Below are positions 1 to 64,000 of a stretch of 64,000 nt of DNA, one piece after another; the stretch's first letter is position 1; every line of letters begins with the position of its first letter. Source of the stretch: Rhizobium sp. 007. GTDB lineage: Bacteria > Pseudomonadota > Alphaproteobacteria > Rhizobiales > Rhizobiaceae. Under the pieces are notes generated by a model. The model did not search any database. It was not told the origin of the DNA and saw only the letters and a list, made by a program, of their open reading frames with translations. The position numbers were made by a program, and so were the translations under genes. The stretch spans positions 930,001-994,000 of the forward strand of contig NZ_CP064188.1 of NCBI RefSeq assembly GCF_015353075.1, read 5' to 3'.

Positions 1-863
1 TCGGCGGCATGCTTGGCGCAGAACTTGCGAAAGCCGTTTTCGGTCTCTCCCCCGAAAGGCACAAACGGATGTCCGGCATCGATCATCGCCTGTACGACGC
101 CGGTATCGCCGCCCTGCGCGGTGATGCCGTCAAATTTCTTGTGCACGGCAATTGCGTCAGCGGTCGCCTTTTGTGCTGTCGGATCGTCCCATTTTCCGAG
201 CACTTCGACGACATCCCATTTCTTGCCGGTCGCAGCAAAGGTTTCGTGAATACCGTTGTGACGATCGGTATCGACCGAGGTGCCGGCAACGCCGCGCACT
301 TCGAGAACCTTGCCGCCGTCAGGCAGGTGCTTTGCCAGCCAGTTTGCCCACAATACGCCGAGGCCCTTCTGATCGACGTTGACGTTGATTGCGTCTTCGG
401 TGTCAAGGATGTTGTCGAAGGCGACCAGGATGACGCCGGCCTGCTTGGCGCGCTTGATGACCGGTCCGAATGCCGTCGGGTTCTGCGCATTGACGACGAT
501 GGCGTCATAGCCTGAATCGATGAAGTTGTTGATTGCCGAAATTTGCGCAGGCACGTCCTCGCCGGTCGAAACGACCTTGAACTCCTTGAGTTTTGAGGCG
601 ACATCCGGCTGCGCGGCATAGGCTTTCGCCGTCTGGATCATCTGGATGCGCCAGGTATTGGCGATATAGCCGTTGGCGAGCGCTATGCGGTAGGGGCCGT
701 CCTTCTTTGGAAACTTGAAGAACTTGGTTTCTGCCGCCCACGGCACGAAGCAGTCAGCTTCGGCCGCAGGCCCGCTGACGATTTCCGGCTCTGCAAGGGC
801 CGTGGAGTGGGAAAGCGTGAATGCAGCCGCGGCCAGGATGCCGCCGACCAATGTCTTATACAT
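1..863 (-). CDS. Sugar ABC transporter substrate-binding protein (partial, 3' end outside window)
   Basis: The visible 287 codons encode a secreted type-1 periplasmic binding protein (Peripla_BP_4, ribose/rhamnose-binding type). The ATG at 863 opens a signal peptide of about 25 residues ending ALA-EP. The mature part shows RIALANGYIANTWRIQMIQ, an NNFIDSGYDAIVVN segment that is typical of the sugar-binding N-lobe, and an NVDQKGLGVLWANWL segment. Proteins of this family deliver sugars to a CUT2-type permease and ATPase, which should lie to the left of the window. The substrate cannot be told from this part. The C-terminal end is missing only because the window stops. Confidence 0.85.
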   Translation of the reverse strand, partial: MYKTLVGGILAAAAFTLSHSTALAEPEIVSGPAAEADCFVPWAAETKFFKFPKKDGPYRIALANGYIANTWRIQMIQTAKAYAAQPDVASKLKEFKVVSTGEDVPAQISAINNFIDSGYDAIVVNAQNPTAFGPVIKRAKQAGVILVAFDNILDTEDAINVNVDQKGLGVLWANWLAKHLPDGGKVLEVRGVAGTSVDTDRHNGIHETFAATGKKWDVVEVLGKWDDPTAQKATADAIAVHKKFDGITAQGGDTGVVQAMIDAGHPFVPFGGETENGFRKFCAKHAA

Positions 864-1474
864 CGAATCCTCCCATTGTTGCCGTGCTTGGACTGGCATC
901 GAATGGGTGTCGGCATCATCGACGTTCCGCTGCGGATTGTTTTCTGCAGTCGGGTGCCGGTCCGGCAAGGCATGTCGATACGCTATCCAGATGACGTCAG
1001 ACGGGCTCCTCTCCCCTGCGTCATGCGGGCGATGCTAGCGCTGCCAACCATGATTGTAAAGCGGCCTGGAATGACCTGCTCTGTCAGGGATTCTTGCGAT
1101 TCAGAAGCATTGCATTTTTGAGCAATCGATGTCCAAACCGAGATTGATGGCGGGTCTTTCTGCTGCGGCCTTTCCGTGGCGCGGACCTTTAAACCGGCAC
1201 TGGATATGCCACAACCTAGCGGCGCGGATGAAGGCCGTCTGTGCCCATGCGGCCGTTGTGGAGCCACGGCCAAGCCCTCCGCGGGGTTCGAGGCCTATTT
1301 GGAGGCATCGCGCATCAGGCAAAACGCGGTGCAGCCATATTGGTTTTCAATCTTGCCAAACACGAAGAGCTTGCAGAAGCGTTGCGCGGCAAACTCTGGC
1401 CGGCCAGTGTTGAGGCATTGCTATTGCCTAAACGGGCCGGACGCAGCCGCTCCGGTGGAATTTGCTAGCTCCGT
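864..1474. other. Intergenic stretch, no gene recognised
   Basis: About 610 bases separate the sugar-binding protein start from the dctD stop. Short open frames exist on both strands, but none resembles a known family or has a convincing ribosome binding site. The left part presumably carries the promoter of the leftward sugar-transport operon. A plus-strand frame near 1340-1460 could be a remnant of a lost gene; this is only a guess. Confidence 0.5.
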
Positions 1475-2842
1475 TTAAATCTGCCCGGATTTGGATGCTG
1501 CGAATTGACTGCGGACGATGCCGTGGCGCTGGAGCTTGTCGTAAAAAGTCTTGCGCGGTATGCCGAGCTCCGCAATCGTGCGGCGGACGTCGCCGCCATT
1601 GGCATCGAGCGCCTCACGGATGATGCTGGCTTCATAGCGGTCCAGTCTATCGGGCAGCGGAAGCACTTCGCCCGTCTCAGGTGCCGACGGCCGTGTACTT
1701 GCCGGTAACTGCTCAACGCCGAGGACGAAGCGTTCGGCAAAGTGCGACAGCTCGCGCACGTTGCCTGGCCAGCCGTGACCCTGCAAATGACGTTGAACGG
1801 CTGACGAGATCGCCGGAACTTCGCGTTTGAACCGGGACGCCGCGCGTTCGGCAAAATGGCCAAAGAGGAGGGGGATGTCGTCTCGGCGTTCTCTAAGCGG
1901 CGGGATCGAGATCGTGACCACATTGAGCCGATAATAGAGATCCTCACGAAAACCCCCACGCTGTTCCGGGTCTCCAAGATCCACCTTTGCGGCGGCGACG
2001 ACGCGCAGGTCGACGGGCCTGACCTCATTGGTGCCGAGCGGCGTCACTTCCCGCATCTCGAGAACGCGCAGCATGTGCACCTGGGTCGATGGAGGCATGC
2101 TCTCGATCTCGTCGAGAAAAAGCGTGCCGCCGCTTGCATGCTCGATGCGCCCGACGCGCTTCTTTTGCGCTCCGGTAAAGGCGCCTGGCTCATGGCCGAA
2201 GAGCTCGCTCTCTATGACCGTCTCGGGTAGCGCCCCGCAGTTGAGCGCAACGAAGTTGCCCGACGCTCTGCGGCTCCATCGATGCAGCAGGCTGGCGACC
2301 ACCTCCTTGCCGCTGCCGGTCTCGCCCGTGACGAGCACATCGACCTCGGTATCGGCGATCTGGCGCAAGGTCCGGCGCAGCCGCTCCATGGTCGGTGTCT
2401 GGCCGATCAGCGGCAGGTCGTCCCGAGCTTGGTCGGCGGCCCGGCGCAGCGCCCTATTCTCCAGAACGAGGCTGCGTTTTTCCACCGCCCTCTTGACTGC
2501 TTGCACCAGCCTGTCGGTTGCAAACGGTTTGGTGATGAAGTCGTAGGCGCCGTCCTGAATGGCCTTCACCGCCATTGGAATATCGCCGTGGCCGGTGATC
2601 AGGATGACCGGCAGGTCCTCATCTTCCTTCCGCACGCGATCGAAAAGCTGCAGGCCGTCAATCTGCGGCATGCGGATATCGGAAACGACCGCGCCTGCAA
2701 AATCGGCGTTAAGGGCACCGAGCGCTTCACTTGCCACCGAAAAGGCTGAAACTTTAAAGCCCGCAAGCTCCAAGGTTTGCTTGGTGGCCCGAAGAAGGTC
2801 CTTGTCATCGTCGATGAGAAAGATCGATAACGCATCCCTCAT
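1475..2842 (-). CDS. dctD: C4-dicarboxylate response regulator DctD (sigma-54 activator)
   Basis: This is an NtrC-family response regulator of 455 residues that activates dctA when phosphorylated by DctB. The receiver domain has the acidic pocket IDDD near residue 10 and the phosphoacceptor Asp55 in VVSDIRMP. The AAA+ domain has Walker A GETGSGKE and the sigma-54 contact loop GAFTGA, both intact. A Fis-type helix-turn-helix lies at the C terminus ([15 protein letters not shown]). I chose the ATG at 2842 because it overlaps the dctB stop as ATGA, which indicates translational coupling; the longer frame to 2875 has no support. Length and gene order match rhizobial DctD. Confidence 0.96.
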
Positions 2843-4701
2843 GCCGTTGCCCTCATAAGGTGGACTGTAAAACATGTGCCGTTGCCGCTGCTTGTAACAT
2901 CGATCCGGCCGCCGTAGTCGGCAACAATGTCCTTTGAAATGACAAGCCCGAGGCCCAAGCCTTTTTCCTTGGATGTATGGAACGGCGTAAAAAGAGTGTC
3001 GAGAATTGCCGGTGGAATGCCGGGTCCATTATCCGAAACGGCGATGGCGACCTGCTCGGGCGTTTCTGCAACGGATATCTCCACCTTCGCGTCGTCGCGG
3101 CCTTCGAGCGCCTCAAGGGCGTTCTGGAAGAGATTGATCAGGATTTGCTCCAGCCGGATCCGATTGCCCATGACGAAGAGACCCGGTGGCGGCATTCGGA
3201 TGTCGAGTGCGTTCAACTGCCCGGCAAACCGGCTCTTCAGCAAGACGACGGCGCCTTCGATGATGGTGCTAAGCTCAACGGGTTCGGCAGCCGTTCTCCC
3301 CTTGCGCGCAAAGGCTTTCAATTCCTCGGTAATCGTGCCGATTCTTTCGGTGAGCTGAGCAATGGCGCCTAAATTCTCCTCGGCCGAACTTGGCTCTTTC
3401 CGCTGGAGGAAGACGCGGGCGTTATCTGCGTAAGCGCGGATCGTGGCAACCGGCTGATTGATCTCATGGGCGACGCCGGCTGCAACCTGCCCGAGGATGG
3501 CGAGCCGGTTCGCCTGCACGAGCTCCTGTTGCACGATTTGCAGCTTCGCCTCCGTATCGCGATGATCGGAAATTTCCGCCTGCAAGCGATCGCGAGCGCG
3601 ACTCAGTTCATCTGTCCTGGCAACGACCCGGCGCTCCAGTTCCTCGCGCATGGCCTGTTCGCTGGCGATCCTCATCACGGAGACCTGCCGCCGTCTCAGC
3701 AAAAAGGCCGCGATTGCGAGAATGGGCAGCAAAAACGCCAGTGCGAGAAGCCGCATCTCCCGCACGGCCGACGCGACCGGCATTTCGGTTGGAACTAAAT
3801 ATTCCAGCCGCCATGGCGTCGTCGGAACGGCCGCAAAGAGGCGCAGATACTGGGCCTCTCCGCCGCCGGGCAGGACGGCAGAAACAATGGATGCGTCCGG
3901 GCCGATGGTTGACGGATGCATGATGGGAAGCTCTGCCAGCGGTGCATCTCCGAACTGCAGACTGCTTCGAATGGATGCAAGATCCTGCTGCGGTACCGGC
4001 CCGGTGGTCATGAAACGCCAGGAAGGAATGCTCGTGATCAGAACGACCCCGTGGTTGTCCGTCACGTAAACGGGCCTGCTTGCGTCACGCCAGTCGTTTT
4101 CCAGGCGGTCGAATTCCATTTTGACGACCACGACGCCGAGCGGAGCAGCCGCGCTGCCGACCCTGCGGGAGATGTAAAGGCCGGGACGTTTGCTGACGCT
4201 GCCAAGCGCGAAGTGCTCAGCCGTGCCTTGCTCCATCGCGCGACGGAAATAGTCACGGAACGCGTAGTCGTTTCCGACGAAACTGATCGGCTCGCGCCAG
4301 TTGCTTGAGGAGACGGCTATCCCGTCCGGACCGATGACATAAAGCACGGCGGCTTGCGTGCCGGTGACGAGCCGCTCCAGCTTGCGGTTCAAGAGATCGG
4401 TCGTGCCGCTCTTTGCAGACGAAAGGGCGTCGAGAACCTGTTGATCCTCCGAAAGAAGAAGCGGCAGGGCGCGAGGGCGCTCCAGAACGGCCGTCAGCAA
4501 AGCGACCTTGAGATTGGCGTCGGTGCGGGCCTGGCTTTCCAGCCCTTCGATCGCCGACCGGCGCCCGTAAAGTTCGGCGCCTACGAGCGCTGCCGCAATC
4601 AGGATCGCAGATGCAGCTAAGAACAGGATCCAGGCACGGCGCGCCTGGGGAATGACGTCCGGCGGGGTTCGAACGTTGTCTGTGGTTGATCGCTGAAGCA
4701 T
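2839..4701 (-). CDS. dctB: C4-dicarboxylate sensor histidine kinase DctB
   Basis: This is a membrane sensor kinase of about 620 residues. A transmembrane segment lies near residues 25-45, followed by a periplasmic double-PAS-type sensor region of about 270 residues, a second membrane segment near 310-330, and the kinase core. The H-box is [16 protein letters not shown], the N-box [10 protein letters not shown], and the ATP-lid boxes DNGPGIPP and GLGLGLVIS. It senses periplasmic succinate, malate or fumarate and phosphorylates DctD. The ATG at 4701 is preferred over the TTG at 4719, because the latter would start inside the upstream DctD-type palindrome. It is divergent from dctA and overlaps dctD by 4 bases. 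Confidence 0.95.
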
Positions 4702-4710
4702 GACGGAGAA

Positions 4711-4728
4711 TGTGCGCAATCTCGCACA
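4711..4728. promoter_or_regulatory. DctD-type upstream activator site 1
   Basis: TGTGCG-CAATCT-CGCACA is a perfect inverted repeat with 6-base arms and a 6-base spacer. It lies in the dctB-dctA intergenic region about 110 bases upstream of the dctA -24/-12 promoter. Rhizobial dctA genes are known to carry two DctD enhancer sites in this place, so the assignment combines the visible repeat with its context. Confidence 0.8.
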
Positions 4729-4743
4729 ATGGTCAAATCACTT

Positions 4744-4761
4744 TGTGCGAAAAGACGCCCA
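4744..4761. promoter_or_regulatory. DctD-type upstream activator site 2
   Basis: TGTGCG-AAAAGA-CGCCCA repeats the design of the site at 4711-4728, with the same left arm and the same 6-base spacer and one mismatch in the right arm. The two sites are 33 bases apart, about three helical turns, which places two DctD dimers on the same face of the DNA. The site nearer the promoter is the imperfect one. Confidence 0.75.
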
Positions 4762-4834
4762 AGCGAGCTCGCTTTCCTGAGCGGCTTTTCAAGAAGATAC
4801 GAAAAAACAGCGCTTTAGAGGCATAAAAGCAAAC

Positions 4835-4850
4835 TGGCACGCCCGTTGCA
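4835..4850 (+). promoter_or_regulatory. Sigma-54 (-24/-12) promoter of dctA
   Basis: TGGCACGCCCGTTGCA matches the RpoN consensus, with GG and GC exactly 10 bases apart. Transcription should start near 4861, leaving a leader of about 88 bases before the dctA start. Two DctD-type enhancer palindromes lie 75-125 bases upstream. Confidence 0.93.
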
Positions 4851-4948
4851 AAGTGTCTGCAAACAGCCGGGTGGCTGTTGAATTACCAGATATCCGCATC
4901 ATCCGCCCCGGGAGGCCATTGTCGGTTTGGGGCTTTATGGAGGACACT

Positions 4949-6283
4949 ATGGGTGTAGCAATTCCAGCCGCGCCGGCGCGCGGCAAAGTTCCATTCTACC
5001 GGCATCTCTATGTGCAGGTCGTTTTCGCCATCTGTGCAGGCATGCTGCTCGGGCACTTCTACCCCGAGGTCGGCACGGCGCTGAAACCGCTTGGCGATGC
5101 CTTTATCAAGCTCGTCAAGATGATCATCGCACCGGTCATTTTCCTGACGGTGGCAACCGGTATCGCCGGCATGTCCGATCTGCACAAGGTCGGGCGCGTC
5201 GCCGGCAAGGCGATGATCTACTTCCTCGTCTTTTCGACGCTCGCACTTGCCGTCGGTCTTGTCGTTTCCAACGTCATCCAGCCGGGTGCGGGCATGCATA
5301 TCGATCCGGCCACGCTCGACGCCAAGGCGGTTGCGACCTATGCCGAAAAAGCCCATGACTCGACCATTACCGGCTTCTTGATGAACATCATCCCGACGAC
5401 CATCGTCGGTGCTTTTGCCGACGGCGACATCCTGCAGGTGCTGTTCTTCTCGGTGCTGTTCGGTATTGCGCTCGCCATGGTCGGCGACCGCGGCCGGCCG
5501 GTGGTGGATTTCCTGCAGGCTTTGACGACGCCGATCTTCCGCCTCGTGGCGATCCTGATGAAGGCGGCCCCCATCGGAGCCTTCGGTGCGATGGCCTTTA
5601 CGATCGGCAAATATGGCATCGGTTCGATCGCCAACCTTGCCATGCTCATCGGCACCTTCTATCTGACATCGCTGCTTTTCGTGCTCGTCGTGCTTGGCGG
5701 GGTTGCCCGCTACAACGGCTTCTCGATCCTGGCGCTGATCCGCTACATCAAGGAAGAACTGCTGCTTGTTCTGGGTACGTCGTCGTCGGAAGCAGCCCTT
5801 CCCGGCCTCATGGCGAAGATGGAACAAGCCGGCTGCAAACGCTCCGTCGTCGGGCTGGTGATCCCGACCGGCTATTCCTTCAATCTCGACGGAACCAACA
5901 TCTATATGACGCTTGCAGCCCTGTTCATCGCCCAGGCGACAGACACGCCGCTGTCCTTCGCCGACCAGATCCTGCTCTTGCTGGTCGCCATGCTGAGTTC
6001 GAAGGGTGCTGCAGGCATCACCGGCGCGGGCTTCATCACGCTCGCTGCCACGCTCTCGGTCGTTCCGTCGGTTCCCGTCGCCGGCATGGCGCTCATCCTC
6101 GGCATCGACCGCTTCATGTCGGAATGCCGCGCGTTGACGAATTTCGTCGGAAACGCAGTCGCCACCGTTGTCGTCGCGCGCTGGGAGAACGAACTGGACC
6201 AGACGAAGTTTGCTGCGGCAATGGCCGGTGAGTTGCCGGAGAATGGTGACGTGAGCGTGCCGGCACTGCAGGCTGCCGAATAA
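4949..6283 (+). CDS. dctA: C4-dicarboxylate/cation symporter DctA
   Basis: This is a 444-residue inner-membrane symporter of the dicarboxylate/amino acid:cation family that imports succinate, fumarate and malate, the carbon supply of rhizobia in nodules. The serine-rich re-entrant motif [14 protein letters not shown], the substrate-site sequence [10 protein letters not shown] and the second hairpin [11 protein letters not shown] are all present. I start at ATG 4949 because GGAGG ends five bases before it; the frame also has an ATG at 4937 and a longer form from 4853, which would begin inside the promoter region. Length equals that of known rhizobial DctA. Confidence 0.97.
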
Positions 6284-6311
6284 GGACTGAGGTGTCACTG
6301 ATCGAGAAGTC

Positions 6312-6338
6312 GCCGCGCTCTGAAGAGGGCGCGGCTTT
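6312..6338 (+). terminator. Intrinsic terminator after dctA
   Basis: GCCGCGC at 6312-6318 pairs with GCGCGGC at 6329-6335 and is followed by TTT. It begins 28 bases after the dctA stop. The U-run is short, so the terminator may be weak. Confidence 0.65.
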
Positions 6339-6594
6339 CCCGCCTCCACAAAGGCGAAAAAGGCAGCATTCTCTGGTTCGTCAATCGGATGCGCAACGCG
6401 CAGGCGACCAGGGTGGAGCTTGCCGAGGGAAGGGAGCGTTTAGATCGAAATTTCGCCGCGCGATGTGCTGATCCTGCCGTTAGGCTAAAAGCCTGGTCAG
6501 CAGACGACCGCGCGGGTCCAATAAATGCCGCGCGCCCGTTCTTGAAGAGGTTGTTCAGGACGGCTGGGAGGGCACCGTATAGCCTGCTGCCTCT
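6339..6594. other. Intergenic gap between dctA terminator and kdgD, nothing recognised
   Basis: The roughly 255 bases between the dctA terminator and the kdgD stop codon hold no recognisable gene or RNA. The two flanking genes converge here. Confidence 0.5.
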
Positions 6595-7521
<927 letters not shown>

Positions 7522-7565
7522 TCATTCCTGTTCGATGTTCATTGATGAAGGGATGCGGGATCGGC

Positions 7566-8546
7566 TTAAACAGACGCTGTCTCAAGCGCTTCGATGAGCG
7601 CTGCGATGTAGCCGTAGCAAAAGGCAAAGGCGACGCCGGAAGGATCCTTGCCGCTGATCGTCGGGACGTGGTCGGGCATCAGCATGTATTTGTAGCCGAC
7701 CTCCTTGTAGACCCGTGCAGAGCGGACCATGTCCATGTCGCCCTCGTCGGGAAAGGTTTCCATGAAGGACAGTTTTCCGCCTCTGATGTTGCGGAAGTGG
7801 ACATTGAAAATTTTTCCGCGCGTTCCGAACCAGCGGATGATGTCATCGATTTCTTCACGCGGGTTCTCAAGCATCTCGCCGATCGACCCCTGGCAGAAAT
7901 TCAGTCCGTGATAGGGGCTTTCGTGCATGGTCACGAATTTCTTCAGACCGTCGACCGTCCCAAGGACGCGGGTGACGCCGCGATAGCCGGGGGGCGTGTA
8001 GGGATCATGCGGATGGCAGGCGAGCCGCACGCGATTGGTTTCGGCAACCGGCACGACACGCTTGAGGAAATAATCGATTCTTTCCCAGTTTTCGTCCTCG
8101 CAAAGCTCCCCGGCTAGGCCCGGCGCCGCCGCCTGATCGACTTTCTCCCAGCGAAAGGCCTCGTTCATCGAGCCGCCGCGGCCCGGTTCCATCGGCGTGC
8201 GGGGGATGCCGATCAGATTGAGGTTGTACTTCGCCGCTGGAATGCCTGCGGCGGCAATATCCTCGATCAGTCTGCAGACGGCATCGATCTGACGATCACG
8301 CTTAGGACCAGCAAGAAGAATATCTGGATAAGAGGCGTTCTCGATCGGCCGCGAGGGAAGGGGCAGCTGGACCATATCGAGAATCAATCCGAAGCTCTCG
8401 ACCTTGTCGCGGTGGCGTTCCAAATCGTCAAGGGTCCAGCTCGCAGGCGGTCCGGGTGGGTCGGCGCAGATATGCTTCAGCCCGAGCTGTGCGAAAACAC
8501 GGAAATCGTCGTCGTCCCGAACCGCGACCTGGGTTCCAACATACAT
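7566..8546 (-). CDS. uxuA: Mannonate dehydratase family protein (UxuA-like)
   Basis: This 326-residue TIM-barrel protein resembles UxuA, which dehydrates D-mannonate to 2-keto-3-deoxygluconate. Motifs equivalent to the UxuA metal site are readable: RLACHPHDP, GLNFCQGSIGE, NVHFRNIRGG, EGDMDM and LMPDHVP. It is about 70 residues shorter than the E. coli enzyme, a size seen in a short subgroup of the family, so the exact substrate is less certain. It sits directly downstream of the GntR gene and upstream of kdgD. An operator-like inverted repeat lies 27 bases before its ATG, which suggests local control. Confidence 0.82.
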   Translation of the reverse strand: MYVGTQVAVRDDDDFRVFAQLGLKHICADPPGPPASWTLDDLERHRDKVESFGLILDMVQLPLPSRPIENASYPDILLAGPKRDRQIDAVCRLIEDIAAAGIPAAKYNLNLIGIPRTPMEPGRGGSMNEAFRWEKVDQAAAPGLAGELCEDENWERIDYFLKRVVPVAETNRVRLACHPHDPYTPPGYRGVTRVLGTVDGLKKFVTMHESPYHGLNFCQGSIGEMLENPREEIDDIIRWFGTRGKIFNVHFRNIRGGKLSFMETFPDEGDMDMVRSARVYKEVGYKYMLMPDHVPTISGKDPSGVAFAFCYGYIAALIEALETASV

Positions 8547-8572
8547 GTTTTGAAATCCTCTCCAATTCAGTA

Positions 8573-8592
8573 ATGTCGTATGACATAATATG
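8573..8592. promoter_or_regulatory. Putative GntR operator in front of uxuA
   Basis: ATGTC-GTAT-GACAT (8573-8586) is a perfect inverted repeat. It overlaps ATGACATAATATG (8580-8592), a 13-mer that recurs exactly at 9415-9427 upstream of the regulator and the ABC importer. Shared motifs at both units point to the GntR protein encoded between them. The regulator assignment is inference. Confidence 0.65.
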
Positions 8593-8615
8593 AATTTTGA
8601 GAGGTGTCGAGTATC

Positions 8616-9317
8616 TTATTGCTGTTCGGCCAGCATCCGGTAGCGCCGCTGGCTGGCAAGCAAATGCGCGCGCATGGCCTGCCGCGCCCGCTCGGGCTCC
8701 TGATCCGCAATGGCCTCAAGGATCTCGATGTGTTCTGCGTGGACCTTGTCGAGGTAGGCGCGATCATGAGCCTCGGGCAGCGTCGGGAACTGCCCTCTGG
8801 GGATGGCGCGAGGCCCGAAATGCCGCAAAACGTCGACATAGAAGCGGTTATTCGTCGCCGCTGCGATCGCCATGTGAAACTCGTAATCTGCTTCAACAGT
8901 GGGGGCGCCATCTTCGATCATCTGGGCCATCTTGCGGTTGGCTGTACGGATCGCAGCCTCTTGTTCAGCTGTTCTTCGATAGGCCGCAATGGCTGCCGCT
9001 TCTCCCTCTGCGGCCATGCGAAATTCAAGCAATTCAAGGGTTTCCGGGATGCTCTTGATTTCTACCGGCGTTAACGAAAACGCCTTTTGTGCCGATGGAT
9101 TGCTGACGAACACTCCCTTTCCCTGGATCGGCCGGACATAGCCCGCTGAGCGAAGATCCGCGATGGCTTCGCGAACAACGGTGCGGCTCACGCCGAAAGT
9201 CGCCTCCAGTTGCGGCTCGGTGGGCAACTGGTCGCCCTCTTTGAGCTTTCCTGATTCGATCTGGGCACGCATCTGATCGATCAACTGCTGTGCAAGTCTT
9301 TCTCGGCTCCGTCGCAT
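8616..9317 (-). CDS. FadR-family GntR transcriptional regulator
   Basis: This 233-residue regulator has an N-terminal winged helix (LPTEPQLEATFGVSRTVVREA, then GYVRPIQGKGVFV) and an all-helical FCD effector domain with the usual metal-site pattern (ADYEFHMAIAAATNN). FCD regulators commonly bind sugar acids and repress uptake and degradation genes. The ATG at 9317 (MRRSRERLAQQL) matches family starts; the longer frame to 9410 would run through the operator region. Flanking repeats at 8573-8592 and 9398-9430 suggest control of uxuA-kdgD, of the divergent ABC operon and of itself. Confidence 0.88.
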   Translation of the reverse strand: MRRSRERLAQQLIDQMRAQIESGKLKEGDQLPTEPQLEATFGVSRTVVREAIADLRSAGYVRPIQGKGVFVSNPSAQKAFSLTPVEIKSIPETLELLEFRMAAEGEAAAIAAYRRTAEQEAAIRTANRKMAQMIEDGAPTVEADYEFHMAIAAATNNRFYVDVLRHFGPRAIPRGQFPTLPEAHDRAYLDKVHAEHIEILEAIADQEPERARQAMRAHLLASQRRYRMLAEQQ

Positions 9318-9397
9318 TCTTAAATCCCAACCCCTCACAGCGCCTGTCGCAAATGCCCAGGGGCGGCTCTTGCCAACCCGCGGGAAGTTCTGTAAAT

Positions 9398-9430
9398 CAT
9401 AATACGACATACCGATGACATAATATGTCT
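9398..9430. promoter_or_regulatory. Putative GntR operator cluster between the regulator and the ABC operon
   Basis: The stretch contains CATAATACGACAT (9398-9410), then GACATAATATGTC (9417-9429), which is itself an inverted repeat (GACAT-AAT-ATGTC). The 13-mer ATGACATAATATG within it is identical to one in front of uxuA. The importer start lies 28 bases downstream, so binding here could block both divergent transcripts. Confidence 0.65.
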
Positions 9431-9457
9431 TCTATAGTAGACCAGGGAGGAATTGAA

Positions 9458-11053
9458 ATGAAGCATTTTCGTAAGGGGCTATTCGTTGGAGCCGCCATCA
9501 GCTTGCTGGCGCTGACTGCTTCTGCCGCCGTAGCCGAAACGCCGAAGGACCAACTCGTCATCGGCACGTCGCTTGCCCAGGTGTTGTCGCTTGATCCGCA
9601 GCAGGCGACGGAAGGCAAGGCCAATGAAATCATGTGCAATCTCTATGACCGTCTGGTCCTGGCGACGCCGGGGGGCAAGATCGCACCGCAACTGGCAGAG
9701 AGCTGGGCGATCGATGACAAAGGGATCACGTTCAAGCTCAGGGAAGCGGCGTTTGCCTCCGGTAATCCCGTGACATCCAAGGATGTTGTTTTTTCGCTGA
9801 CGCGTCTCCTCAAGATGAACCAGGCGGCTGCGGCCAACCTGAAGCGAGTCGGCTACAATGCTGACAATGTTGAAAAGCTGGTGACGGCACCCGATGAGCG
9901 TACAGTGCGCATTGATCTTTCGGGCGAGGTTACCCCGGAATTGCTTCTCTATCGTCTCGCCATGGTGACTACCAGCGTTGTCGACAGCGTCGAGGTTGAG
10001 AAGCACGTCAAGGATAACGACTATGGAAACGCGTGGCTGCGCACGAACTCTGCCGGTTCGGGGCCCTTCACGCTCAATCGCTGGACACCCAACGAGATCG
10101 TCATCCTGGACGTCAACAAGGATTATGTCGGGGGCGAACCGAAGATGCGGCGCGTCGTTATCCGGCATGTTCCCGAAAGCCAGGTCGAGCGCCTGATGCT
10201 GGAGCGCGGCGACATCGACATTGCAAGCGCATTGAGCGCATCTGATCTTGCGACGTTTCAAAATAAGCAGGGATTCCAAATTCAGCGCGTGCCGACCGGG
10301 GGGTTCTATGTGCTGTCCATGAATGCCGGAAACCAATATCTGTCTCATCCAAAGGTCCGCGAGGCGATTGCCTACGGCATCGATTATGCCGGCATCGAAA
10401 AGACGATCATGGGGCCTTACGGCAGGGTGCGGACGGTGCCGGTGCCGCAGAATTACGAATATGCCATTTCGAGCCCTGACTGGCATCTCGATGTCGAAAA
10501 GGCCAAGTCGCTGCTGGCGGAGGCCGGGTTCAAGGATGGCTTTTCGCTATCTTTGAAGACGATCGCGCAGACGCCGCGTATCGATCTTGCTACAGCTATC
10601 CAGGCCTCGCTTGCGCAGATCGGCATCAAGGTCAATATCCAGCAGGGTAATGGATCGGAGATCATCGCGGCCCACCGTGCCCGCGATTTCGACCTCCTGA
10701 TCCCGCAGACAGGCGCCTACATGCCGAACGTCCTTGGCTCGATGGAGCAGTTCTCCAGCAATCCGGACAATTCGAAGGAGGCAAACAACGCCGGCAACTT
10801 CGTCTGGCGCTCGGCCTGGGATATCCCCGAACTGACGAAGCTGACCGCAAAGGCTTCGCTGGAGCCGGATGCCAAGAAACGCGGCGAGCTTTATGTCGAA
10901 ATGCAAAAGATGTTCGTCGACCTCAAACCGGCAGTGCTGCCGCTCTTCGAGCGTTATGAGCCGATCGTTCTTAATGCGCGCGTTAAAGACTATGTCGGCC
11001 ACCCGAACATGACGACGCGACTTGAAGCCGTGACCAAGGCAGAAACCGAATAA
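9458..11053 (+). CDS. Oligopeptide/oligosaccharide-type ABC transporter substrate-binding protein
   Basis: This 531-residue SBP_bac_5 family protein captures a ligand in the periplasm for the permeases that follow. A signal peptide of about 29 residues ends AVA-ET. Typical family segments are SLDPQQATEGKANEIMCNLYDRLV and LREAAFASGNPVTSKDVVFSLTRLL; both lie in the N-terminal third. GGGAGG seven bases upstream fixes the ATG at 9458; an ATG at 9425 lies within the operator repeat. Although the family is named for peptides, several members in rhizobia carry sugar-acid oligomers, and the link to kdgD and uxuA makes that plausible here (inference). Confidence 0.9.
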   Translation: MKHFRKGLFVGAAISLLALTASAAVAETPKDQLVIGTSLAQVLSLDPQQATEGKANEIMCNLYDRLVLATPGGKIAPQLAESWAIDDKGITFKLREAAFASGNPVTSKDVVFSLTRLLKMNQAAAANLKRVGYNADNVEKLVTAPDERTVRIDLSGEVTPELLLYRLAMVTTSVVDSVEVEKHVKDNDYGNAWLRTNSAGSGPFTLNRWTPNEIVILDVNKDYVGGEPKMRRVVIRHVPESQVERLMLERGDIDIASALSASDLATFQNKQGFQIQRVPTGGFYVLSMNAGNQYLSHPKVREAIAYGIDYAGIEKTIMGPYGRVRTVPVPQNYEYAISSPDWHLDVEKAKSLLAEAGFKDGFSLSLKTIAQTPRIDLATAIQASLAQIGIKVNIQQGNGSEIIAAHRARDFDLLIPQTGAYMPNVLGSMEQFSSNPDNSKEANNAGNFVWRSAWDIPELTKLTAKASLEPDAKKRGELYVEMQKMFVDLKPAVLPLFERYEPIVLNARVKDYVGHPNMTTRLEAVTKAETE

Positions 11054-11072
11054 CCGAGGCAGGCAGCCGATC

Positions 11073-12101
11073 ATGAAGGAATTGTCCACGAGTGAGCTTG
11101 GAAGGCGCGTCCTCCAACTCATCGTCAGTCTGTTCATACTGCTTTGCGTCACCTTCGTGATCGGCCGCGTCATGCCCGCCGATCCCGTCGGCGCAGTGGT
11201 CGGCGAGCTTGCCGACCCTGCCGCCTACGCGGCGATGCGCGCGCGCCTTGGGCTTGATCTGCCACTTTATCAGCAGTTCTTCATTTATCTGACGGGCTTG
11301 CTGCAGGGTGATTTCGGAACGGCAATCCTGACTGGCAATCCCGTTTCGAAGGATCTGGCGCAGGCATTTCCGGCAACGTTTGAGCTTGCCACCCTGGCGG
11401 TCATCATATCGACATTCATAGGTGTGCCGCTCGGACTTGCGGCAGCACTTTTCCGCGACAGCTGGATCGACAAGACGGCGCGGGTCGTGGCTCTCGTTGG
11501 TCATTCGATACCGGTCTTCTGGTTCGGTATCGTCGGGCTGGTAATTTTCTATGCCGGGCTTAACTGGGTCGGCGGTCCGGGCAGGGTCGATGTCTATTAC
11601 GAGGGTATCGTAACCCCAAGGACCGGTCTGATGCTGTTGGACAGCCTGCTTGAAGGCGAGCCCGAAATTTTCTGGAATGCGCTCTCGCACATCATTCTGC
11701 CAGCCATCATCCTTGCTTACGCCGCGATGGCATACATCACCCGCATGACCCGCAGCTTTACACTTGAGCAGCTCAATCAGGACTACGTCATCGCAGCGCG
11801 AGCCAAAGGGGTCGGGCCGGCGAATACGGTGATCGGTCATGTTCTGCCGAACATTGCCGTGCAGCTGATCACCGTCCTTGCGATTTCCTATGGAAATCTT
11901 CTGGAAGGCGCCGTCGTGACCGAGATCGTCTTTTCATGGCCGGGGATCGGTCAATACATGACGAATGCGTTGATGATCGGCGATATGAACGCCATCCTGG
12001 CCGCAACAATCATCGTTGGCTTCATCTTCATGTTCCTCAACTTTGTAGCAGACATTGCCTATGCGCTGCTTGATCCGCGCACCCGGGAGGCCACGCAATG
12101 A
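11073..12101 (+). CDS. ABC transporter permease (DppB type)
   Basis: This is a 342-residue inner-membrane permease with six predicted membrane segments. It has the N-terminal GRVMPADPVGAVVGELADP region and the EAA-type loop QDYVIAARAKGVGPANTVIGHVL, which contacts the ATPases. It lies 19 bases after the binding protein and overlaps the next permease by four bases. It forms one half of the channel. Confidence 0.92.
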   Translation: MKELSTSELGRRVLQLIVSLFILLCVTFVIGRVMPADPVGAVVGELADPAAYAAMRARLGLDLPLYQQFFIYLTGLLQGDFGTAILTGNPVSKDLAQAFPATFELATLAVIISTFIGVPLGLAAALFRDSWIDKTARVVALVGHSIPVFWFGIVGLVIFYAGLNWVGGPGRVDVYYEGIVTPRTGLMLLDSLLEGEPEIFWNALSHIILPAIILAYAAMAYITRMTRSFTLEQLNQDYVIAARAKGVGPANTVIGHVLPNIAVQLITVLAISYGNLLEGAVVTEIVFSWPGIGQYMTNALMIGDMNAILAATIIVGFIFMFLNFVADIAYALLDPRTREATQ

Positions 12102-13000
12102 CCGACGCGCTTCACTCTCAAAGCGAGATCAGGCGGCCGCCAATCCCGGTCCGCATCGCCGCCTCGCTCGCTCGCGCCGGACGCCAGCTTGCCGACGAGC
12201 CGCTCGGTCTCTCCGGCTTCCTCATCCTCGCCGTGCTTTGCATCGTCGCAATCATTGCGCCGGCGCTTGCGCCTTATGATCCAAATGTCCAAATGCTGAG
12301 TGATGCACTGCAGCCGCCCAGCCTTGCACATCTTGCAGGGACAGATGAGTTTGGACGCGATATCTTCAGCCGCCTCGTCTATGGGACAAGGATCACCATT
12401 CAGACTGTTCTCTCGATATCCATAATTGTCGGCCCTGTGGGTTTGCTCATCGGCATCGTATCCGGCTTTTTCGGCGGTCGGACAGACGCAATCTTGATGC
12501 GTGCAACCGATATCGTCCTGTCCTTTCCCTCGCTGATCCTTGCCCTTGCATTTGCCGCCGCCCTGGGAGCGGGATTGAACACGGCGATCATCGCGATCTC
12601 CTTAACGGCCTGGCCGCCGATTGCCCGGCTTGCCCGAGCCGAGGCCTTGGTCGTCCGCAACGCCGATTACGTCGCCGCAGCCCGCCTTTATGGAGCGTCT
12701 TCCTTGAGAATATTGCTTCTCTACATCGCACCCATGTGCGTCCCGTCGGTGATCGTGCGCCTGACGCTCAATATGGCCGGCATCATCCTGACGGCGGCAT
12801 CGCTCGGCTTCCTCGGGCTTGGCGCGCAGCCGCCGGCGCCCGAATGGGGCGCGATGATATCAAGCGGACGCAAGTTCATGCTCGATTACTGGTGGGTTGC
12901 CGTCATGCCGGGCATTGCCATCTTGCTCACGAGCCTCGCCTTCAACATCGCCGGCGATACGCTGCGCGATATCCTGGATCCGCGCCATGCAAGATCGTGA
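12098..13000 (+). CDS. ABC transporter permease (DppC type)
   Basis: This 300-residue partner permease has the characteristic N-terminal segment and the LAGTDEFGRDIFSRLVYGTR motif of DppC/OppC proteins. The EAA loop reads RNADYVAAARLYGASSLRILL. Its ATG overlaps the stop of the DppB-type gene (ATGA), and its own end overlaps the following ATPase start by 14 bases, so the genes are translationally linked. Confidence 0.92.
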   Translation: MTDALHSQSEIRRPPIPVRIAASLARAGRQLADEPLGLSGFLILAVLCIVAIIAPALAPYDPNVQMLSDALQPPSLAHLAGTDEFGRDIFSRLVYGTRITIQTVLSISIIVGPVGLLIGIVSGFFGGRTDAILMRATDIVLSFPSLILALAFAAALGAGLNTAIIAISLTAWPPIARLARAEALVVRNADYVAAARLYGASSLRILLLYIAPMCVPSVIVRLTLNMAGIILTAASLGFLGLGAQPPAPEWGAMISSGRKFMLDYWWVAVMPGIAILLTSLAFNIAGDTLRDILDPRHARS

Positions 13001-13832
13001 AACCTCAACAATCCTTTCCGTCCGGAATTTGAACGTGCGCTTTGGGCGCAGTTCAATACCGGCCGTAAGCGAAGTCAGCTTCGACCTGGGGCGGGAAAGG
13101 CTAGGAATTGTGGGCGAATCCGGTTCCGGAAAATCGACTACCGGACGGGCGATCATGCGCCTTCTTTCGCCGAGCGCCGCGATCTCGGCGGAGCGTTTCG
13201 ATCTTGCCGGCAGTCCGCTGCTTGAAAAGACCGAACGGCAGATGGGTGCACTGCGCGGCAAGGAGATGGCGCTTATCATGCAAGATCCACGCTATTCGCT
13301 TAATCCGGTGCTGACCATCGGCAGGCAGGTGGCGGAGGCGGCAAGGCTTCATCTTGGCCTTGGTCGCGCTCAAGCGATGGAGAGTGCAAGAAGCATGCTC
13401 CAACGCGTCAGGATCAGTGATGCAGACCGCGTCATGGCACTTTACCCGCATCAGATATCCGGCGGCATGGGTCAGCGCGTGATGATTGCGATGATGCTGC
13501 TTGCCAAGCCGAAGCTGGTCATTGCCGACGAGCCTACGTCGGCACTCGATGTCAGTGTCAGGAAGGACGTCCTCGTCCTGCTCGACGAACTGGTGCGGGA
13601 AAATGATTCCGGCCTCATCCTCATCAGCCACGATATCCGCATGGTCGCGGCTTTCTGCCAGCGGATCCTGGTCATGTATGCGGGTCGTGTCGTTGAAACG
13701 CTCACGAGCCTCGATGACGCCCGGCATCCCTATACCCGTGGCCTGATTGCGGCGCTTCCCGACCCCCGTCATCCGGTCCGCAGACTGAAAGTACTGGACA
13801 GGAAGGCATTGGAAGCAGAGGCGGCGCAATGA
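12987..13832 (+). CDS. ABC transporter ATP-binding protein (DppD type)
   Basis: This 281-residue ATPase has Walker A GESGSGKSTTGR, the signature region QISGGMGQRVMIAMMLL, Walker B LVIADEPTSALD and the H-loop LILISHDIRMV. I place the start at ATG 12987 (MQDRETSTILSV), inside the end of the permease gene; a longer frame from 12897 would read through it out of register. It is short for DppD and lacks most of the usual C-terminal Cys-rich oligopeptide-transporter extension, although YTRGLIAALPDPRHP is kept. Confidence 0.9.
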   Translation: MQDRETSTILSVRNLNVRFGRSSIPAVSEVSFDLGRERLGIVGESGSGKSTTGRAIMRLLSPSAAISAERFDLAGSPLLEKTERQMGALRGKEMALIMQDPRYSLNPVLTIGRQVAEAARLHLGLGRAQAMESARSMLQRVRISDADRVMALYPHQISGGMGQRVMIAMMLLAKPKLVIADEPTSALDVSVRKDVLVLLDELVRENDSGLILISHDIRMVAAFCQRILVMYAGRVVETLTSLDDARHPYTRGLIAALPDPRHPVRRLKVLDRKALEAEAAQ

Positions 13833-14566
13833 TCAGGATCAGCAATCTCGATGTTGTCTATGGTGCGGGCAAAACGCGCAACCACGTCGTAAGAGGGGTA
13901 GGCTTTGAGGTCGGCAAGGGCGAAACGCTTGGCATCGTCGGGGAATCCGGCTGCGGCAAATCAACGGTCCTGCGGGCTCTGGCCGGTATCGAGCAGGGAT
14001 GGACGGGTTCAATAGAACTCGACGGCAAGGCAATCGGAAAGATCCGGTCGCGAAATGAGCTGAAGTGCGCTCAAATGGTGTTTCAGGATCCCTATGGTTC
14101 GCTTCATCCGCGTCATCGCATCGGGACGGCCCTGGCCGAGCCTCTCCGCTCGATGGGACACGGTGATGGCTGGTCTGCCGTTCAAAAGGCGCTACGGCAG
14201 GTGGGACTGCCCGACAGCTTTGCCAACCGGTTTCCCCATGAATTGTCGGGAGGCCAGCGTCAGCGCGTTGCCATTGCGCGGGCTCTTATCCTGTCGCCGC
14301 CGATCCTGCTGCTCGATGAGCCAACCTCGGCACTCGACGTCTCCGTTCAGGCCGAGATCCTCAATCTTCTTGCAGACAAGCGCGACGAGCATGGGCTGAC
14401 CTATGTGCTCGTGAGCCACGATCTCGCAGTGATCGCGCACATGTGCGACAGGGTGCTTATCATGAAAGATGGTGCTTTCGTCGATGAACTGACGAAAGCC
14501 GATCTTCAATCAGGCGTCACCCATGCCGATTACTCACGCGAACTTTTCGAGGCAAGTTTTCTCTGA
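13829..14566 (+). CDS. ABC transporter ATP-binding protein (DppF type)
   Basis: This 245-residue ATPase has Walker [13 protein letters not shown], signature [15 protein letters not shown], Walker B ILLLDEPTSALD and H-loop YVLVSHDLAVI. It overlaps the preceding ATPase by four bases and is the last gene of the operon. It is shorter than a typical DppF (about 330 residues) because it ends soon after the nucleotide-binding core and lacks the C-terminal oligopeptide-transporter domain. Confidence 0.9.
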   Translation: MIRISNLDVVYGAGKTRNHVVRGVGFEVGKGETLGIVGESGCGKSTVLRALAGIEQGWTGSIELDGKAIGKIRSRNELKCAQMVFQDPYGSLHPRHRIGTALAEPLRSMGHGDGWSAVQKALRQVGLPDSFANRFPHELSGGQRQRVAIARALILSPPILLLDEPTSALDVSVQAEILNLLADKRDEHGLTYVLVSHDLAVIAHMCDRVLIMKDGAFVDELTKADLQSGVTHADYSRELFEASFL

Positions 14567-14568
14567 TT

Positions 14569-14585
14569 CCGGCTCGACGAGCCGG
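14569..14585. terminator. Hairpin between convergent operons
   Basis: CCGGCTC-GAC-GAGCCGG forms a perfect 7-base-pair stem in the 19-base gap between two converging genes. It has no clear U-run on either strand, so it may act as a weak bidirectional terminator or 3' end stabiliser. Confidence 0.5.
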
Positions 14586-15569
14586 CTATGCGCCGAATCT
14601 GTGCGCCGCGCCTTCCACCGGACTTGCCCAAACGGTGGCACCTGTTGCAAAGGCGGTCTCTCCTTCGGCGCGCACCACCATTTCGCCGATTTGCGGAACA
14701 TCCAGATAGAGGATGGCATCGGCGCCGAGGCGCTCGATATGTCTAACCCTGCCTTGCCACGCGCCTTTAGCTTGGGAAAGGCGAATATGCTCGGGTCGGA
14801 TCCCGTAGGTCTGGCACCCGAAGCGCTGCGCAATCTCGCCCGTATAAAGGTTCATCTTCGGGCTGCCGATAAAGCCCGCGACGAAGGGCGTCGCCGGCTT
14901 GCGGTAGAGTTCCATCGGGCTGCCCACCTGCTCGACCTTGCCACCGTTCAAGACGACGATCTTGTCGGCCATCGTCATCGCCTCGACCTGGTCGTGGGTA
15001 ACGTAGATCATGGTTGTCTTCAGGCGGGTATGGAGTTCTGCAATCTCAAGCCGCATTTGGGCTCGCAAAGATGCGTCGAGGTTCGAGAGCGGCTCGTCGA
15101 ACAGGAAGACCTTCGGATCACGAACGATCGCGCGGCCGATGGCAACGCGCTGCCTTTGCCCGCCGGAAAGCGCCTTCGGCTTGCGGTCGAGCAAATGGAT
15201 GAGCTGCAAGGTCTCGGCTGCTGCGCGGACCTTGGCCTCGATCTCGGATTTCGGGCGGCGGGCAAGCGAAAGCCCGAAGCCGATATTTTCCGCAACCGTC
15301 ATATGCGGATAAAGCGCATAGCTTTGGAACACCATGGCGATACCGCGCTTCGATGGTTCGGCGTCCGTGACATCCTGGCCGCCTATCGTCAGCATGCCGG
15401 ACGTCGAGTCTTCCAGCCCGGCAATGATCCGCAGCAACGTGGATTTTCCGCATCCAGACGGCCCGACAAATACGACGAATTCACCGGAACGCACCTCCAG
15501 ATCGATGCCCTTGATGACATCAAGGGCGCCAAAGCTCTTGCAAATCCGGGTGAGGGTGAGCTCGGCCAT
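14586..15569 (-). CDS. Sugar ABC transporter ATP-binding protein (UgpC/MsmX type)
   Basis: This 327-residue CUT1-family ATPase has Walker [13 protein letters not shown], signature [15 protein letters not shown], Walker [13 protein letters not shown] and H-loop [12 protein letters not shown]. It also has the C-terminal TOBE-type regulatory domain ([11 protein letters not shown]). ATG 15569 (MAELTLTR) is preferred; a GTG six bases earlier overlaps the upstream stop. It is the last gene of the rhamnoside operon. Confidence 0.93.
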
Positions 15570-15574
15570 TTGCA

Positions 15575-16402
15575 CTAACCTTTCACTGCGCCGGCAGTCA
15601 TGCCTGCCACGATCTGCCTGTTGAAGAAGATGAAAACGATGAGGGGAGGGACCGTAACGAGCAGGATGTTCATGAAGAGCAGGTTGTACTGGCTCGTGTA
15701 CATGCTCTGGAAATTATAGAGCGTCAGCTGCACGGTGACGTTCTCTTTGCCTGGCAGGTAATAGAGCGGGTTCGTGAAATCATTGAAGATCGCGATCGAC
15801 TGCACGACAATATTGGTCACCGTCACCGGCTTGAGCAAAGGCAGGATCACCCGGAAGAATATCTGCCAAGGCTTTGCCCCATCGATCAGTGCCGCCTCAT
15901 CGAGATCGCGGGGAATGGTCGAAATGAACGATCGGTAGAGCAAGGTCGAGAACGAGAGATTATAGGCGACCTGGATCAGGATCATTCCGGTAATGGTCTT
16001 GAAGAGGCCGATTTCCTGAAGCAGTCCGATCGTCGGAACGACAGCCGGTGGCATCATCAGTCCCATGAAGAGCGCACCCGAGGCAACGGCATTCCAGCGG
16101 GTTCTGCGGCGCTGCATGACATAGCCGACCATCGCCGAAAACAGTATCAGTATGGTGACCGAGACGACGGTGATCAGCGTCGAATTGAAATATGCCAGCA
16201 CGAGCTGATAGTCGCGCGCCTGGAACACTGCTGCGAGATTGTCCCAGAACAGCCACTGTTCCGGGAGCGTGAAGTCGAGCCGGGATGCCTCGGATTTCGA
16301 CTTGACCGCCTGGAGCGCAATGAACACGAACGGCAGCACGAAGATGACCGTGGCGAGAGCAAGTGCGATCGCGCCGCTCGTATAGGGCCGCATCTGTCTC
16401 AT
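15575..16402 (-). CDS. Sugar ABC transporter permease (UgpE/MalG type)
   Basis: This 275-residue permease with six predicted membrane segments has the CUT1 EAA loop ([25 protein letters not shown]). The ATG at 16402 overlaps the stop of the upstream permease as ATGA; a GTG at 16429 gives a longer and less likely form. It pairs with the UgpA-type permease to form the channel. Confidence 0.93.
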
Positions 16403-17277
16403 TGTTCGACCTCGCGCCGGTTGAGCCACACGGTAAGCGGTAGAATGATGATGGCGATCAGCGCAAACAGGATGACATTGCCCGCAGTCGACAAACCGTA
16501 GAATCCCGCCTGATACTGCTTATAAATGACCGACGCGATCACATCCGAGGAAAAGCCCGGCCCACCGCGTGTCATCGCCCAAATGAGATCGAACGACCGG
16601 AGGCCACCGATCAACGACAGCGTGATGACGGTGATCGTCGCCGGACGCACAAGAGGCAGAGTGATGCGCCAGAACTGCTGGAAACGTGTGGCACCGTCAA
16701 TTCTGGCAGCCTCGTAGTAATCGGGGCTGATTGCTGCCAGGCCGGCGATAAAAATCAAGGTGGCAAGACCCACGCCCTTCCAGAGATCGACGAGCGCCAC
16801 GGAAAAAAGAGCAAGCGCCGGATTGGTCAGCCAGCCTGGTCCGGGAATGCCGAGCGTTTCAAGCATGGCATTGATGATGCCCTTTGTCGGGTGCATCATC
16901 ACGGTAAAGGCAATGCCGATGCCGATTGTCGATACCAGAACTGGAAAGAAAACGAGCGTGCGCAGGAAGCCTCGAGCGAAAATATTACCGGTCAGCAGCA
17001 CGGCGAGCAGGAGCCCGCATATCGTCTTCAGTCCGGATGTCGTTAAGGCATAGATCAGCGTGTTGACGAGGCCCTTGACCAGAAACGGCTCGGAAAAGAA
17101 CTGTCGGAAGTTCTCCAATCCAATGAACTCGGCGCTCGAAAGATCCCAACGTGTGAGGCTGAACCAGAGAGAAGACACCGTAGGGACGACAAACAGCACG
17201 CCGTAGACGGCTGCGGCAGGAAGAAAAAACCACAAGGGATAGGGCGATTTGCGTGAGCGGAGGCGTGTTTCGGTCAT
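16399..17277 (-). CDS. Sugar ABC transporter permease (UgpA/MalF type)
   Basis: This 292-residue permease begins MTETRLRSRKSPYPLWFFLPAA, and a GAGGT ribosome binding site lies before ATG 17277. The EAA loop YYEAARIDGATRFQQFWRIT is typical of CUT1 systems. It follows the binding-protein gene after 64 bases that contain a strong hairpin, and overlaps the next permease by four bases. Confidence 0.93.
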   Translation of the reverse strand: MTETRLRSRKSPYPLWFFLPAAAVYGVLFVVPTVSSLWFSLTRWDLSSAEFIGLENFRQFFSEPFLVKGLVNTLIYALTTSGLKTICGLLLAVLLTGNIFARGFLRTLVFFPVLVSTIGIGIAFTVMMHPTKGIINAMLETLGIPGPGWLTNPALALFSVALVDLWKGVGLATLIFIAGLAAISPDYYEAARIDGATRFQQFWRITLPLVRPATITVITLSLIGGLRSFDLIWAMTRGGPGFSSDVIASVIYKQYQAGFYGLSTAGNVILFALIAIIILPLTVWLNRREVEQ

Positions 17278-17300
17278 GTTTACCTCTTCGATCGGGTGGG

Positions 17301-17321
17301 CCTCGCCCGTGAAGGGCGAGG
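17301..17321 (-). terminator. Intercistronic hairpin after the binding-protein gene
   Basis: CCTCGCCC at 17301-17308 pairs perfectly with GGGCGAGG at 17314-17321. It lies just downstream of the substrate-binding protein gene and before the first permease, with no long U-run. Such hairpins usually protect the upstream message, giving more binding protein than permease. Confidence 0.6.
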
Positions 17322-17341
17322 TCAGCTTTCCCGAAGGGCCA

Positions 17342-18622
17342 CTACCAGTTGGGTAGACCGAGCTGCTTTGCCTGCTTGCGCACGTCATCGTCATAAAGCG
17401 CGGCCGCCTCGGCTGGCTGGCGGATGCCGGACCCGACCTCGACGGTTATCTGTTCAAGGGCCGGTCCCTTGATCGGCGACACGAATTCCAGCGCCGGCGT
17501 AGTCGCCTTCGCTTCGAAATAGGGGAGCATGTCCTTCACCGCGGGCGGGACGTCGGCCGGCAGCGCGCATCCGTCGACGAGGGACGGACCTTGGGCCGTG
17601 TTGGTTTCAACCATGATCTTGCAGCCTTCGACGCTTCCGGCGAAATCCACAAATTTCCGGGCTTCATCCGCGTTCTGGCTGGCGAGCGGGACATAAAGGG
17701 CAGGCGGCATCCAGACCGTTAGACCGTTCTTGGCCGCATCGTCCCCCGGCTGCGCGAAGAAGCCGACACCCTCAAGATTTTCCGGATAGTTCTGCTTCAA
17801 AGCGCCGACGGCAAAGGTGAGCATCGGATAATGGGCGGCTTCGCCTGTCGCCACCATCCTAAGGCCGTCGTCATAGCTTGCTGCACCGAAATCCTCGTTC
17901 ATCAGGCCGGCGTCATGAACCTCCTTCAGGCGCTCGAAACCTTTCATGGCCGCAGGCGTCGTCGCGTATTTCGCCTTGTTGGCCGTATAGTCGTTTGCGA
18001 AGTTCGGCGCGCCTTGATGCAGGTTGTAATAGTCCGCCAGAACGAAGAGCTGGGAGGTCCAGGTGTCGCGATAGGTCTGGGCAACAGCGACTTTGCCGGC
18101 CGCCTTCACCTTTTCGTTGTTGGCCATGAAATCGGCCCATCTCTTCGGGACGGGCAGGCCGAGGTCCTGATAGATTTTTCTGTTGTAGAGGATCCCGCCA
18201 GCCATCGCCGTTCCGAAGGGAACGCCGTATAGCTTGCCGTCAGCGCGGACCACGGCCTTGAAGCTCTCGTCTACTTTTGCCTGCGACGAAAGATCACTGA
18301 GGTCGGCCAGCGTCTGTGCAGGTTTCAGCGCCTGCATCAGCGAGCCGGAATTGTACAGGAAGACATCCGACATCTCGCCTGTCGCCAGCCGCGTCTTGAC
18401 GATGTTGTCGCCCTCGCCACCACCCGGCCGCTGCTCGATTTCGATCGTTACATCCGGTGCGATCGTCTCGTAAGCTGCAACCAGCGCCTCGGCGGCTGCG
18501 ACGGTATCGGGGCTGTTATCGATCAGGAACGAGAGCGTCGTTTCTGCGTGCAACGGCCCTGCGGCAATCAGCGCTACGAGCGCCGACGCACCGGCAAGAA
18601 TGACTTTGATGCGGTTTGTCAT
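17342..18622 (-). CDS. Sugar ABC transporter substrate-binding protein (SBP_bac_1)
   Basis: This 426-residue CUT1 binding protein has a signal peptide of about 26 residues ending LHA-ET. The mature protein shows typical family segments: NIVKTRLATGEMSDVFLYNSG, then a DGKLYGVPFGTAMAGGILYNRK region and RKFVDFAGSVEG. It probably binds a rhamnose-containing saccharide, because the GH78 rhamnosidase gene lies 43 bases upstream in the same operon and no other enzyme is encoded there. That substrate is inference. Confidence 0.9.
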   Translation of the reverse strand: MTNRIKVILAGASALVALIAAGPLHAETTLSFLIDNSPDTVAAAEALVAAYETIAPDVTIEIEQRPGGGEGDNIVKTRLATGEMSDVFLYNSGSLMQALKPAQTLADLSDLSSQAKVDESFKAVVRADGKLYGVPFGTAMAGGILYNRKIYQDLGLPVPKRWADFMANNEKVKAAGKVAVAQTYRDTWTSQLFVLADYYNLHQGAPNFANDYTANKAKYATTPAAMKGFERLKEVHDAGLMNEDFGAASYDDGLRMVATGEAAHYPMLTFAVGALKQNYPENLEGVGFFAQPGDDAAKNGLTVWMPPALYVPLASQNADEARKFVDFAGSVEGCKIMVETNTAQGPSLVDGCALPADVPPAVKDMLPYFEAKATTPALEFVSPIKGPALEQITVEVGSGIRQPAEAAALYDDDVRKQAKQLGLPNW

Positions 18623-18665
18623 GACGTTCCTCCTCTGAACGGTTTGACGGTGGCAGGTATGCTCC

Positions 18666-20987
18666 TCAAAGATGGGGAAGAGAAAAGATCAGCTCATGTG
18701 TTCCCGCTCGAAGGACGGCTTCCCCCGTGACAGGCTCGCCGTTAAGCACCGGGTTCTGATGCCGTCGTCCGGGCCGGAATCGACCGACGCAGCCTTCTGG
18801 AAGCGTCACTTTATAGGTGACCCTGTTGCCGCTGCACTCCCATTGAGCTTCAATTCGACCTTGACGCACGTCATGATAGGCGGTGACGGGCGAGAGCGCG
18901 GCAATCGGCGCCGGATCGACGATGACCTCGGAAAAACCAGGTGCGCTTCGGCTTGGCGAGATGCCCGCGACGCTCTCAAACAGCCATTGGCACACGGCGC
19001 CATAGGCATAATGGTTGTAGCTGTTCATGTCAGGCTCGTAGATGGTGCCGTCCGGCGCCATTGAATCCCAGCGCTCCCAGATCGTGGTTGCGCCCCTGGA
19101 CACCTGATAGAGCCAGCCTGGGACCTCCTCCTGCAGGAACACCTTTTCGGCAAGGTCGTCCATTCCGAGCTTCGTCAAGGCCGGCAGCAGGGCGGGGGTG
19201 CCTATGAAGCCCGTGCCGATCTTGTAGTCCGCATCGATGATCACCTGTCTGAAGTGCTGCTTGGCAGCCTCATGGTGCGCAGCCGGGATCAGGTCGTATA
19301 GGAACGCCAGCGCGTAAGACGTCTGGTCGTTATGTGCAATGCGTCCGGATGGTGCTATGAACTCGTGCGCAAACGCACGTCGAATTTCTTCAGCACGGCC
19401 CTTCATGCGCGCCTCCAGAGCCTGGTTGCCGAGGATCGCTGCGATCTTCGCCAGCAAGTCGGTGGAGATGAAGTGGTAGAGTGTTGCAGCGCAATCGTCG
19501 GCAACTGTCGGGCGCGGCTTCCGGTTGTCGCCGATCGGCTGCAGCCAGTCTCCGAATGTGAAGCCGCGTTCGCCCCAGCGGGACGGCGGGCGCACGATCG
19601 GGCCGTCCGATATCGACCAGACGAAGTCGACCCAGCGCACCATCGCATTCAGGCATTCGCAAAGAACTGCCCGATCCTCGTAATGCGTGTAAAGAACCCA
19701 GGGGATCACGACGATGGCGTCGCCCCAGCCGGTCGAACCGGCAAATCCCGGAAAGTTCTTCGGATGCAGGCGTGTCGGGTCGGGCGAAAAGTGGGAAATG
19801 GCACCATCCTCACGCTGATCGGCCATAACATCGCGCAGATATTTCCGGAAGAAGGTCTGGCTGTCCGTCAGCCAGCAGGCCGTTGCAGCAAACACCTGAG
19901 CGTCGCCTGTCCAGCCGAGGCGTTCGTCGCGCTGGGGGCAATCGGTCGGGACCTCGATGAAATTGGCGCGCTGTGACCAGATCGTGTTCTGGACAAGCCG
20001 GTTGACGAGCGCGTTGCCCGACTGGAAGCCGCCAGTCGGATTGGGCACGGAGGAGATCGGAACCGACGAGATTGTCAAGATACGTGCCTCGCCCGTAGCC
20101 GTCACTCTGGCATAGCGGAAGCCTTGAAAGCTGAAGTGTGGCGCGTAGGTCTGTTCGCCGTCTCCGCCCAGCGTATAGATCGTATGGGCTTCTGCGGTGC
20201 GGTAGTTGCGGTTGTCGAAGTGACGGCCAGGCCCCAAGACTTCCGAATGTTCCACGCGGATTTCGGCGCCTGCTGCCCCGCGGACCGTATAGCGCACATA
20301 GCCGCCGATGTTCTGGCCGAAGTCGTAGATCGTTCGCCCTTCCGCGTCGGTCCAACTGTCAATCGGAGCGATCGGCGGCAACTCACGGACCGGCGCTGTT
20401 TCGTGCGCGACGAGCAACGCCTTGTCGAATGGCAGCCTCACCGTGCCGTGAGTGTCGGCAAGCCTTTCTTCGCGCGCATCATAGGTCTCACCGAAATAGA
20501 TGCCGGATTTGCGGATCGGCAGTAGCCCGCTCTGCCACGTGGTATCGGTTGAGACAATGACGCCATTCGGCCCGATCAGCTCTGCAATGGCTGCCGTTTG
20601 GTCACCCCAGCAATTGGGAATGGCCTTTTGACCCCACATGAGCGGAGACCGGTACCATCCGTCCGCAAGCCAGATCTCGATGCGATTCTGACCAGGCTTG
20701 ATGAGGTCTGAGACGTCGTAGCGCTGATAGGCCAGGCGATGATCGTAGCTGGTCCAGCCGGGTGTCAGAAGGTCGTTGCCGACCCGTTTGCCATTGATGA
20801 AGCAGCGATAAAGGCCGAATGCTGAAATGAAGAGTTCAGCAGGCGTGTCGACGCCATCGCAGTTGAAGGTCTTGGCGACAAAACTTGCGGCCGTTCCCTG
20901 ACCGCGATCCGACAGCGGCGCGATCATATCGCTGGTCCAGTCTCGTGAAACCAGATTGTCGCTGGCCGCCACCGGCTGAAAATTCAT
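18666..20987 (-). CDS. Alpha-L-rhamnosidase, GH78
   Basis: This 773-residue glycoside hydrolase of family 78 removes terminal alpha-L-rhamnose from plant glycosides or rhamnogalacturonan fragments. An N-terminal carbohydrate-binding-like domain (CFINGKRVGND, LADGWYRSP) precedes the (alpha/alpha)6 catalytic barrel. The hallmark TDCPQRDERLGWTGDAQ, which carries the essential acidic residues, lies near residue 350, and the C-terminal beta domain includes YNHYAYGAVCQWLFE. There is no signal peptide, so it acts on imported saccharide in the cytoplasm. GGAGG before ATG 20987 fixes the start. It is the first gene of the rhamnoside operon. Confidence 0.95.
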   Translation of the reverse strand: MNFQPVAASDNLVSRDWTSDMIAPLSDRGQGTAASFVAKTFNCDGVDTPAELFISAFGLYRCFINGKRVGNDLLTPGWTSYDHRLAYQRYDVSDLIKPGQNRIEIWLADGWYRSPLMWGQKAIPNCWGDQTAAIAELIGPNGVIVSTDTTWQSGLLPIRKSGIYFGETYDAREERLADTHGTVRLPFDKALLVAHETAPVRELPPIAPIDSWTDAEGRTIYDFGQNIGGYVRYTVRGAAGAEIRVEHSEVLGPGRHFDNRNYRTAEAHTIYTLGGDGEQTYAPHFSFQGFRYARVTATGEARILTISSVPISSVPNPTGGFQSGNALVNRLVQNTIWSQRANFIEVPTDCPQRDERLGWTGDAQVFAATACWLTDSQTFFRKYLRDVMADQREDGAISHFSPDPTRLHPKNFPGFAGSTGWGDAIVVIPWVLYTHYEDRAVLCECLNAMVRWVDFVWSISDGPIVRPPSRWGERGFTFGDWLQPIGDNRKPRPTVADDCAATLYHFISTDLLAKIAAILGNQALEARMKGRAEEIRRAFAHEFIAPSGRIAHNDQTSYALAFLYDLIPAAHHEAAKQHFRQVIIDADYKIGTGFIGTPALLPALTKLGMDDLAEKVFLQEEVPGWLYQVSRGATTIWERWDSMAPDGTIYEPDMNSYNHYAYGAVCQWLFESVAGISPSRSAPGFSEVIVDPAPIAALSPVTAYHDVRQGRIEAQWECSGNRVTYKVTLPEGCVGRFRPGRRHQNPVLNGEPVTGEAVLRAGTHELIFSLPHL

Positions 20988-21005
20988 CAGATCCTCCACA
21001 TCTTT

Positions 21006-21035
21006 TGTAGAACGTTCTTCGTATAACGTTCTACA
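21006..21035. promoter_or_regulatory. LacI-type operator, 30-base inverted repeat
   Basis: TGTAGAACGTT (21006-21016) and AACGTTCTACA (21025-21035) are perfect 11-base arms separated by eight bases. Each arm includes a CG-centred AACGTT core of the kind LacI proteins bind, with the two centres 14 bases apart. It lies 19 bases upstream of the rhamnosidase start, between the divergent rhamnoside operon and the LacI gene, and probably mediates repression of both. Confidence 0.82.
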
Positions 21036-21127
21036 TTTCTTTCAGAAGCGCAATAGATATTTTGCGACCGGTCTGCCATGGTGATTTGGTGAGGCTTAAG
21101 GGCCTGCAGATCGAATCTGAGGATTTC

Positions 21128-22171
21128 ATGCCAATCAAAGAGAAGTCGAAGCCTGCAAAGCGCGATCGTGTGACGATACGGACGGTTGCTGCGCATGCAG
21201 GCGTATCTGTCGCGGCGGTTTCGAAGGTCATGCGAAATGCATATGGTGTGAGCGAGAACCTTCGCGCCAAGGTGACCGGGTCGATTGAAGAACTGGGTTA
21301 TCGACCGTCAAGGACCGCACGCGGCCTGCGCGGTCGTACGTTCACGATCGGGTTGCTCCTTGTCGACATACGCAATCCCTTCCTGCCCGAAGTCATCGAC
21401 GGCGTGAACGGCGTTCTGGCGCCGTCGCACTACCAGGCAATGATCGGCGTCGGCGAGGGCCGCATGCAACTGGAGACCTCTCTTATCGAATCTATGATCG
21501 ACTATAAGATGGATGGGCTCATCCTCGTCGCTCCGCGCCTTCCTACGGAAATCATTGCAGAATTTGCGGCACAAGTTCCGATCGTGGCTGTCGGTTATCA
21601 TGATCCGAAAGCAAAGACCTTCGACACGGTCAACACCGATGACCAGCGAGGGGCAGAGATAGCGGTAGAGGCATTGCTGAAGTGTGGTTATCGCGACATC
21701 GAAATGCTCAGCCTGGGAGCTCGCGAAGGTCACAAGGTTTCCGTCGTGCGCCAGCGCGAAATCGGATATCGGCGCGCCATGCTGCGTGCCGGACTGAGCT
21801 CCTCAGCACCGATCAGCCACATTCCTGTCCATTCCCCTAAACGCGAGGAGGCAATGCGGGTGTTTCTGGCGCGAAGCGATCGGCCTCGTGCCGTCTTCTG
21901 CTGGAGCGATCTTGATGCGATTACGCTTTTGAGCGCAGCCGCGGAAATGGGCGTGCGGGTACCCGAAGACCTGGCGGTCGTGGGCTATGACAATTCGACG
22001 ACCGCAGCACTCAGCCTGGTCAATCTGGCAAGCATCGACCAGTCGGGCAGGGAGCTCGGTGAAGCAGCGACGCGAACGCTTTTGTCAAGGATCGAGGGTC
22101 GTAGCGATCCGGAGCATCTTCTGCTGATGCCCTCGTTGGTCAACAGGAAGAGCTTAATGAGTTCTGGGTAA
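21128..22171 (+). CDS. LacI-family transcriptional regulator
   Basis: This 347-residue repressor has an N-terminal helix-turn-helix (TIRTVAAHAGVSVAAVSKVM), a hinge helix around RPSRTARGLRG and a periplasmic-binding-like effector domain (IGLLLVDIRNPFLPEVIDG; VVGYDNSTTAAL). ATG 21128 follows GAGGA by four bases; a longer frame from 21062 has no support. It is divergent from the rhamnosidase operon and most likely senses rhamnose or a rhamnoside breakdown product (inference from position). Confidence 0.93.
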   Translation: MPIKEKSKPAKRDRVTIRTVAAHAGVSVAAVSKVMRNAYGVSENLRAKVTGSIEELGYRPSRTARGLRGRTFTIGLLLVDIRNPFLPEVIDGVNGVLAPSHYQAMIGVGEGRMQLETSLIESMIDYKMDGLILVAPRLPTEIIAEFAAQVPIVAVGYHDPKAKTFDTVNTDDQRGAEIAVEALLKCGYRDIEMLSLGAREGHKVSVVRQREIGYRRAMLRAGLSSSAPISHIPVHSPKREEAMRVFLARSDRPRAVFCWSDLDAITLLSAAAEMGVRVPEDLAVVGYDNSTTAALSLVNLASIDQSGRELGEAATRTLLSRIEGRSDPEHLLLMPSLVNRKSLMSSG

Positions 22172-22288
22172 CCCTGACGCTTGCCCGCAAATGGGTTAAT
22201 GACGATGCTGCGGCCGTTGCGAGCTGCAGCCTGAACCATTCGTTTAAGAAGTCTGCCGAACCGCTTATTTGTAAACCATTTTCCGAGG

Positions 22289-22302
22289 TTCCTTCGAAGG
22301 AA
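22289..22302. repeat. Perfect 14-base palindrome after the LacI gene
   Basis: TTCCTTCGAAGGAA is a perfect palindrome in the gap of about 217 bases between the converging lacI-type and cysG genes. As RNA it could form a short hairpin, but it lacks a U-run. Its role is unknown. I see nothing else in the gap. Confidence 0.4.
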
Positions 22303-22388
22303 ATCCAACGCAGAATCTCGCTGCCCCTCGGCCGTTTCTCCTTTATGCGCAATGATGGATCTTTGCGGTCGCAGCAGTTGAAAAGCAC

Positions 22389-23858
22389 CTATAAGGACGC
22401 AGCGGCCGACAAAGGTGCTGCGTGCACGGCGTGTTGCCGGGCGGCGAAAACGTCACCGACTGCGATCAGGACGGGGTTTTCGTAGCCGATCTCGCTGATG
22501 CCTTCGCCAAGACCTGCAAGGTTCCCGTGCCACTGACGCTGCGTCGTGCGGCTCACGTCGCTCATGATGACGGCTGGCGTTTCGGGCGACAGGCCTTCGG
22601 CGATCAGCCGGTCGGCAATGAGCGGCGCTGTTCTCCCGCCCATATAAAAGACGGTGGTCGTATGCGGATCGGCAGCGGTGGTCCAATCGACATCCATCGG
22701 CAATCCGCCATGGCGGGAATGGCCGGTGATGAAGCGTACAGACTGGGCATGCTCGCGATGGGTCAGCGAAATGCCGAGGCGTGAGGCCATAGCGCTTGCG
22801 GCCGTGATGCCGGGAATGACGTCGACCGGAATGTTTTCGCGATCAAGATGAGCGATCTCTTCGCCGGCGCGGCCGAAGATCATGGGATCGCCGGCCTTGA
22901 GGCGGACGACGCGCTTGCCCGCCTTTGCGAGTTTTACCATCATCGCGTTGATGTCTTCCTGGCGGCAGCTGCTGCGGCCGCCGCGCTTGCCGACCAGCAT
23001 GCGCTTGGCCTCGCGGCGCGCGAGTTCCAGCACCTCGGTGGAAACGAGATCATCGAAAAGGATAACGTCGGCGGCCTGCAGCGCTCGAACCGCCTTCAGC
23101 GTCAGAAGCTCGGCATCGCCAGGGCCCGCGCCGACGAGCGTGACGCGTCCGGTTGTACTTGTTGTGGATTTCAAGCCCCGAGCAGCAAGCAAAAGCTGCG
23201 CCTCGGCCTGGTTGACAGCAGAACCGTCGAAAGCCATGTCGGCGAATTTTTCCCAGAAAAGTCGCCGCGCGGAAGCGGTTTCAAGGAGCCCGTTGACCCT
23301 GCCGCGTATCGACTGGGCAAGTCCAGCCCAGGATTTCAGCGTGCGCGGGAGCAAGGTCTCGATCTTGCGGCGGATGGTCTGGGCAAGAATGGGTGCTGCG
23401 CCATCCGTCGAGATTGCAACAACGACGGGGGAGCGGTTGACGATAGATCCGAACTGGAACTGGCAGAAATCCGGCTTGTCGATGACATTGACCGGAACGC
23501 CCGTCGCGCATGCCGCGTCGAAGAAGCGCCTGGCTTCAAGCTCGTCGTCGCAGTCGGCAATTGCAATGGCAGCGCCGGTCAGACCTTCCATCTGCCAGTG
23601 CCCCGGATGATGGATCAGTCTGGCCGCGGCGTGCTCGAGATTGCGGGCGAGAAGCGCCTTGAAGGTGCCGCTCAGCGTTTCGGCGTAGATTTCGACATGA
23701 GCGCCGCAGGCAGCAAGAAGTTCCGCCTTCCAGGCGCAGGCGTCGGAGCCGCCGGCCACCACGCACCGCTTGCCTTCAAGCGCCCAGAAGACGGGCAGCT
23801 TTGCAAGCGGCTCCATGCGGGCGGGATTGTCATTCCGCGGCTGCTGCAAGACATCCAT
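22389..23858 (-). CDS. cysG: Siroheme synthase CysG (trifunctional)
   Basis: This 489-residue protein makes siroheme, the cofactor of NirB. The N-terminal half is a precorrin-2 dehydrogenase/ferrochelatase (NVIDKPDFCQFQFGSIV, ISTDGAAPILA), although its glycine-rich loop VVAGGSDACAWKAE departs from the usual GGG pattern. The C-terminal half is a uroporphyrinogen-III methyltransferase (VTLVGAGPGDAELLTLKAVR, VVRLKAGDPMIFGRAGEE). Its ATG overlaps the end of nasA by 29 bases. It closes the nitrate operon, so cofactor supply is coexpressed with the reductase. Confidence 0.95.
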   Translation of the reverse strand: MDVLQQPRNDNPARMEPLAKLPVFWALEGKRCVVAGGSDACAWKAELLAACGAHVEIYAETLSGTFKALLARNLEHAAARLIHHPGHWQMEGLTGAAIAIADCDDELEARRFFDAACATGVPVNVIDKPDFCQFQFGSIVNRSPVVVAISTDGAAPILAQTIRRKIETLLPRTLKSWAGLAQSIRGRVNGLLETASARRLFWEKFADMAFDGSAVNQAEAQLLLAARGLKSTTSTTGRVTLVGAGPGDAELLTLKAVRALQAADVILFDDLVSTEVLELARREAKRMLVGKRGGRSSCRQEDINAMMVKLAKAGKRVVRLKAGDPMIFGRAGEEIAHLDRENIPVDVIPGITAASAMASRLGISLTHREHAQSVRFITGHSRHGGLPMDVDWTTAADPHTTTVFYMGGRTAPLIADRLIAEGLSPETPAVIMSDVSRTTQRQWHGNLAGLGEGISEIGYENPVLIAVGDVFAARQHAVHAAPLSAAASL

Positions 23859-26487
23859 CGATGATCCCCTTGATTTCGGCGCGGCACGAGCCGCAGTTGG
23901 TGCCGGCGTTGAGCTCTTTACCGACTGCCTCGACGCTGCGGCAGCCGCCGCGGACCGCCGCTACGATCTGATTGACGCCGACGGCGAAGCAGGAACAGAC
24001 TGTGGCACCTGGGTCCGGCTTGTCAGCGCCCGGCCGGCCGGCGACAAGAGCAAAGCGCTTGCGCAAGTCGCCATGGTCGGCGGCAAGCTGTGAGATCGCC
24101 CAGCTGCGAGCGACGGCGACCGGTTCGCGGGCGAGGAACAGCGCAGCAAGCAGGCGCGTGCCGTCGAAGAAGGCGAGCCGCAGATCGCCGGATTGCTGAT
24201 CCGCGTAGCCGAGCGGCTCGATCTCGGCAGGAATACCAAAGGTGCTGCGGCACCAGCCGCACCAGTCTTCGACCGCGTGGTCGAAGGCGAGTTCCAGTCG
24301 CCAGCCGCCATCTGCTTTCGCCAAGGCCCAATAGGCGGCGCCAAGGTTTTGCGGTTTGCCCGCCGAGACTGCAAAGCCGTAGCGGGCTGCCTTCAATGGC
24401 CGGGCGGCGACGGCGACGTTCTTGGAGGCAGGCTGGCCGGAGAACGGATCGGTGAGCGGGGCAACCACTGCGTCGATGCGAGCCTTGGCGGCAAACTGAT
24501 CGTTCCAGTGCATGGGCACGAAAATGCTGCCGCGGGCCTGGCGTTCGGTGATCAGCGCGCGCACGACGGCCTTTCCCTGCGGGCTTTCAATTTCGACCAG
24601 ACCGGCATTACCGATACCGATTTCCATCGCATCTCGGGGGTGTAGTTCGGCAAAGGGTTCGGCGATATGGGCGGAAAGGCGCGCACTTTTGCCAGTGCGT
24701 GTCATCGTGTGCCACTGGTCGCGGATACGTCCCGTGTTAAGCGTGAAGGGGTAGTCGGCGCTGGTGCGGTCGGATGCGGGCGGTTCGACCGGCACGAAGC
24801 GTGCCTTGCGATCGGGATGAAAAAAGCTGCCCTTCGCAAAGAAGCGGGTCACAGTCCTCTCGTCGCCGACGGGCTGCGGCCACTGAAAGGGTGTCATCGC
24901 GTCGTAGGCAGCTTTCTCGATGCCGGCATAGGCGCCGATGTCGAAATCGCGGTTGCCACTGTTTTCGAAGGCCGAAAGCGCGGCATGCTCATCGAAAATG
25001 TCTGACGGAGAGGCAAAGGCGAACGCATCGGCAAAACCCATGCGGCGTGCGACCTCGGCCAATTGCCACCAATCCGCGCGCGCATCGCCGGGGGCGTCGA
25101 TGAAGGAACGCTGGCGCGAAATGCGGCGTTCGGAATTGGTGACTGTACCGCTCTTTTCGCCCCAGCCAAGGGAAGGCAGCAATACGTGGGCATGGCGGGC
25201 GGTGTCGGTCGTCTTGAGGATATCCGAGACGACGACGAAAGGGCAGGCCTTGATCGCCGTCTCGACGGCATCGGCATCCGGCAGCGAGACCACCGGGTTC
25301 GTCGCCATGATCCAGAGCGCCTTGATGCGGCCGTCGCCGACTGCCTTGAACATGTCGACGGCCTTCAGACCCGGCTTTTCGGCAATCGCCGGCGACTGCC
25401 AGAAGCGTTGCACGCGATCGCGGTCTTGTGCGCTCTCAATCGCCATGTGGGCGGCAAGCATGTTTGCCAAGCCGCCAACCTCACGGCCGCCCATCGCGTT
25501 CGGCTGGCCCGTCAGCGAGAAGGGACCCATGCCCGGCTTGCCGATGCGTCCAGTGGCGAGGTGACAGTTGATGATGGCGTTGACCTTATCGGTCCCTGAC
25601 GAGGATTGGTTGACGCCCTGGCTGTAGCAGGTGACGGCCTTCTCGGTCGCCGCGAAGAGGCGATAGAATTCGCGAAGCTGCATTGCCGGCAAGCCGGTCA
25701 GTTCCAGGACCTCGTTGAAGGAGACACCAGAGGCGGATGCAAAAGCCTCGGCAAAGCCGTTCGTGTGTTCGGCTACATAATTCTGGTCGATGGCATTGGT
25801 TGCGATCAGGTGCTCGAAGAGGCCGAGGAAAAGAGCGACATCGCTGTCTGGCCGGATCGCTAGGTGCAGATCTGCGATGTCGGCAGTCATCGTCCGGCGC
25901 GGATCGATGACGACGACCTTCATGCCGGGACGCGCCGCCTTGGCGGCCGCCAGCCGCTGATAGATGACCGGATGGCACCAGGCGAGGTTGGACCCGGTAA
26001 GGATGACCAGATCGGCCAGTTCCAGATCCTCATAGGTCCCGGGCACGGTATCGGCGCCGAAGGCGCGGCGGTGGCCGGCGACGGAAGATGACATGCACAG
26101 GCGCGAGTTGGTGTCGATGTTGGCCGAGCCGATGAAACCCTTCATCAGCTTGTTGGCGACGTAATAGTCCTCGGTCAGCAGCTGGCCGGAGACATAAAAG
26201 GCGACGGAGTCAGGCCCGTGCTCGGCAATGGCATCCGAAAAGCGCTGCGCCACGAGATCAAGAGCCTCATTCCATCCGGCCCGCCGTCCCGCGATCTCCG
26301 GATGCAATACGCGTCCGTCGAGATCGATCGTTTCGGCGAGCGCCGAGCCCTTCGAGCACAGCCGCCCGAAATTGGCCGGATGGTCCGGGTCGCCCATGAC
26401 GGACACATTGCCGTCATCTGCGATCTTGGCGATCACCCCGCAGCCGACGCCGCAGTAGGGACAGGTTGTCTTGATCTCTTCTGCCAT
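23830..26487 (-). CDS. nasA: Assimilatory nitrate reductase catalytic subunit
   Basis: This 885-residue molybdoenzyme reduces nitrate to nitrite in the cytoplasm. The N-terminal [4Fe-4S] motif is CPYCGVGCG with a fourth Cys in GRLCSKGS. Molybdopterin-guanine-dinucleotide binding domains follow. A C-terminal BFD-like [2Fe-2S] domain (VCSCFAVGVNQI ... TNCGSCRAEI), as in Klebsiella NasA, likely takes electrons from a flavin or NADH partner. Its ATG follows immediately after the nirD TAG stop. No separate NasC-type electron-transfer subunit gene is present, so the reductant is unclear. Confidence 0.95.
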   Translation of the reverse strand: MAEEIKTTCPYCGVGCGVIAKIADDGNVSVMGDPDHPANFGRLCSKGSALAETIDLDGRVLHPEIAGRRAGWNEALDLVAQRFSDAIAEHGPDSVAFYVSGQLLTEDYYVANKLMKGFIGSANIDTNSRLCMSSSVAGHRRAFGADTVPGTYEDLELADLVILTGSNLAWCHPVIYQRLAAAKAARPGMKVVVIDPRRTMTADIADLHLAIRPDSDVALFLGLFEHLIATNAIDQNYVAEHTNGFAEAFASASGVSFNEVLELTGLPAMQLREFYRLFAATEKAVTCYSQGVNQSSSGTDKVNAIINCHLATGRIGKPGMGPFSLTGQPNAMGGREVGGLANMLAAHMAIESAQDRDRVQRFWQSPAIAEKPGLKAVDMFKAVGDGRIKALWIMATNPVVSLPDADAVETAIKACPFVVVSDILKTTDTARHAHVLLPSLGWGEKSGTVTNSERRISRQRSFIDAPGDARADWWQLAEVARRMGFADAFAFASPSDIFDEHAALSAFENSGNRDFDIGAYAGIEKAAYDAMTPFQWPQPVGDERTVTRFFAKGSFFHPDRKARFVPVEPPASDRTSADYPFTLNTGRIRDQWHTMTRTGKSARLSAHIAEPFAELHPRDAMEIGIGNAGLVEIESPQGKAVVRALITERQARGSIFVPMHWNDQFAAKARIDAVVAPLTDPFSGQPASKNVAVAARPLKAARYGFAVSAGKPQNLGAAYWALAKADGGWRLELAFDHAVEDWCGWCRSTFGIPAEIEPLGYADQQSGDLRLAFFDGTRLLAALFLAREPVAVARSWAISQLAADHGDLRKRFALVAGRPGADKPDPGATVCSCFAVGVNQIVAAVRGGCRSVEAVGKELNAGTNCGSCRAEIKGIIDGCLAAAAE

Positions 26488-26817
26488 CTATTCCGCCGCC
26501 ATCATCAAGCTTTCGAGGGCAATGAAGAGCGCGCCGTCCTGGTTGCGGACCGGAATGGTCCGCACCGCGCCCTCATCGGCGCCAAGCGCCTTGCCGGTTT
26601 CGAGCGAGATGACCCAGTTGTGCAGCGGGCAGGTGACCGCCTTGGCATGCACGATACCCTGGCTGAGAGGGCCGCCCTTGTGGGGGCAGTGATCTTCTAT
26701 GGCGAAGACTTCGTTTTCAGCCGTCCGGAAGACGGCGATCTTGCCCTGCGGCGTCTTCACGCAGCGCGCTCCGCGCAGCGGGATGTCGGAGATATCACCG
26801 ATCGCAATCCAGTTCAT
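26488..26817 (-). CDS. nirD: Nitrite reductase small subunit NirD (Rieske-like)
   Basis: This 109-residue protein is the small partner of NirB. The Rieske ligand motifs CPHKGGPLSQG and CPLHNW are complete, so it can bind a [2Fe-2S] cluster, unlike NirD proteins that lost these residues. I start at ATG 26817 with GGAG upstream; the same frame runs open to 27003, but that part overlaps nirB in another register and is not coding. It lies 10 bases after nirB and abuts nasA. Confidence 0.94.
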   Translation of the reverse strand: MNWIAIGDISDIPLRGARCVKTPQGKIAVFRTAENEVFAIEDHCPHKGGPLSQGIVHAKAVTCPLHNWVISLETGKALGADEGAVRTIPVRNQDGALFIALESLMMAAE

Positions 26818-26827
26818 GTTGATCTCC

Positions 26828-29278
26828 TTACTCTGCAGCCTGCGGATAGCCGATCGTCGCCATCGGCTTGAATTCATGCTTATCCTTGCCGGAAACACGC
26901 TCCGACCAGGGATCGACCTGGGCGAATTTCTGGCTGAACACGAAGCGGTCGAAATAGGCCTTGCGCTTTTCGGCATCGCCCATGATTTGGCGACGAATCT
27001 CATCGAGGCCGATGCGCTTGGCCCACTTGTAAATGCGCTCGAGATAACGTGCCTGCTCCCGGTACATCTGCGTCAGCGCAACGATATGCTCCAACGCTTC
27101 GTCATCGGTCTTGACGAGACCGAGGATCTCGGTGCCCTTGATGTCGAGACCGGCCGCACCGGCGAAGTGAATTTCGTAGCCGGAATCCACGCAGATGACG
27201 CCGACATCCTTGCAGGTCGCCTCCGCGCAGTTGCGCGGACATCCGGAGACAGCCATCTTTAGCTTTGCCGGCGTCCAGGAGCCCCACATGAACTTTTCAA
27301 TGCGGATGCCGAGCCCGGTTGAATCCTGCGTGCCGAAGCGGCACCAGTCGGAGCCGACACAGGTCTTTACCGTGCGCAGGCCCTTGGCATAGGCCTGACC
27401 GGAGACGAAGCCTGCCTTGCCGAGATCGGCCCAGACGGCCGGAAGGTCCTCTTTCTCGACGCCGAGCAGGTCGATGCGCTGGCCGCCGGTGACCTTCACC
27501 ATCGGGATTTCGAACTTGTCGACCACGTCGGCGATGGCCCGCAGCTCCTTGGAGCTGGTAACACCGCCCCACATGCGCGGCACCACCGAATAAGTGCCGT
27601 CCTTCTGGATGTTGGCGTGGACGCGCTCGTTGATGAAGCGCGACTGATAATCGTCGGCATATTCGTCCGGCCAGTCGCAGACGAGGTAGTAGTTGAGCGC
27701 TGGACGGCACTTGGCGCAACCGCAGGATGTCTTCCACTCCAGCTCCTGCATGACGGCAGGAATGGTCTTCAGCCCCTTGGCCTTGATCAGGCGTCGGACG
27801 TCGTCATGGCCAAGTTCCGTGCAGGTGCACATCGGCTGTACGGCGGCAGGGTTATAGCTATCGCCGAGCGTCAGCGCCATCAATTGCTCAACGAGGCCGG
27901 TACAGGAGCCGCAGGACGCCGACGCCTTTGTGTGGGCGCGCACGTCGTCCAGCGAGGTCAGCCCCTTGGCCGTGATCGTCGAGGTGATTTTGCCCTTGCA
28001 TACGCCGTTGCAGCCACAGATTTCCGCGTCATCCGGCAAGGCTGCAACGGCCGCCATAGGGTCCAGTGGGGACCCTCCCTGGTAGGCCTGTCCGAAGATC
28101 AGCGTCTCGCGCATCTCGGAAATATCGGTCTGCTTCTTCTTGAGATCGTTGAACCAGGCGCCGTCTGCGGTTTCGCCGTAGAGCACAGTTCCGATGATCT
28201 TGTTATCCTTCAGCACCAGGCGCTTGTAGACACCAGCCGAAGCGTCGCGAAGGACGATCTCCTCGCGGTCGTCGCCGTCGGCGAAATCGCCAAGCGAGTA
28301 GAGCTCGATGCCGGTGACCTTGAGCTTGGTCGGGGTGTCGGAGTGAACGAAGGTCGCCGAGGTGTCGCCGCAGAGGTGGGCGGCGGCAACGCGGGCCATT
28401 TCGTAGAGCGGAGCGACGAGACCGTAGACCTGTCCACCGACTTCTGCGCATTCGCCGAGCGCCATGATGCTGCCGTCCGAGGTCTGCATGCCGTTATCGA
28501 CGACGATGCCGCGATTGACCGCGATGCCAGCCTCTTTCGCCAGGCCGACATTCGGACGGATGCCGACGGCCATGACGACGAGCGTGGCCGGAATGATCCG
28601 TCCGTCGTCGAGCTCGATGCCCTCGACCCTGCCATCACCGATGATTGCCTTGGTATTGGCCTTGGTGATGACCTTGATGCCGCGCTCCTCGACTGCCCTT
28701 TGCAGCAGATAGCCGGCCGCAGGATCGAGCTGACGCTCCATCAGCGTCGGCATGACATGCAGCACGGTCACGTCCATGCCACGCTGGGCAAGGCCGGCTG
28801 CCGCCTCAAGACCGAGCAGGCCGCCGCCGATGACGATCGCCTTTTCGCGTGACTGGGCAGCAAGCAGCATTGCCTGCACGTCGTCGAGGTCGCGGTAGGT
28901 GATGACGCCAGGTAGATCCTTGCCGGGAACCGGAATGATGAAGGGCACGGAGCCGGTGGCGATCACCAGCTTGTCGTAGCTTTCGGTGACGCCGTGGTCG
29001 GAGGTCACGGTCTTCGCGTGCCGATCGATCGCAACGATCTTGTGGCCCTTGTAGAGCGTGATGCCGTGCTTGATGTACCAGCCGTCGCCGTGAATGATGA
29101 TCTGCTCATAGTCCTTTTCTCCGGAAAGAACAGGAGAGAGCATGATGCGGTCATAATTGACGCGCGGCTCGGCGTTGAAGATTGTGACCTCGTATTGGCC
29201 TGGGGCCGTTTCGAAGAGGTGCTCGAGCATGCGCCCGGGCGCCATGCCGTTGCCGATGATAACGAGTTTTTCTGTCAT
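26828..29278 (-). CDS. nirB: NADH-dependent nitrite reductase large subunit
   Basis: This 816-residue cytoplasmic enzyme reduces nitrite to ammonium. The N-terminal half binds FAD and NADH (VIIGNGMAPGR; VIGGGLLGLEAAAGLAQRG). The BFD-like Cys cluster CGCNGVCKGKI ... CGSCTGLV follows in the middle. The siroheme/[4Fe-4S] site shows CVGSDWCRFG and SGCPRNCAEATCKD. All Cys ligands are present. It is the second gene of the narK operon, 17 bases after narK. Confidence 0.96.
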   Translation of the reverse strand: MTEKLVIIGNGMAPGRMLEHLFETAPGQYEVTIFNAEPRVNYDRIMLSPVLSGEKDYEQIIIHGDGWYIKHGITLYKGHKIVAIDRHAKTVTSDHGVTESYDKLVIATGSVPFIIPVPGKDLPGVITYRDLDDVQAMLLAAQSREKAIVIGGGLLGLEAAAGLAQRGMDVTVLHVMPTLMERQLDPAAGYLLQRAVEERGIKVITKANTKAIIGDGRVEGIELDDGRIIPATLVVMAVGIRPNVGLAKEAGIAVNRGIVVDNGMQTSDGSIMALGECAEVGGQVYGLVAPLYEMARVAAAHLCGDTSATFVHSDTPTKLKVTGIELYSLGDFADGDDREEIVLRDASAGVYKRLVLKDNKIIGTVLYGETADGAWFNDLKKKQTDISEMRETLIFGQAYQGGSPLDPMAAVAALPDDAEICGCNGVCKGKITSTITAKGLTSLDDVRAHTKASASCGSCTGLVEQLMALTLGDSYNPAAVQPMCTCTELGHDDVRRLIKAKGLKTIPAVMQELEWKTSCGCAKCRPALNYYLVCDWPDEYADDYQSRFINERVHANIQKDGTYSVVPRMWGGVTSSKELRAIADVVDKFEIPMVKVTGGQRIDLLGVEKEDLPAVWADLGKAGFVSGQAYAKGLRTVKTCVGSDWCRFGTQDSTGLGIRIEKFMWGSWTPAKLKMAVSGCPRNCAEATCKDVGVICVDSGYEIHFAGAAGLDIKGTEILGLVKTDDEALEHIVALTQMYREQARYLERIYKWAKRIGLDEIRRQIMGDAEKRKAYFDRFVFSQKFAQVDPWSERVSGKDKHEFKPMATIGYPQAAE

Positions 29279-29295
29279 AGTTACAAGTCCTTAGA

Positions 29296-30567
29296 TTAGG
29301 TTGCCGCCACTGCAGGCACGGCGTGCCCCTGGCGTGACAGGTGCTTTACGGACAGGTGCATCCAGATGAGCGACGTCACGACGATCGCAAAGAGCAGCAG
29401 GAAGCAGCTGGACCAAAGGCCGGTGATGTCCTTGAGCAGGCCGAAAGCGATCGGAAGGATGAAACCGCCAAGGCCGCCCATCATCCCGACGACGCCGCCG
29501 ACTGCGCCGACGCTTTCTGGATAGTAGGCCGGAATGTGCTTGTAGACGGCTGCTTTGCCGAGGCTCATGAAGAACCCGAGCACGAAGATGACGATGATGA
29601 AGATTGCTGGCGTGATACCAAGCGCAGGCCCGGTTCCCGATGGAGATGCAGCCGGTAGAGACAGGATGAGGGTGGCGGCGGCGGAAACGGCCAGCATCGC
29701 GTACATCACGCTTCTTGCGCCCTTCTTGTCGGATAGGACGCCGCCGAATGCTCTAAAGATGCTGCCTGGCACGGAATAGGCCGCGGCAATCATGCCGGCG
29801 ATTTCCAGATTGAATCCGTAGACACCGACCAGATAGCGCGGCAACCACAAAGACAGGGCGACAAAGCCGCCGAAGGCGAAAAAATAATAAAGCGAGAAAC
29901 GCCAGACCTGGATGTTCTTGAGAGGAGCGAATTCTTCGAGGAAGCTCTTGGAGGCGACGCCGCGACAGCGGCGGTCGCGAAAGGCCGGGTCGTCGGTGGT
30001 CGAAAACCAGAAGACGATTGCCATCGCCACAAGAACGAGAGCCCAGATTTCAGCAACCGCCTGCCATCCCCAGGCGATGAGCACGAAGGGCGCCGCGAAC
30101 TTGGTAACCGCGGCTCCGACATTGCCGGCGCCGAAAATCCCGAGCGCGGTTCCCTGCTTTTCTGGCGGAAAGAACGGCGAGACATATGCGACACCAACTG
30201 CGAAGGAACCACCGGCGAGGCCGATCCCGAGTCCTGCGATCAGCATTTCTGTGTAGCTTGTTGCGTAGGAGAGCAGGAAAGTCGCTATGGCCGCTGCCAC
30301 CATGGTGAGCGTGTAGACCAGACGACCGCCGTAGCGGCTCGTCCATATGCCAAGCACGATCCGGACGAGCGAGCCGGTCAACACAGGGGTGCCCACCAGC
30401 AATCCGAATTCTGCCTCGTTGAGGCCGAGTTCCTGTTTGATACGAACGCCTATAATCGCAAAGATCGTCCAGACGGCGAAGCAAACGGTGAAGGCGACCG
30501 TCGAAATCCACAATGCTCTGGCTGGCTCGCCAGCAGACATAGACTGGGGTTTCTCAGAAAAAGGCAT
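29296..30567 (-). CDS. narK: Nitrate/nitrite MFS transporter
   Basis: This 423-residue major facilitator of the nitrate-nitrite porter family has 12 predicted membrane segments. Conserved features include RIVLGIWTSRYGGR in the second membrane region and glycine-rich segments AGLGIGLAGGSFAVGVAYVSP and GVVGMMGGLGGFILPI. ATG 30567 has a GGAGA site upstream; the frame extends to 30741, but that part is the leader with the attenuator. It opens the narK-nirB-nirD-nasA-cysG operon. Because nrtABC is also present, the locus has two uptake routes. Confidence 0.92.
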   Translation of the reverse strand: MPFSEKPQSMSAGEPARALWISTVAFTVCFAVWTIFAIIGVRIKQELGLNEAEFGLLVGTPVLTGSLVRIVLGIWTSRYGGRLVYTLTMVAAAIATFLLSYATSYTEMLIAGLGIGLAGGSFAVGVAYVSPFFPPEKQGTALGIFGAGNVGAAVTKFAAPFVLIAWGWQAVAEIWALVLVAMAIVFWFSTTDDPAFRDRRCRGVASKSFLEEFAPLKNIQVWRFSLYYFFAFGGFVALSLWLPRYLVGVYGFNLEIAGMIAAAYSVPGSIFRAFGGVLSDKKGARSVMYAMLAVSAAATLILSLPAASPSGTGPALGITPAIFIIVIFVLGFFMSLGKAAVYKHIPAYYPESVGAVGGVVGMMGGLGGFILPIAFGLLKDITGLWSSCFLLLFAIVVTSLIWMHLSVKHLSRQGHAVPAVAAT

Positions 30568-30614
30568 GGCTTCTCCAGGGCCCGACAATGTCGTGCCAAT
30601 CCATCGTTGAGAGT

Positions 30615-30681
30615 TAAAACAAAAAGCCGCTGGCCAGGTCGCGCACACACGAATGCGCGGGATATCCTGATCAGCGGCTTT
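30615..30681 (-). terminator. Attenuator in the narK leader
   Basis: On the transcribed (minus) strand AAAGCCGCTG (30681-30672) pairs perfectly with CAGCGGCTTT (30632-30623), followed by a U-rich run TTTTTGTTTT. The long loop has its own nested stem (CGCGCA ... TGCGCG). It lies between the sigma-54 promoter and the narK start, where a terminator makes sense only if it is conditional. NasT-type ANTAR proteins prevent termination at such leaders, and nasT lies next door. Confidence 0.8.
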
Positions 30682-30704
30682 GCCTGAGGCGCCCGTCTTT
30701 GGAC

Positions 30705-30727
30705 GCCGAAACATGCGACCTTTCGGC
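30705..30727 (-). promoter_or_regulatory. Leader hairpin upstream of the narK attenuator
   Basis: On the minus strand GCCGAAA pairs with TTTCGGC across a 9-base loop. It is among the first sequence transcribed from the -24/-12 promoter. It could be part of the NasT-binding element, but the tight hexaloop described for ANTAR targets is not obvious to me. Confidence 0.45.
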
Positions 30728-30741
30728 CTCGTGATTATCAA

Positions 30742-30757
30742 TGCAAGAGGCGTGCCA
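30742..30757 (-). promoter_or_regulatory. Sigma-54 promoter of the narK-nirBD-nasA-cysG operon
   Basis: Read on the minus strand the sequence is TGGCACGCCTCTTGCA, a full -24/-12 match with GG and GC 10 bases apart. Transcription should begin near 30731, giving a leader of about 165 bases. NtrC is the expected activator from what is known of nitrogen control in rhizobia. Confidence 0.9.
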
Positions 30758-30854
30758 ATTCGAAATCTAGGCGAATTTCGTCTTTTCTCTCCGCAAGTCA
30801 GCCTTTTTGGTCAGGATGACTAGGGCGAGACCGCCGGTTCCTTCGGCCAAAAAT

Positions 30855-30867
30855 TATGCAATGCATA
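30855..30867. promoter_or_regulatory. Candidate enhancer palindrome upstream of the narK promoter
   Basis: TATGCA-A-TGCATA is a perfect palindrome about 100 bases upstream of the -24/-12 element, in the position of an NtrC-type enhancer site. The bases only loosely resemble the NtrC consensus, so the protein is uncertain. The rest of the 316-base gap holds only the promoter and leader. Confidence 0.4.
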
Positions 30868-30883
30868 GAAAATAGGCGTCATG

Positions 30884-32098
30884 CTATGCCTGCTTTTGAG
30901 CAGCAATATACGCATCGACGCAATCGGGATCAAAGAGATTGCCGTCGAAAAAGCCATCCGGACCAAGCGTCATCGTGCCGCTGGAGCCAACTGGCGTTTC
31001 CATGCGCAAGGCGCCCTCAACCTTCGAACTTGCAGCCGGCATTGCAACGCCGAGCGCCTTTAGAGCATTGCGGTAGATATCCGGCCGGTAGGTGTTGCCG
31101 GCCACGTTCTGGTGGGCCGCGGTGTGATCGACGTGGCCCCAGCGGACCATCTGCGTGTAGAACCAAAGGGCGTGGCTCTTCCATGGAAACGTCGCCGCCT
31201 TGGCGTGCGGGACGAAGAAGTCGCTGACCGTCTGCGTTGCGTTGCGGCCAACTTTAAGCACGCCGGTGACGGATGGACGCAGCCACTCTGCCGGGCTGTT
31301 GATATAGGCCGGACCCGAAAGCAATAGGGCAAGCTCTTCATGATTGGCGGGGTCGGCGCACCAGACTGAGGCATTGTAAAGCGCTCGCAGGAGGGCCACG
31401 AGTGCGTCAGGATGGCTATCGCCCCAGCGACTGTTCACGCCCAGCACCTTTTCGGGACTGGATTTCCAGATCGCCGCCTTGACGGTTGCAAGGTGCGCGC
31501 CGCGTTTGAGGACGCCGAAGGTATTCCACGGTTCTCCAGCACAATAGCCGTCGATCAGACCGGACCTCAGCGCGTCACCCATATCCTGCGGCGGAAGGGT
31601 CACGATCTCGATCTCGTGGTCTGGGTCGATACCGCTTCCAGAAAGCCAGTAGCGCAATTCGTAGTTATGTCCGGAGTAGGGGTGTACGATACCGAAACGA
31701 AGCCTGTCGCCTGCCCGCTGCGAAATCACTTTTTTCAGTGCCGCACCGCTTGAGCGCGCATCAAGTGCATCGGCTGCGCCATCGTCGGCCATTTCCCGCC
31801 ACAAGGCGCCCGAAACGGTGACGGCATTTCCGCCAAGCCCAAGCGCCATGGGTACGATCATGCGCGGCGCGGGGGCCATGAGACCGAGATTGCAGGCGAT
31901 CGGCATGGGGGCAAGAATATGAGCGACTTCGAAATGGCCGACCGCCAGCCTGTCCCTGATCGTTGCCCAGGATCGCTCCCGCACGAGCGTGAGGGCCACT
32001 TCCTGCGCTTCAGCAAAGCCCTTCTCTTTGGCGACGACGAGCAGCGCGCTGTCGAGAAGCGGAACGAAGCCCGCGGTGATGTCATGCCTGTTCCTCAT
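30884..32098 (-). CDS. nasS: Nitrate sensor NasS, second copy
   Basis: This 404-residue protein resembles nitrate-binding NrtA/CmpA but has no signal peptide, as expected for cytoplasmic NasS. Without nitrate NasS holds NasT inactive; with nitrate it releases it. Family motifs include AHILAPMPIA, YSGHNYELRYWL, IDGYCAGEPWN and FPWKSHALWFYTQMVRWG. Its ATG overlaps the nasT-type stop by four bases. It differs much more from the other NasS copy at 36323-37606 than the two NasT copies differ from each other. It lies just upstream of the narK promoter. Confidence 0.88.
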   Translation of the reverse strand: MRNRHDITAGFVPLLDSALLVVAKEKGFAEAQEVALTLVRERSWATIRDRLAVGHFEVAHILAPMPIACNLGLMAPAPRMIVPMALGLGGNAVTVSGALWREMADDGAADALDARSSGAALKKVISQRAGDRLRFGIVHPYSGHNYELRYWLSGSGIDPDHEIEIVTLPPQDMGDALRSGLIDGYCAGEPWNTFGVLKRGAHLATVKAAIWKSSPEKVLGVNSRWGDSHPDALVALLRALYNASVWCADPANHEELALLLSGPAYINSPAEWLRPSVTGVLKVGRNATQTVSDFFVPHAKAATFPWKSHALWFYTQMVRWGHVDHTAAHQNVAGNTYRPDIYRNALKALGVAMPAASSKVEGALRMETPVGSSGTMTLGPDGFFDGNLFDPDCVDAYIAAQKQA

Positions 32099-32697
32099 AC
32101 GTCCGCTCCAGGATCAAGCAGGTTTGCCGCGGTGACGAGGCTTTGAGCGATCTCGACGACTTTCCTGTTCTGGTTCATAGCCGTGCGCCGCAATAGCGCG
32201 TAAGCTTCCTCTTCCGACAGCCCGCGGGTGCGCATCAGCAACCCCTTGGCGCGATCGATCAGTTTGCGTTTTTCCAACTCGCCGCGAGTTTCTTCCAGCT
32301 CTCGACTCAATCGCGCAAACGCATTGAAACGACTGATCGCCATCTTGAGGATGGGTCGGACCCGTTCCTGCTTCAGGCCATCAACGATGTATGCGGAAAC
32401 CCCTGCCTCGACCGCAGCTTCGATCGAGGCTTCATCGGACTTGTCCACGAACATGGCGATGGGCCTCTTCACCGCACGCGATATCTGGAAGATGCTCTCC
32501 AACATGTCGCGGTTGGGGTTTTCGAGATCGATGACGATCACATCGGGATTGATCTCGGTGATGCGCCTGGCAAGACCATTCATGTCATCGATGATCGTGA
32601 CCCTGTCATAACCGGCCTCGCGCAAACCGTCCTCGATGATGGACGCACGAATGCGGTTCTCATCAATGACCAGAACATTCAGACTGTTAGCTTTCAT
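32095..32697 (-). CDS. nasT: ANTAR antiterminator NasT, second copy
   Basis: This 200-residue protein has a receiver-like domain (VLVIDENRIRASIIEDG, PDVIVIDLENPNRDML) and a C-terminal ANTAR RNA-binding domain (DRAKGLLMRTRGLSEEEAYALLRRTAM). ANTAR proteins bind hairpins in nascent leaders and prevent termination. ATG 32697 (MKANSLNVLVID) is chosen; the frame runs on to 32727 without support. Over half of its residues match the NasT copy at 37647-38234 by eye. It is coupled to the nasS-type gene by an ATGA overlap and follows nrtC after 208 bases. Confidence 0.92.
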   Translation of the reverse strand: MKANSLNVLVIDENRIRASIIEDGLREAGYDRVTIIDDMNGLARRITEINPDVIVIDLENPNRDMLESIFQISRAVKRPIAMFVDKSDEASIEAAVEAGVSAYIVDGLKQERVRPILKMAISRFNAFARLSRELEETRGELEKRKLIDRAKGLLMRTRGLSEEEAYALLRRTAMNQNRKVVEIAQSLVTAANLLDPGADV

Positions 32698-32905
32698 GAG
32701 GCCGCGCCACGGGTTACTGGCATTCATTCGCTACAGGCGCGCCGATGGTGCAGGAGCCAACGGACACGACGCCGCAGATGCGCGAATACAGCCACAAAAT
32801 CAAGCAGTATCTTGGCTGCCTGATCTCATGCTCTGCCCGCACGAACGGGGTCCGTCCCTAGCCGAGTGGTCGAACACGGCACTGCACAGCGGTAATCGTT
32901 GTAAG

Positions 32906-33703
32906 TTACTCCGCGGCTTCAACGAAGCGGTGACGTTCGTAAAGAAACTTCAAAACGGCCTCGCGGCACTTGAGATAAGTGCGGTCCGAAGCGAGTTCGA
33001 TGCGGTTGCGGGGCTTCTCGATCGGCACATCGAGGATTTCACCGATCTTGGCCGCTGGCCCGTTGGTCATCATCACGATGCGGTCAGAGAGCAGCACGGC
33101 CTCGTCGACATCGTGGGTGATCATCACCATCGTGTTGCCGAGACGTGCGTGGATGTCCATCACCGCATCCTGCAGATGGGCACGCGTTAGCGCGTCGAGC
33201 GCACCGAAGGGTTCGTCGAGCAGGAGGATCTTCGGCTCCATCGACAACGCACGGGCGATGCCGACACGCTGCTTCATGCCGCCGGAAATCTCAGAAGGCC
33301 GCTTGTCCTTGGCGTGGGCCATCTGGACGAGATCAAGATTGGCCATGACCCATTCGTGACGCTCCGCCCTGCTCTTTGAGCTGCTGAAGACCTTGGAAAC
33401 GGCCAGGTTGACGTTTTCATAGACGGTGAGCCAGGGAAGCAGGCTGTGGTTTTGGAACACGACGGCGCGTTCGGGACCGGGCGCATTGACTTCCCGGTTT
33501 TCGAGAAGCACTGCACCGGCCGAAACTGGCGTTAAGCCGGCGATCAGGTTCAAAAGCGTGGATTTACCGCAGCCGGAGTGGCCGATGATCGATACGAACT
33601 CACCCTTGGCAATCGTCAGGTTGATGCCCTTCAGCACTTCGGCGCGCGTTCCGGCCCGGTCAAAATGCTTGTCGATATGGTCGAGCTTGAGATAGGCAGT
33701 CAT
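32906..33703 (-). CDS. nrtC: Nitrate ABC transporter ATP-binding protein
   Basis: This 265-residue ATPase of the nitrate/sulfonate/taurine group has Walker [13 protein letters not shown], signature EISGGMKQRVGIARAL, Walker B ILLLDEPFGALD and H-loop VMITHDVDEAVLLSD. ATG 33703 (MTAYLKLDHID) has GAGGAAC upstream; the longer frame to 33910 overlaps the permease gene and is not coding. It lacks the C-terminal NrtA-like regulatory domain of cyanobacterial NrtC and so corresponds to NrtD in layout. Confidence 0.9.
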   Translation of the reverse strand: MTAYLKLDHIDKHFDRAGTRAEVLKGINLTIAKGEFVSIIGHSGCGKSTLLNLIAGLTPVSAGAVLLENREVNAPGPERAVVFQNHSLLPWLTVYENVNLAVSKVFSSSKSRAERHEWVMANLDLVQMAHAKDKRPSEISGGMKQRVGIARALSMEPKILLLDEPFGALDALTRAHLQDAVMDIHARLGNTMVMITHDVDEAVLLSDRIVMMTNGPAAKIGEILDVPIEKPRNRIELASDRTYLKCREAVLKFLYERHRFVEAAE

Positions 33704-33714
33704 GATCGTTCCTC

Positions 33715-34605
33715 TCAGTTGGCCGAAGCGCCGCGGGTGATCAGTCGGCCTGCGGCGGCCACCAGCTTGTCGAGCGCGAAACCGACGACGCCGATATAGG
33801 CCAGGGCGACGATGATGTCTGGCAGGCGCGACGAGTTCCACGCATCCCAGATGAAGAAGCCGATACCGACGCCGCCGGTCAGCATCTCGGCTGCGACGAT
33901 GGCGAGCCACGACAGACCGACGCCGATACGAAGGCCGGTAAAGATGTAGGGCGCAGCCGATGGTAGCATGATCTTGAAGAAGAATTCGAAATGGTTGAGC
34001 CGCAGCACCTGTGCCACGTTGCGATAGTCCTGGGGGATATTGCGCACGCCAACGGCCGTGTTGATGATCACCGGCCAGATGGAGGTGATGAAGATCACGA
34101 AGATTGCTGAAGGATTGGAATCCTGGAAGGCAGCGAGCGACAGCGGCAGCCAGGCAAGTGGCGGGACGGTGCGCAATACCTGAAAGATCGGGTCGAGCCC
34201 GCGCATGGCCCAGACCGATTGGCCAATGACGGCGCCGATGACGACACCCGAGATTGCGGCAAGGCCGAAGCCGTAGGCGACGCGCTGCAGCGAGATGATG
34301 ACGCGCCAGCCAAGCCCGATGTCCTGGGAGCCGTAGTTGAAGAACGGATAAGCGATCAGATCAAAGCTTTCCTGCCAGACCCGGTGCGGAGAGGGCAGTG
34401 AGGCGTCGGGCGACGAACAGAGCACCTGCCAGATGGTCAGAATGATCGTAAGCACGACAAGCGGCGGCACGATGCTGCGCGCCGCCACCATCGCAACGCC
34501 GCGGACATTGATCCGGGGCGCCGGTTGTCTTGCAAGGCGGACGACATTTGCGGCCTTCGGCGCAGTCTTTGCCGGTATGGGTTCTTTCTTTGCCAGGGCG
34601 GACAT
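33715..34605 (-). CDS. nrtB: Nitrate ABC transporter permease
   Basis: This 296-residue inner-membrane permease of the NrtB/SsuC type has an N-terminal cytoplasmic arm rich in Ala and Arg, then six predicted membrane segments. The EAA-like loop reads RNVAQVLRLNHFEFFFKIMLPSA. TGGVGIGFFIWDAWN near the C terminus is typical of nitrate permeases. It lies 59 bases after nrtA and 11 bases before the ATPase gene. Confidence 0.92.
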   Translation of the reverse strand: MSALAKKEPIPAKTAPKAANVVRLARQPAPRINVRGVAMVAARSIVPPLVVLTIILTIWQVLCSSPDASLPSPHRVWQESFDLIAYPFFNYGSQDIGLGWRVIISLQRVAYGFGLAAISGVVIGAVIGQSVWAMRGLDPIFQVLRTVPPLAWLPLSLAAFQDSNPSAIFVIFITSIWPVIINTAVGVRNIPQDYRNVAQVLRLNHFEFFFKIMLPSAAPYIFTGLRIGVGLSWLAIVAAEMLTGGVGIGFFIWDAWNSSRLPDIIVALAYIGVVGFALDKLVAAAGRLITRGASAN

Positions 34606-34664
34606 GAGGCGCTCCTCGTCGTGAACAAAAGGCCGGCGCGCCTGTGACGCGCCGGAGGTGGGGA

Positions 34665-35963
34665 TCAGGATGCGGCCTTGATGGCAAGGCTATCGAGATA
34701 GGCGGACGGATTTTCCGGATCGAAGACCTTGCCGTCGAAGAAGGTTTCCTTGCCCCGGGACGGAGAAGACGGAATGTCGGCGGCGGCGACACCCAGCGCC
34801 TTGGCCGCATCGCGCCAGAGATCCTCCCGGTTGACCTGGTCGACGAGAGCCTTGATGTCGGTGTCAGGTGCGAACTTGCCCCAGCGGACGTTCTCGGCCA
34901 TGAACCAGGTGTCGTGGCTCTTGAAGGGGTAGGAGGCGCCGCCTGCCCAGAATTTCATGTAAAGATCGGTGCCATGGGCGACACGGCCGTTGCCGTAGTT
35001 GATGTCACCCTTGAGGCGGCCGAGGATGTCCTTCGGCGGCACGTTGAACCATTGGCGCTTGCCGAGGATTGTCGCCATCTCCTCCTTGTTGTCCATGCTG
35101 TCGCACCATTGTTGGGCTTCCATCACGGCCATCAGCAGGGCTCTTGTGGCATTCGGGTTCTTCTCGACCCAGTCGGCGCGCATGCCGAGCGCCTTTTCCG
35201 GATGTCCCTTCCAGAGTTCGCCGGTCGTTGCTGCGGTAAAGCCGACGCCCTGATTGACGAGCTGCTCGTTCCACGGCTCGCCGACACAGAAGACGTCCAT
35301 GTTGCCGACCTTCATGTTTGCCACCATCTGCGGCGGCGGCACGACGATGGTCGAGACGTCCTTGTCCGGATCGATGCCGCCGGCGGCAAGCCAGTAGCGG
35401 ATCCAAAGGTCATGGGTGCCCCCCGGGAAGGTCATTGCGGCCTTCACTTCCTTGCCTTCGGCCTTCTTTTTTTCGAAGGCCGCCTTCAGCTTGGATGCGT
35501 CGAGCTGGACGCCGGTATCGGCATATTCCTTGGCGACGGAAATGCCCTGGCTGTCGTAATTCAGGCGGGCGAGCAGGGCCATCGGTACCGGCTGATTGTT
35601 CTGGGTCACCTTGCCCGTATGCATCAGATAGGGCAGCGGCGAAAGGATATGGGCGCCGTCGATACCGTTCGAAGCCCCGCCGAGAACCAGATTGTCGCGT
35701 GTTGCCCCCCAGGAAGCCTGCTTGGCGACCTCGACATCGGGAAGGCCATGTTTTTCGAAAAGCCCCTTCTCCTTGGCGACGATCAACGCGGCAGCGTCGG
35801 TCAGCGCGATGAAGCCGAGTTTGGCGCCCGTGACTTCAGGTGCTGCGGCTGCTGCAAAGGCGCCGGACGGAAAAGCTGTGCGGACTGCGCCGATCAAGGC
35901 AGCCGCGGCGGTCGTTTTCAGGAGGCTTCGGCGGCTCATGCCGGTCGTAAGGATCTTGTTCAT
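34665..35963 (-). CDS. nrtA: Nitrate ABC transporter substrate-binding protein
   Basis: This 432-residue binding protein has a Tat-type signal at its N terminus (MSRRSLLKTTAAAALIG), so it is exported folded. The mature part shares with NasS the motifs AHILSPLPYLMHTGK, FPGGTHDLWIRYWLAAGGID, FCVGEPWN and FKSHDTWFMAENVRWGKF, which line the anion site of NrtA-type proteins. ATG 35963 is preceded by the leader and attenuator; an open frame to 36143 is not coding. It is the first gene of the nrtABC operon. Confidence 0.93.
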   Translation of the reverse strand: MNKILTTGMSRRSLLKTTAAAALIGAVRTAFPSGAFAAAAAPEVTGAKLGFIALTDAAALIVAKEKGLFEKHGLPDVEVAKQASWGATRDNLVLGGASNGIDGAHILSPLPYLMHTGKVTQNNQPVPMALLARLNYDSQGISVAKEYADTGVQLDASKLKAAFEKKKAEGKEVKAAMTFPGGTHDLWIRYWLAAGGIDPDKDVSTIVVPPPQMVANMKVGNMDVFCVGEPWNEQLVNQGVGFTAATTGELWKGHPEKALGMRADWVEKNPNATRALLMAVMEAQQWCDSMDNKEEMATILGKRQWFNVPPKDILGRLKGDINYGNGRVAHGTDLYMKFWAGGASYPFKSHDTWFMAENVRWGKFAPDTDIKALVDQVNREDLWRDAAKALGVAAADIPSSPSRGKETFFDGKVFDPENPSAYLDSLAIKAAS

Positions 35964-36005
35964 GCGCTGGTTCCCCTTGTTGGTCGTCGCAGGAATTTTC
36001 GGAAT

Positions 36006-36059
36006 AAAAAAACGCCGCCCGGAGATTGCGTCTGCGGGAAGGGAGAGTTCCCGGACAGC
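36006..36059 (-). terminator. Attenuator in the nrtA leader
   Basis: On the minus strand GCTGTCCGG (36059-36051) can pair with CCGGGCGGC (36022-36014) using two G-U pairs, and is followed by a run of seven T. The loop contains a nested GGGAA ... TTCCC stem. The design matches the narK leader: sigma-54 promoter, upstream hairpin, terminator with a long structured loop, then the first gene. Confidence 0.75.
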
Positions 36060-36088
36060 AAAGCCCGTGCGACGTCGATGTCTTTTGC

Positions 36089-36107
36089 AAGCGCTGATCG
36101 CGCGCTT
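36089..36107 (-). promoter_or_regulatory. Leader hairpin upstream of the nrtA attenuator
   Basis: AAGCGC and GCGCTT form a 6-base-pair stem with a 7-base loop about 30 bases after the predicted transcription start. It occupies the same place as the hairpin in the narK leader and may take part in antiterminator recognition (inference). Confidence 0.45.
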
Positions 36108-36146
36108 TCTCGCCAAGATCGCCATTGATCCGGGCAAGATCACCCT

Positions 36147-36162
36147 TGCAAGCCGTGTGCCA
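36147..36162 (-). promoter_or_regulatory. Sigma-54 promoter of nrtABC
   Basis: Read on the minus strand the sequence is TGGCACACGGCTTGCA, a full -24/-12 match with correct spacing. Transcription should begin near 36136, leaving a leader of about 173 bases. AT-rich dyads with TATGCATAAT and ATTATGCA lie 60-120 bases upstream and may be enhancer sites. I see no gene in the 359-base gap 35964-36322. Confidence 0.9.
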
Positions 36163-36322
36163 GTTTTTGATGTGAACTATAGATCATTGAAACTAAATCA
36201 AGATCCGCGCTTTAAGCTCATATGCATAATTTTTGAGCTTATGATGAAAATGCTTATATATTATGCAAATGATGTTTCTCATGCGCAGATGGCTGCCAGC
36301 CTTTTGTGCAAAGCAGGAGAAA

Positions 36323-37606
36323 TTAGATTTCGGCCACGTCCGGTGCAAAGGGCAGGGTGCTCCTAACCGTAAATCCGCGGACATACTCCACGAGCCGCGC
36401 CGGATCGAAAATGCGGCCGTCCATGAAGCGGTCGTAGTCGCTGTCGCCTTCGATGCGGATATCGGCGTCCTGAGGCGTGCACGCCTCGCCGAGTGCCGTC
36501 CTGTAAAGGTCGGGGCGATAGGCGGAAGCTGCCGCGCGCGCGCTATTCAGGCTGATTGACGCCTGTCCCCAGCGGACCATCTGGCTATAGATCCACAATG
36601 CCTGGCTCGGCCGCGGGTAGTTTGCAAAGCCGCCATGGAACATGAAGTAATTGTCGATGACGCGGCGGTTGCCCTTGGCGTCCAGGCTGAACTCGCCGGC
36701 AAGCACATATCGGATAATGTCGACGGGTGCCGCAATGTAGCGCTGATCGGCGAGTACCGCGGCCAAGGCATCGTGGTTGCCGGCATGGTCGCACCAGCGC
36801 GCTGCCGCATCGAGCGCCACGATCAGCCGGGAGACCGTTTCCGGATGGCTCTGTGCCCAATCCGGCCGCATGCCGACGACCTTTTCCGGGGCTGACGGCC
36901 AGATGTCCTGTTTTGTCGCAACGATCCGCCCGACGCCGCGCTCAGACGCCACCATGTTCCACGGCGCGCCGACACAGAAGCCGTCGATCGCGCCGGCGGC
37001 CAGAGCGTCGGAGGTGAGCGGCGGGGGGACGACGACGAGCTTCACGTCCTTGTCGGGATCAATGCCGCCTGCGGCCAGCCAGTAGCGGAATTCGTAATTG
37101 TGCGAGGAAAAGGGATAGGTCATCCCGAGTGTCGGCACCGGCTCGCCGGTTAGCCGCATCTGGTTCAGCACCAATGCAAAGGCGCGCGCGCTTTCGAGGG
37201 CGCCGGCTTTCTCGGAAAGACCTGCGGTTTTGCGCATCCGTTCGAAGAGGCGCGTCGAAAGGGTGATCGCGTTGCCGCCGCGCCCGAGCGAAAAGGGTGT
37301 GATGGTCGGCGAGGGGTTCGAGCCCAGTCCAAGCGCTGCCGCAACAGGCATCGGTGAGAGCATATGGGCTATATCGAATTGGCGAAAGGCCAGGCGGTCG
37401 CGAACATTCGCCCATGAAACGTCTCTGACGAGATCGAGGGTCAGGCCCTCCTTCTCGGCAAATCCGAATTCTGCGGCCGCAATCAGCACCGAGGCGTCGA
37501 CCAAGGGAATGAAGCCGGCGCGAAGAACACGCGGGCCTTCGCTGCTGAGCCTTGAAGGCGCTGAGACACGCCCTTGCTGTGTGTCAATTCTCGTCACCGC
37601 ATTCAC
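36323..37606 (-). CDS. nasS: Nitrate sensor NasS, first copy
   Basis: This 427-residue NrtA-like protein has no signal peptide and is therefore cytoplasmic NasS. Motifs include AHMLSPMPVAAALG, FSSHNYEFRYWLAAGGID, IDGFCVGAPWNM and PSQALWIYSQMVRWGQ. No ATG fits the start; GTG 37606 lies nine bases after GGAGG and is the best choice. It follows nasT by 40 bases and precedes the nrtA promoter. The pair at 30884-32697 is a paralogue, so each NasS may answer to a different ligand level. Confidence 0.9.
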   Translation of the reverse strand: MNAVTRIDTQQGRVSAPSRLSSEGPRVLRAGFIPLVDASVLIAAAEFGFAEKEGLTLDLVRDVSWANVRDRLAFRQFDIAHMLSPMPVAAALGLGSNPSPTITPFSLGRGGNAITLSTRLFERMRKTAGLSEKAGALESARAFALVLNQMRLTGEPVPTLGMTYPFSSHNYEFRYWLAAGGIDPDKDVKLVVVPPPLTSDALAAGAIDGFCVGAPWNMVASERGVGRIVATKQDIWPSAPEKVVGMRPDWAQSHPETVSRLIVALDAAARWCDHAGNHDALAAVLADQRYIAAPVDIIRYVLAGEFSLDAKGNRRVIDNYFMFHGGFANYPRPSQALWIYSQMVRWGQASISLNSARAAASAYRPDLYRTALGEACTPQDADIRIEGDSDYDRFMDGRIFDPARLVEYVRGFTVRSTLPFAPDVAEI

Positions 37607-37646
37607 TCCGCAGTCCTCCGGACAATCGATTGGCCGTGGCGGCGGG

Positions 37647-38234
37647 TCACATCAGCAACCCTGCGGCCGTCACGACGCTTTGTGCGATTTCGGACATCTT
37701 CTTCTTCTCGTTCATCGCCGTCTGGCGCAGCAGGGCGAATGCCTGTTCCTCCGAAAGGCCGCGCATCTTCATCAAGATGCCTTTGGCCCGCTCGACGACC
37801 TTGCGCTCTTCGAGCGCCGACTTTGCATCGGCGAGCTCCCGCTGCAGGCGGCTGAAGGCATTGAACCGGCTGACGGCCATATCGAGGATGGGTTTGACCC
37901 GCTCCTTCTTCAGCCCGTCGACGATATAGGCAGAGACGCCGGCATCAACGGCTGCTTCGATGGAAGCCGTATCGGATCGATCGACAAACATCGCGATCGG
38001 CCGACTGATCGTTCGTGTCAGCTGGAATAGGTGCTCCATCATGTCGCGGTTCGGGTTCTCGATGTCGATGATGATAACGTCCGGTTTCAGCGTTTCGATG
38101 ATGCGCGCGACGCCCTGGACCTCGTGAATGACGGTGACGCGCGTGTGGCCGGCCTCCTGCAACCCCTCCTCGATGATCGAGGCGCGGATCGCATTTTCAT
38201 CTATGACCAGAATTGTCAGGTCGAAACGGCTCAT
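37647..38234 (-). CDS. nasT: ANTAR antiterminator NasT, first copy
   Basis: This 195-residue protein has a receiver-like domain (ILVIDENAIRASIIEEG; PDVIIIDIENPNRDMM) and a C-terminal ANTAR domain (ERAKGILMKMRGLSEEQAFALLRQTAM). It should bind the nrtA and narK leaders to prevent termination when NasS detects nitrate. ATG 38234 (MSRFDLTI) is preferred; a GTG at 38252 is possible. It heads the nitrate locus. Confidence 0.93.
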   Translation of the reverse strand: MSRFDLTILVIDENAIRASIIEEGLQEAGHTRVTVIHEVQGVARIIETLKPDVIIIDIENPNRDMMEHLFQLTRTISRPIAMFVDRSDTASIEAAVDAGVSAYIVDGLKKERVKPILDMAVSRFNAFSRLQRELADAKSALEERKVVERAKGILMKMRGLSEEQAFALLRQTAMNEKKKMSEIAQSVVTAAGLLM

Positions 38235-38313
38235 GCGCCGTTTATGACGCACCGCAATAAAACAGGCAAGTTAAAAGCCGCAAAATTAAGCATAAAAAAC
38301 GGATGCACAAAAA

Positions 38314-39117
38314 ATGCGCTTTCTAGAAATCCGCAACCTTCTTCAGGAGCTTCTCAATCATGCGCTCACCTATGGTTATGCCGGTCATCAGATGATCGAG
38401 CAGGCGCGGGCTATGGTGAAGAATGGCGATCTCGGCGAGATTCGCATCGTCAATCTGCAATTTGCCCATGGTTTTCACAGTGCGCCGGTCGAGGATCAGA
38501 ACCCTTCCACGCGTTGGCGCGTCGATCCGACAACCGCAGGCCCGAGCTATGTGCTCGGCGATGTTGGAACGCACCCGCTCTATATCTCGGAAGTGATCCT
38601 GCCGCATTTGACGATCAAGCAGTTGATGTGCGCCCGTCAGAGCTTTGTCAAAAGCCGCGCGCCCCTTGAAGACAATGCCGTTACGCTGATGGAATACGAC
38701 AACGGTGCTATCGCCACCGTCTGGTCGAGCGCCGTCAATGCGGGCTCCATGCACGGACAGAAGGTGCGCATCGTCGGCGAAAAGGCGAGCATCGAATGGT
38801 GGGACGAGCGGCCGAACCAGCTTTCCTACGAGGTCCAGGGAGAGCCGGCGCGCATTTTGGAACGTGGCATGGGCTATCTACCCCGGAGCAAGGATCGACG
38901 ACTGCATCGGTGGCGGCCATCCAGAAGGCATCTTTGAGGCTGGGCAAACCTCTACCGGCGCTTCGGATTCGCCATTAACAAGGAGCACGGTCTTGCACCG
39001 GAGGGCATCGAAGGCCTGGCGTTTCCGGGGATCGATGCGGGGCTCGAAGGCGTGCGCTGGGTGGAAAATTGCGTGCGCTCTGCCGATGCCGGCGGCGTGT
39101 GGGTAGACTATCTGTAA
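38314..39117 (+). pseudogene. Truncated, frameshifted Gfo/Idh/MocA oxidoreductase
   Basis: The reading frame begins abruptly inside the protein: YGYAGHQMIEQARAMVKNGD and NLQFAHGFHS are from the region after the NAD-binding Rossmann fold, which is missing. Around 38880 the sense shifts frame (GARIDDCIGGGHPEGIFEAG), and around 38938 it shifts again (WANLYRRFGFAIN, then GLEGVRWVENCVRSADAGGVWVDYL and TAA at 39115). Three frames together rebuild the C-terminal half of a sugar dehydrogenase. With no cofactor domain it cannot work as such. Its N-terminal end abuts the nasT upstream region, suggesting a rearrangement there. Confidence 0.88.
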
Positions 39118-39125
39118 CGTTTTGA

Positions 39126-40112
39126 CTATGCGCGCTGGCGGGGCGAACGCGCCATCAGCTGCGCATAGGCAATCGCCGAAAGCATGTTGGCGTGGTTTGC
39201 CTTTCCGGTGCCAGCAATATCGAATGCAGTGCCGTGATCGACGGAGACGCGGTCGATCGGAAGGCCGAGCGACACATTGACGGCCGTTTCGAAGGCAACG
39301 AGCTTGATCGGAATGTGGCCCTGGTCGTGATACTGGGCAATCACCAGATCGAAGGCGCCGTTATAGGCACGCGCAAAGACGGTATCGGCCGAAATCGGGC
39401 CAACCACGTCAATGCCCTTGGCCTGAGCCAGTTCGACCGCAGGCGTGAGAAACTCCATGTCCTCCGTGCCGAAGAGGCCGTTTTCGCCGCAATGCGGGTT
39501 GATGCCGGCAACGGCGATCCGCGGTTTCTTGCCAAGGCGGACAAAGTGGTTATGGCCAGCTTCGATCGTTGCAATGACGCGGTCCGTCTTGGCGCGCTCT
39601 ATGGCACCCCGCAGCGAGACATGCGTCGAAACATGGATCGTGTTGAGGCGGTCAGAGGCAAGCAGCATGAACGAACTCTTCGAGCCGGTCAGATGCGCAA
39701 GCAGGCCCGTGTGGCCGTCGAAGTGATGTCCGGCAAGGTTCATTGCCTCCTTGTTGATCGGCGCGGTGACGATGACGTCCGCATCGCCCGACATCGCAAG
39801 CTCGACGGCGCGGCTGATGTAGCGAACGGAAGCGTCGCCTGCGACGGGACTGATCTTTCCGATTTCGGGAAGGCTGCCGTCAAGCGCCACCTCCTCGACG
39901 GCAATGGTTGATCCGTCTTCCGATGCAGATGGCCCGAAGCGCAGGTCGATGCCGGTCGTGCGGCAGGCGCGCTCCAGTACTTTGCTGTTGCCGACGATCA
40001 CGAAATCGCGGCGCTCTTGTCTTGGCATTGCCGCAAGCGCCTTGACGATGACTTCCGGGCCAACGCCTGCCGGATCGCCGAGCGTGACTGCGACTTTTGC
40101 ATTTTTGACCAT
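39126..40112 (-). CDS. pdxA2: PdxA2-like 4-phospho-threonate/erythronate dehydrogenase
   Basis: This 328-residue PdxA-family enzyme has [17 protein letters not shown] at the start, [14 protein letters not shown] and [12 protein letters not shown] with metal-binding His residues, and [18 protein letters not shown] near the end. PdxA makes pyridoxine precursor, but PdxA2 proteins linked to DUF1537 kinases oxidise and decarboxylate 4-phospho-threonate or -erythronate to dihydroxyacetone phosphate. A DUF1537 gene lies in the same island at 49630, so the catabolic role is preferred. It is last in the minus-strand unit, 28 bases after the alcohol dehydrogenase. Confidence 0.85.
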
Positions 40113-40140
40113 CAGTCAAATTCCCTTTGAAAGGGCCGGC

Positions 40141-41274
40141 CTAGAAGGCGGCTTCATAGATCGAGCGGATGTCGTCGCGTGTCAGATCGCGCGGATTATT
40201 ATCGAGCAGGCGGCGGATGGCAAAGGCATCGTTGGCCATCTGGTCGAGGCCGCTTTCCGGCACACCCAAACCCGACAGCTTCATCTCGATGCCGAGTTCC
40301 GCGCAGAACTCATAGGCGGCTGCGAAGACGGATTTGACCTCTTCCGAAGCGGGATGGCCGAGAGCTTCCATGACCGCCTTCGTCTTCGTCGGAGCGGACG
40401 GTGTGTTGAAGGCCAGCACATGCGGGAAGATCAGTGCGTTTGCAGCGCCATGCGCGACATGCCAGCGAGTGCCGAGCGGATAGGCGAGGGCGTGACCGCC
40501 CGCCGTATTGACCGGTCCCAGGCAGAAACCGCCATAAAGGGAGGCAAGTGACAAGCCAGCGCGCGCTTCTGCATCGGCACCGTCCCTGACAGCACGTGCC
40601 AGATATTTGCCAACGAGCCGCGTGCCTTCGATCGCGTAGATATCGATCATCGGATGCGCCTTGCGATTGGTAAACGCCTCCACGCAATGCGCCATTGCAT
40701 CCACACCGGTCGCAGCCGTCGTGCGGGGCGGAACGGTAAAGGTCAGCGCCGGGTCGATGACGGCGATATCGGCGAGCATGTGGACGCTTTCGACGGCAAG
40801 TTTCGCCATCGTTTCAGGATCGGTCACCAGCGCGCGGATGCCCGCCTCGCTGCCGGTTCCGGATGTCGTTGGCACTTGTGCGAGCGCCACTTTGCGCGGC
40901 CCCTGAACCTTGTTCGGTCCGACGACCTCGCGCAGGCTTTGCGGCGAACCGGCGAGTACGGAGGCGAGCTTGGCAAGATCCATGGCGCTGCCGCCGCCGA
41001 AGCCGACGATGAGTTCCGCCCGGGCGGCGTTGGCGGCACTCAGCACCCTGTCGAGATTACTGATGTCGGGTTCCGGTGTGACATCGCCAAACACTGCGAC
41101 CTCGCCTTGGATCGCGAGAGCATCGATGCGTGAAGCGTTGAAGGCATCCGAAATCACGAGCGTGCGGTGGTAGCCTTTCTCTGCGGCCCATTTGCCGAGT
41201 TTGCCAGCCGTGCCGATGCCGAACTCGATGATGTTCGGCCTGATGGTCGTGATAGGCGAACCCAGACTGGCCAT
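40141..41274 (-). CDS. Iron-containing alcohol dehydrogenase family protein
   Basis: This 377-residue NAD(P)-dependent dehydrogenase has the cofactor loop VGFGGGSAMDLAK, PTTSGTGSEAG, and metal ligands in VDAMAHCVEAF and HALAYPLGTRWHVAHG. Enzymes of this family oxidise alcohols, glycerol or sugar-derived hydroxy acids; the substrate cannot be read from the sequence. ATG 41274 has a GGGAGGAG-type site upstream. Position next to pdxA2 suggests a role in making or using a four-carbon intermediate (inference). Confidence 0.88.
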   Translation of the reverse strand: MASLGSPITTIRPNIIEFGIGTAGKLGKWAAEKGYHRTLVISDAFNASRIDALAIQGEVAVFGDVTPEPDISNLDRVLSAANAARAELIVGFGGGSAMDLAKLASVLAGSPQSLREVVGPNKVQGPRKVALAQVPTTSGTGSEAGIRALVTDPETMAKLAVESVHMLADIAVIDPALTFTVPPRTTAATGVDAMAHCVEAFTNRKAHPMIDIYAIEGTRLVGKYLARAVRDGADAEARAGLSLASLYGGFCLGPVNTAGGHALAYPLGTRWHVAHGAANALIFPHVLAFNTPSAPTKTKAVMEALGHPASEEVKSVFAAAYEFCAELGIEMKLSGLGVPESGLDQMANDAFAIRRLLDNNPRDLTRDDIRSIYEAAF

Positions 41275-41316
41275 GAAAGCGGCTCCTCCCTAACAGAAAC
41301 GGCCGATCGCCGTCAG

Positions 41317-41337
41317 TGATGTAAAGTTGTTATATCA
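41317..41337. promoter_or_regulatory. Possible GntR operator upstream of the alcohol dehydrogenase
   Basis: TGATGTAA-AGTTG-TTATATCA is an inverted repeat with one mismatch, 43 bases before the dehydrogenase start. It would suit a FadR-family dimer such as the product of the gene at 50695-51480. The rest of the 278-base gap 41275-41552 shows nothing firm. Confidence 0.4.
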
Positions 41338-41552
41338 GCTGTACGTTTCTGGCAAGAAAAATGCTCAGACACTCGAAAGATCATGAAAAGTCTGGATGGG
41401 CGACGTCGAAAATGGAGCGCGCACAAACTACATATCGATTTGATTTTGTTTAGTAATGACAAACGGCGTCGGCGCCGGTGCCGTGCGGGCACTATTGGAA
41501 AAGCACCCCTGCGGTTTGAACGTATATTTGTCAATTATCGACGGTGACTTGA

Positions 41553-42740
41553 CTAGCCGAGTGCCTCAGCCGGAAGCCGGACATATTTGATTGCCCGACG
41601 ATAATAGGTATAGGCGATGTGCAGTGTTCCGTCCGGGCCTTCAACGATTGAGGGATAGGAGAATTCGCGATTGAGCGAATCCTTGGAATTGTTGCTCAGG
41701 CAATAGCCGTCGCCGGTATCGAGATCGGCAAGGCGATCGAAGTTTGCACCGCCATCGTCCGATACGGCAAGGCTGAGAGGCGCGCGCGGCACGCCCCATA
41801 CTGCCTTGCGGCCCGATGTCACCGCCGCAGCGGCGTCCGTTTCCATCTGATCGCTTTCGATCTCGTCGTAAAGCGATCTGCGTCGCGCGTTGGAAGTCTC
41901 GGCATTGCTGTGGTTGTAAACCATTGCAATCCTGCCGTCCTTCAGCAAAACAGCCTGGATGGACGAGTTGTTGTTCGGCAGGTTGATCGGACGTGGACGA
42001 GACCAGCTTTCGCCGTCGTCTTCGGACGCAGCCGAGAGGACGTTCTCCGAAAAGCGGTTGCGGAAGTAGGCTATCATCCTGCCTTTGCCAAGTGCCAGAA
42101 TGTTCATATGGACTGCGCCGAGGCTGTCAGGAACGTCGGTCATCATCCAGGACTTCCCCTGATCGCGGGAAATCAGCACGCCTGCGGTGTCTGCATCGCC
42201 ACTCCAGCGTTGACCCGGCAGACTGACGCAACGGAATGCCGGCAAAAGCCAGTCTCCTTTGGAGTTGACCACGATCGGTTGCCGGACGAAGGTTCCAGGC
42301 AGATCGCAAAGAAGCCGGACCGGCCCGAAGGTTTTTCCGTCGTCGTCGGATACTCGACATTTGACAACCGCGCCATCCTGATCGCCGGAGGTCTGCGATG
42401 TGTAAAGCAGCCACACGATCTTGTCAGGGGCCTTGAAAATCAAAGGGTTCTGCTCGGATTTTGAAGAATCGTCTGAAAGTTTCTGCGGCTCTGACCATTG
42501 CGTGGAGCCCGGGGCGAGCTTCGACATGTAAACCGATATGTCACCCATGCCCTCCATCGTGCCGCCGAACCAGACGCAGCTCAAGGTCCCGTCGGGGAGA
42601 AAGGCGAGGTTGGCGGCATGATTTTGGATGCACGGCGAGGGCAGGTAGGCGTCTGCGCGGCCAGCGTGAGCGGAATTCGGCTTGATGAGGCCGGTCATCA
42701 ATGCGGGGACCTGTTGTGGCGGCAAAGCTGTCAGGCTCAT
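41553..42740 (-). CDS. Sialidase-like BNR-repeat protein, cytoplasmic
   Basis: This 395-residue protein has four Asp-box repeats (SDDDGKTF, SRDQGKSW, SEDDGESW, SDDGGANF) of the six-bladed sialidase/neuraminidase propeller fold. There is no signal peptide. AAGGAGA before ATG 42740 fixes the start. Such proteins in soil bacteria are usually not sialidases proper but glycosidases, lyases or epimerase-like enzymes on acidic sugars. It is 10 bases after the aldolase-like gene, so the two are cotranscribed. Whether it hydrolyses anything is not shown by sequence alone. Confidence 0.8.
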   Translation of the reverse strand: MSLTALPPQQVPALMTGLIKPNSAHAGRADAYLPSPCIQNHAANLAFLPDGTLSCVWFGGTMEGMGDISVYMSKLAPGSTQWSEPQKLSDDSSKSEQNPLIFKAPDKIVWLLYTSQTSGDQDGAVVKCRVSDDDGKTFGPVRLLCDLPGTFVRQPIVVNSKGDWLLPAFRCVSLPGQRWSGDADTAGVLISRDQGKSWMMTDVPDSLGAVHMNILALGKGRMIAYFRNRFSENVLSAASEDDGESWSRPRPINLPNNNSSIQAVLLKDGRIAMVYNHSNAETSNARRRSLYDEIESDQMETDAAAAVTSGRKAVWGVPRAPLSLAVSDDGGANFDRLADLDTGDGYCLSNNSKDSLNREFSYPSIVEGPDGTLHIAYTYYRRAIKYVRLPAEALG

Positions 42741-42750
42741 GATGTTCTCC

Positions 42751-43656
42751 TTATGGCAGCTGCGCGTAGTTTTCGGACAAAGCCGCATACTCGGCGTCAT
42801 TGAGCGCTACCAGTGGCGGACGCGTGCGCTTCCACGCGCTGACGCCCGTCTTGAGGCCGACCATCGCCTTGATCGCCGGGATCTGCACATAGGAGTTCGA
42901 AAGCGTGCGATAGGCATTGATACGGTCTTGCGCCACATGGACCTCTGCGGCGCGTGTCGCGTCGTGAACGTGGTCATAGACGGTGCGGAGCGAAGAGGCG
43001 ACCAAATTGGACGTGGCCGTAATACAGCCGGCACCACCTGCCTTCAACAAAGGCAGCAGCAATGGGTCTGCGCCGCAGAGCACCGAAAAGCCGGGATGGG
43101 CGGCGATGATTGCCTGCATGTTATTGAAATCGCCTGCCGATTCTTTGATGCCAACCACGGTTTCGGGGAAGGCGTCGACCAGTCTGCCGATCAATGGGAT
43201 CGAGATCGGAATCCCGGAGACCTGCGGGATATGATAGAGAATGACGCGCAGGCGACTGTCGTTCACTCGGCTCAGAATCTGCAAATAAGCATTGAAGAGG
43301 CCATCGTCCGATACGCCCTTGTAGTAGAAGGGAGGCAACATCACGACCTTCGTCACTCCGAGTGAAAGCGCATGATTGGTGAGCTCGATGGTTTCGGGAA
43401 TGGCGGCAACGCCGGTCCCCGGCAGAAGGTTTTCGGCTGGAATGCCGGCTTTCAGGGCCGCTTCAAGAATGGTGCGCCGTTCAGCGATCGAGAATGAGTT
43501 CGCTTCGCCCGTCGTGCCGAGAAGCGCCACACCGTGACATCCCTCGGAAAGCAGACGTTGGCAATGCTCGGTGAAAAGGCCAAGATCTGGGCTGCTGTCA
43601 GCGTTGAGAGGCGTGGTTGCGGCGCTGAAGACGCCTGTAATTTTATGATTGCTCAT
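42751..43656 (-). CDS. DapA/N-acetylneuraminate-lyase family aldolase
   Basis: This 301-residue class I aldolase-type TIM barrel has LLGTTGEANSFS, the catalytic Tyr in YHIPQVSG and the Schiff-base Lys in GIKESAGDF. The Arg that DapA needs after the Tyr motif (YNVPSRTG) is replaced, and QVSG resembles the ALSG of sialic acid lyase. So it is probably a pyruvate-forming lyase for a 2-keto-3-deoxy sugar acid rather than a lysine-biosynthesis enzyme. ATG 43656 is preferred over an upstream start at 43686. It is the first gene of the minus-strand unit. Confidence 0.85.
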   Translation of the reverse strand: MSNHKITGVFSAATTPLNADSSPDLGLFTEHCQRLLSEGCHGVALLGTTGEANSFSIAERRTILEAALKAGIPAENLLPGTGVAAIPETIELTNHALSLGVTKVVMLPPFYYKGVSDDGLFNAYLQILSRVNDSRLRVILYHIPQVSGIPISIPLIGRLVDAFPETVVGIKESAGDFNNMQAIIAAHPGFSVLCGADPLLLPLLKAGGAGCITATSNLVASSLRTVYDHVHDATRAAEVHVAQDRINAYRTLSNSYVQIPAIKAMVGLKTGVSAWKRTRPPLVALNDAEYAALSENYAQLP

Positions 43657-43775
43657 CTCTTCCTCCTCGTCAGAGCGACAGCGCATTTATGCGTTTTTTG
43701 CCCCAGTGTTTTCGTTCATAGGATAAGTTGTTGTCAATCTTACAAGCTCTGTGTTGCTGCGGAATTAAGCATAAG

Positions 43776-43792
43776 TGACTGTTATAACGTCA
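43776..43792. promoter_or_regulatory. Possible GntR operator in the divergent promoter region
   Basis: TGACTGTTATAACGTCA contains the 8-base palindrome GTTATAAC and short TGAC/GTCA flanks. It lies between the divergent aldolase-like and importer genes, and shares GTTATA with the repeat at 41317-41337. Both could be targets of the GntR protein encoded at the end of the island. This is weak evidence. Confidence 0.4.
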
Positions 43793-43938
43793 TAAAAATT
43801 CACATCAAGAATTTTGAAGCCTGAAATTCGAGTTTTTAATTGACAGATTTACATTGTCGCGCAACTCTGCGGCTCATTCCATCGCGCTGGCTCGGGGAGG
43901 GCTTTCGAGGGCGCATTGAATGCTCATGGGAGGAGCAG

Positions 43939-45585
43939 ATGACAATTCGCGAGCACCAGACTGTCTCACAAATTTCGCGCCGTGATGCGCTGAAACTCGG
44001 CCTCGCGGCAGGCGTCGGCCTGACGATGTTCGGCATGAGCGCACGTGTTGTCATGGCCGAGGAAGGTCAGGTTCTGAAAGCCATCAATCCGGCTTTCGAC
44101 CAGGATTGGTCGCCGCTGCGCGGCGGCGGCAGAACCTTCCGCTGGAATTCTTTCTGGTGGGCATCGCCGATGTATTTCGACACAGAAGGCAAGTTGCAGC
44201 CTTATGTATTCACGAGCTGGGAATCGTCCGACAACAAGGTCTGGACCTTCAAGATCGATCCGAAAGCTGTTTTTTCCGACGGCAGCAAGATCACGTCGGC
44301 GGATGTGAAGGGTTCATGGGAAGTGGCCTCGATGCCGAACACCAAGAGCCAGCGCGCCGACCAAGTGCTGAGCAAGGTGCAAGGCTACAAAGAGATCGGA
44401 GCCGGTTCCGGCACTGAGCTTACCGGGGTTGCAACGCCGGATGAAGGAACGGTCACTGTTACGCTCACGCAAGCTGACCCGATTTTCTTCATGCGCCTGG
44501 CAAACCATATTATTCCGGTGACCAAGGCGTCGCAGTCGAGAGGCAGCGACGGCGAGGAGATTGCCGACTGGTATAAGCCGGACAACAATGCCGTCTATTC
44601 GGGTCCTTTCAAGCTCACGAGCATCGACATCGACGCAGGGACTCTGACATTTGAGCCGAACGAGAATTTCTTCGGTGCGAAGCCGAAGCTTGCTCGCATC
44701 GAGATCAGCTCGATCGAAGACAACGTGACGGCGACTTCGCTCATCAATTCCGGTGAATACAACGTCCACACGGAACTCGTCACCTCGACGATTATCCAGG
44801 ATCTCGGCCCGGAGTTTTCGGCAGGCCCGATCATTCCTACGAGCCAGCACTTCTGGTTCAACACCTCGCGTGCACCGATGAACGATCCGAAAGTGCGTCA
44901 GGCACTGATCATGGCGGTTGATCGCGACGGTCTTTTCAAGGCGTCTTATCCGGATGGACCGCACAAGAAGGCAGACCAGATCCTGAATTCCGTGCCAGGT
45001 GCGGACGGCTCCGGATTCGAACCCTATCCCTTTGATCCGGAAGGCGCAAAGAAGCTGCTTGCTGAATCGAGCTATGGTGGTCCCGAGCGGCTGCCGAAGA
45101 TCATGTTCGTCGGCGTCTCGGCGCCCGCGATCCAGGCAGCTGCCCAGTTCATCGCGGAACAGTGGCGCCAGAACCTCGGCATTACCGCAGTCGACATGAA
45201 GCCGCAGCAGGACGCCTATGCCGGGCCCGACCAGAACTCGGTTCAGATTTTCCGCGACGATGTCGGCACGCGCGTCCCGGATGCCGTTTCCTATCTTGCC
45301 GGTTCCATCGCCTCCACGTCCTCGAACGCCCAGAACAAGCTCGGCGGTTACAAGAACGACAAGGTGGACAGCCTGCTTGCCGAAGCCGCGACCAAGGCTG
45401 CCGACGACCCGCAGCGCGTGAAACTGGCGCAGGAGGCTCAAAAGGCGTTCCGCGACGATTGGGTTTTCATTCCATGGTATTCTCAGGCGATGTCCCGCTG
45501 GGCGACGAAGGAGGTCAAGGGCATGGAGAAGAACCTCGACTGGCAAGTCGTTGCACCATGGGACATTTCCATCGGCCAAGCATGA
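43939..45585 (+). CDS. Oligopeptide-type ABC substrate-binding protein with Tat signal
   Basis: This 548-residue SBP_bac_5 protein carries a twin-arginine export signal (ISRRDALKLGLAAGVGL) ending near VVMAEE. Family segments include WTFKIDPKAVFSDGSKITSADVK and APMNDPKVRQALIMAVDRDGL. GGAGGAG before ATG 43939 fixes the start. It supplies the permeases that follow. The ligand is unknown; the enzymes of the island suggest an acidic sugar or its conjugate. Confidence 0.9.
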   Translation: MTIREHQTVSQISRRDALKLGLAAGVGLTMFGMSARVVMAEEGQVLKAINPAFDQDWSPLRGGGRTFRWNSFWWASPMYFDTEGKLQPYVFTSWESSDNKVWTFKIDPKAVFSDGSKITSADVKGSWEVASMPNTKSQRADQVLSKVQGYKEIGAGSGTELTGVATPDEGTVTVTLTQADPIFFMRLANHIIPVTKASQSRGSDGEEIADWYKPDNNAVYSGPFKLTSIDIDAGTLTFEPNENFFGAKPKLARIEISSIEDNVTATSLINSGEYNVHTELVTSTIIQDLGPEFSAGPIIPTSQHFWFNTSRAPMNDPKVRQALIMAVDRDGLFKASYPDGPHKKADQILNSVPGADGSGFEPYPFDPEGAKKLLAESSYGGPERLPKIMFVGVSAPAIQAAAQFIAEQWRQNLGITAVDMKPQQDAYAGPDQNSVQIFRDDVGTRVPDAVSYLAGSIASTSSNAQNKLGGYKNDKVDSLLAEAATKAADDPQRVKLAQEAQKAFRDDWVFIPWYSQAMSRWATKEVKGMEKNLDWQVVAPWDISIGQA

Positions 45586-45619
45586 CGGCTTTCGCCGATC
45601 TTTGTAGCTGAACAGCAAC

Positions 45620-45643
45620 CGCGAAGACCATAAGGCCTTCGCG
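45620..45643 (+). terminator. Intercistronic hairpin after the binding-protein gene
   Basis: CGCGAAG at 45620-45626 pairs with CTTCGCG at 45637-45643, with an inner CC-ATAA-GG. There is no U-run. As at 17301-17321 and 63077-63104, it separates an abundant binding protein from its permeases and probably limits or stabilises message. Confidence 0.55.
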
Positions 45644-45718
45644 CATGTTCAAGCAGAAGGCGCGGTTGTCCGCGGCGACCCCTGTGAAAACTGCGCCGAA
45701 CAACAGGTGGAGGTGGCT

Positions 45719-46675
45719 TTGTTTCGCTACGTGTTAACGCGGTTTGCCATCTGGATTCCGTCCGTCCTTGTCGTGATGATGGCGGTTTATGCGATGGCAT
45801 TTTACGGTGCCGGCGATCCGATCAAGCTGATCTTTCTTCGTGCACCGGGCGACGTCGCCTATAATCCGGAGCGTATCGAAGCCATTCGAGAGAGCGCCGG
45901 CCTCAACAAACCATTCATCGAGCAGTTCGGCTTTTACATCTGGAACCTGCTGCATGGCCAGTTCGGCAATTCGCTGACCTCGGGCCGCTCGGTCTGGGCG
46001 ATGGTTTCGGCAGCCGCCCCCGTTTCCTTCAAACTGGCGCTCTGTTCCATCATATTGACAGCGGTCGTCGCCATCCCCCTCGGCATGATCGCAGCGCTCA
46101 ATCAGAATTCCAAGCTCGACTATACGATCCTCGGCTCGGCCCTGTTCTTATGGGCAATTCCTGCCTATGTCGCCGGCCCGCTGCTCATGGTCGGGTTGAT
46201 CGTCTTCCTGCCGATGATCAAGGTTCCCTACGGCTGGGGCGGTATCTTTGATGTCCGCATTCTGCTGCCCCTGATTGTTTTGTCCTTTCAGCCGATCGCG
46301 CTTATCGTACGCCAGACGCGTGCGGCAGTCATTGAAGTGCTGTCGGAGGACTTTGTACGCACGGCACGCGCCAAGGGCGTGCCGGAAATCGTCGTCGCTC
46401 TCAGGCATATCCTGCGCCCGGTGCTGACCCCGGTCGTCACCCAGCTCGGGCTCATCATGATCACCATCGTCAACGGTGCGATCTTCGTCGAACTGGTCTT
46501 CGGCCTACCCGGCCTCGGCCGCCTGACCGTGCAGGCGCTCACGAATTCCGATTATCCCGTCATCCTGGCGATCACGCTCATCGGATCCTTCCTAGTCATG
46601 GTCTCGAACCTTCTGGTCGATATTCTCTATCCGCTGCTTGACCCACGCGCCAACGATGCAAGAAGGAGCCGCTGA
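45719..46675 (+). CDS. ABC transporter permease (DppB type)
   Basis: This 318-residue permease has six predicted membrane segments and the EAA loop EDFVRTARAKGVPEIVVALRHIL. I choose the TTG at 45719 (MFRYVLTRFAIWIPS), which resembles family starts and stands five bases after GGAGG; a GTG at 45707 gives a form four residues longer. It is separated by 133 bases with a hairpin from the binding-protein gene. Confidence 0.9.
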   Translation: MFRYVLTRFAIWIPSVLVVMMAVYAMAFYGAGDPIKLIFLRAPGDVAYNPERIEAIRESAGLNKPFIEQFGFYIWNLLHGQFGNSLTSGRSVWAMVSAAAPVSFKLALCSIILTAVVAIPLGMIAALNQNSKLDYTILGSALFLWAIPAYVAGPLLMVGLIVFLPMIKVPYGWGGIFDVRILLPLIVLSFQPIALIVRQTRAAVIEVLSEDFVRTARAKGVPEIVVALRHILRPVLTPVVTQLGLIMITIVNGAIFVELVFGLPGLGRLTVQALTNSDYPVILAITLIGSFLVMVSNLLVDILYPLLDPRANDARRSR

Positions 46676-46677
46676 CA

Positions 46678-47636
46678 ATGTCCGCCGTCCCCCTCTCGAC
46701 GATCGAGACCGCCGAAGAACCGCCGGTCAGCCTGTGGCGCGATGCCTGGTTCCGCCTGAAGCGCAACAGACTTGCCCTTTTCGGCCTCGCCGTTGTCCTT
46801 GTGCTGGCCCTCGCAGCGGTCTTGGGACCATACCTTACGCCCTATGACTACCTGGGCCAGGACCTTGGGGCCCGCAACGCCGCGCCCTCGCTGACACATC
46901 TATTCGGCACCGATGATCTTGGCCGGGATGTCTTCAGCCGCGTCGTCTACGGCACACGCACTGCCTTTCTCGTCGCCGTGATCGTCACGCTCGTCGCCGT
47001 TCTGATCGGACTGACCCTCGGCGCTGTCGCTGGCTTCTTCGGTGATCCGTTTGATCGCGTCCTGATGTGGCTGACCGATGTCACCATGTCCGTGCCGAAC
47101 CTGCTCCTGGTCGTCGTCATCAACGCTTCGCTGAAATCGCCGATAACCAACTGGATGGAGGCCCGCTACCTGGAGACGCTCAATCCTTTTTATCGTCAGA
47201 CGGTTTGGGTGGATTTCATCCTGGTTTTCGGGTCAATGGCCCTGATCGCCTGGCCGCCTTACGCCCGTCTCGTCCGCGCCCAGGTCCTGTCGATCCGCAG
47301 CCGGCCCTATATCACGGCGGCGCAGGCGCTCGGCCTTTCGAACTGGATCGTCATCAAGCGCTACGTCATTCCGAATGCGCTCGGTCCGCTGATCGTTTCC
47401 GTCAGCGCCGGTCTCGGTACGGCGATGGTGCTTGAAAGCGCCTTCAGTTTCCTCGGTGTCGGGGTCAATCCGCCCACGCCCAGCTGGGGTAACATGATCT
47501 CTGATGGCCTGCGTGTCTGGCAGCATTATCCGCACCTACTTGCCGCGCCGGCGGCTGTGCTTGGCCTTGCCTCGGTTGCTTTCAGCTTCCTGGGCGACGG
47601 TCTCAATGACGCGCTCAATCCGCGGGGCAGCAAGTA

Positions 47637-47637
<1 letters not shown>
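46678..47637 (+). CDS. ABC transporter permease (DppC type)
   Basis: This 319-residue partner permease has the LFGTDDLGRDVFSRVVYGTR motif and the EAA-type loop RSRPYITAAQALGLSNWIVI. Compared with the uronate-island homologue it has an extra loop near residues 155-185 (SPITNWMEARYLETLNPFYR). It starts two bases after the DppB-type stop and overlaps the ATPase start by one base. Confidence 0.91.
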
Positions 47638-48640
<1,003 letters not shown>

Positions 48641-48641
<1 letters not shown>

Positions 48642-49633
48642 TGGGCGCGGAACCGCTTCTTAAGATCGAAAACCTGGTCAAGCACTTCCACGTCAAGCTC
48701 GGCGCTTTCGGCGAGCGCTCGGCAACCGTCTATGCGCTCGACAACGTCAATCTGGATATCATGGAAGGCGAGACCTTGAGCCTTGTCGGGGAATCTGGTT
48801 GCGGCAAATCGACGACCGGATTCACGATCCTCAATCTCTACAAGGCGACGAGCGGCAAGGTTGTCTACAAGGGTCAGGATCTGTCGAGGCTTGGCGAAAG
48901 GGAAATGCGGCCATTCCGCCGCGACCTGCAGATCGTCTTTCAAGATCCCTATTCGACGCTCAATCCGCGTATGACGATCGGCGAGGCGATCGGCGAACCG
49001 ATCCTCTTCCACAAGTTGTGCGCCAAGGCCGAGCTCAAGGGCAGGGTCGCAACCCTCCTGAGTGATGTAGGGCTGCCGACGCGCTTTGCGCAGCGTTATC
49101 CGCATGAGCTTTCAGGTGGCCAGCGCCAGCGCGTCGTCATCGCGCGTGCGCTTGCCTGCCAGCCGAAATTCATCGTCTGCGACGAGGCAATCTCAGCGCT
49201 CGACGTGTCGATCCAGGCACAGATCATCAATCTGCTGCTCGACCTGCAGGAAAAATACAGCCTCACCTATCTCTTCATCGCGCATGACCTGGCGGTCGTC
49301 CGCCATATCAGCACGCGCGTCGGCGTCATGTATCTCGGCCGGCTTGCCGAGCTTGCCAGCCGCGAAGAGCTGTTCGGTAATCCGCTGCATCCCTATACGA
49401 AGGCGCTACTTTCGGCCGTGCCGGAAACCGATCCTTCTCACGAGCGAAGCCGCAAGCGCCAGATCCTGCAGGGTGACGTTCCAAGTCCGCTCGACCCGCC
49501 GCCCGGCTGCCGCTTCCACACCCGCTGCCCGATCGCAATCGATGTCTGCAGCAGGCTCGTTCCGGAATGGAAGGAAGCAAAACCCGGCCATCTCGTTGCC
49601 TGCCACGCCGTCAATACGGGACAGACGACATGA
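48641..49633 (+). CDS. ABC transporter ATP-binding protein (DppF type)
   Basis: This 330-residue ATPase has Walker [13 protein letters not shown], signature [15 protein letters not shown], Walker [13 protein letters not shown] and H-loop [10 protein letters not shown]. Walker B is followed by Glu-Ala instead of the usual Glu-Pro. The C-terminal extension [15 protein letters not shown] is intact. ATG 48641 overlaps the previous stop (TGATG) with GGAGG upstream. Confidence 0.92.
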
Positions 49634-50691
49634 CGCTGAAAGTCGCCATCATTGCCGACGATCTGACCGGGGCGCTCGATACGGGCACGCCGTTCGTGAA
49701 GGCAGGGCTTGCGGTTGCGGTTGCCATTGATGTCGAGGCGACAAAAGAGGCGATTGCGATGAGCGCCGATGTCGTCGTGATCAACACAGCCTCGCGTGCT
49801 CTTGCCGAGGATGCCGCCGCACACAGGGTGCGGCTCGCAGCAGAGGTCTTGCTGCCCGCCGAACCTGCGATCGTCATGAAGAAGATCGATTCCAGGTTAA
49901 AAGGCAACGTCGCTGCCGAAAGCTCGGCCCTTGCCGAGGTATTCGCCTTCAAGTCGGTTCTGGTCGCGCCGGCGGTTCCAGATCAGGAGCGCTTTACCTA
50001 TCGCGGCTGCGTCGTCGGGCGCGGTGTCGATAATCCGATCCCGGTTGCCGAGCTTTTTGCCAACCATTCGCAAACAGTTGCTGTTGCAGATGCCGAGGAC
50101 GATATTGACCTCGACTCTATCGCCGGCGAAAATGATTGGCGTTCGGTTCTTGCCGTCGGCGCGCGTGGCCTTGGCGCGGCCCTGGCCCGACGCCTGGGTA
50201 AAGCAGGCGGGCAAAGCCAAACCTTTGAGCCGGCCCGCAAGACGCTCTTTGCCTTCGGTTCCCGCGATCCGATTACGGCCCAGCAGATGGACCACCTTGA
50301 GGCATCCGGTGCCTTGCGCACGGTCGCCGACGCACCGATGGGGGTTGTGGAATGCGGCGAAGGCTTGGCGCTGCCGGCTCTGCTTCGCTGTAGCGGCGAA
50401 ATAGCAGATGATTCTGCAGCCGTAGCCCATCGCTTTGCGAAAGGCGTAAAATCGGCCATGGACGATACGCGGCCGGATATATTGATGGTTGGCGGTGGCG
50501 ATACTGCGCTTGCGGTGTTTCGCGAGCTTGGTATCCGCATCCTTGTCCCGAAAGGTGAAATCGAGGCAGGTGTGCCGTGGTTCGACGTTACAGCCGCAGA
50601 CGGGCGGCATCTCCGTTCTGCGGTAAAGTCCGGGGGCTTCGGCAGCGCCGATAGTTTGCTAAGACTGATTGTGCGGAATCAGGCGGCGTAG
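49630..50691 (+). CDS. DUF1537 four-carbon acid sugar kinase
   Basis: This 353-residue kinase of the DUF1537 (OtnK/DtnK) family phosphorylates four-carbon sugar acids such as D-threonate, L-threonate or D-erythronate. The N-terminal substrate domain starts IADDLTGALDTG and has KKIDSRLKGN. The C-terminal nucleotide domain shows LMVGGGDTALAVF and VKSGGFGSADSLL. It is shorter than most family members (about 400-430). It overlaps the ATPase stop by four bases and is thus coupled to uptake; its partner PdxA2 is encoded at 39126-40112. Confidence 0.9.
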   Translation: MTLKVAIIADDLTGALDTGTPFVKAGLAVAVAIDVEATKEAIAMSADVVVINTASRALAEDAAAHRVRLAAEVLLPAEPAIVMKKIDSRLKGNVAAESSALAEVFAFKSVLVAPAVPDQERFTYRGCVVGRGVDNPIPVAELFANHSQTVAVADAEDDIDLDSIAGENDWRSVLAVGARGLGAALARRLGKAGGQSQTFEPARKTLFAFGSRDPITAQQMDHLEASGALRTVADAPMGVVECGEGLALPALLRCSGEIADDSAAVAHRFAKGVKSAMDDTRPDILMVGGGDTALAVFRELGIRILVPKGEIEAGVPWFDVTAADGRHLRSAVKSGGFGSADSLLRLIVRNQAA

Positions 50692-50694
50692 CGG

Positions 50695-51480
50695 ATGCCG
50701 GCGGGGAGAATGAACGTGGATGAAGCAAATGGCGCATCTTTGAACGCGGGCACCGGCCCAGCTGCAAAGCCAGAACGCGGAAAGGCCGTGAAGCTGGTCG
50801 ATCGCGTCTTCGACCAGCTTCTGGAGCGTATTCGCGCCGGAAACTATCCTCCTGATTCACGCTTGCCGGGAGAGCATGAACTGGCTTCGATGCTCGGCGT
50901 ATCGCGCCCGATCGTTCGCGACGCGCTCGCACGCTTGCGCGACCAGGGCATGGTTTATGCCCGACAGGGGGCAGGAACCTTCGTCAGCGCCCACGGTTCG
51001 CCTGCCGCGCAACTGGCTTACTCGCCTGTCAAGACGATCGCGGACATTCAGCGTTGCTACGAATTCCGCCTGACGATCGAGCCCGCGGCGGCCTACTTCG
51101 CCGCCAAACGCCGCGACAGTGCAGCGCTTGAGAAGATCGCAACAGCGCTTGCGGACCTTCGCGAGGCGACGAATCACCAGCTTCATCGAACGGACGCCGA
51201 TTTCCTGTTTCATCGGGCTGTCACTGAGGCTGCGAACAATCACTATTACACGGCCTCCATGGACGCCCTCAAACCGCATATCGCGGTCGGTATGCATCTG
51301 CATGGGCTCTCGCTTCTCGGCCCCCGACAAGGGCTTCAGAAAGTGTTTCAGGAACACGATGAAATCTACAAGGCAATTGCCGACGGCCGGGCAGACGACG
51401 CCCGGGATCTGATGCAGGCCCATCTTGAAGGATCGAGAGATCGCCTCTTCGAGGGCCGGGTTCTCGACCTTTCCTTTTAG
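50695..51480 (+). CDS. FadR-family GntR transcriptional regulator
   Basis: This regulator of about 261 residues has a winged helix (LPGEHELASMLGVSRPIVRDAL, then GMVYARQGAGTFVSAHG) and a helical FCD domain (RTDADFLFHRAVTEAANN). It begins three bases after the kinase stop; an ATG at 50710 is an alternative start. It closes the importer operon and most likely controls the whole island, with candidate operators at 41317-41337 and 43776-43792. Confidence 0.9.
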   Translation: MPAGRMNVDEANGASLNAGTGPAAKPERGKAVKLVDRVFDQLLERIRAGNYPPDSRLPGEHELASMLGVSRPIVRDALARLRDQGMVYARQGAGTFVSAHGSPAAQLAYSPVKTIADIQRCYEFRLTIEPAAAYFAAKRRDSAALEKIATALADLREATNHQLHRTDADFLFHRAVTEAANNHYYTASMDALKPHIAVGMHLHGLSLLGPRQGLQKVFQEHDEIYKAIADGRADDARDLMQAHLEGSRDRLFEGRVLDLSF

Positions 51481-51647
51481 GCATCAGCGACGCTGCACGG
51501 AGGTCGGTCGCTGCCACGGTTTGCGATCGACACTTTCGTCTGCGCTCCTCTCATGGAAAAGACAAAACAGTCTCTATTGGCGCGTGCCCGTTTGCGCTTG
51601 CACATGCTACGATATTGTTTCCTTCAACAGTTAGGGACGATCAACTC

Positions 51648-52979
51648 ATGACGGGCCAAGATGGCAGTATTCTTGATTATGTCGGGATTCTTGCCGTGTT
51701 TTTTCTCGTAGGCGCCAACGGTTTCTTCGTGGCTGCCGAATTCGCATTGGTTTCCGTCAGGCGCAGCCGCGTGACCGAGCTCGTGACCGCCGGACGTATG
51801 AACGCTTCAGCGCTTCAGCGGGCCGTGGACAATCTCGATGCAAACCTTGCGGCAACACAGCTCGGCATAACGATCTCTTCGCTCGCTCTGGGCTGGGTCG
51901 GCGAACCGGCCCTGGCGCATCTGATCGAGCCGCTATTGACATGGCTGCCCGGTGACTGGGCTAGGACAGGCTCTCATGCCATCGCAGTCGTCATTGCGTT
52001 CGTGATCATAACGGCGCTTCACATCGTGCTTGGCGAACTGGCACCGAAGAGCCTCGCTCTCCAGCGTAGCGAGGGAACGTCATTGGCCGTGGTCCGGCCG
52101 CTTGGGTTCTTTCTTATCATATTCAAGCCGGCGATATTTGCCCTCAATGGTATGGGTAACCTCGTGCTTCGTGCTTTCGGCCTTCATGCCGGAACTGGCG
52201 AATCCTCCTTCCATTCACCGCAAGAGCTGAAGTTGCTGGTGGCCGAAAGCCAGGAGGCGGGTCTTCTCAACCAGGTGCAGCAGCAGCTCGTCGAGCGCGT
52301 GCTCAATATCGGCGAGAGACCAATCTCCGACGTCATGACACCGCGTCTCGATGTCGAGTGGTTCGACGCCGACGACAGCGAGGCAGAAATCCTGAGGACG
52401 ATTAGGGAATGCAGGCACGAACAGCTTCTCGTCGCTCGCGGCTCAATCGACGAGCCGATCGGGATGGTTCTTAAGAAGGACCTGCTCGATCAAGTTTTGG
52501 ACGGCGGCAAGATCCGGCCGATGGATGTCATCAAGCAGCCGCTGGTGCTTCACGAAGGAACCTCGGTGGTCCGCGTGCTCAGCAGCTTCAAGGCGTCACC
52601 GGTCCACCTCGCTATCGTCATCGACGAATATGGCAGTCTGGAGGGGATTGTCACGCAAACGGACTTGCTGGAGGCGATCGCCGGGGAACTGCCGGGGTCC
52701 GACGAGGAACCGGCTATCGTCGTTCGCGAAGACGGCTCACTGCTTGTTGATGCAATGATGCCGGCCTTCGACGCTTTCGAAAAACTAGGCCTGCGCAATA
52801 AACCGGATGCTGATTTCCATACGCTTGCGGGCTTTGCCCTTCATCAGCTCCAGCACATCCCGGAGACCGGTGAGGTTTTCGAGTTTGACGGATGGCGATT
52901 CGAGGTCATCGATATGGATGGTATGCGCATCGACAAGATCTTGGCGACGCGCAGTTCGACGCAAGGAGCGGATATCTAG
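51648..52979 (+). CDS. HlyC/CorC-family membrane protein (DUF21-CBS pair-CorC_HlyC)
   Basis: This 443-residue protein has an N-terminal DUF21 membrane domain with about four segments (FLVGANGFFVAAEFALVSVRR; HIVLGELAPKSLAL), then two CBS domains (PISDVMTPRLDVEWF; LAIVIDEYGSLEGIVTQTDLL) and the C-terminal transporter-associated domain. Relatives are linked to magnesium or cobalt efflux and membrane stress. ATG 51648 has AGGGA upstream. It stands alone and has no evident link to its neighbours. Confidence 0.9.
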   Translation: MTGQDGSILDYVGILAVFFLVGANGFFVAAEFALVSVRRSRVTELVTAGRMNASALQRAVDNLDANLAATQLGITISSLALGWVGEPALAHLIEPLLTWLPGDWARTGSHAIAVVIAFVIITALHIVLGELAPKSLALQRSEGTSLAVVRPLGFFLIIFKPAIFALNGMGNLVLRAFGLHAGTGESSFHSPQELKLLVAESQEAGLLNQVQQQLVERVLNIGERPISDVMTPRLDVEWFDADDSEAEILRTIRECRHEQLLVARGSIDEPIGMVLKKDLLDQVLDGGKIRPMDVIKQPLVLHEGTSVVRVLSSFKASPVHLAIVIDEYGSLEGIVTQTDLLEAIAGELPGSDEEPAIVVREDGSLLVDAMMPAFDAFEKLGLRNKPDADFHTLAGFALHQLQHIPETGEVFEFDGWRFEVIDMDGMRIDKILATRSSTQGADI

Positions 52980-53273
52980 GCTGGCTGCCATTGCCGATGC
53001 CAGATGACTGATCCGATGTATCCGATCGCCAACGACTTTTGAAATCTCTACCGCAACTGCAATTATGCCTGCCATTATCAGGTTTCATAAACTCGATTCC
53101 CGGCGATTAGACGCTGCATCTGGAGCTCCGGCACCTGCGGTTCATAGATGCCAATCAATCGCCGGGCAGAAAGAAATTTCCCTGTCGTCCATTACGGGAA
53201 ATCCTCATTCCTTTTATCTATTAAATTTATAGACAATAGTCTGTTTCACCATTCAAATCGGAAAGGAAAACAG
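52980..53273. other. Intergenic region, promoter of the FMN reductase gene
   Basis: This stretch of 294 bases has no gene. Near 53230-53245 there is an AT-rich segment with AGAC-AATA-GTCT-like symmetry that might hold an operator, but the signal is too short to assign. Confidence 0.35.
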
Positions 53274-53834
53274 ATGGCCGCTTTGCGACTGGTCGGAATT
53301 GCCGGCAGCTTCAATCGTCCTTCGAAGACCTACGCACTCGTTGAAGACGTTGCGGATCGCGCGGCTCAAAGATATGGCTTCGAGCGTACCGTTTATGATC
53401 TGCACGATGTTGGCCCATCGCTCGGCCGTGCGTTATGGCGAAAGGACCTGGACGATCAGGCGAGGGGCGTCATCGACGCGATCGTCAGCGCTGACGTTTT
53501 GATCGTCGGCTCACCGACTTATAAGGGATCCTATCCCGGTCTGTTCAAACATTTGATCGACCTTATCGACCCCGATGAATTGCGCGCAAAGCCGATCATC
53601 ATCACGGCAACTGGCGGCGGAGACCGGCATGCTCTGATGGTCGAGCATCAACTGCGGCCGCTCTTCGGTTTCTTCATGTCCCACACTCTGCCGACGGCCG
53701 TCTATGGATCGGACCGCGATTTCGCGGACTACAGGGTTTCTTCGGAGCCACTGTCCAAGAGGATTGGCGAAGTTGTGAGCGAACTTGCAGCTTTCTTTCC
53801 CGCAGACGACGCGATCCTCGCGGCCGCCGAATAA
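53274..53834 (+). CDS. NADPH-dependent FMN reductase (MsuE/SsuE type)
   Basis: This 186-residue flavodoxin-like reductase supplies reduced FMN to a two-component monooxygenase, often in sulfonate use. It has GIAGSFNRPSKTYALVEDV for FMN phosphate binding, GSPTYKGSYPGLFKHLIDL, and TATGGGDRHALMVEHQLRPL. AAGGAAAA before ATG 53274 sets the start; an upstream extension to 53148 has no family match. No monooxygenase gene is seen nearby, so its partner is unknown. Confidence 0.85.
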   Translation: MAALRLVGIAGSFNRPSKTYALVEDVADRAAQRYGFERTVYDLHDVGPSLGRALWRKDLDDQARGVIDAIVSADVLIVGSPTYKGSYPGLFKHLIDLIDPDELRAKPIIITATGGGDRHALMVEHQLRPLFGFFMSHTLPTAVYGSDRDFADYRVSSEPLSKRIGEVVSELAAFFPADDAILAAAE

Positions 53835-53952
53835 CGTTTAACGCTTGATATCCTCGCGGGACAAAGAGTGATCCGATGCAGACAACCCGGTGCACGGCCG
53901 CAATCATATGCCGCAGCATGTCGAGGTTTGACTTACGAAGAGGCGTGTCGCG

Positions 53953-54534
53953 ATGAGCCGAATACTCATTCTACCCGGCCTCTTCGGTTCAGGCGAGGGG
54001 CACTGGCAGCACCATTGGTTGAGGGAGCATCCGGACAGCCGGCTTGTCGAACAGGACGATTGGGATCGGCCCCGCTTGCACGACTGGATGCTCAGACTTG
54101 AGGAGACACTAGCCGAGGAGGACGATGCCTATATTGTCGCTCACAGTCTCGGTTGCCTTTTGGCGGCTCAGTTGGCAGGTCGGCCATCGGCTCGGCGCGT
54201 CAGAGGAGCCCTTCTTGTTGCGCCATGCGATCTGCCTTCGACAGAAGCACTCCACCCCGGCCACCTCGACTTTGGGACGATGCCGACCAAGGCGCTTCCA
54301 TTTGCGAGCATCGTCGTCGGAAGTCTCAACGATATCCATATAAGCCTTGACCGGTTGACGATGTTTGCGCGCCTCTGGAAATCCGACCTCAGGAACATCG
54401 GATTGGCCGGACATATCAATGTTGCAAGCGGATTCGGGCGCTGGCCGAGCGGGTATGGCCTTTTGACAGCGTTGAAGAGCCGAACCCGCCACCGGCGGCA
54501 GGTTGAAGGCACGCGATCGCTCACCAATGTTTGA
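53953..54534 (+). CDS. RBBP9/YdeN-type alpha/beta hydrolase
   Basis: This 193-residue serine hydrolase has the nucleophile motif AHSLGC near residue 60, the Asp-containing VVGSLNDIHISL, and the His motif LAGHINVASGFGRWPSGYG. Family members hydrolyse small esters; substrates are poorly known. The product is small and cytoplasmic. It stands in the same orientation as the FMN reductase and the peroxiredoxin, with gaps of about 100 bases, so a common transcript is possible. Confidence 0.85.
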   Translation: MSRILILPGLFGSGEGHWQHHWLREHPDSRLVEQDDWDRPRLHDWMLRLEETLAEEDDAYIVAHSLGCLLAAQLAGRPSARRVRGALLVAPCDLPSTEALHPGHLDFGTMPTKALPFASIVVGSLNDIHISLDRLTMFARLWKSDLRNIGLAGHINVASGFGRWPSGYGLLTALKSRTRHRRQVEGTRSLTNV

Positions 54535-54632
54535 AGCGTGCTGCCGCAAGCCGCTTGCTGTCGGCCAAGATGAGCGTATATCGCTAGCGAAAGATGAAAT
54601 TCAACGGTGATCCAGGAGAGAGGAACCTACCC

Positions 54633-55292
54633 ATGAGCCTTCGTATCAACGATATTGCACCAGATTTCTCCGCCGAGACGACGCAGGGACCAATCCGTTT
54701 TCATGAGTGGATTGCAGACGGTTGGGCGGTGTTGTTCTCGCATCCGAAGAACTTCACCCCGGTCTGCACGACGGAACTCGGCGCGATGGCCGGGCTCGAA
54801 CAGGAATTCAGTAAACGTGGTGTCAAGATCATCGGCATATCCGTCGATCCGGTGGAAAGCCACGGCAAGTGGAAGAACGACATCAAGACGGCTACCGGTT
54901 TCGATGTCGGCTATCCACTGATCGGCGACAAGGATCTCAAGGTCGCCAAGCTCTATGACATGCTGCCGGCAGGCGCAGGCGAGAGCTCGGAAGGCCGCAC
55001 GCCGGCCGACAACGCCACCGTGCGCTCCGTCTTCGTCATCGGCCCCGACAAGAAGATCAAGCTCATCCTCACCTATCCGATGACGACGGGCCGCAACTTC
55101 AATGAAATCCTGCGTGCCATCGACTCCATCCAGTTGACGGCCAAGCATCAGGTAGCGACACCTGCTAACTGGCAGCAAGGGGAAGACGTCATCATCACGG
55201 CTGCGGTTTCGAACGATGACGCGATCTCGCGCTTCGGCTCTTTCGACACCGTCCTTCCTTATCTCAGGAAGACCAAGCAGCCGACCGGCTGA
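54633..55292 (+). CDS. 1-Cys peroxiredoxin (PRDX6 type)
   Basis: This 219-residue peroxidase reduces hydrogen peroxide and organic peroxides. The peroxidatic Cys is in HPKNFTPVCTTELGAM near residue 47, and no resolving Cys follows in the C-terminal domain. The C-terminal dimer region (VATPANWQQGEDVIIT) marks the PRDX6 group. ATG 54633 has GAGAGGA upstream; an ATG at 54594 is in frame but lacks family support. Confidence 0.94.
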   Translation: MSLRINDIAPDFSAETTQGPIRFHEWIADGWAVLFSHPKNFTPVCTTELGAMAGLEQEFSKRGVKIIGISVDPVESHGKWKNDIKTATGFDVGYPLIGDKDLKVAKLYDMLPAGAGESSEGRTPADNATVRSVFVIGPDKKIKLILTYPMTTGRNFNEILRAIDSIQLTAKHQVATPANWQQGEDVIITAAVSNDDAISRFGSFDTVLPYLRKTKQPTG

Positions 55293-55636
55293 TTGGGGCC
55301 TCCGCGGACATGATAGGATCGGCGCGCATTGACCACGGAAGCGGGAGATACGCCCGATCCTTTGTCCCCGATCCTTTGCACAATCCGCACTCATGTCGTC
55401 CGTCCGCGTCTTCCACATCGCTTCGTTCGGCGGCAGCCGCTCGATAAGCTCTAGCGAGGTACGGTGGTGGACGCAAGCATGCGCCGCTCGCGCGCTATGG
55501 ATCATTTCCGCTGACATGCGGTCGATGTTTCGGTGCCCGAACCGACGGGATGCATGCATAATCGACTGGAAGCAAGATCTCACGGTTGCGCTCTGCGCTG
55601 CCCTGAGCGCTCGGCGCGGTCCGGTCGATCGCGACG
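55293..55636. other. Intergenic region, nothing recognised
   Basis: About 344 bases lie between the converging peroxiredoxin and DUF411 genes. Both strands have short open frames, but none matches a family I know. No clear terminator is visible. Confidence 0.4.
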
Positions 55637-56098
55637 TCAGACCTTCCGGGGGCGGACTTCCATGAATAGGTATGGTGCGCCGGTTCCCGAAGGGATCGCA
55701 TAGACGTCATAGGACGCCTGCGGGTCGTCTCCCATCCCCAACGAGCCAGGTGGCATGCCCGGCACGGCCAGCCCTCGGACCGGCGGCCGCTCCCGCAGCA
55801 GGCGTTGAACGGCCTCAAGCGGAACATGCCCCTCAAGGTAGTATTCCTCGACGATGGCAGTGTGGCATCCCTCCACGGCGGCAGGCACGCCAAGCCGCGC
55901 CTTGACCGCGGCAAGGTCGTCGGTGTCGCGGGCGTCGACGGAAAATCCTGCCGCGGCCATCGCCTTCGACCATTCATGACAGCAGCCGCAGTTCGGATCC
56001 TTGTAGACCGTCATCTTCGACGGGGCCGCGGCGCGGACCCCTCCAACAACGAACGCCAGGGCGGATGCCGCCAATGCTATGAAGCTTCTCCTGTGCAT
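55637..56098 (-). CDS. DUF411 periplasmic metal-binding protein
   Basis: This 153-residue protein has a signal peptide (HRRSFIALAASALAFVVGG, ending VRA-AA) and the DUF411 core: MTVYKDPNCGCCHEWSKAM with its Cys-Gly-Cys-Cys-His metal site, then VPAAVEGCHTAIVEEYYLEGHVP and PGMPPGSLGM. DUF411 proteins accompany copper-resistance genes. ATG 56098 with GGAG upstream is preferred to a GTG at 56107. It is the last gene of the copper operon. Confidence 0.9.
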   Translation of the reverse strand: MHRRSFIALAASALAFVVGGVRAAAPSKMTVYKDPNCGCCHEWSKAMAAAGFSVDARDTDDLAAVKARLGVPAAVEGCHTAIVEEYYLEGHVPLEAVQRLLRERPPVRGLAVPGMPPGSLGMGDDPQASYDVYAIPSGTGAPYLFMEVRPRKV

Positions 56099-56153
56099 CG
56101 TCTCCACTCCTCGATATCCTGCCGCCCGGGCGGATCCGGGCGGCAGGGATCCG

Positions 56154-56441
56154 CTATTTTACCTCGGTGACGGTCAGCTTGCCATTCACGCGTTCGGCAA
56201 CGAACTCGATGTTCGAACCTTCCTTCAGCTTTTCGAGCAGAGCCGCGTTTTCAACGCGGAAGACCATCGTCATCGCCGGCATGTCGAGGCTCTTCAGGTC
56301 TTCATGCTTGATGGTGACCTTCTTCGCCTTGGCGTCGATCTTGTTGACGACGCCTTTGGTGAATTCCTGGGCAAACGCACCGAAGGCCGCGCTGGCGGAG
56401 AGCAGGGCGGCGATGCCGATCTTGATCATTGCCGTTTTCAT
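56154..56441 (-). CDS. cusF: CusF-type periplasmic copper-binding protein
   Basis: This 95-residue OB-fold protein has a signal peptide ending AFA-QE. The metal site aligns with E. coli CusF: His, then eight residues on the position of Trp44, then the two Met ligands (HEDLKSLDMPAMTM). Here Met replaces the Trp whose ring caps the copper, giving three Met and one His around the site. CusF carries Cu(I) or Ag(I) to a CusCBA pump, but no CusB or CusA gene is in this operon. Confidence 0.9.
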   Translation of the reverse strand: MKTAMIKIGIAALLSASAAFGAFAQEFTKGVVNKIDAKAKKVTIKHEDLKSLDMPAMTMVFRVENAALLEKLKEGSNIEFVAERVNGKLTVTEVK

Positions 56442-56463
56442 GCTTGTGACTCCTTTTTACAGA

Positions 56464-56943
56464 TTACTTGCCAGCGACGGTGACGTCGCCGTGCATGCCG
56501 GCTTCATAGTGGCCGGGGATCAGGCAGGCGAACTTGAACTGGCCGTCGGTGGTGAACTTCCAGACGATCTCGCCGGATTGACCGGCCGGAAGTCGGATCG
56601 AATTCGGATCGTCATGTTCCATCTCCGGGAACTTCTCCATGACTGCCTTATGCTCAAGAATCTTGTCTTCCTGATCGAGCACGAACTCGTGGTCGAGCGT
56701 TCCGGCATTCTTGATCGCGATCTTGACCGTCTGCCCCTTGCGGACGTTGAAGACGGCGGGAGTGAATATCATCTTCCCGTCGTCGGTTTCCTTCATCGTG
56801 ACGCGGATCGTTTGTGTTGCCTTGGCTTTATCGCCAGGTTCGCCAATGGCCATTTTTTCACCGTGACCGCCAGCGTGATTGCCGGTAGCCAGGGCTGGGG
56901 TTGCGAGGGCGACCAGCGCCAGTGCCAATACATAGTTTTTCAT
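56464..56943 (-). CDS. Cupredoxin-domain copper protein
   Basis: This 159-residue secreted protein has a signal peptide ending ALA-TG and a His/Met-rich start (NHAGGHGEKM). The plastocyanin/azurin-like fold has a type 1 copper site: His in LDHEFVL, and Cys, His and Met in CLIPGHYEAGM. It may pass electrons or Cu(I) to the neighbouring multicopper oxidase. It lies 33 bases after that gene and 22 bases before cusF. Confidence 0.92.
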   Translation of the reverse strand: MKNYVLALALVALATPALATGNHAGGHGEKMAIGEPGDKAKATQTIRVTMKETDDGKMIFTPAVFNVRKGQTVKIAIKNAGTLDHEFVLDQEDKILEHKAVMEKFPEMEHDDPNSIRLPAGQSGEIVWKFTTDGQFKFACLIPGHYEAGMHGDVTVAGK

Positions 56944-56976
56944 GGGTAAATCCTTTTTTTATGTGGAAGATGAGCC

Positions 56977-58323
56977 TCAGCCGTTTGTCGGCTTGGGTGT
57001 GATTTGCGTTTTCGCGTCTTTGGCCTTGGTCGCGTCCGGCAGTTCGCCGCTCCACTCCCAAGCCTGGGTCCCGGGCGGGTTTTCGTACCAGCCCGGATCG
57101 GAGTAATCGTCCGCCGAGATGCCCTCGCGGACCTTCACGACCGAGAACATGCCGCCCATCTCGATGGGGCCGTGCGGCCCCCAGCCGGTCATCATGGGAA
57201 TGGTATTCTCGGGAATGGGCATTTCCATTTCGCCCATGTCGGCCATGCCCTTGGTGCCCATGGGCATGTATTCCGGCTGCAGCTTCTTGATCTTCTCGGC
57301 GACCTTCGACTTGTCCGCGCCGATGAAGGTCGGGATGTCGTGACCCATGGCGTTCATCGTGTGGTGCGACTTGTGGCAGTGAATCGCCCAGTCGCCGAGG
57401 TACTTGGCGTCGAACTCATAGGCACGCATCGCACCAACAGGGATGTCGATGCTCACCTCCGGCCACCGCGCTTCCGGCCGCACCCAGCCGCCGTCGGTGC
57501 ACGTCACCTCGAAGTCGTAGCCATGCATGTGGATTGGATGGTTCGTCATCGTCAGGTTCCCGACGCGGACCCGCACCCTGTCGTTCTTCGAAACGACGAG
57601 CGGGCTGATGTCCGGAAACACGCGGCTGTTCCAGCACCACATGTTGAAGTCGGTCATCTCCATGATGCGCGGCACGTACGATCCAGGATCGATGTCGTAG
57701 GCGTTGAGCAGAAAGACGAAGTCGCGGTCGACGCGCATGAACTTCGGATCCTTGGGATGGACGACGAAGAAGCCCATCATGCCCATGGCCATCTGCACCA
57801 TCTCATCTGAATGCGGGTGGTACATGAAGGTGCCGGATTTCACGAGGTCGAACTCGTAGACGAAGGTCTTGCCGGCAGGAATGTGCGGCTGCGTCAGCCC
57901 GCCGACGCCGTCCATGCCCGACGGCACGATCATGCCGTGCCAGTGGATCGTCGTGTGCTCCGGAAGCTTGTTCGTCACGAAGATGCGGATGCGATCTCCT
58001 TCGACGGCCTCGATGGTTGGCCCCGGAGATTGGCCGTTGTAACCCCACAAGTAGGCGGTCATGCCGTCGGCCATCTCGCGTTCGACCGGTTCGGCAACGA
58101 GGTGGAACTCCTTGACGCCGTTGTTCATCCGGTGGGGCAGGGTCCAGCCGTTGAGCGTGACGACCGGCTGGTAGTCCGGACCCGAGGTCGGGTGAAGCGG
58201 CGGCTGCATGTCCGCCGATTCCATTGTCGGGGCGTCGGGAAGGCCCATCGCCGACGTCTTCGTCCAGGTTCCCGCCGCAAGCAGGGCCGCGCTCGCACCG
58301 AACAGTTGTCGTCTGTTGAACAT
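56977..58323 (-). CDS. Multicopper oxidase, Tat-exported
   Basis: This 448-residue oxidase likely converts toxic Cu(I) to Cu(II) in the periplasm. The Tat signal is FNRRQLFGASAALLAAG. Copper-ligand motifs are complete: TIHWHG, YHPHSDE, HPIHMHGYDFEV and HCHKSHHTMNAM. A Met-rich stretch follows (GMADMGEMEMPIPENTIPMM). It is shorter than CopA (about 600) and CueO (about 500). ATG 58323 sits 14 bases after the TolC-like gene; the frame is open further upstream but only as a shadow of that gene. Confidence 0.92.
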   Translation of the reverse strand: MFNRRQLFGASAALLAAGTWTKTSAMGLPDAPTMESADMQPPLHPTSGPDYQPVVTLNGWTLPHRMNNGVKEFHLVAEPVEREMADGMTAYLWGYNGQSPGPTIEAVEGDRIRIFVTNKLPEHTTIHWHGMIVPSGMDGVGGLTQPHIPAGKTFVYEFDLVKSGTFMYHPHSDEMVQMAMGMMGFFVVHPKDPKFMRVDRDFVFLLNAYDIDPGSYVPRIMEMTDFNMWCWNSRVFPDISPLVVSKNDRVRVRVGNLTMTNHPIHMHGYDFEVTCTDGGWVRPEARWPEVSIDIPVGAMRAYEFDAKYLGDWAIHCHKSHHTMNAMGHDIPTFIGADKSKVAEKIKKLQPEYMPMGTKGMADMGEMEMPIPENTIPMMTGWGPHGPIEMGGMFSVVKVREGISADDYSDPGWYENPPGTQAWEWSGELPDATKAKDAKTQITPKPTNG

Positions 58324-58337
58324 GGTGATGTCCTTTC

Positions 58338-59804
58338 TCAATGGCCGCCGCCACCGCTGCTTTCGGAAGCAGCGGCGACCTCGGTCTCTGCCGACGCGTT
58401 CGTCGCACCGCCGCCGTAGATGGCTGGCGCGAGGTTGGCTTCGGCCAGCCAGAAGTCTCGCTTCGCGTTGACGGAGAGCTGGATGGAGTTGATCTTGTCG
58501 CGGGTGTCGGTGAGCAGCTCGAAGGTGTTGGTGATCATGCCGTTGTAGGTCAGCAGGGATTCCTCCTCGACCTTGGTGCGCAACGGCACGACGGCGTTGC
58601 GGTAGTGCCGCGCGATGTCGTAATTCGAGCGGTAGGCCTCGTAGGCGGAGCGCGCTTCCGAGCGGACGTTGACGGCCTTCTCCGCGAGCTGGTTCGCCGC
58701 CCGCATGTACGCCGCCTCGGCCTTGCGCATCCGGGCCTTGCCGGTGTCGAAGATCGGGATTGCGAACTCCAGTTCGACCTGGGCGGTCGTCCTGGTCTTC
58801 TTCTCGTCGTCCTCGATTTCCCGTTCGGTTTCGAAACCGGTCAGGATTTCGAGGTCGGTGACGTAGCGCGTCGCCTCGGTGAGGCCGTAGGATCTGGCAG
58901 TTGCCTCGAGTTCGAGCTTCGCCACCTGGAGGTCTATCCGATTTCGGAGTGCTTCGGCCTCGATGGTGTCGCCCCTGACGACGGACTTTGGAAGGGGAGG
59001 CAGGCTGTTTGGAACCTGGTAGTCCAGGTCCGTGCCCCAAAGGCCCATGAGCCGTGTCAGCTCCTCCTTGGCGAGACGGGCCGCCAGCCGGGCTTTCGCG
59101 GTCTCTCCGGCGAGTTCGGCGACGAACACATGTTCGCGGGCCTGGGCGCCCTTGGTCATCGAGCCGGTCTCGCCCAGCTTCTCCGCAAGCTCGGAAGCGG
59201 CGTCCGCCGTCGCCTGGGCGCGCTGGAGCTGCCCGACGTTCTCCCAGGCTGCCACCGCGCCGATCCAGGCACGCCGCGTGTCGGCGGCGACCTGGAGCGT
59301 TTTCACGGCCGCGGTCAACTGCGCCTGCCGGAAGCGGGTGTCGGCGATCGCCACGTCCCGGTTCCTCGTCGCGAGTGCCAGGATGTTCGTCGTGATCATC
59401 CCTTCGATGGTCTTGAACGCCTCCAGTTCCGGCGTCCCCATGCCAGTCGTGCCGATGGAGACGGTCGGGTTGATGAACATCGTCGACTGCCAGGCGTCGG
59501 CGGCGCTGTCGCCAAGATCGGCGTAGGTCGCCTGGAGGCCCCTGTTGTTGAGCAGGGCGACCTGGACGGCCGTCTCGACGTCGAGGGCCTTCTTTCGAGC
59601 GAGCAGGCTTCTTACCTGCGCGGCTGCCGACCGGGCCTGGTTTTGGTTCTGGATCCAGACGGTCTGCTTCGCCGTGACAGCGGCGGTCTTGTTTGAAACG
59701 GAGGTGAAGCCGGCTTCCTTGCTGGAATACTCTGCGCCCGTGACGCAGCCGCTCAGTACCAGCGGGAATACCAGCGCCACCATCGTTCTTCTAGGCTCGA
59801 TCAT
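58338..59804 (-). CDS. TolC-family outer membrane lipoprotein
   Basis: This 488-residue outer-membrane efflux protein has a lipoprotein signal (VFPLVLSGC). The two repeats of the TolC fold are seen, with long coiled-coil helices (AASELAEKLGETGSMTKG; AEAAYMRAANQLAEKA) and IFDTGKARMRKAE. The C-terminal tail is rich in Ala, Ser and Gly, ending ESSGGGGH. No inner-membrane pump or membrane fusion gene lies in the operon. ATG 59804 overlaps the small lipoprotein stop as ATGA; the longer frame to 60104 is not coding. Confidence 0.9.
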   Translation of the reverse strand: MIEPRRTMVALVFPLVLSGCVTGAEYSSKEAGFTSVSNKTAAVTAKQTVWIQNQNQARSAAAQVRSLLARKKALDVETAVQVALLNNRGLQATYADLGDSAADAWQSTMFINPTVSIGTTGMGTPELEAFKTIEGMITTNILALATRNRDVAIADTRFRQAQLTAAVKTLQVAADTRRAWIGAVAAWENVGQLQRAQATADAASELAEKLGETGSMTKGAQAREHVFVAELAGETAKARLAARLAKEELTRLMGLWGTDLDYQVPNSLPPLPKSVVRGDTIEAEALRNRIDLQVAKLELEATARSYGLTEATRYVTDLEILTGFETEREIEDDEKKTRTTAQVELEFAIPIFDTGKARMRKAEAAYMRAANQLAEKAVNVRSEARSAYEAYRSNYDIARHYRNAVVPLRTKVEEESLLTYNGMITNTFELLTDTRDKINSIQLSVNAKRDFWLAEANLAPAIYGGGATNASAETEVAAASESSGGGGH

Positions 59805-60028
59805 GAGGCGTCTCCATTGGCTGGAGACTGCAGATCGTTCTGTCTGCGCCACGGCTTGGGGTCGACGGGCTGCCTGGCGACGTAGGCCGAGATCGGCGAC
59901 CGGTATGCGACCGGGCGCGCGGACGGCTGTTCGACTGCGGCGGAGGACGCCACCACGTCGGGAGGAAGTGTGGATGCGCAGCCGCCGATAACAAGCGGCA
60001 GCCCCACCACGAAAAGCGAGGGTTTCAT
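59801..60028 (-). CDS. Small lipoprotein in the copper operon
   Basis: This 75-residue protein begins with a lipoprotein signal (LPLVIGGCAS). The rest is a short, proline-rich, low-complexity chain with no family I recognise (VAYRSPISAYVARQPVDP). Its stop overlaps the ATG of the TolC-like gene by four bases, so both are made together. It could help place the TolC-like protein, but that is a guess. Confidence 0.7.
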   Translation of the reverse strand: MKPSLFVVGLPLVIGGCASTLPPDVVASSAAVEQPSARPVAYRSPISAYVARQPVDPKPWRRQNDLQSPANGDAS

Positions 60029-60120
60029 TATGAAATTTCCGAATAAGAGATTGCCTACGGGGCACCCACCGCACGAAGGCAGGTGTCCGGCTGGACCCGA
60101 TCAAGCGGGCGCGTCTCTAT

Positions 60121-60519
60121 TCAGATATTCGGGGGACGGTGGAGGGGCGGCAGTTGGCCAAGCGTCGTCCGGTCGTCGATGAACTGCCGGATGGAAATCT
60201 CGACGGGTCCGCCGACGTCGGGGCCCTCACAAATCATGCCAAGCCCGCCGCAGAAATCGCTGCAGCATTCCTGCTTGACCAGCTTCGATACACCATCGGC
60301 TCTATCGGAGATGTCGCCATGCGAGTGGTCATGATGGGCCATGTCCGCCACGTCGTGGCCCTCGTGAGACGGCGTCACGTCCGAGGCGACGGCTTCCAGT
60401 TCGGGGAACGAGGAGCCGTGCATCGCCGCGTTGGCGTTCGACAGCGAGTACCCCGCCAGTGATACGATGACCACCAGCCGCATCATCACGAGCAGCCTGC
60501 TCATTGTGATTCGGTACAT
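60121..60519 (-). CDS. Small secreted His-rich protein, first gene of the copper operon
   Basis: This protein of about 132 residues has a membrane or signal segment (MRLVVIVSLAGYSLSNANA) followed by a His/Asp-rich stretch (HEGHDVADMAHHDHSHGD) and a Cys cluster (QECCSDFCGGLGMICEG). Both could bind copper. Proteins of this form often open copper operons in alphaproteobacteria, but I cannot name a family. The start is uncertain: ATG 60519 is used, and 60504 or 60531 are also possible. Confidence 0.65.
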   Translation of the reverse strand: MYRITMSRLLVMMRLVVIVSLAGYSLSNANAAMHGSSFPELEAVASDVTPSHEGHDVADMAHHDHSHGDISDRADGVSKLVKQECCSDFCGGLGMICEGPDVGGPVEISIRQFIDDRTTLGQLPPLHRPPNI

Positions 60520-60564
60520 CTTGCCCATTCCCAACGAGCTACATGCAAAGCAGCCCGATTTCAA

Positions 60565-61260
60565 TTAGGACCTATCTGTTGTCGATGTTCGAGTCCTTTA
60601 TATGGCGCGAATACCACGTTGTGCACAGGCTAGTGCTTCCAACGGCGGTAACGTCAATGGGAGCCGTTCTTTCTGACCATGATTGATCTCGCGCCCATTC
60701 ATCGCGGCTCTTGGCGCAGCAACGATATTACCAATGCAGTCGGAGCCTGTGTTTAATAGGCTCTCAGCACCACAAGCATGTCCGCCGGGAATGTGCCGAA
60801 ATCTGCGTTCCGTGCGCCGAAGACTGCGAACGGATCGGCGACATGCAGAGCTGCGTCGACGCCTGCCGGAAGTGCGCCGAGAGCCGTGAGAAGATGGCCC
60901 CCTGAGGCGATTGCGACGGGCCAGTGTACGACTTGTCAATGCGCAACAATCGCCTCGCAGCCTATCATGAGAGAGTGATCGGCAGGGCGAAGGGCCGCGG
61001 GCTCAGGATCGACGTCGGGTCGCGCAGGCATGTTCCGCAGCGCAGAAATGTATTTTCCGGGAGGGCGGAGCGGTTTTCGATGCCGCTCCCGCCCATCAGC
61101 AAATTCGACGATATCACCCGACGTGACCTATGCCTTCGCAGAACACCATCTCAGGCTGACGTTGAAGGCATTACAAGGCACTGATGGCTGATTGGCCCCA
61201 AGGCGGAGACGCTCTGAACCCTTCACCTCCGAGTTGCCCACGTTAACTTCCATATGGAAC
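60565..61260. other. Gap between the copper operon and hutC
   Basis: Apart from the decayed DUF326 fragment at 60762-60905 I find no gene here. The left part should hold the promoter of the copper operon. No CueR-type inverted repeat stands out to me. Confidence 0.45.
60762..60905 (+). pseudogene. Remnant of a four-helix-bundle copper storage protein (DUF326/Csp)
   Basis: The frame encodes a Cys-rich C-terminal end: RRECAEICVPCAEDCERIGD and CVDACRKCAESREKMAP. The regular Cys spacing is that of the last two helices of DUF326/Csp copper storage proteins, which are normally 110-130 residues. The first two helices are missing and the sequence before about 60762 does not fit the family. It was probably once part of the adjoining copper island. 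Confidence 0.7.
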
Positions 61261-62025
61261 TCAGATACCCTGTTCGTCAACCATCCTGCCGCTGCGCGCT
61301 TCCAGCCGATAGCGGTGCCCCGGATAGACAAGTCTGGCAGTCGAGACAATCTTCTTGCCCGACCAGGTCCGTCGCCGGATCGCAAGGCAGGGTTCCGTTT
61401 TCAAGATCATCAGCAGCTTGCATTCCCAGCTTCTCGGCATTGCCGCCTCGACGACGTGCTCGGATCCACTCAATGGCGCTGCGGCCGTGAGATAAGCATT
61501 CGGCGTCACTGAAGAGAAGTCTTGCTCCAGGTAATTCGGCGCCGCCGACGGGTTGACGAAGCGGTCTTCGATTTGCACCGGAACGCCGTTTTCACTGTGA
61601 ACGATGAGCGAGTGGAAGACAAAGCCGCCGATTTCGAGCTCCAGCGCGTCAGCCACTTCCGGGGAGGCGGTTTCTTTCGCAAGAACAATGACCGCTGCCT
61701 CATGCGCGTTTCCGCGCTCGGCAATCTCATCAGCAATATTACGCACTTCAAAAAGCGCAGAATAGCCTTTGCGCTCCGCAACAAACGAACCGACGCCCTG
61801 GATGCGCACCAGCTCACCCTCGCTGGCAAGCTCGCGCAACGCCCGATTGGCGGTCATCTTGCTGACGCCGAGCTCGACGACGAGTTCATTCTCGGAAGGC
61901 ACGCGATGCTTCGGCGGCCATTCGCCGCTGTGAATGCGATCGAGGATCATCTGTTTGACGCCGGCATAAAGCGGTGCAGTGTCATTTTCCGAAAACTCGC
62001 GCTTCATCTCGCCCGGACGCTTCAT
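61261..62025 (-). CDS. hutC: HutC-type GntR repressor (histidine utilisation)
   Basis: This 254-residue regulator has a winged helix (VPSENELVVELGVSKMTANRAL, ELVRIQGVGSFVAERKG) and a UTRA effector domain (VQIEDRFVNPSAAPNYLEQDF). HutC proteins repress histidine degradation genes and release DNA on binding urocanate. ATG 62025 has AAAGGA upstream; in-frame starts at 62007, 62043 and 62082 are alternatives. It is divergent from an amino acid importer, which it probably controls; no hut enzyme gene lies within the window. Confidence 0.88.
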   Translation of the reverse strand: MKRPGEMKREFSENDTAPLYAGVKQMILDRIHSGEWPPKHRVPSENELVVELGVSKMTANRALRELASEGELVRIQGVGSFVAERKGYSALFEVRNIADEIAERGNAHEAAVIVLAKETASPEVADALELEIGGFVFHSLIVHSENGVPVQIEDRFVNPSAAPNYLEQDFSSVTPNAYLTAAAPLSGSEHVVEAAMPRSWECKLLMILKTEPCLAIRRRTWSGKKIVSTARLVYPGHRYRLEARSGRMVDEQGI

Positions 62026-62097
62026 TGCCCATTCCTTTTGCATCGATGGAATCTGCCCGATAAACAGACTTTTCTCTTGCATATCATGAAATCTCTC

Positions 62098-62111
62098 ATA
62101 TGGTACCCTAT
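62098..62111. promoter_or_regulatory. Possible HutC operator
   Basis: ATATGGTACCCTAT is an imperfect palindrome around GGTACC in the divergent hutC-transporter region. HutC sites are AT-rich TATA-containing dyads, so this is a candidate, but it does not match the consensus exactly. It stands 73 bases upstream of hutC and 112 upstream of the transporter. Confidence 0.4.
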
Positions 62112-62222
62112 ACAACCTCCTGATCGAGCCTTCGAGTAAAATCGATGACGACAGGCAAGCCGGCGCAGACCGGTTTCATGCAGCCACAAGGTCAATGACA
62201 ACTTCAGAGGAGAATGATGATA

Positions 62223-63065
62223 ATGAGATTCAAGACGCTTTTTCTTTCCACCGGGTTTACGCTTGCAGCCTTCGCCGCCCCGCTCGCCGCCAAGGATTGG
62301 AAGACCGCGACGATAACGCTCGAAGGCGCCTACGCGCCGTGGAATCTGACGAATGCCGACGGCTCGCTTGGCGGTTTCGAACCCGAACTCGCCAAGATCC
62401 TTTGCGAACGTGCCAAGATCGAGTGCAAGCTCGTCGCCTCCGACTGGGACGGGATGATTCCAGCGCTCAACGCCGGAAAGTTCGACGTCATCATGGACGC
62501 CTTGTCGATCACCGAGGAGCGCAAGAAGATCATCGACTTTACGGTTCCCTATGCCGCGACCCCCGCCGCCTTTGCGACAGCAAAGGATAGTCCGCTTGCC
62601 AACGCCGCAGGCACAGGCACGACCATCAAGATGACCCCCGGCCAGACCGGGGTGAAGGAAATTGAAGGCCTCAAGGAAGTCTTCAAGGACAAGACGATCG
62701 GCATTCAGGCGGCGACTGTCTACGCCAAATTCGTCTACGACAACTTCGGCAGCATCGCCGAGATTCGTGAATACAAGACCGGCGCAGACCGCGACCTTGA
62801 CTTGCAGAGCGGCCGTATCGATCTCGGCTTCGACGATGCGGTCTATTTCAACAACGCGTTCCAAGCCGCAAACGGTGCGCTTGCCTTTACCGGTCCCGAA
62901 ATCGCCGGCTCCATCTGGGGCGAGGGCGAAGGTCTTGGACTGCGCAAGGCAGATACGGATCTGCGCGACAAGTTCAACCAGGCCATCAAGTCGGCCCTTG
63001 CCGATGGCACCGTCAAAAACCTCTCGATGAAGTGGTTCAAGGTCGACGTCAGCCCGCAACAGTAA
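62223..63065 (+). CDS. Polar amino acid ABC substrate-binding protein
   Basis: This SBP_bac_3 protein of about 280 residues has a signal peptide ending PLAA-KD. GAYAPWNLTNADGSLGGFEP near the start and ASDWDGMIPALNAGKFDVIM are typical of histidine, lysine/arginine/ornithine or opine-binding proteins, with strong likeness to the nopaline/octopine group. ATG 62223 (MRFKTLF) is taken; ATGs at 62214 and 62217 are in frame. With hutC alongside, histidine is the likeliest ligand. Confidence 0.9.
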   Translation: MRFKTLFLSTGFTLAAFAAPLAAKDWKTATITLEGAYAPWNLTNADGSLGGFEPELAKILCERAKIECKLVASDWDGMIPALNAGKFDVIMDALSITEERKKIIDFTVPYAATPAAFATAKDSPLANAAGTGTTIKMTPGQTGVKEIEGLKEVFKDKTIGIQAATVYAKFVYDNFGSIAEIREYKTGADRDLDLQSGRIDLGFDDAVYFNNAFQAANGALAFTGPEIAGSIWGEGEGLGLRKADTDLRDKFNQAIKSALADGTVKNLSMKWFKVDVSPQQ

Positions 63066-63076
63066 GCGCCGGTTCC

Positions 63077-63104
63077 GGCCGAAACTTCCGGCCCCCGCTT
63101 TTTT
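63077..63104 (+). terminator. Partial terminator after the binding-protein gene
   Basis: GGCCG at 63077-63081 pairs with CGGCC at 63089-63093; a run of six T follows at 63099-63104. It lies 12 bases after the binding-protein stop and before the permease gene, so it would reduce but not end expression of the permeases. Confidence 0.5.
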
Positions 63105-63160
63105 GACGGGGACCGCATGTTATTCTGACAGCCCCTTCAAGGGCAGCGCGGGGAACGGAT

Positions 63161-63886
63161 ATGGCGACACTGGAACTGATTGGCTTCGGCTCGACCGGGT
63201 GGGGGGCACTGCTGCTGCTCGGTGCGGCGACGACGCTCGCCGTGACGGCGACAGCGCTCGCAATCGGGGCGCTGCTCGGAACGATCGTCGCCGGCGCCAA
63301 GCTATCCGGCAATTGGGTGCTCTTTGCCATCGGCAGTCTCTACACCACCGTTTTTCGCGGCGTTCCCGAACTGCTGATCATCTATCTGATCTATTTCGGC
63401 GGATCATCCGCGATGACGGCGATCGGCACGGCCATGGGTTACGAGGGTTTCCTCGGACTGCCTTCCTTCGCGGCCGGTGCGCTGGCCGTCGGTATCATTT
63501 CAGGCGCATATCAGGCGGAGGTCTTCCGTGGCGCCTACCTTGCGATTTCCAAGGGTGAACTTGAGGCGGCATCCGCAATCGGCATGCCCCGTGGCTTGCG
63601 CTTCCGCCGCATTATCATGCCACAGGTCCTGCGTTTTGCCATTCCCGGTCTCGGCAATGTCTGGCAATTGAGCCTCAAGGACTCGGCGCTGGTTTCGGTG
63701 ACGGGTCTCGCCGAATTGATGCGGACCAGCCAGGTCGCGGCCGGCTCTACCCGGCAATATTTCCTCTTCTTCATCGTCGGTGGCGCGCTCTATCTGATCC
63801 TGACGAGCCTTTCCGATCGGGTATTCAACGGTGCCGAGCGGCGGACAAACCGCAGCATGCCGGCAGCTGCGATGGGCCAGGCCTGA
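63161..63886 (+). CDS. Polar amino acid ABC permease (HisQ type)
   Basis: This 241-residue permease has five predicted membrane segments. The motif TVFRGVPELLIIYLIYFGG and the EAA loop GELEAASAIGMPRGLRFRRIIMPQVLRFAIPG are those of HisQ/OccQ proteins (length of motif parts given as seen). It follows the binding protein after 95 bases and precedes the second permease by nine bases. Confidence 0.92.
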   Translation: MATLELIGFGSTGWGALLLLGAATTLAVTATALAIGALLGTIVAGAKLSGNWVLFAIGSLYTTVFRGVPELLIIYLIYFGGSSAMTAIGTAMGYEGFLGLPSFAAGALAVGIISGAYQAEVFRGAYLAISKGELEAASAIGMPRGLRFRRIIMPQVLRFAIPGLGNVWQLSLKDSALVSVTGLAELMRTSQVAAGSTRQYFLFFIVGGALYLILTSLSDRVFNGAERRTNRSMPAAAMGQA

Positions 63887-63895
63887 GGAACGACC

Positions 63896-64000
63896 ATGGA
63901 TTTAACCTTTCTGTCGCAGACCATGATCACGCTGCTGAAGGCCGTGCCGATGACGCTGGCGCTCTTTTCCGCGTCGATCTTCTTCGGCCTCCTTCTGGCG
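63896..64000 (+). CDS. Polar amino acid ABC permease (HisM type), partial
   Basis: Only the first 35 codons are inside the window: MDLTFLSQTMITLLKAVPMT and a hydrophobic segment. The start ATG 63896 has TGAGGAA upstream and comes nine bases after the HisQ-type stop, the usual order of these operons. The ATPase gene should follow outside the window. Confidence 0.8.
   Translation, partial: MDLTFLSQTMITLLKAVPMTLALFSASIFFGLLLA

What the first reader, a model, noticed from the sequence alone, without database searches (positions are those of the whole stretch)
30615..38234. Two nasT-nasS pairs bracket nrtABC in one nitrate locus
Minus-strand order is nasT-nasS, nrtA-B-C, nasT-nasS, narK-nirB-nirD-nasA-cysG. 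One NasT/NasS pair is normal. Here both NasT copies keep full receiver-like and ANTAR domains and are strongly alike, while the NasS sensors have diverged much more. This suggests a duplicated antitermination switch with two sensors, possibly different in affinity or ligand, each placed just upstream of one of the two attenuated operons.
Basis: partly seen in the sequence, partly recalled or inferred. Interest (0 to 1): 0.72.

Follow-up and report, generated by a model that had tools for sequence, protein, structure and literature searches.

The report
Two nitrate switches fused in one locus
A soil Rhizobium carries, side by side in one nitrate-use locus, two complete nitrate-sensing RNA switches that its relatives mostly carry one at a time; they come from two old lineages rather than from a recent duplication, and together they offer a natural test of how such switches choose their RNA targets.

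Summary
On the minus strand, nasT_A-nasS_A-nrtABC-nasT_B-nasS_B-narK-nirB-nirD-nasA-cysG are intact in a Rhizobium mongolense-type genome. The reading as a duplicated switch is not supported: NasT and NasS each fall into two old clades, A and B, and holding the composite genomes' NasS_A and NasS_B together as one clade is rejected. Of 148 genus genomes, 141 have NasT; 7 carry both types in one locus, 2 on separate contigs. The locus most likely joins an A head (nasTS_A-nrtABC) to a B operon (nasTS_B-narK-nirBD-nasA).

Each operon has a sigma-54-type promoter match and a leader with two A1/G4 hexaloop hairpins, the second overlapping a terminator. Hairpin P1A is in 38 of 39 A-class and 0 of 87 B-class leaders. 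The genome has one clear leader of each class. All four regulators are under purifying selection. In nine A-only genomes narK keeps a full B-type leader, so NasT_A probably reads both: I predict overlapping, asymmetric channels. Sensor contact residues match, so different ligands are not indicated. New variant of a known kind.

The parts
37647..38234 (-). nasT_A (REC + ANTAR antiterminator, class A)
   Evidence: Pfam PF00072 + PF03861; class A clade; dN/dS 0.02
36323..37606 (-). nasS_A (NMT1_2 nitrate/nitrite sensor, class A)
   Evidence: PF13379; class A clade; dN/dS 0.12
36148..36162 (-). sigma-54-type promoter match TGGCAC-N5-TTGC before nrtA
   Evidence: pattern in 27 of 27 loci labelled A with nrtA; position checked; consensus recalled
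36005..36132 (-). class A leader: P1A hexaloop 36116-36131, P2A hexaloop 36071-36082, terminator about 36006-36075 overlapping P2A
   Evidence: model R2 118.7 bits
34665..35963 (-). nrtA, nitrate-binding protein of the ABC importer (twin-arginine-like N-terminus)
   Evidence: PF13379; best PDB match 2g29 NrtA
33715..34605 (-). nrtB permease
   Evidence: TIGR01183 above cut-off
32906..33703 (-). nrtC ATPase (start chosen inside ORF 32906-33910)
   Evidence: TIGR01184 above cut-off
32728..32905 (-). junction between the A head and the B operon; keeps a box GCTTGATTTTG..CGCGCAT seen upstream of nasT_B in some B-only genomes; no terminator match
32095..32727 (-). nasT_B (REC + ANTAR, class B)
   Evidence: dN/dS 0.05
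30884..32098 (-). nasS_B (NMT1_2 sensor, class B), overlapping nasT_B by 4 bases
   Evidence: dN/dS 0.12
30743..30757 (-). sigma-54-type promoter match TGGCAC-N5-TTGC before narK
   Evidence: pattern in 57 of 67 B-narK loci; position checked; consensus recalled
30619..30729 (-). class B leader: P0 30717-30728, P1B hexaloop 30688-30707, P2B hexaloop 30673-30684, terminator about 30620-30679 overlapping P2B
   Evidence: model R1 109.6 bits
29296..30567 (-). narK nitrate/nitrite MFS transporter
   Evidence: best NCBIfam hit TIGR00886, 222 bits, below its cut-off 312; PF07690
26828..29278 (-). nirB (named by length, order and homology to the other loci; no family scan run on it)
26488..26817 (-). 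nirD (start chosen inside ORF 26488-27003)
   Evidence: TIGR02378 above cut-off
23830..26487 (-). nasA nitrate reductase (named by homology and order; no family scan run on it)
22389..23858 (-). cysG siroheme synthase
   Evidence: PF00590, PF13241, PF10414, PF14824 above cut-off

Best explanation
The locus joins two alternative nitrate-assimilation units. Unit A is nasT_A-nasS_A, a sigma-54-type promoter, a class A attenuator leader and nrtABC. Unit B is nasT_B-nasS_B, a sigma-54-type promoter, a class B leader and narK-nirBD-nasA-cysG. Shown by sequence: the two classes, their separate ancestry, both leaders, and conservation of the parts in seven genomes. Inferred from studied NasS-NasT systems: without nitrate or nitrite each NasS holds its NasT; the ligand frees NasT, which binds hexaloop hairpins on the nascent leader, so the overlapping terminator does not form and transcription goes on into the transporter operon. 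Inferred further: each pair mainly serves the leader next to it, but the channels are not sealed. NasT_A probably also reads the narK leader; the reverse has no natural precedent among the loci seen. The result would be two nitrate-gated transporters with overlapping control rather than one copy plus a spare.
For: Intact genes and domains. Two clades for NasT and NasS (AU p 1e-9, lnL 579 lower if held together). 41 of 41 A-class NasT sit with NasS_A. Seven genomes with both in one locus. Leader hairpins and terminators conserved, with compensatory changes in P1A, the mid hairpin, P1B and P2B. P1A in 38/39 A-class and 0/87 B-class leaders, the latter including 20 nrtA leaders from Mesorhizobium and Chelatococcus, so leader class follows the NasT class and not the transporter. 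One clear leader per class in the genome. A/B class-determining residues include the equivalents of EutV RNA contacts Y164 and R175. Purifying selection on all four regulators. Nine A-only genomes whose narK has a full B-type leader. NasS-NasT dissociation and leader binding in Paracoccus (PMC3795266, passages); NasT-dependent narK expression in Bradyrhizobium (PMC4724949, passages).
Against: No expression or binding data for this organism. NasT-leader class agreement is essentially one old split, so it may be shared descent rather than specificity. The 10-residue class signature was chosen after the tree was seen and its enrichment p-values are post hoc; 2 hits among 11 RNA contacts gives p 0.10. 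Loop position 5 of P1B, which looked like adaptation in A-narK hybrids (G in 6 of 9 against 1 of 52 rhizobial B-narK leaders), is also G in 20 of 28 B-class leaders from outside Rhizobiaceae. The class A leader as a whole folds only slightly better than shuffles (z -1.3, 23 of 200 shuffles as good). P2A and the A terminator give no covariation support, and the B terminator's both-sided changes are within shuffles (59 of 500; one of its 14 pairs fails in 22 of 25 rows). The donor of nirBD is not resolved (NirB tree).
Confidence: 0.75

Rival explanations
1. Tandem duplication within the locus followed by divergence of the sensors: one pair kept the old role, the other shifted in affinity or ligand.
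For: Adjacent, same strand, same gene order; NasT 67% and NasS 40% identical. At like NasT identity (67-72%) eight same-class B pairs have NasS at 48-64%, so the sensors of the two classes do differ more.
Against: The copies are not sisters: NasT and NasS of the composite genomes split into two clades filled by single-pair genomes (one-clade test on NasS rejected, p 1e-9). Cross-class identity is the same in genomes with only one pair. Nitrate contacts are the same in both NasS.
Confidence: 0.04
2. One functional switch plus a hitch-hiker: the second pair came along with its transporter and is redundant, because either NasT can read both leaders.
For: NasT_A genomes keep a B-type narK leader (9 of 10 A-narK loci). 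A single NasT serves targets far away in Bradyrhizobium (PMC4724949, passages). The REC parts are 68% identical, so cross-pairing with the other NasS is possible.
Against: Both pairs are intact in all seven composite genomes and evolve under dN/dS 0.02-0.12 between two of them. Class-specific leaders have not converged in the composites.
Confidence: 0.25
3. Fully insulated channels: NasT_A reads only the nrtA leader and NasT_B only the narK leader.
For: P1A is confined to A-class leaders and P2A to them too; the models hardly see each other's leader in the window (R2 on the narK leader 13.8 bits, E 0.35; R1 no match on the nrtA leader). Class differences sit at or beside RNA-contact residues.
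Against: A-narK hybrids place a B-type leader under NasT_A alone, although all ten keep P1A as well. Loops of B-class leaders outside Rhizobiaceae overlap with A-class loops.
Confidence: 0.2

Closest known systems
NasS-NasT of Paracoccus denitrificans
   Same: RNA-binding NasT held by a nitrate/nitrite sensor NasS, with a leader RNA target (PMC3795266, abstract and passages).
   Different: One pair and one leader in the passages seen; here two pairs of different class in one locus.
NasS-NasT of Bradyrhizobium japonicum / diazoefficiens
   Same: NasT needed for narK operon expression; NasS inhibits it without nitrate (PMC4724949, abstract and passages).
   Different: [quoted passage not shown] nrtABC there lies just upstream of the narK operon, with no nasTS of its own mentioned in the passages seen.
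EutV of Enterococcus faecalis with the eut leaders
   Same: Dual hexaloop with A1 and G4, second hairpin overlapping the terminator; RNA-contact residues can be mapped (PMC3369931 and PMC8934654, passages).
   Different: Activated by phosphorylation rather than release from a ligand-binding protein; a 20-base insert between hairpins abolishes EutV action, yet the A-class leader has a mid hairpin between P1A and P2A.
Mesorhizobium and Chelatococcus nasTS-nrtABC-narK operons
   Same: Both transporters near one nasTS; B-type leader hairpins in most.
   Different: One switch for both transporters instead of two.

Membership tests
NasS-NasT two-component antitermination system | NasT with receiver-like and ANTAR domains | tested here: met
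   both NasT
NasS-NasT two-component antitermination system | NasS: NrtA-like (NMT1_2) protein encoded next to nasT | tested here: met
   both pairs; B genes overlap by 4 bases, A genes lie 40 bases apart
NasS-NasT two-component antitermination system | NasS cytosolic (no export signal) | tested here: inconclusive
   neither NasS shows the twin-arginine-like N-terminus seen in NrtA (sequence); no signal predictor was run
NasS-NasT two-component antitermination system | nitrate/nitrite pocket | tested here: inconclusive
   equivalents of NrtA W102, H196, G240, K269 kept in both NasS; the Q155 stretch reads GGNA in both (hand count); no model or binding
NasS-NasT two-component antitermination system | target leader with hexaloop hairpins overlapping a terminator | tested here: met
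   both operons
NasS-NasT two-component antitermination system | nitrate/nitrite-dependent dissociation of NasS from NasT | not testable with these tools
   shown for Paracoccus (PMC3795266, passages)
Recent tandem duplication | the two copies are each other's closest relatives | tested here: not met
   NasT tree; NasS tree and AU test
Dual-hexaloop ANTAR RNA motif | A at loop position 1 and G at position 4 in two hairpins | tested here: met
   window: AATGGC and ATCGAC (nrtA leader); AAAGAC and AAAGCC (narK leader)

The most novel reading that the evidence does not exclude
NasT has split into two RNA 'dialects', A and B, marked in the protein at the base-stacking and stem-contact positions (F/K against Y/N) and in the leader by P1A-P2A against P1B-P2B. 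The R. mongolense-R. sullae group holds both in one cell as two largely separate nitrate channels, one for a high-affinity importer and one for the MFS transporter plus reductases, with one-way cross-talk from NasT_A to the B leader.
Probability: 0.3. Interest if true: 0.6.

Novelty: new variant of a known kind. Interest (0 to 1): 0.42.

Why it matters
How ANTAR proteins tell one leader RNA from another seems open; Ramesh et al. speculated that specificity lies in the less conserved residues of the motif (PMC3369931, passage). Here two natural NasT classes with two leader classes sit in the same cell, beside relatives with A alone, B alone, and hybrid leaders. That makes specificity, cross-talk and sensor-antiterminator pairing directly testable with deletions and reporters in harmless soil bacteria.

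Tried and rejected
Tandem duplication: rejected by the trees and the one-clade test on NasS. Sensor divergence as a sign of new function after duplication: cross-class identities are the same in single-pair genomes. A different ligand: same contact residues by alignment. More double-carriers in the family sample: G097's two hits are pieces of one gene at contig ends and G121's second copy is 51% identical and elsewhere; two more genomes in the class sample have two copies at distant places (G758, G844). An Rfam match for the leaders: only P11 at 21 bits (E 0.73; cut-off 70), taken as chance. The GGCC hairpin (P0) as first hexaloop of the narK leader: wrong; the A1/G4 hexaloops are P1B and P2B, so the columns 'P1B' and 'P2B' mean P0 and P1B in this report. 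One search used motifs that mixed P1A with P1B and was replaced. Loop position 5 as a mark of adaptation to NasT_A: undone by leaders from outside Rhizobiaceae. Flanking synteny to locate the junction: matches beyond the operon are few even among composites, uninformative. A nirB remnant in the junction: no NirB match there; DNA similarity of the junction is confined to the composite loci apart from short matches. Covariation of P1A in the A-narK hybrids: 8 sequences, not above shuffles.

Whole-genome searches score a capped list of first-look candidates (8 per genome, 150 of about 5100), so weak extra copies or leaders could be missed.
Full report
WHAT IS THERE. The window is position 930001-994000 of contig C2 (2.28 Mb) of a 7.6 Mb genome. 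Its NasT_B is identical to that of R. mongolense USDA 1844. On the minus strand stand nasT_A, nasS_A, nrtA, nrtB, nrtC, nasT_B, nasS_B, narK, nirB, nirD, nasA, cysG, all uninterrupted. Both NasT have receiver and ANTAR domains over the Pfam cut-offs and both NasS are NMT1_2 proteins. NarK's best NCBIfam model is the nitrate/nitrite MFS subfamily, though below its cut-off. nirB and nasA are named from homology and order; I ran no family scan on them. The two NasT are the only ANTAR proteins found in the genome.

HOW COMMON. In the genus, 141 of 148 genomes have NasT at E <= 1e-40 and 9 have two. In 7 of the 9 (G000, G411, G414, G431, G442, G523, G524) the two lie about 5.5 kb apart with the whole composite order and no inner stops in the 11 genes matched. 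G509 has nasTS_A-nrtABC on one contig, with no nirB match after it, and nasTS_B-narK-nirBD-nasA on another. G452's B copy lies on a 4.7 kb contig and may be contamination. In an even sample of the family 213 of 394 genomes have NasT at E <= 1e-30 and 3 have two hits: G000, one gene split by contig ends and one genome with a distant second copy. In the class sample 56 of 385 have NasT and 3 have two: G000 and two genomes with copies at distant places. The samples overlap. Of the 80 named loci kept, 3 show the composite.

TWO CLASSES, NOT A DUPLICATION. Across the loci the commonest layouts have one nasTS, then nrtABC or narK, then nirBD-nasA; 8 Mesorhizobium and Chelatococcus loci have both transporters under one nasTS. 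In the NasT tree the composite's two copies fall in different clades, each filled with single-pair genomes (quick tree, support 84 and 97 for the two composite groups, 94 and 91 for the two large clades). The NasS tree agrees, and forcing the 14 composite NasS into one clade is rejected (lnL 579 lower, p-AU 1e-9). The same test was not run on NasT. Pairs are not mixed: 41 of 41 A-class NasT sit with NasS_A; of 101 B-class NasT, 99 sit with NasS_B and 2 distant ones (L209, L211) are nearer NasS_A by score. Compared with the 142 pairs, the window's pairs show cross-class identity of 63-82% for NasT and 38-48% for NasS, so 67% and 40% are the class difference and not a sign of change after a duplication. 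Within class B, eight pairs with NasT at 67-72% have NasS at 48-64%, so the sensors of the two classes do differ more than NasT alone would suggest.

HOW IT WAS JOINED. The 3' part has the gene order of B-only operons (nasTS_B-narK-nirBD-nasA). Composite NasS_B groups with two B-narK loci (97) and composite NasA with the B-narK loci L014 and L016 (91), but the surrounding NasA set (96) also holds four A-type loci, and the NirB tree does not decide. In the 20 A-nrt loci with nirB printed, nrtC lies under 30 bases from nirB; in the composites a gap of 139-214 bases leads from the nrtC match to the nasT_B match. The gap contains a promoter-like box that is also clear in at least 4 of the 9 B-only upstream regions printed (L022, L024, L161, L183). 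The scan found no terminator match in the gap, so read-through from the nrt operon into nasT_B is possible; that is inference. The simplest history is an A head joined to an intact B operon, kept through the split of the R. mongolense and R. sullae groups. dN/dS between two members (G000 and G523): NasT_A 0.02, NasS_A 0.12, NasT_B 0.05, NasS_B 0.12.

LEADERS. A sigma-54-type match (TGG[CT]A[CT]-N5-TTGC; consensus recalled) stands in 27 of 27 A-nrtA leaders, 10 of 10 A-narK, 57 of 67 B-narK and 0 of 20 B-nrtA leaders at this spacing, and in 2 of 2 A-clade leaders labelled otherwise. The nrtA leader has P1A (loop AATGGC), a mid hairpin and P2A (loop ATCGAC) whose 3' side overlaps the 5' arm of a terminator ending in seven T. 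The narK leader has P0 (GGCC stem), P1B (loop AAAGAC) and P2B (loop AAAGCC), the last overlapping a 14-position terminator stem. Pairing holds in 98% of cells for P0+P1B+P2B (25 leaders; 3 pairs with changes on both sides, reached in 4 of 500 shuffles), 91% for the B terminator (both-sided changes within shuffles; one pair fails in 22 of 25), 95% for P1A+mid+P2A (22 leaders; 11 cells changed on both sides, 0 of 500 shuffles; P2A itself never varies) and 100% for the A terminator, which hardly varies. The narK leader folds far better than shuffles (z -4.2), the nrtA leader only slightly (z -1.3). Whole-genome searches with models of each class find one clear leader each: narK 109.6 bits (plus its own reverse strand at 31.8 and one match at E 0.76) and nrtA 118.7 bits (plus one at E 0.85). 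The models were built with the window's own leaders among the rows, so those scores are partly by construction.

LEADER CLASS FOLLOWS NasT CLASS. P1A is in 38 of 39 A-class leaders (10/10 before narK, 28/29 before nrtA) and 0 of 87 B-class leaders, which include 20 nrtA leaders from Mesorhizobium and Chelatococcus. P2A is in 29 of 29 A-nrtA leaders, 1 of 10 A-narK and 0 of 87 B-class. P1B is in 84 of 87 B-class, 9 of 10 A-narK and 1 of 29 A-nrtA leaders (column P2B; the one, L210, looks like chance). P2B is in 85 of 87 B-class, 9 of 10 A-narK and 0 of 29 A-nrtA. Ten NasT positions separate the classes at the thresholds; seven lie in the ANTAR domain, including the equivalent of EutV Y164, which stacks on G4 (F in 38 of 40 A, Y in 88 of 88 B), and of EutV R175 (K in 39 of 40 A, N in 88 of 88 B) (mapped by alignment and spacing). 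The enrichment tests (p 0.0075 for ANTAR, 0.0009 for the loop, 0.10 for contacts) are post hoc. As the classes are two clades, this agreement counts as about one event.

A NATURAL CROSS-TALK TEST. In ten A-narK loci narK lies behind nasTS_A. Nine have a complete B-type leader (89-120 bits) downstream of a retained P1A. Their genomes show one NasT in the genus search, and over the ten A-narK loci NasT keeps the A-class F in ten of ten and the A-class K in nine of ten. So NasT_A must either work at B-type hairpins or leave narK unregulated. The tenth, L205, keeps the whole A leader (120.7 bits) and the first codons of nrtA fused to the end of a narK leader, which I read as a deletion scar. NarK of these loci nests among B-narK proteins in two places, nine loci in one and L205 apart. 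None of the 87 B-class leaders has P1A or P2A. From this I predict one-way cross-talk, with P1A perhaps helping NasT_A. A possible sign of adaptation, G at P1B loop position 5 in 6 of 9 hybrids against 1 of 52 rhizobial B-narK leaders, fails because 20 of 28 B-class leaders from outside Rhizobiaceae have it too.

SENSORS. The nitrate contacts of NrtA are W102, Q155, H196, G240 and K269 (PMC13204499, passage). Counting by hand along the 2g29 alignment and the pairwise alignments, both NasS keep W, H, G and K and share GGNA where NrtA has the Q stretch. First-shell residues therefore give no reason to expect different ligands; affinity is open.

WHAT IS KNOWN. In Paracoccus NasS-NasT comes apart with nitrate or nitrite and NasT binds the nasA leader (PMC3795266, abstract and passages). 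In Bradyrhizobium NasT is needed for narK expression from about 2 Mb away (PMC4724949, abstract and passages). For S. meliloti one homologue each of NasS and NasT is reported (PMC6616083, passage). My searches for a double nasTS (listings) showed no title or abstract opening that reports two pairs in one locus; most subscription papers are not held, and I did not read those papers whole.

VERDICT. A real, conserved and uncommon composite of two known units: a new variant of a known kind, most useful as a natural system for ANTAR-RNA specificity.

Noticed in passing
window 38314-38937 (+): Next to nasT_A lies a stretch matching only the C-terminal domain of Gfo/Idh/MocA oxidoreductases (207-aa ORF; no family match in the two neighbouring plus-strand ORFs tested), probably a decayed gene.
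   Followed up: partly
L205 (G047:C45), about 5054-5390: A nasTS_A-narK locus keeps the full nrtA leader and the first codons of nrtA fused to the end of a narK leader: probably a deletion scar of an ancestor with nrtABC and narK.
   Followed up: partly
   Followed up: no
window 34633-34655 (-): A terminator-like 10-pair stem with T-rich tail between nrtA and nrtB, which could lower nrtBC relative to nrtA (matches of this kind are no more frequent than in shuffles).
   Followed up: no
L160 (G509:C33): A free-standing nasTS_A-nrtABC unit in a genome whose B operon is on another contig: a second way of holding both classes.
   Followed up: partly
L199, L201, L212, L213, L216, L217: Loci with nasTS followed by a distant NrtA/NasS-like protein instead of the nrtA or narK used here; their leaders were only glanced at and not analysed.
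   Followed up: no
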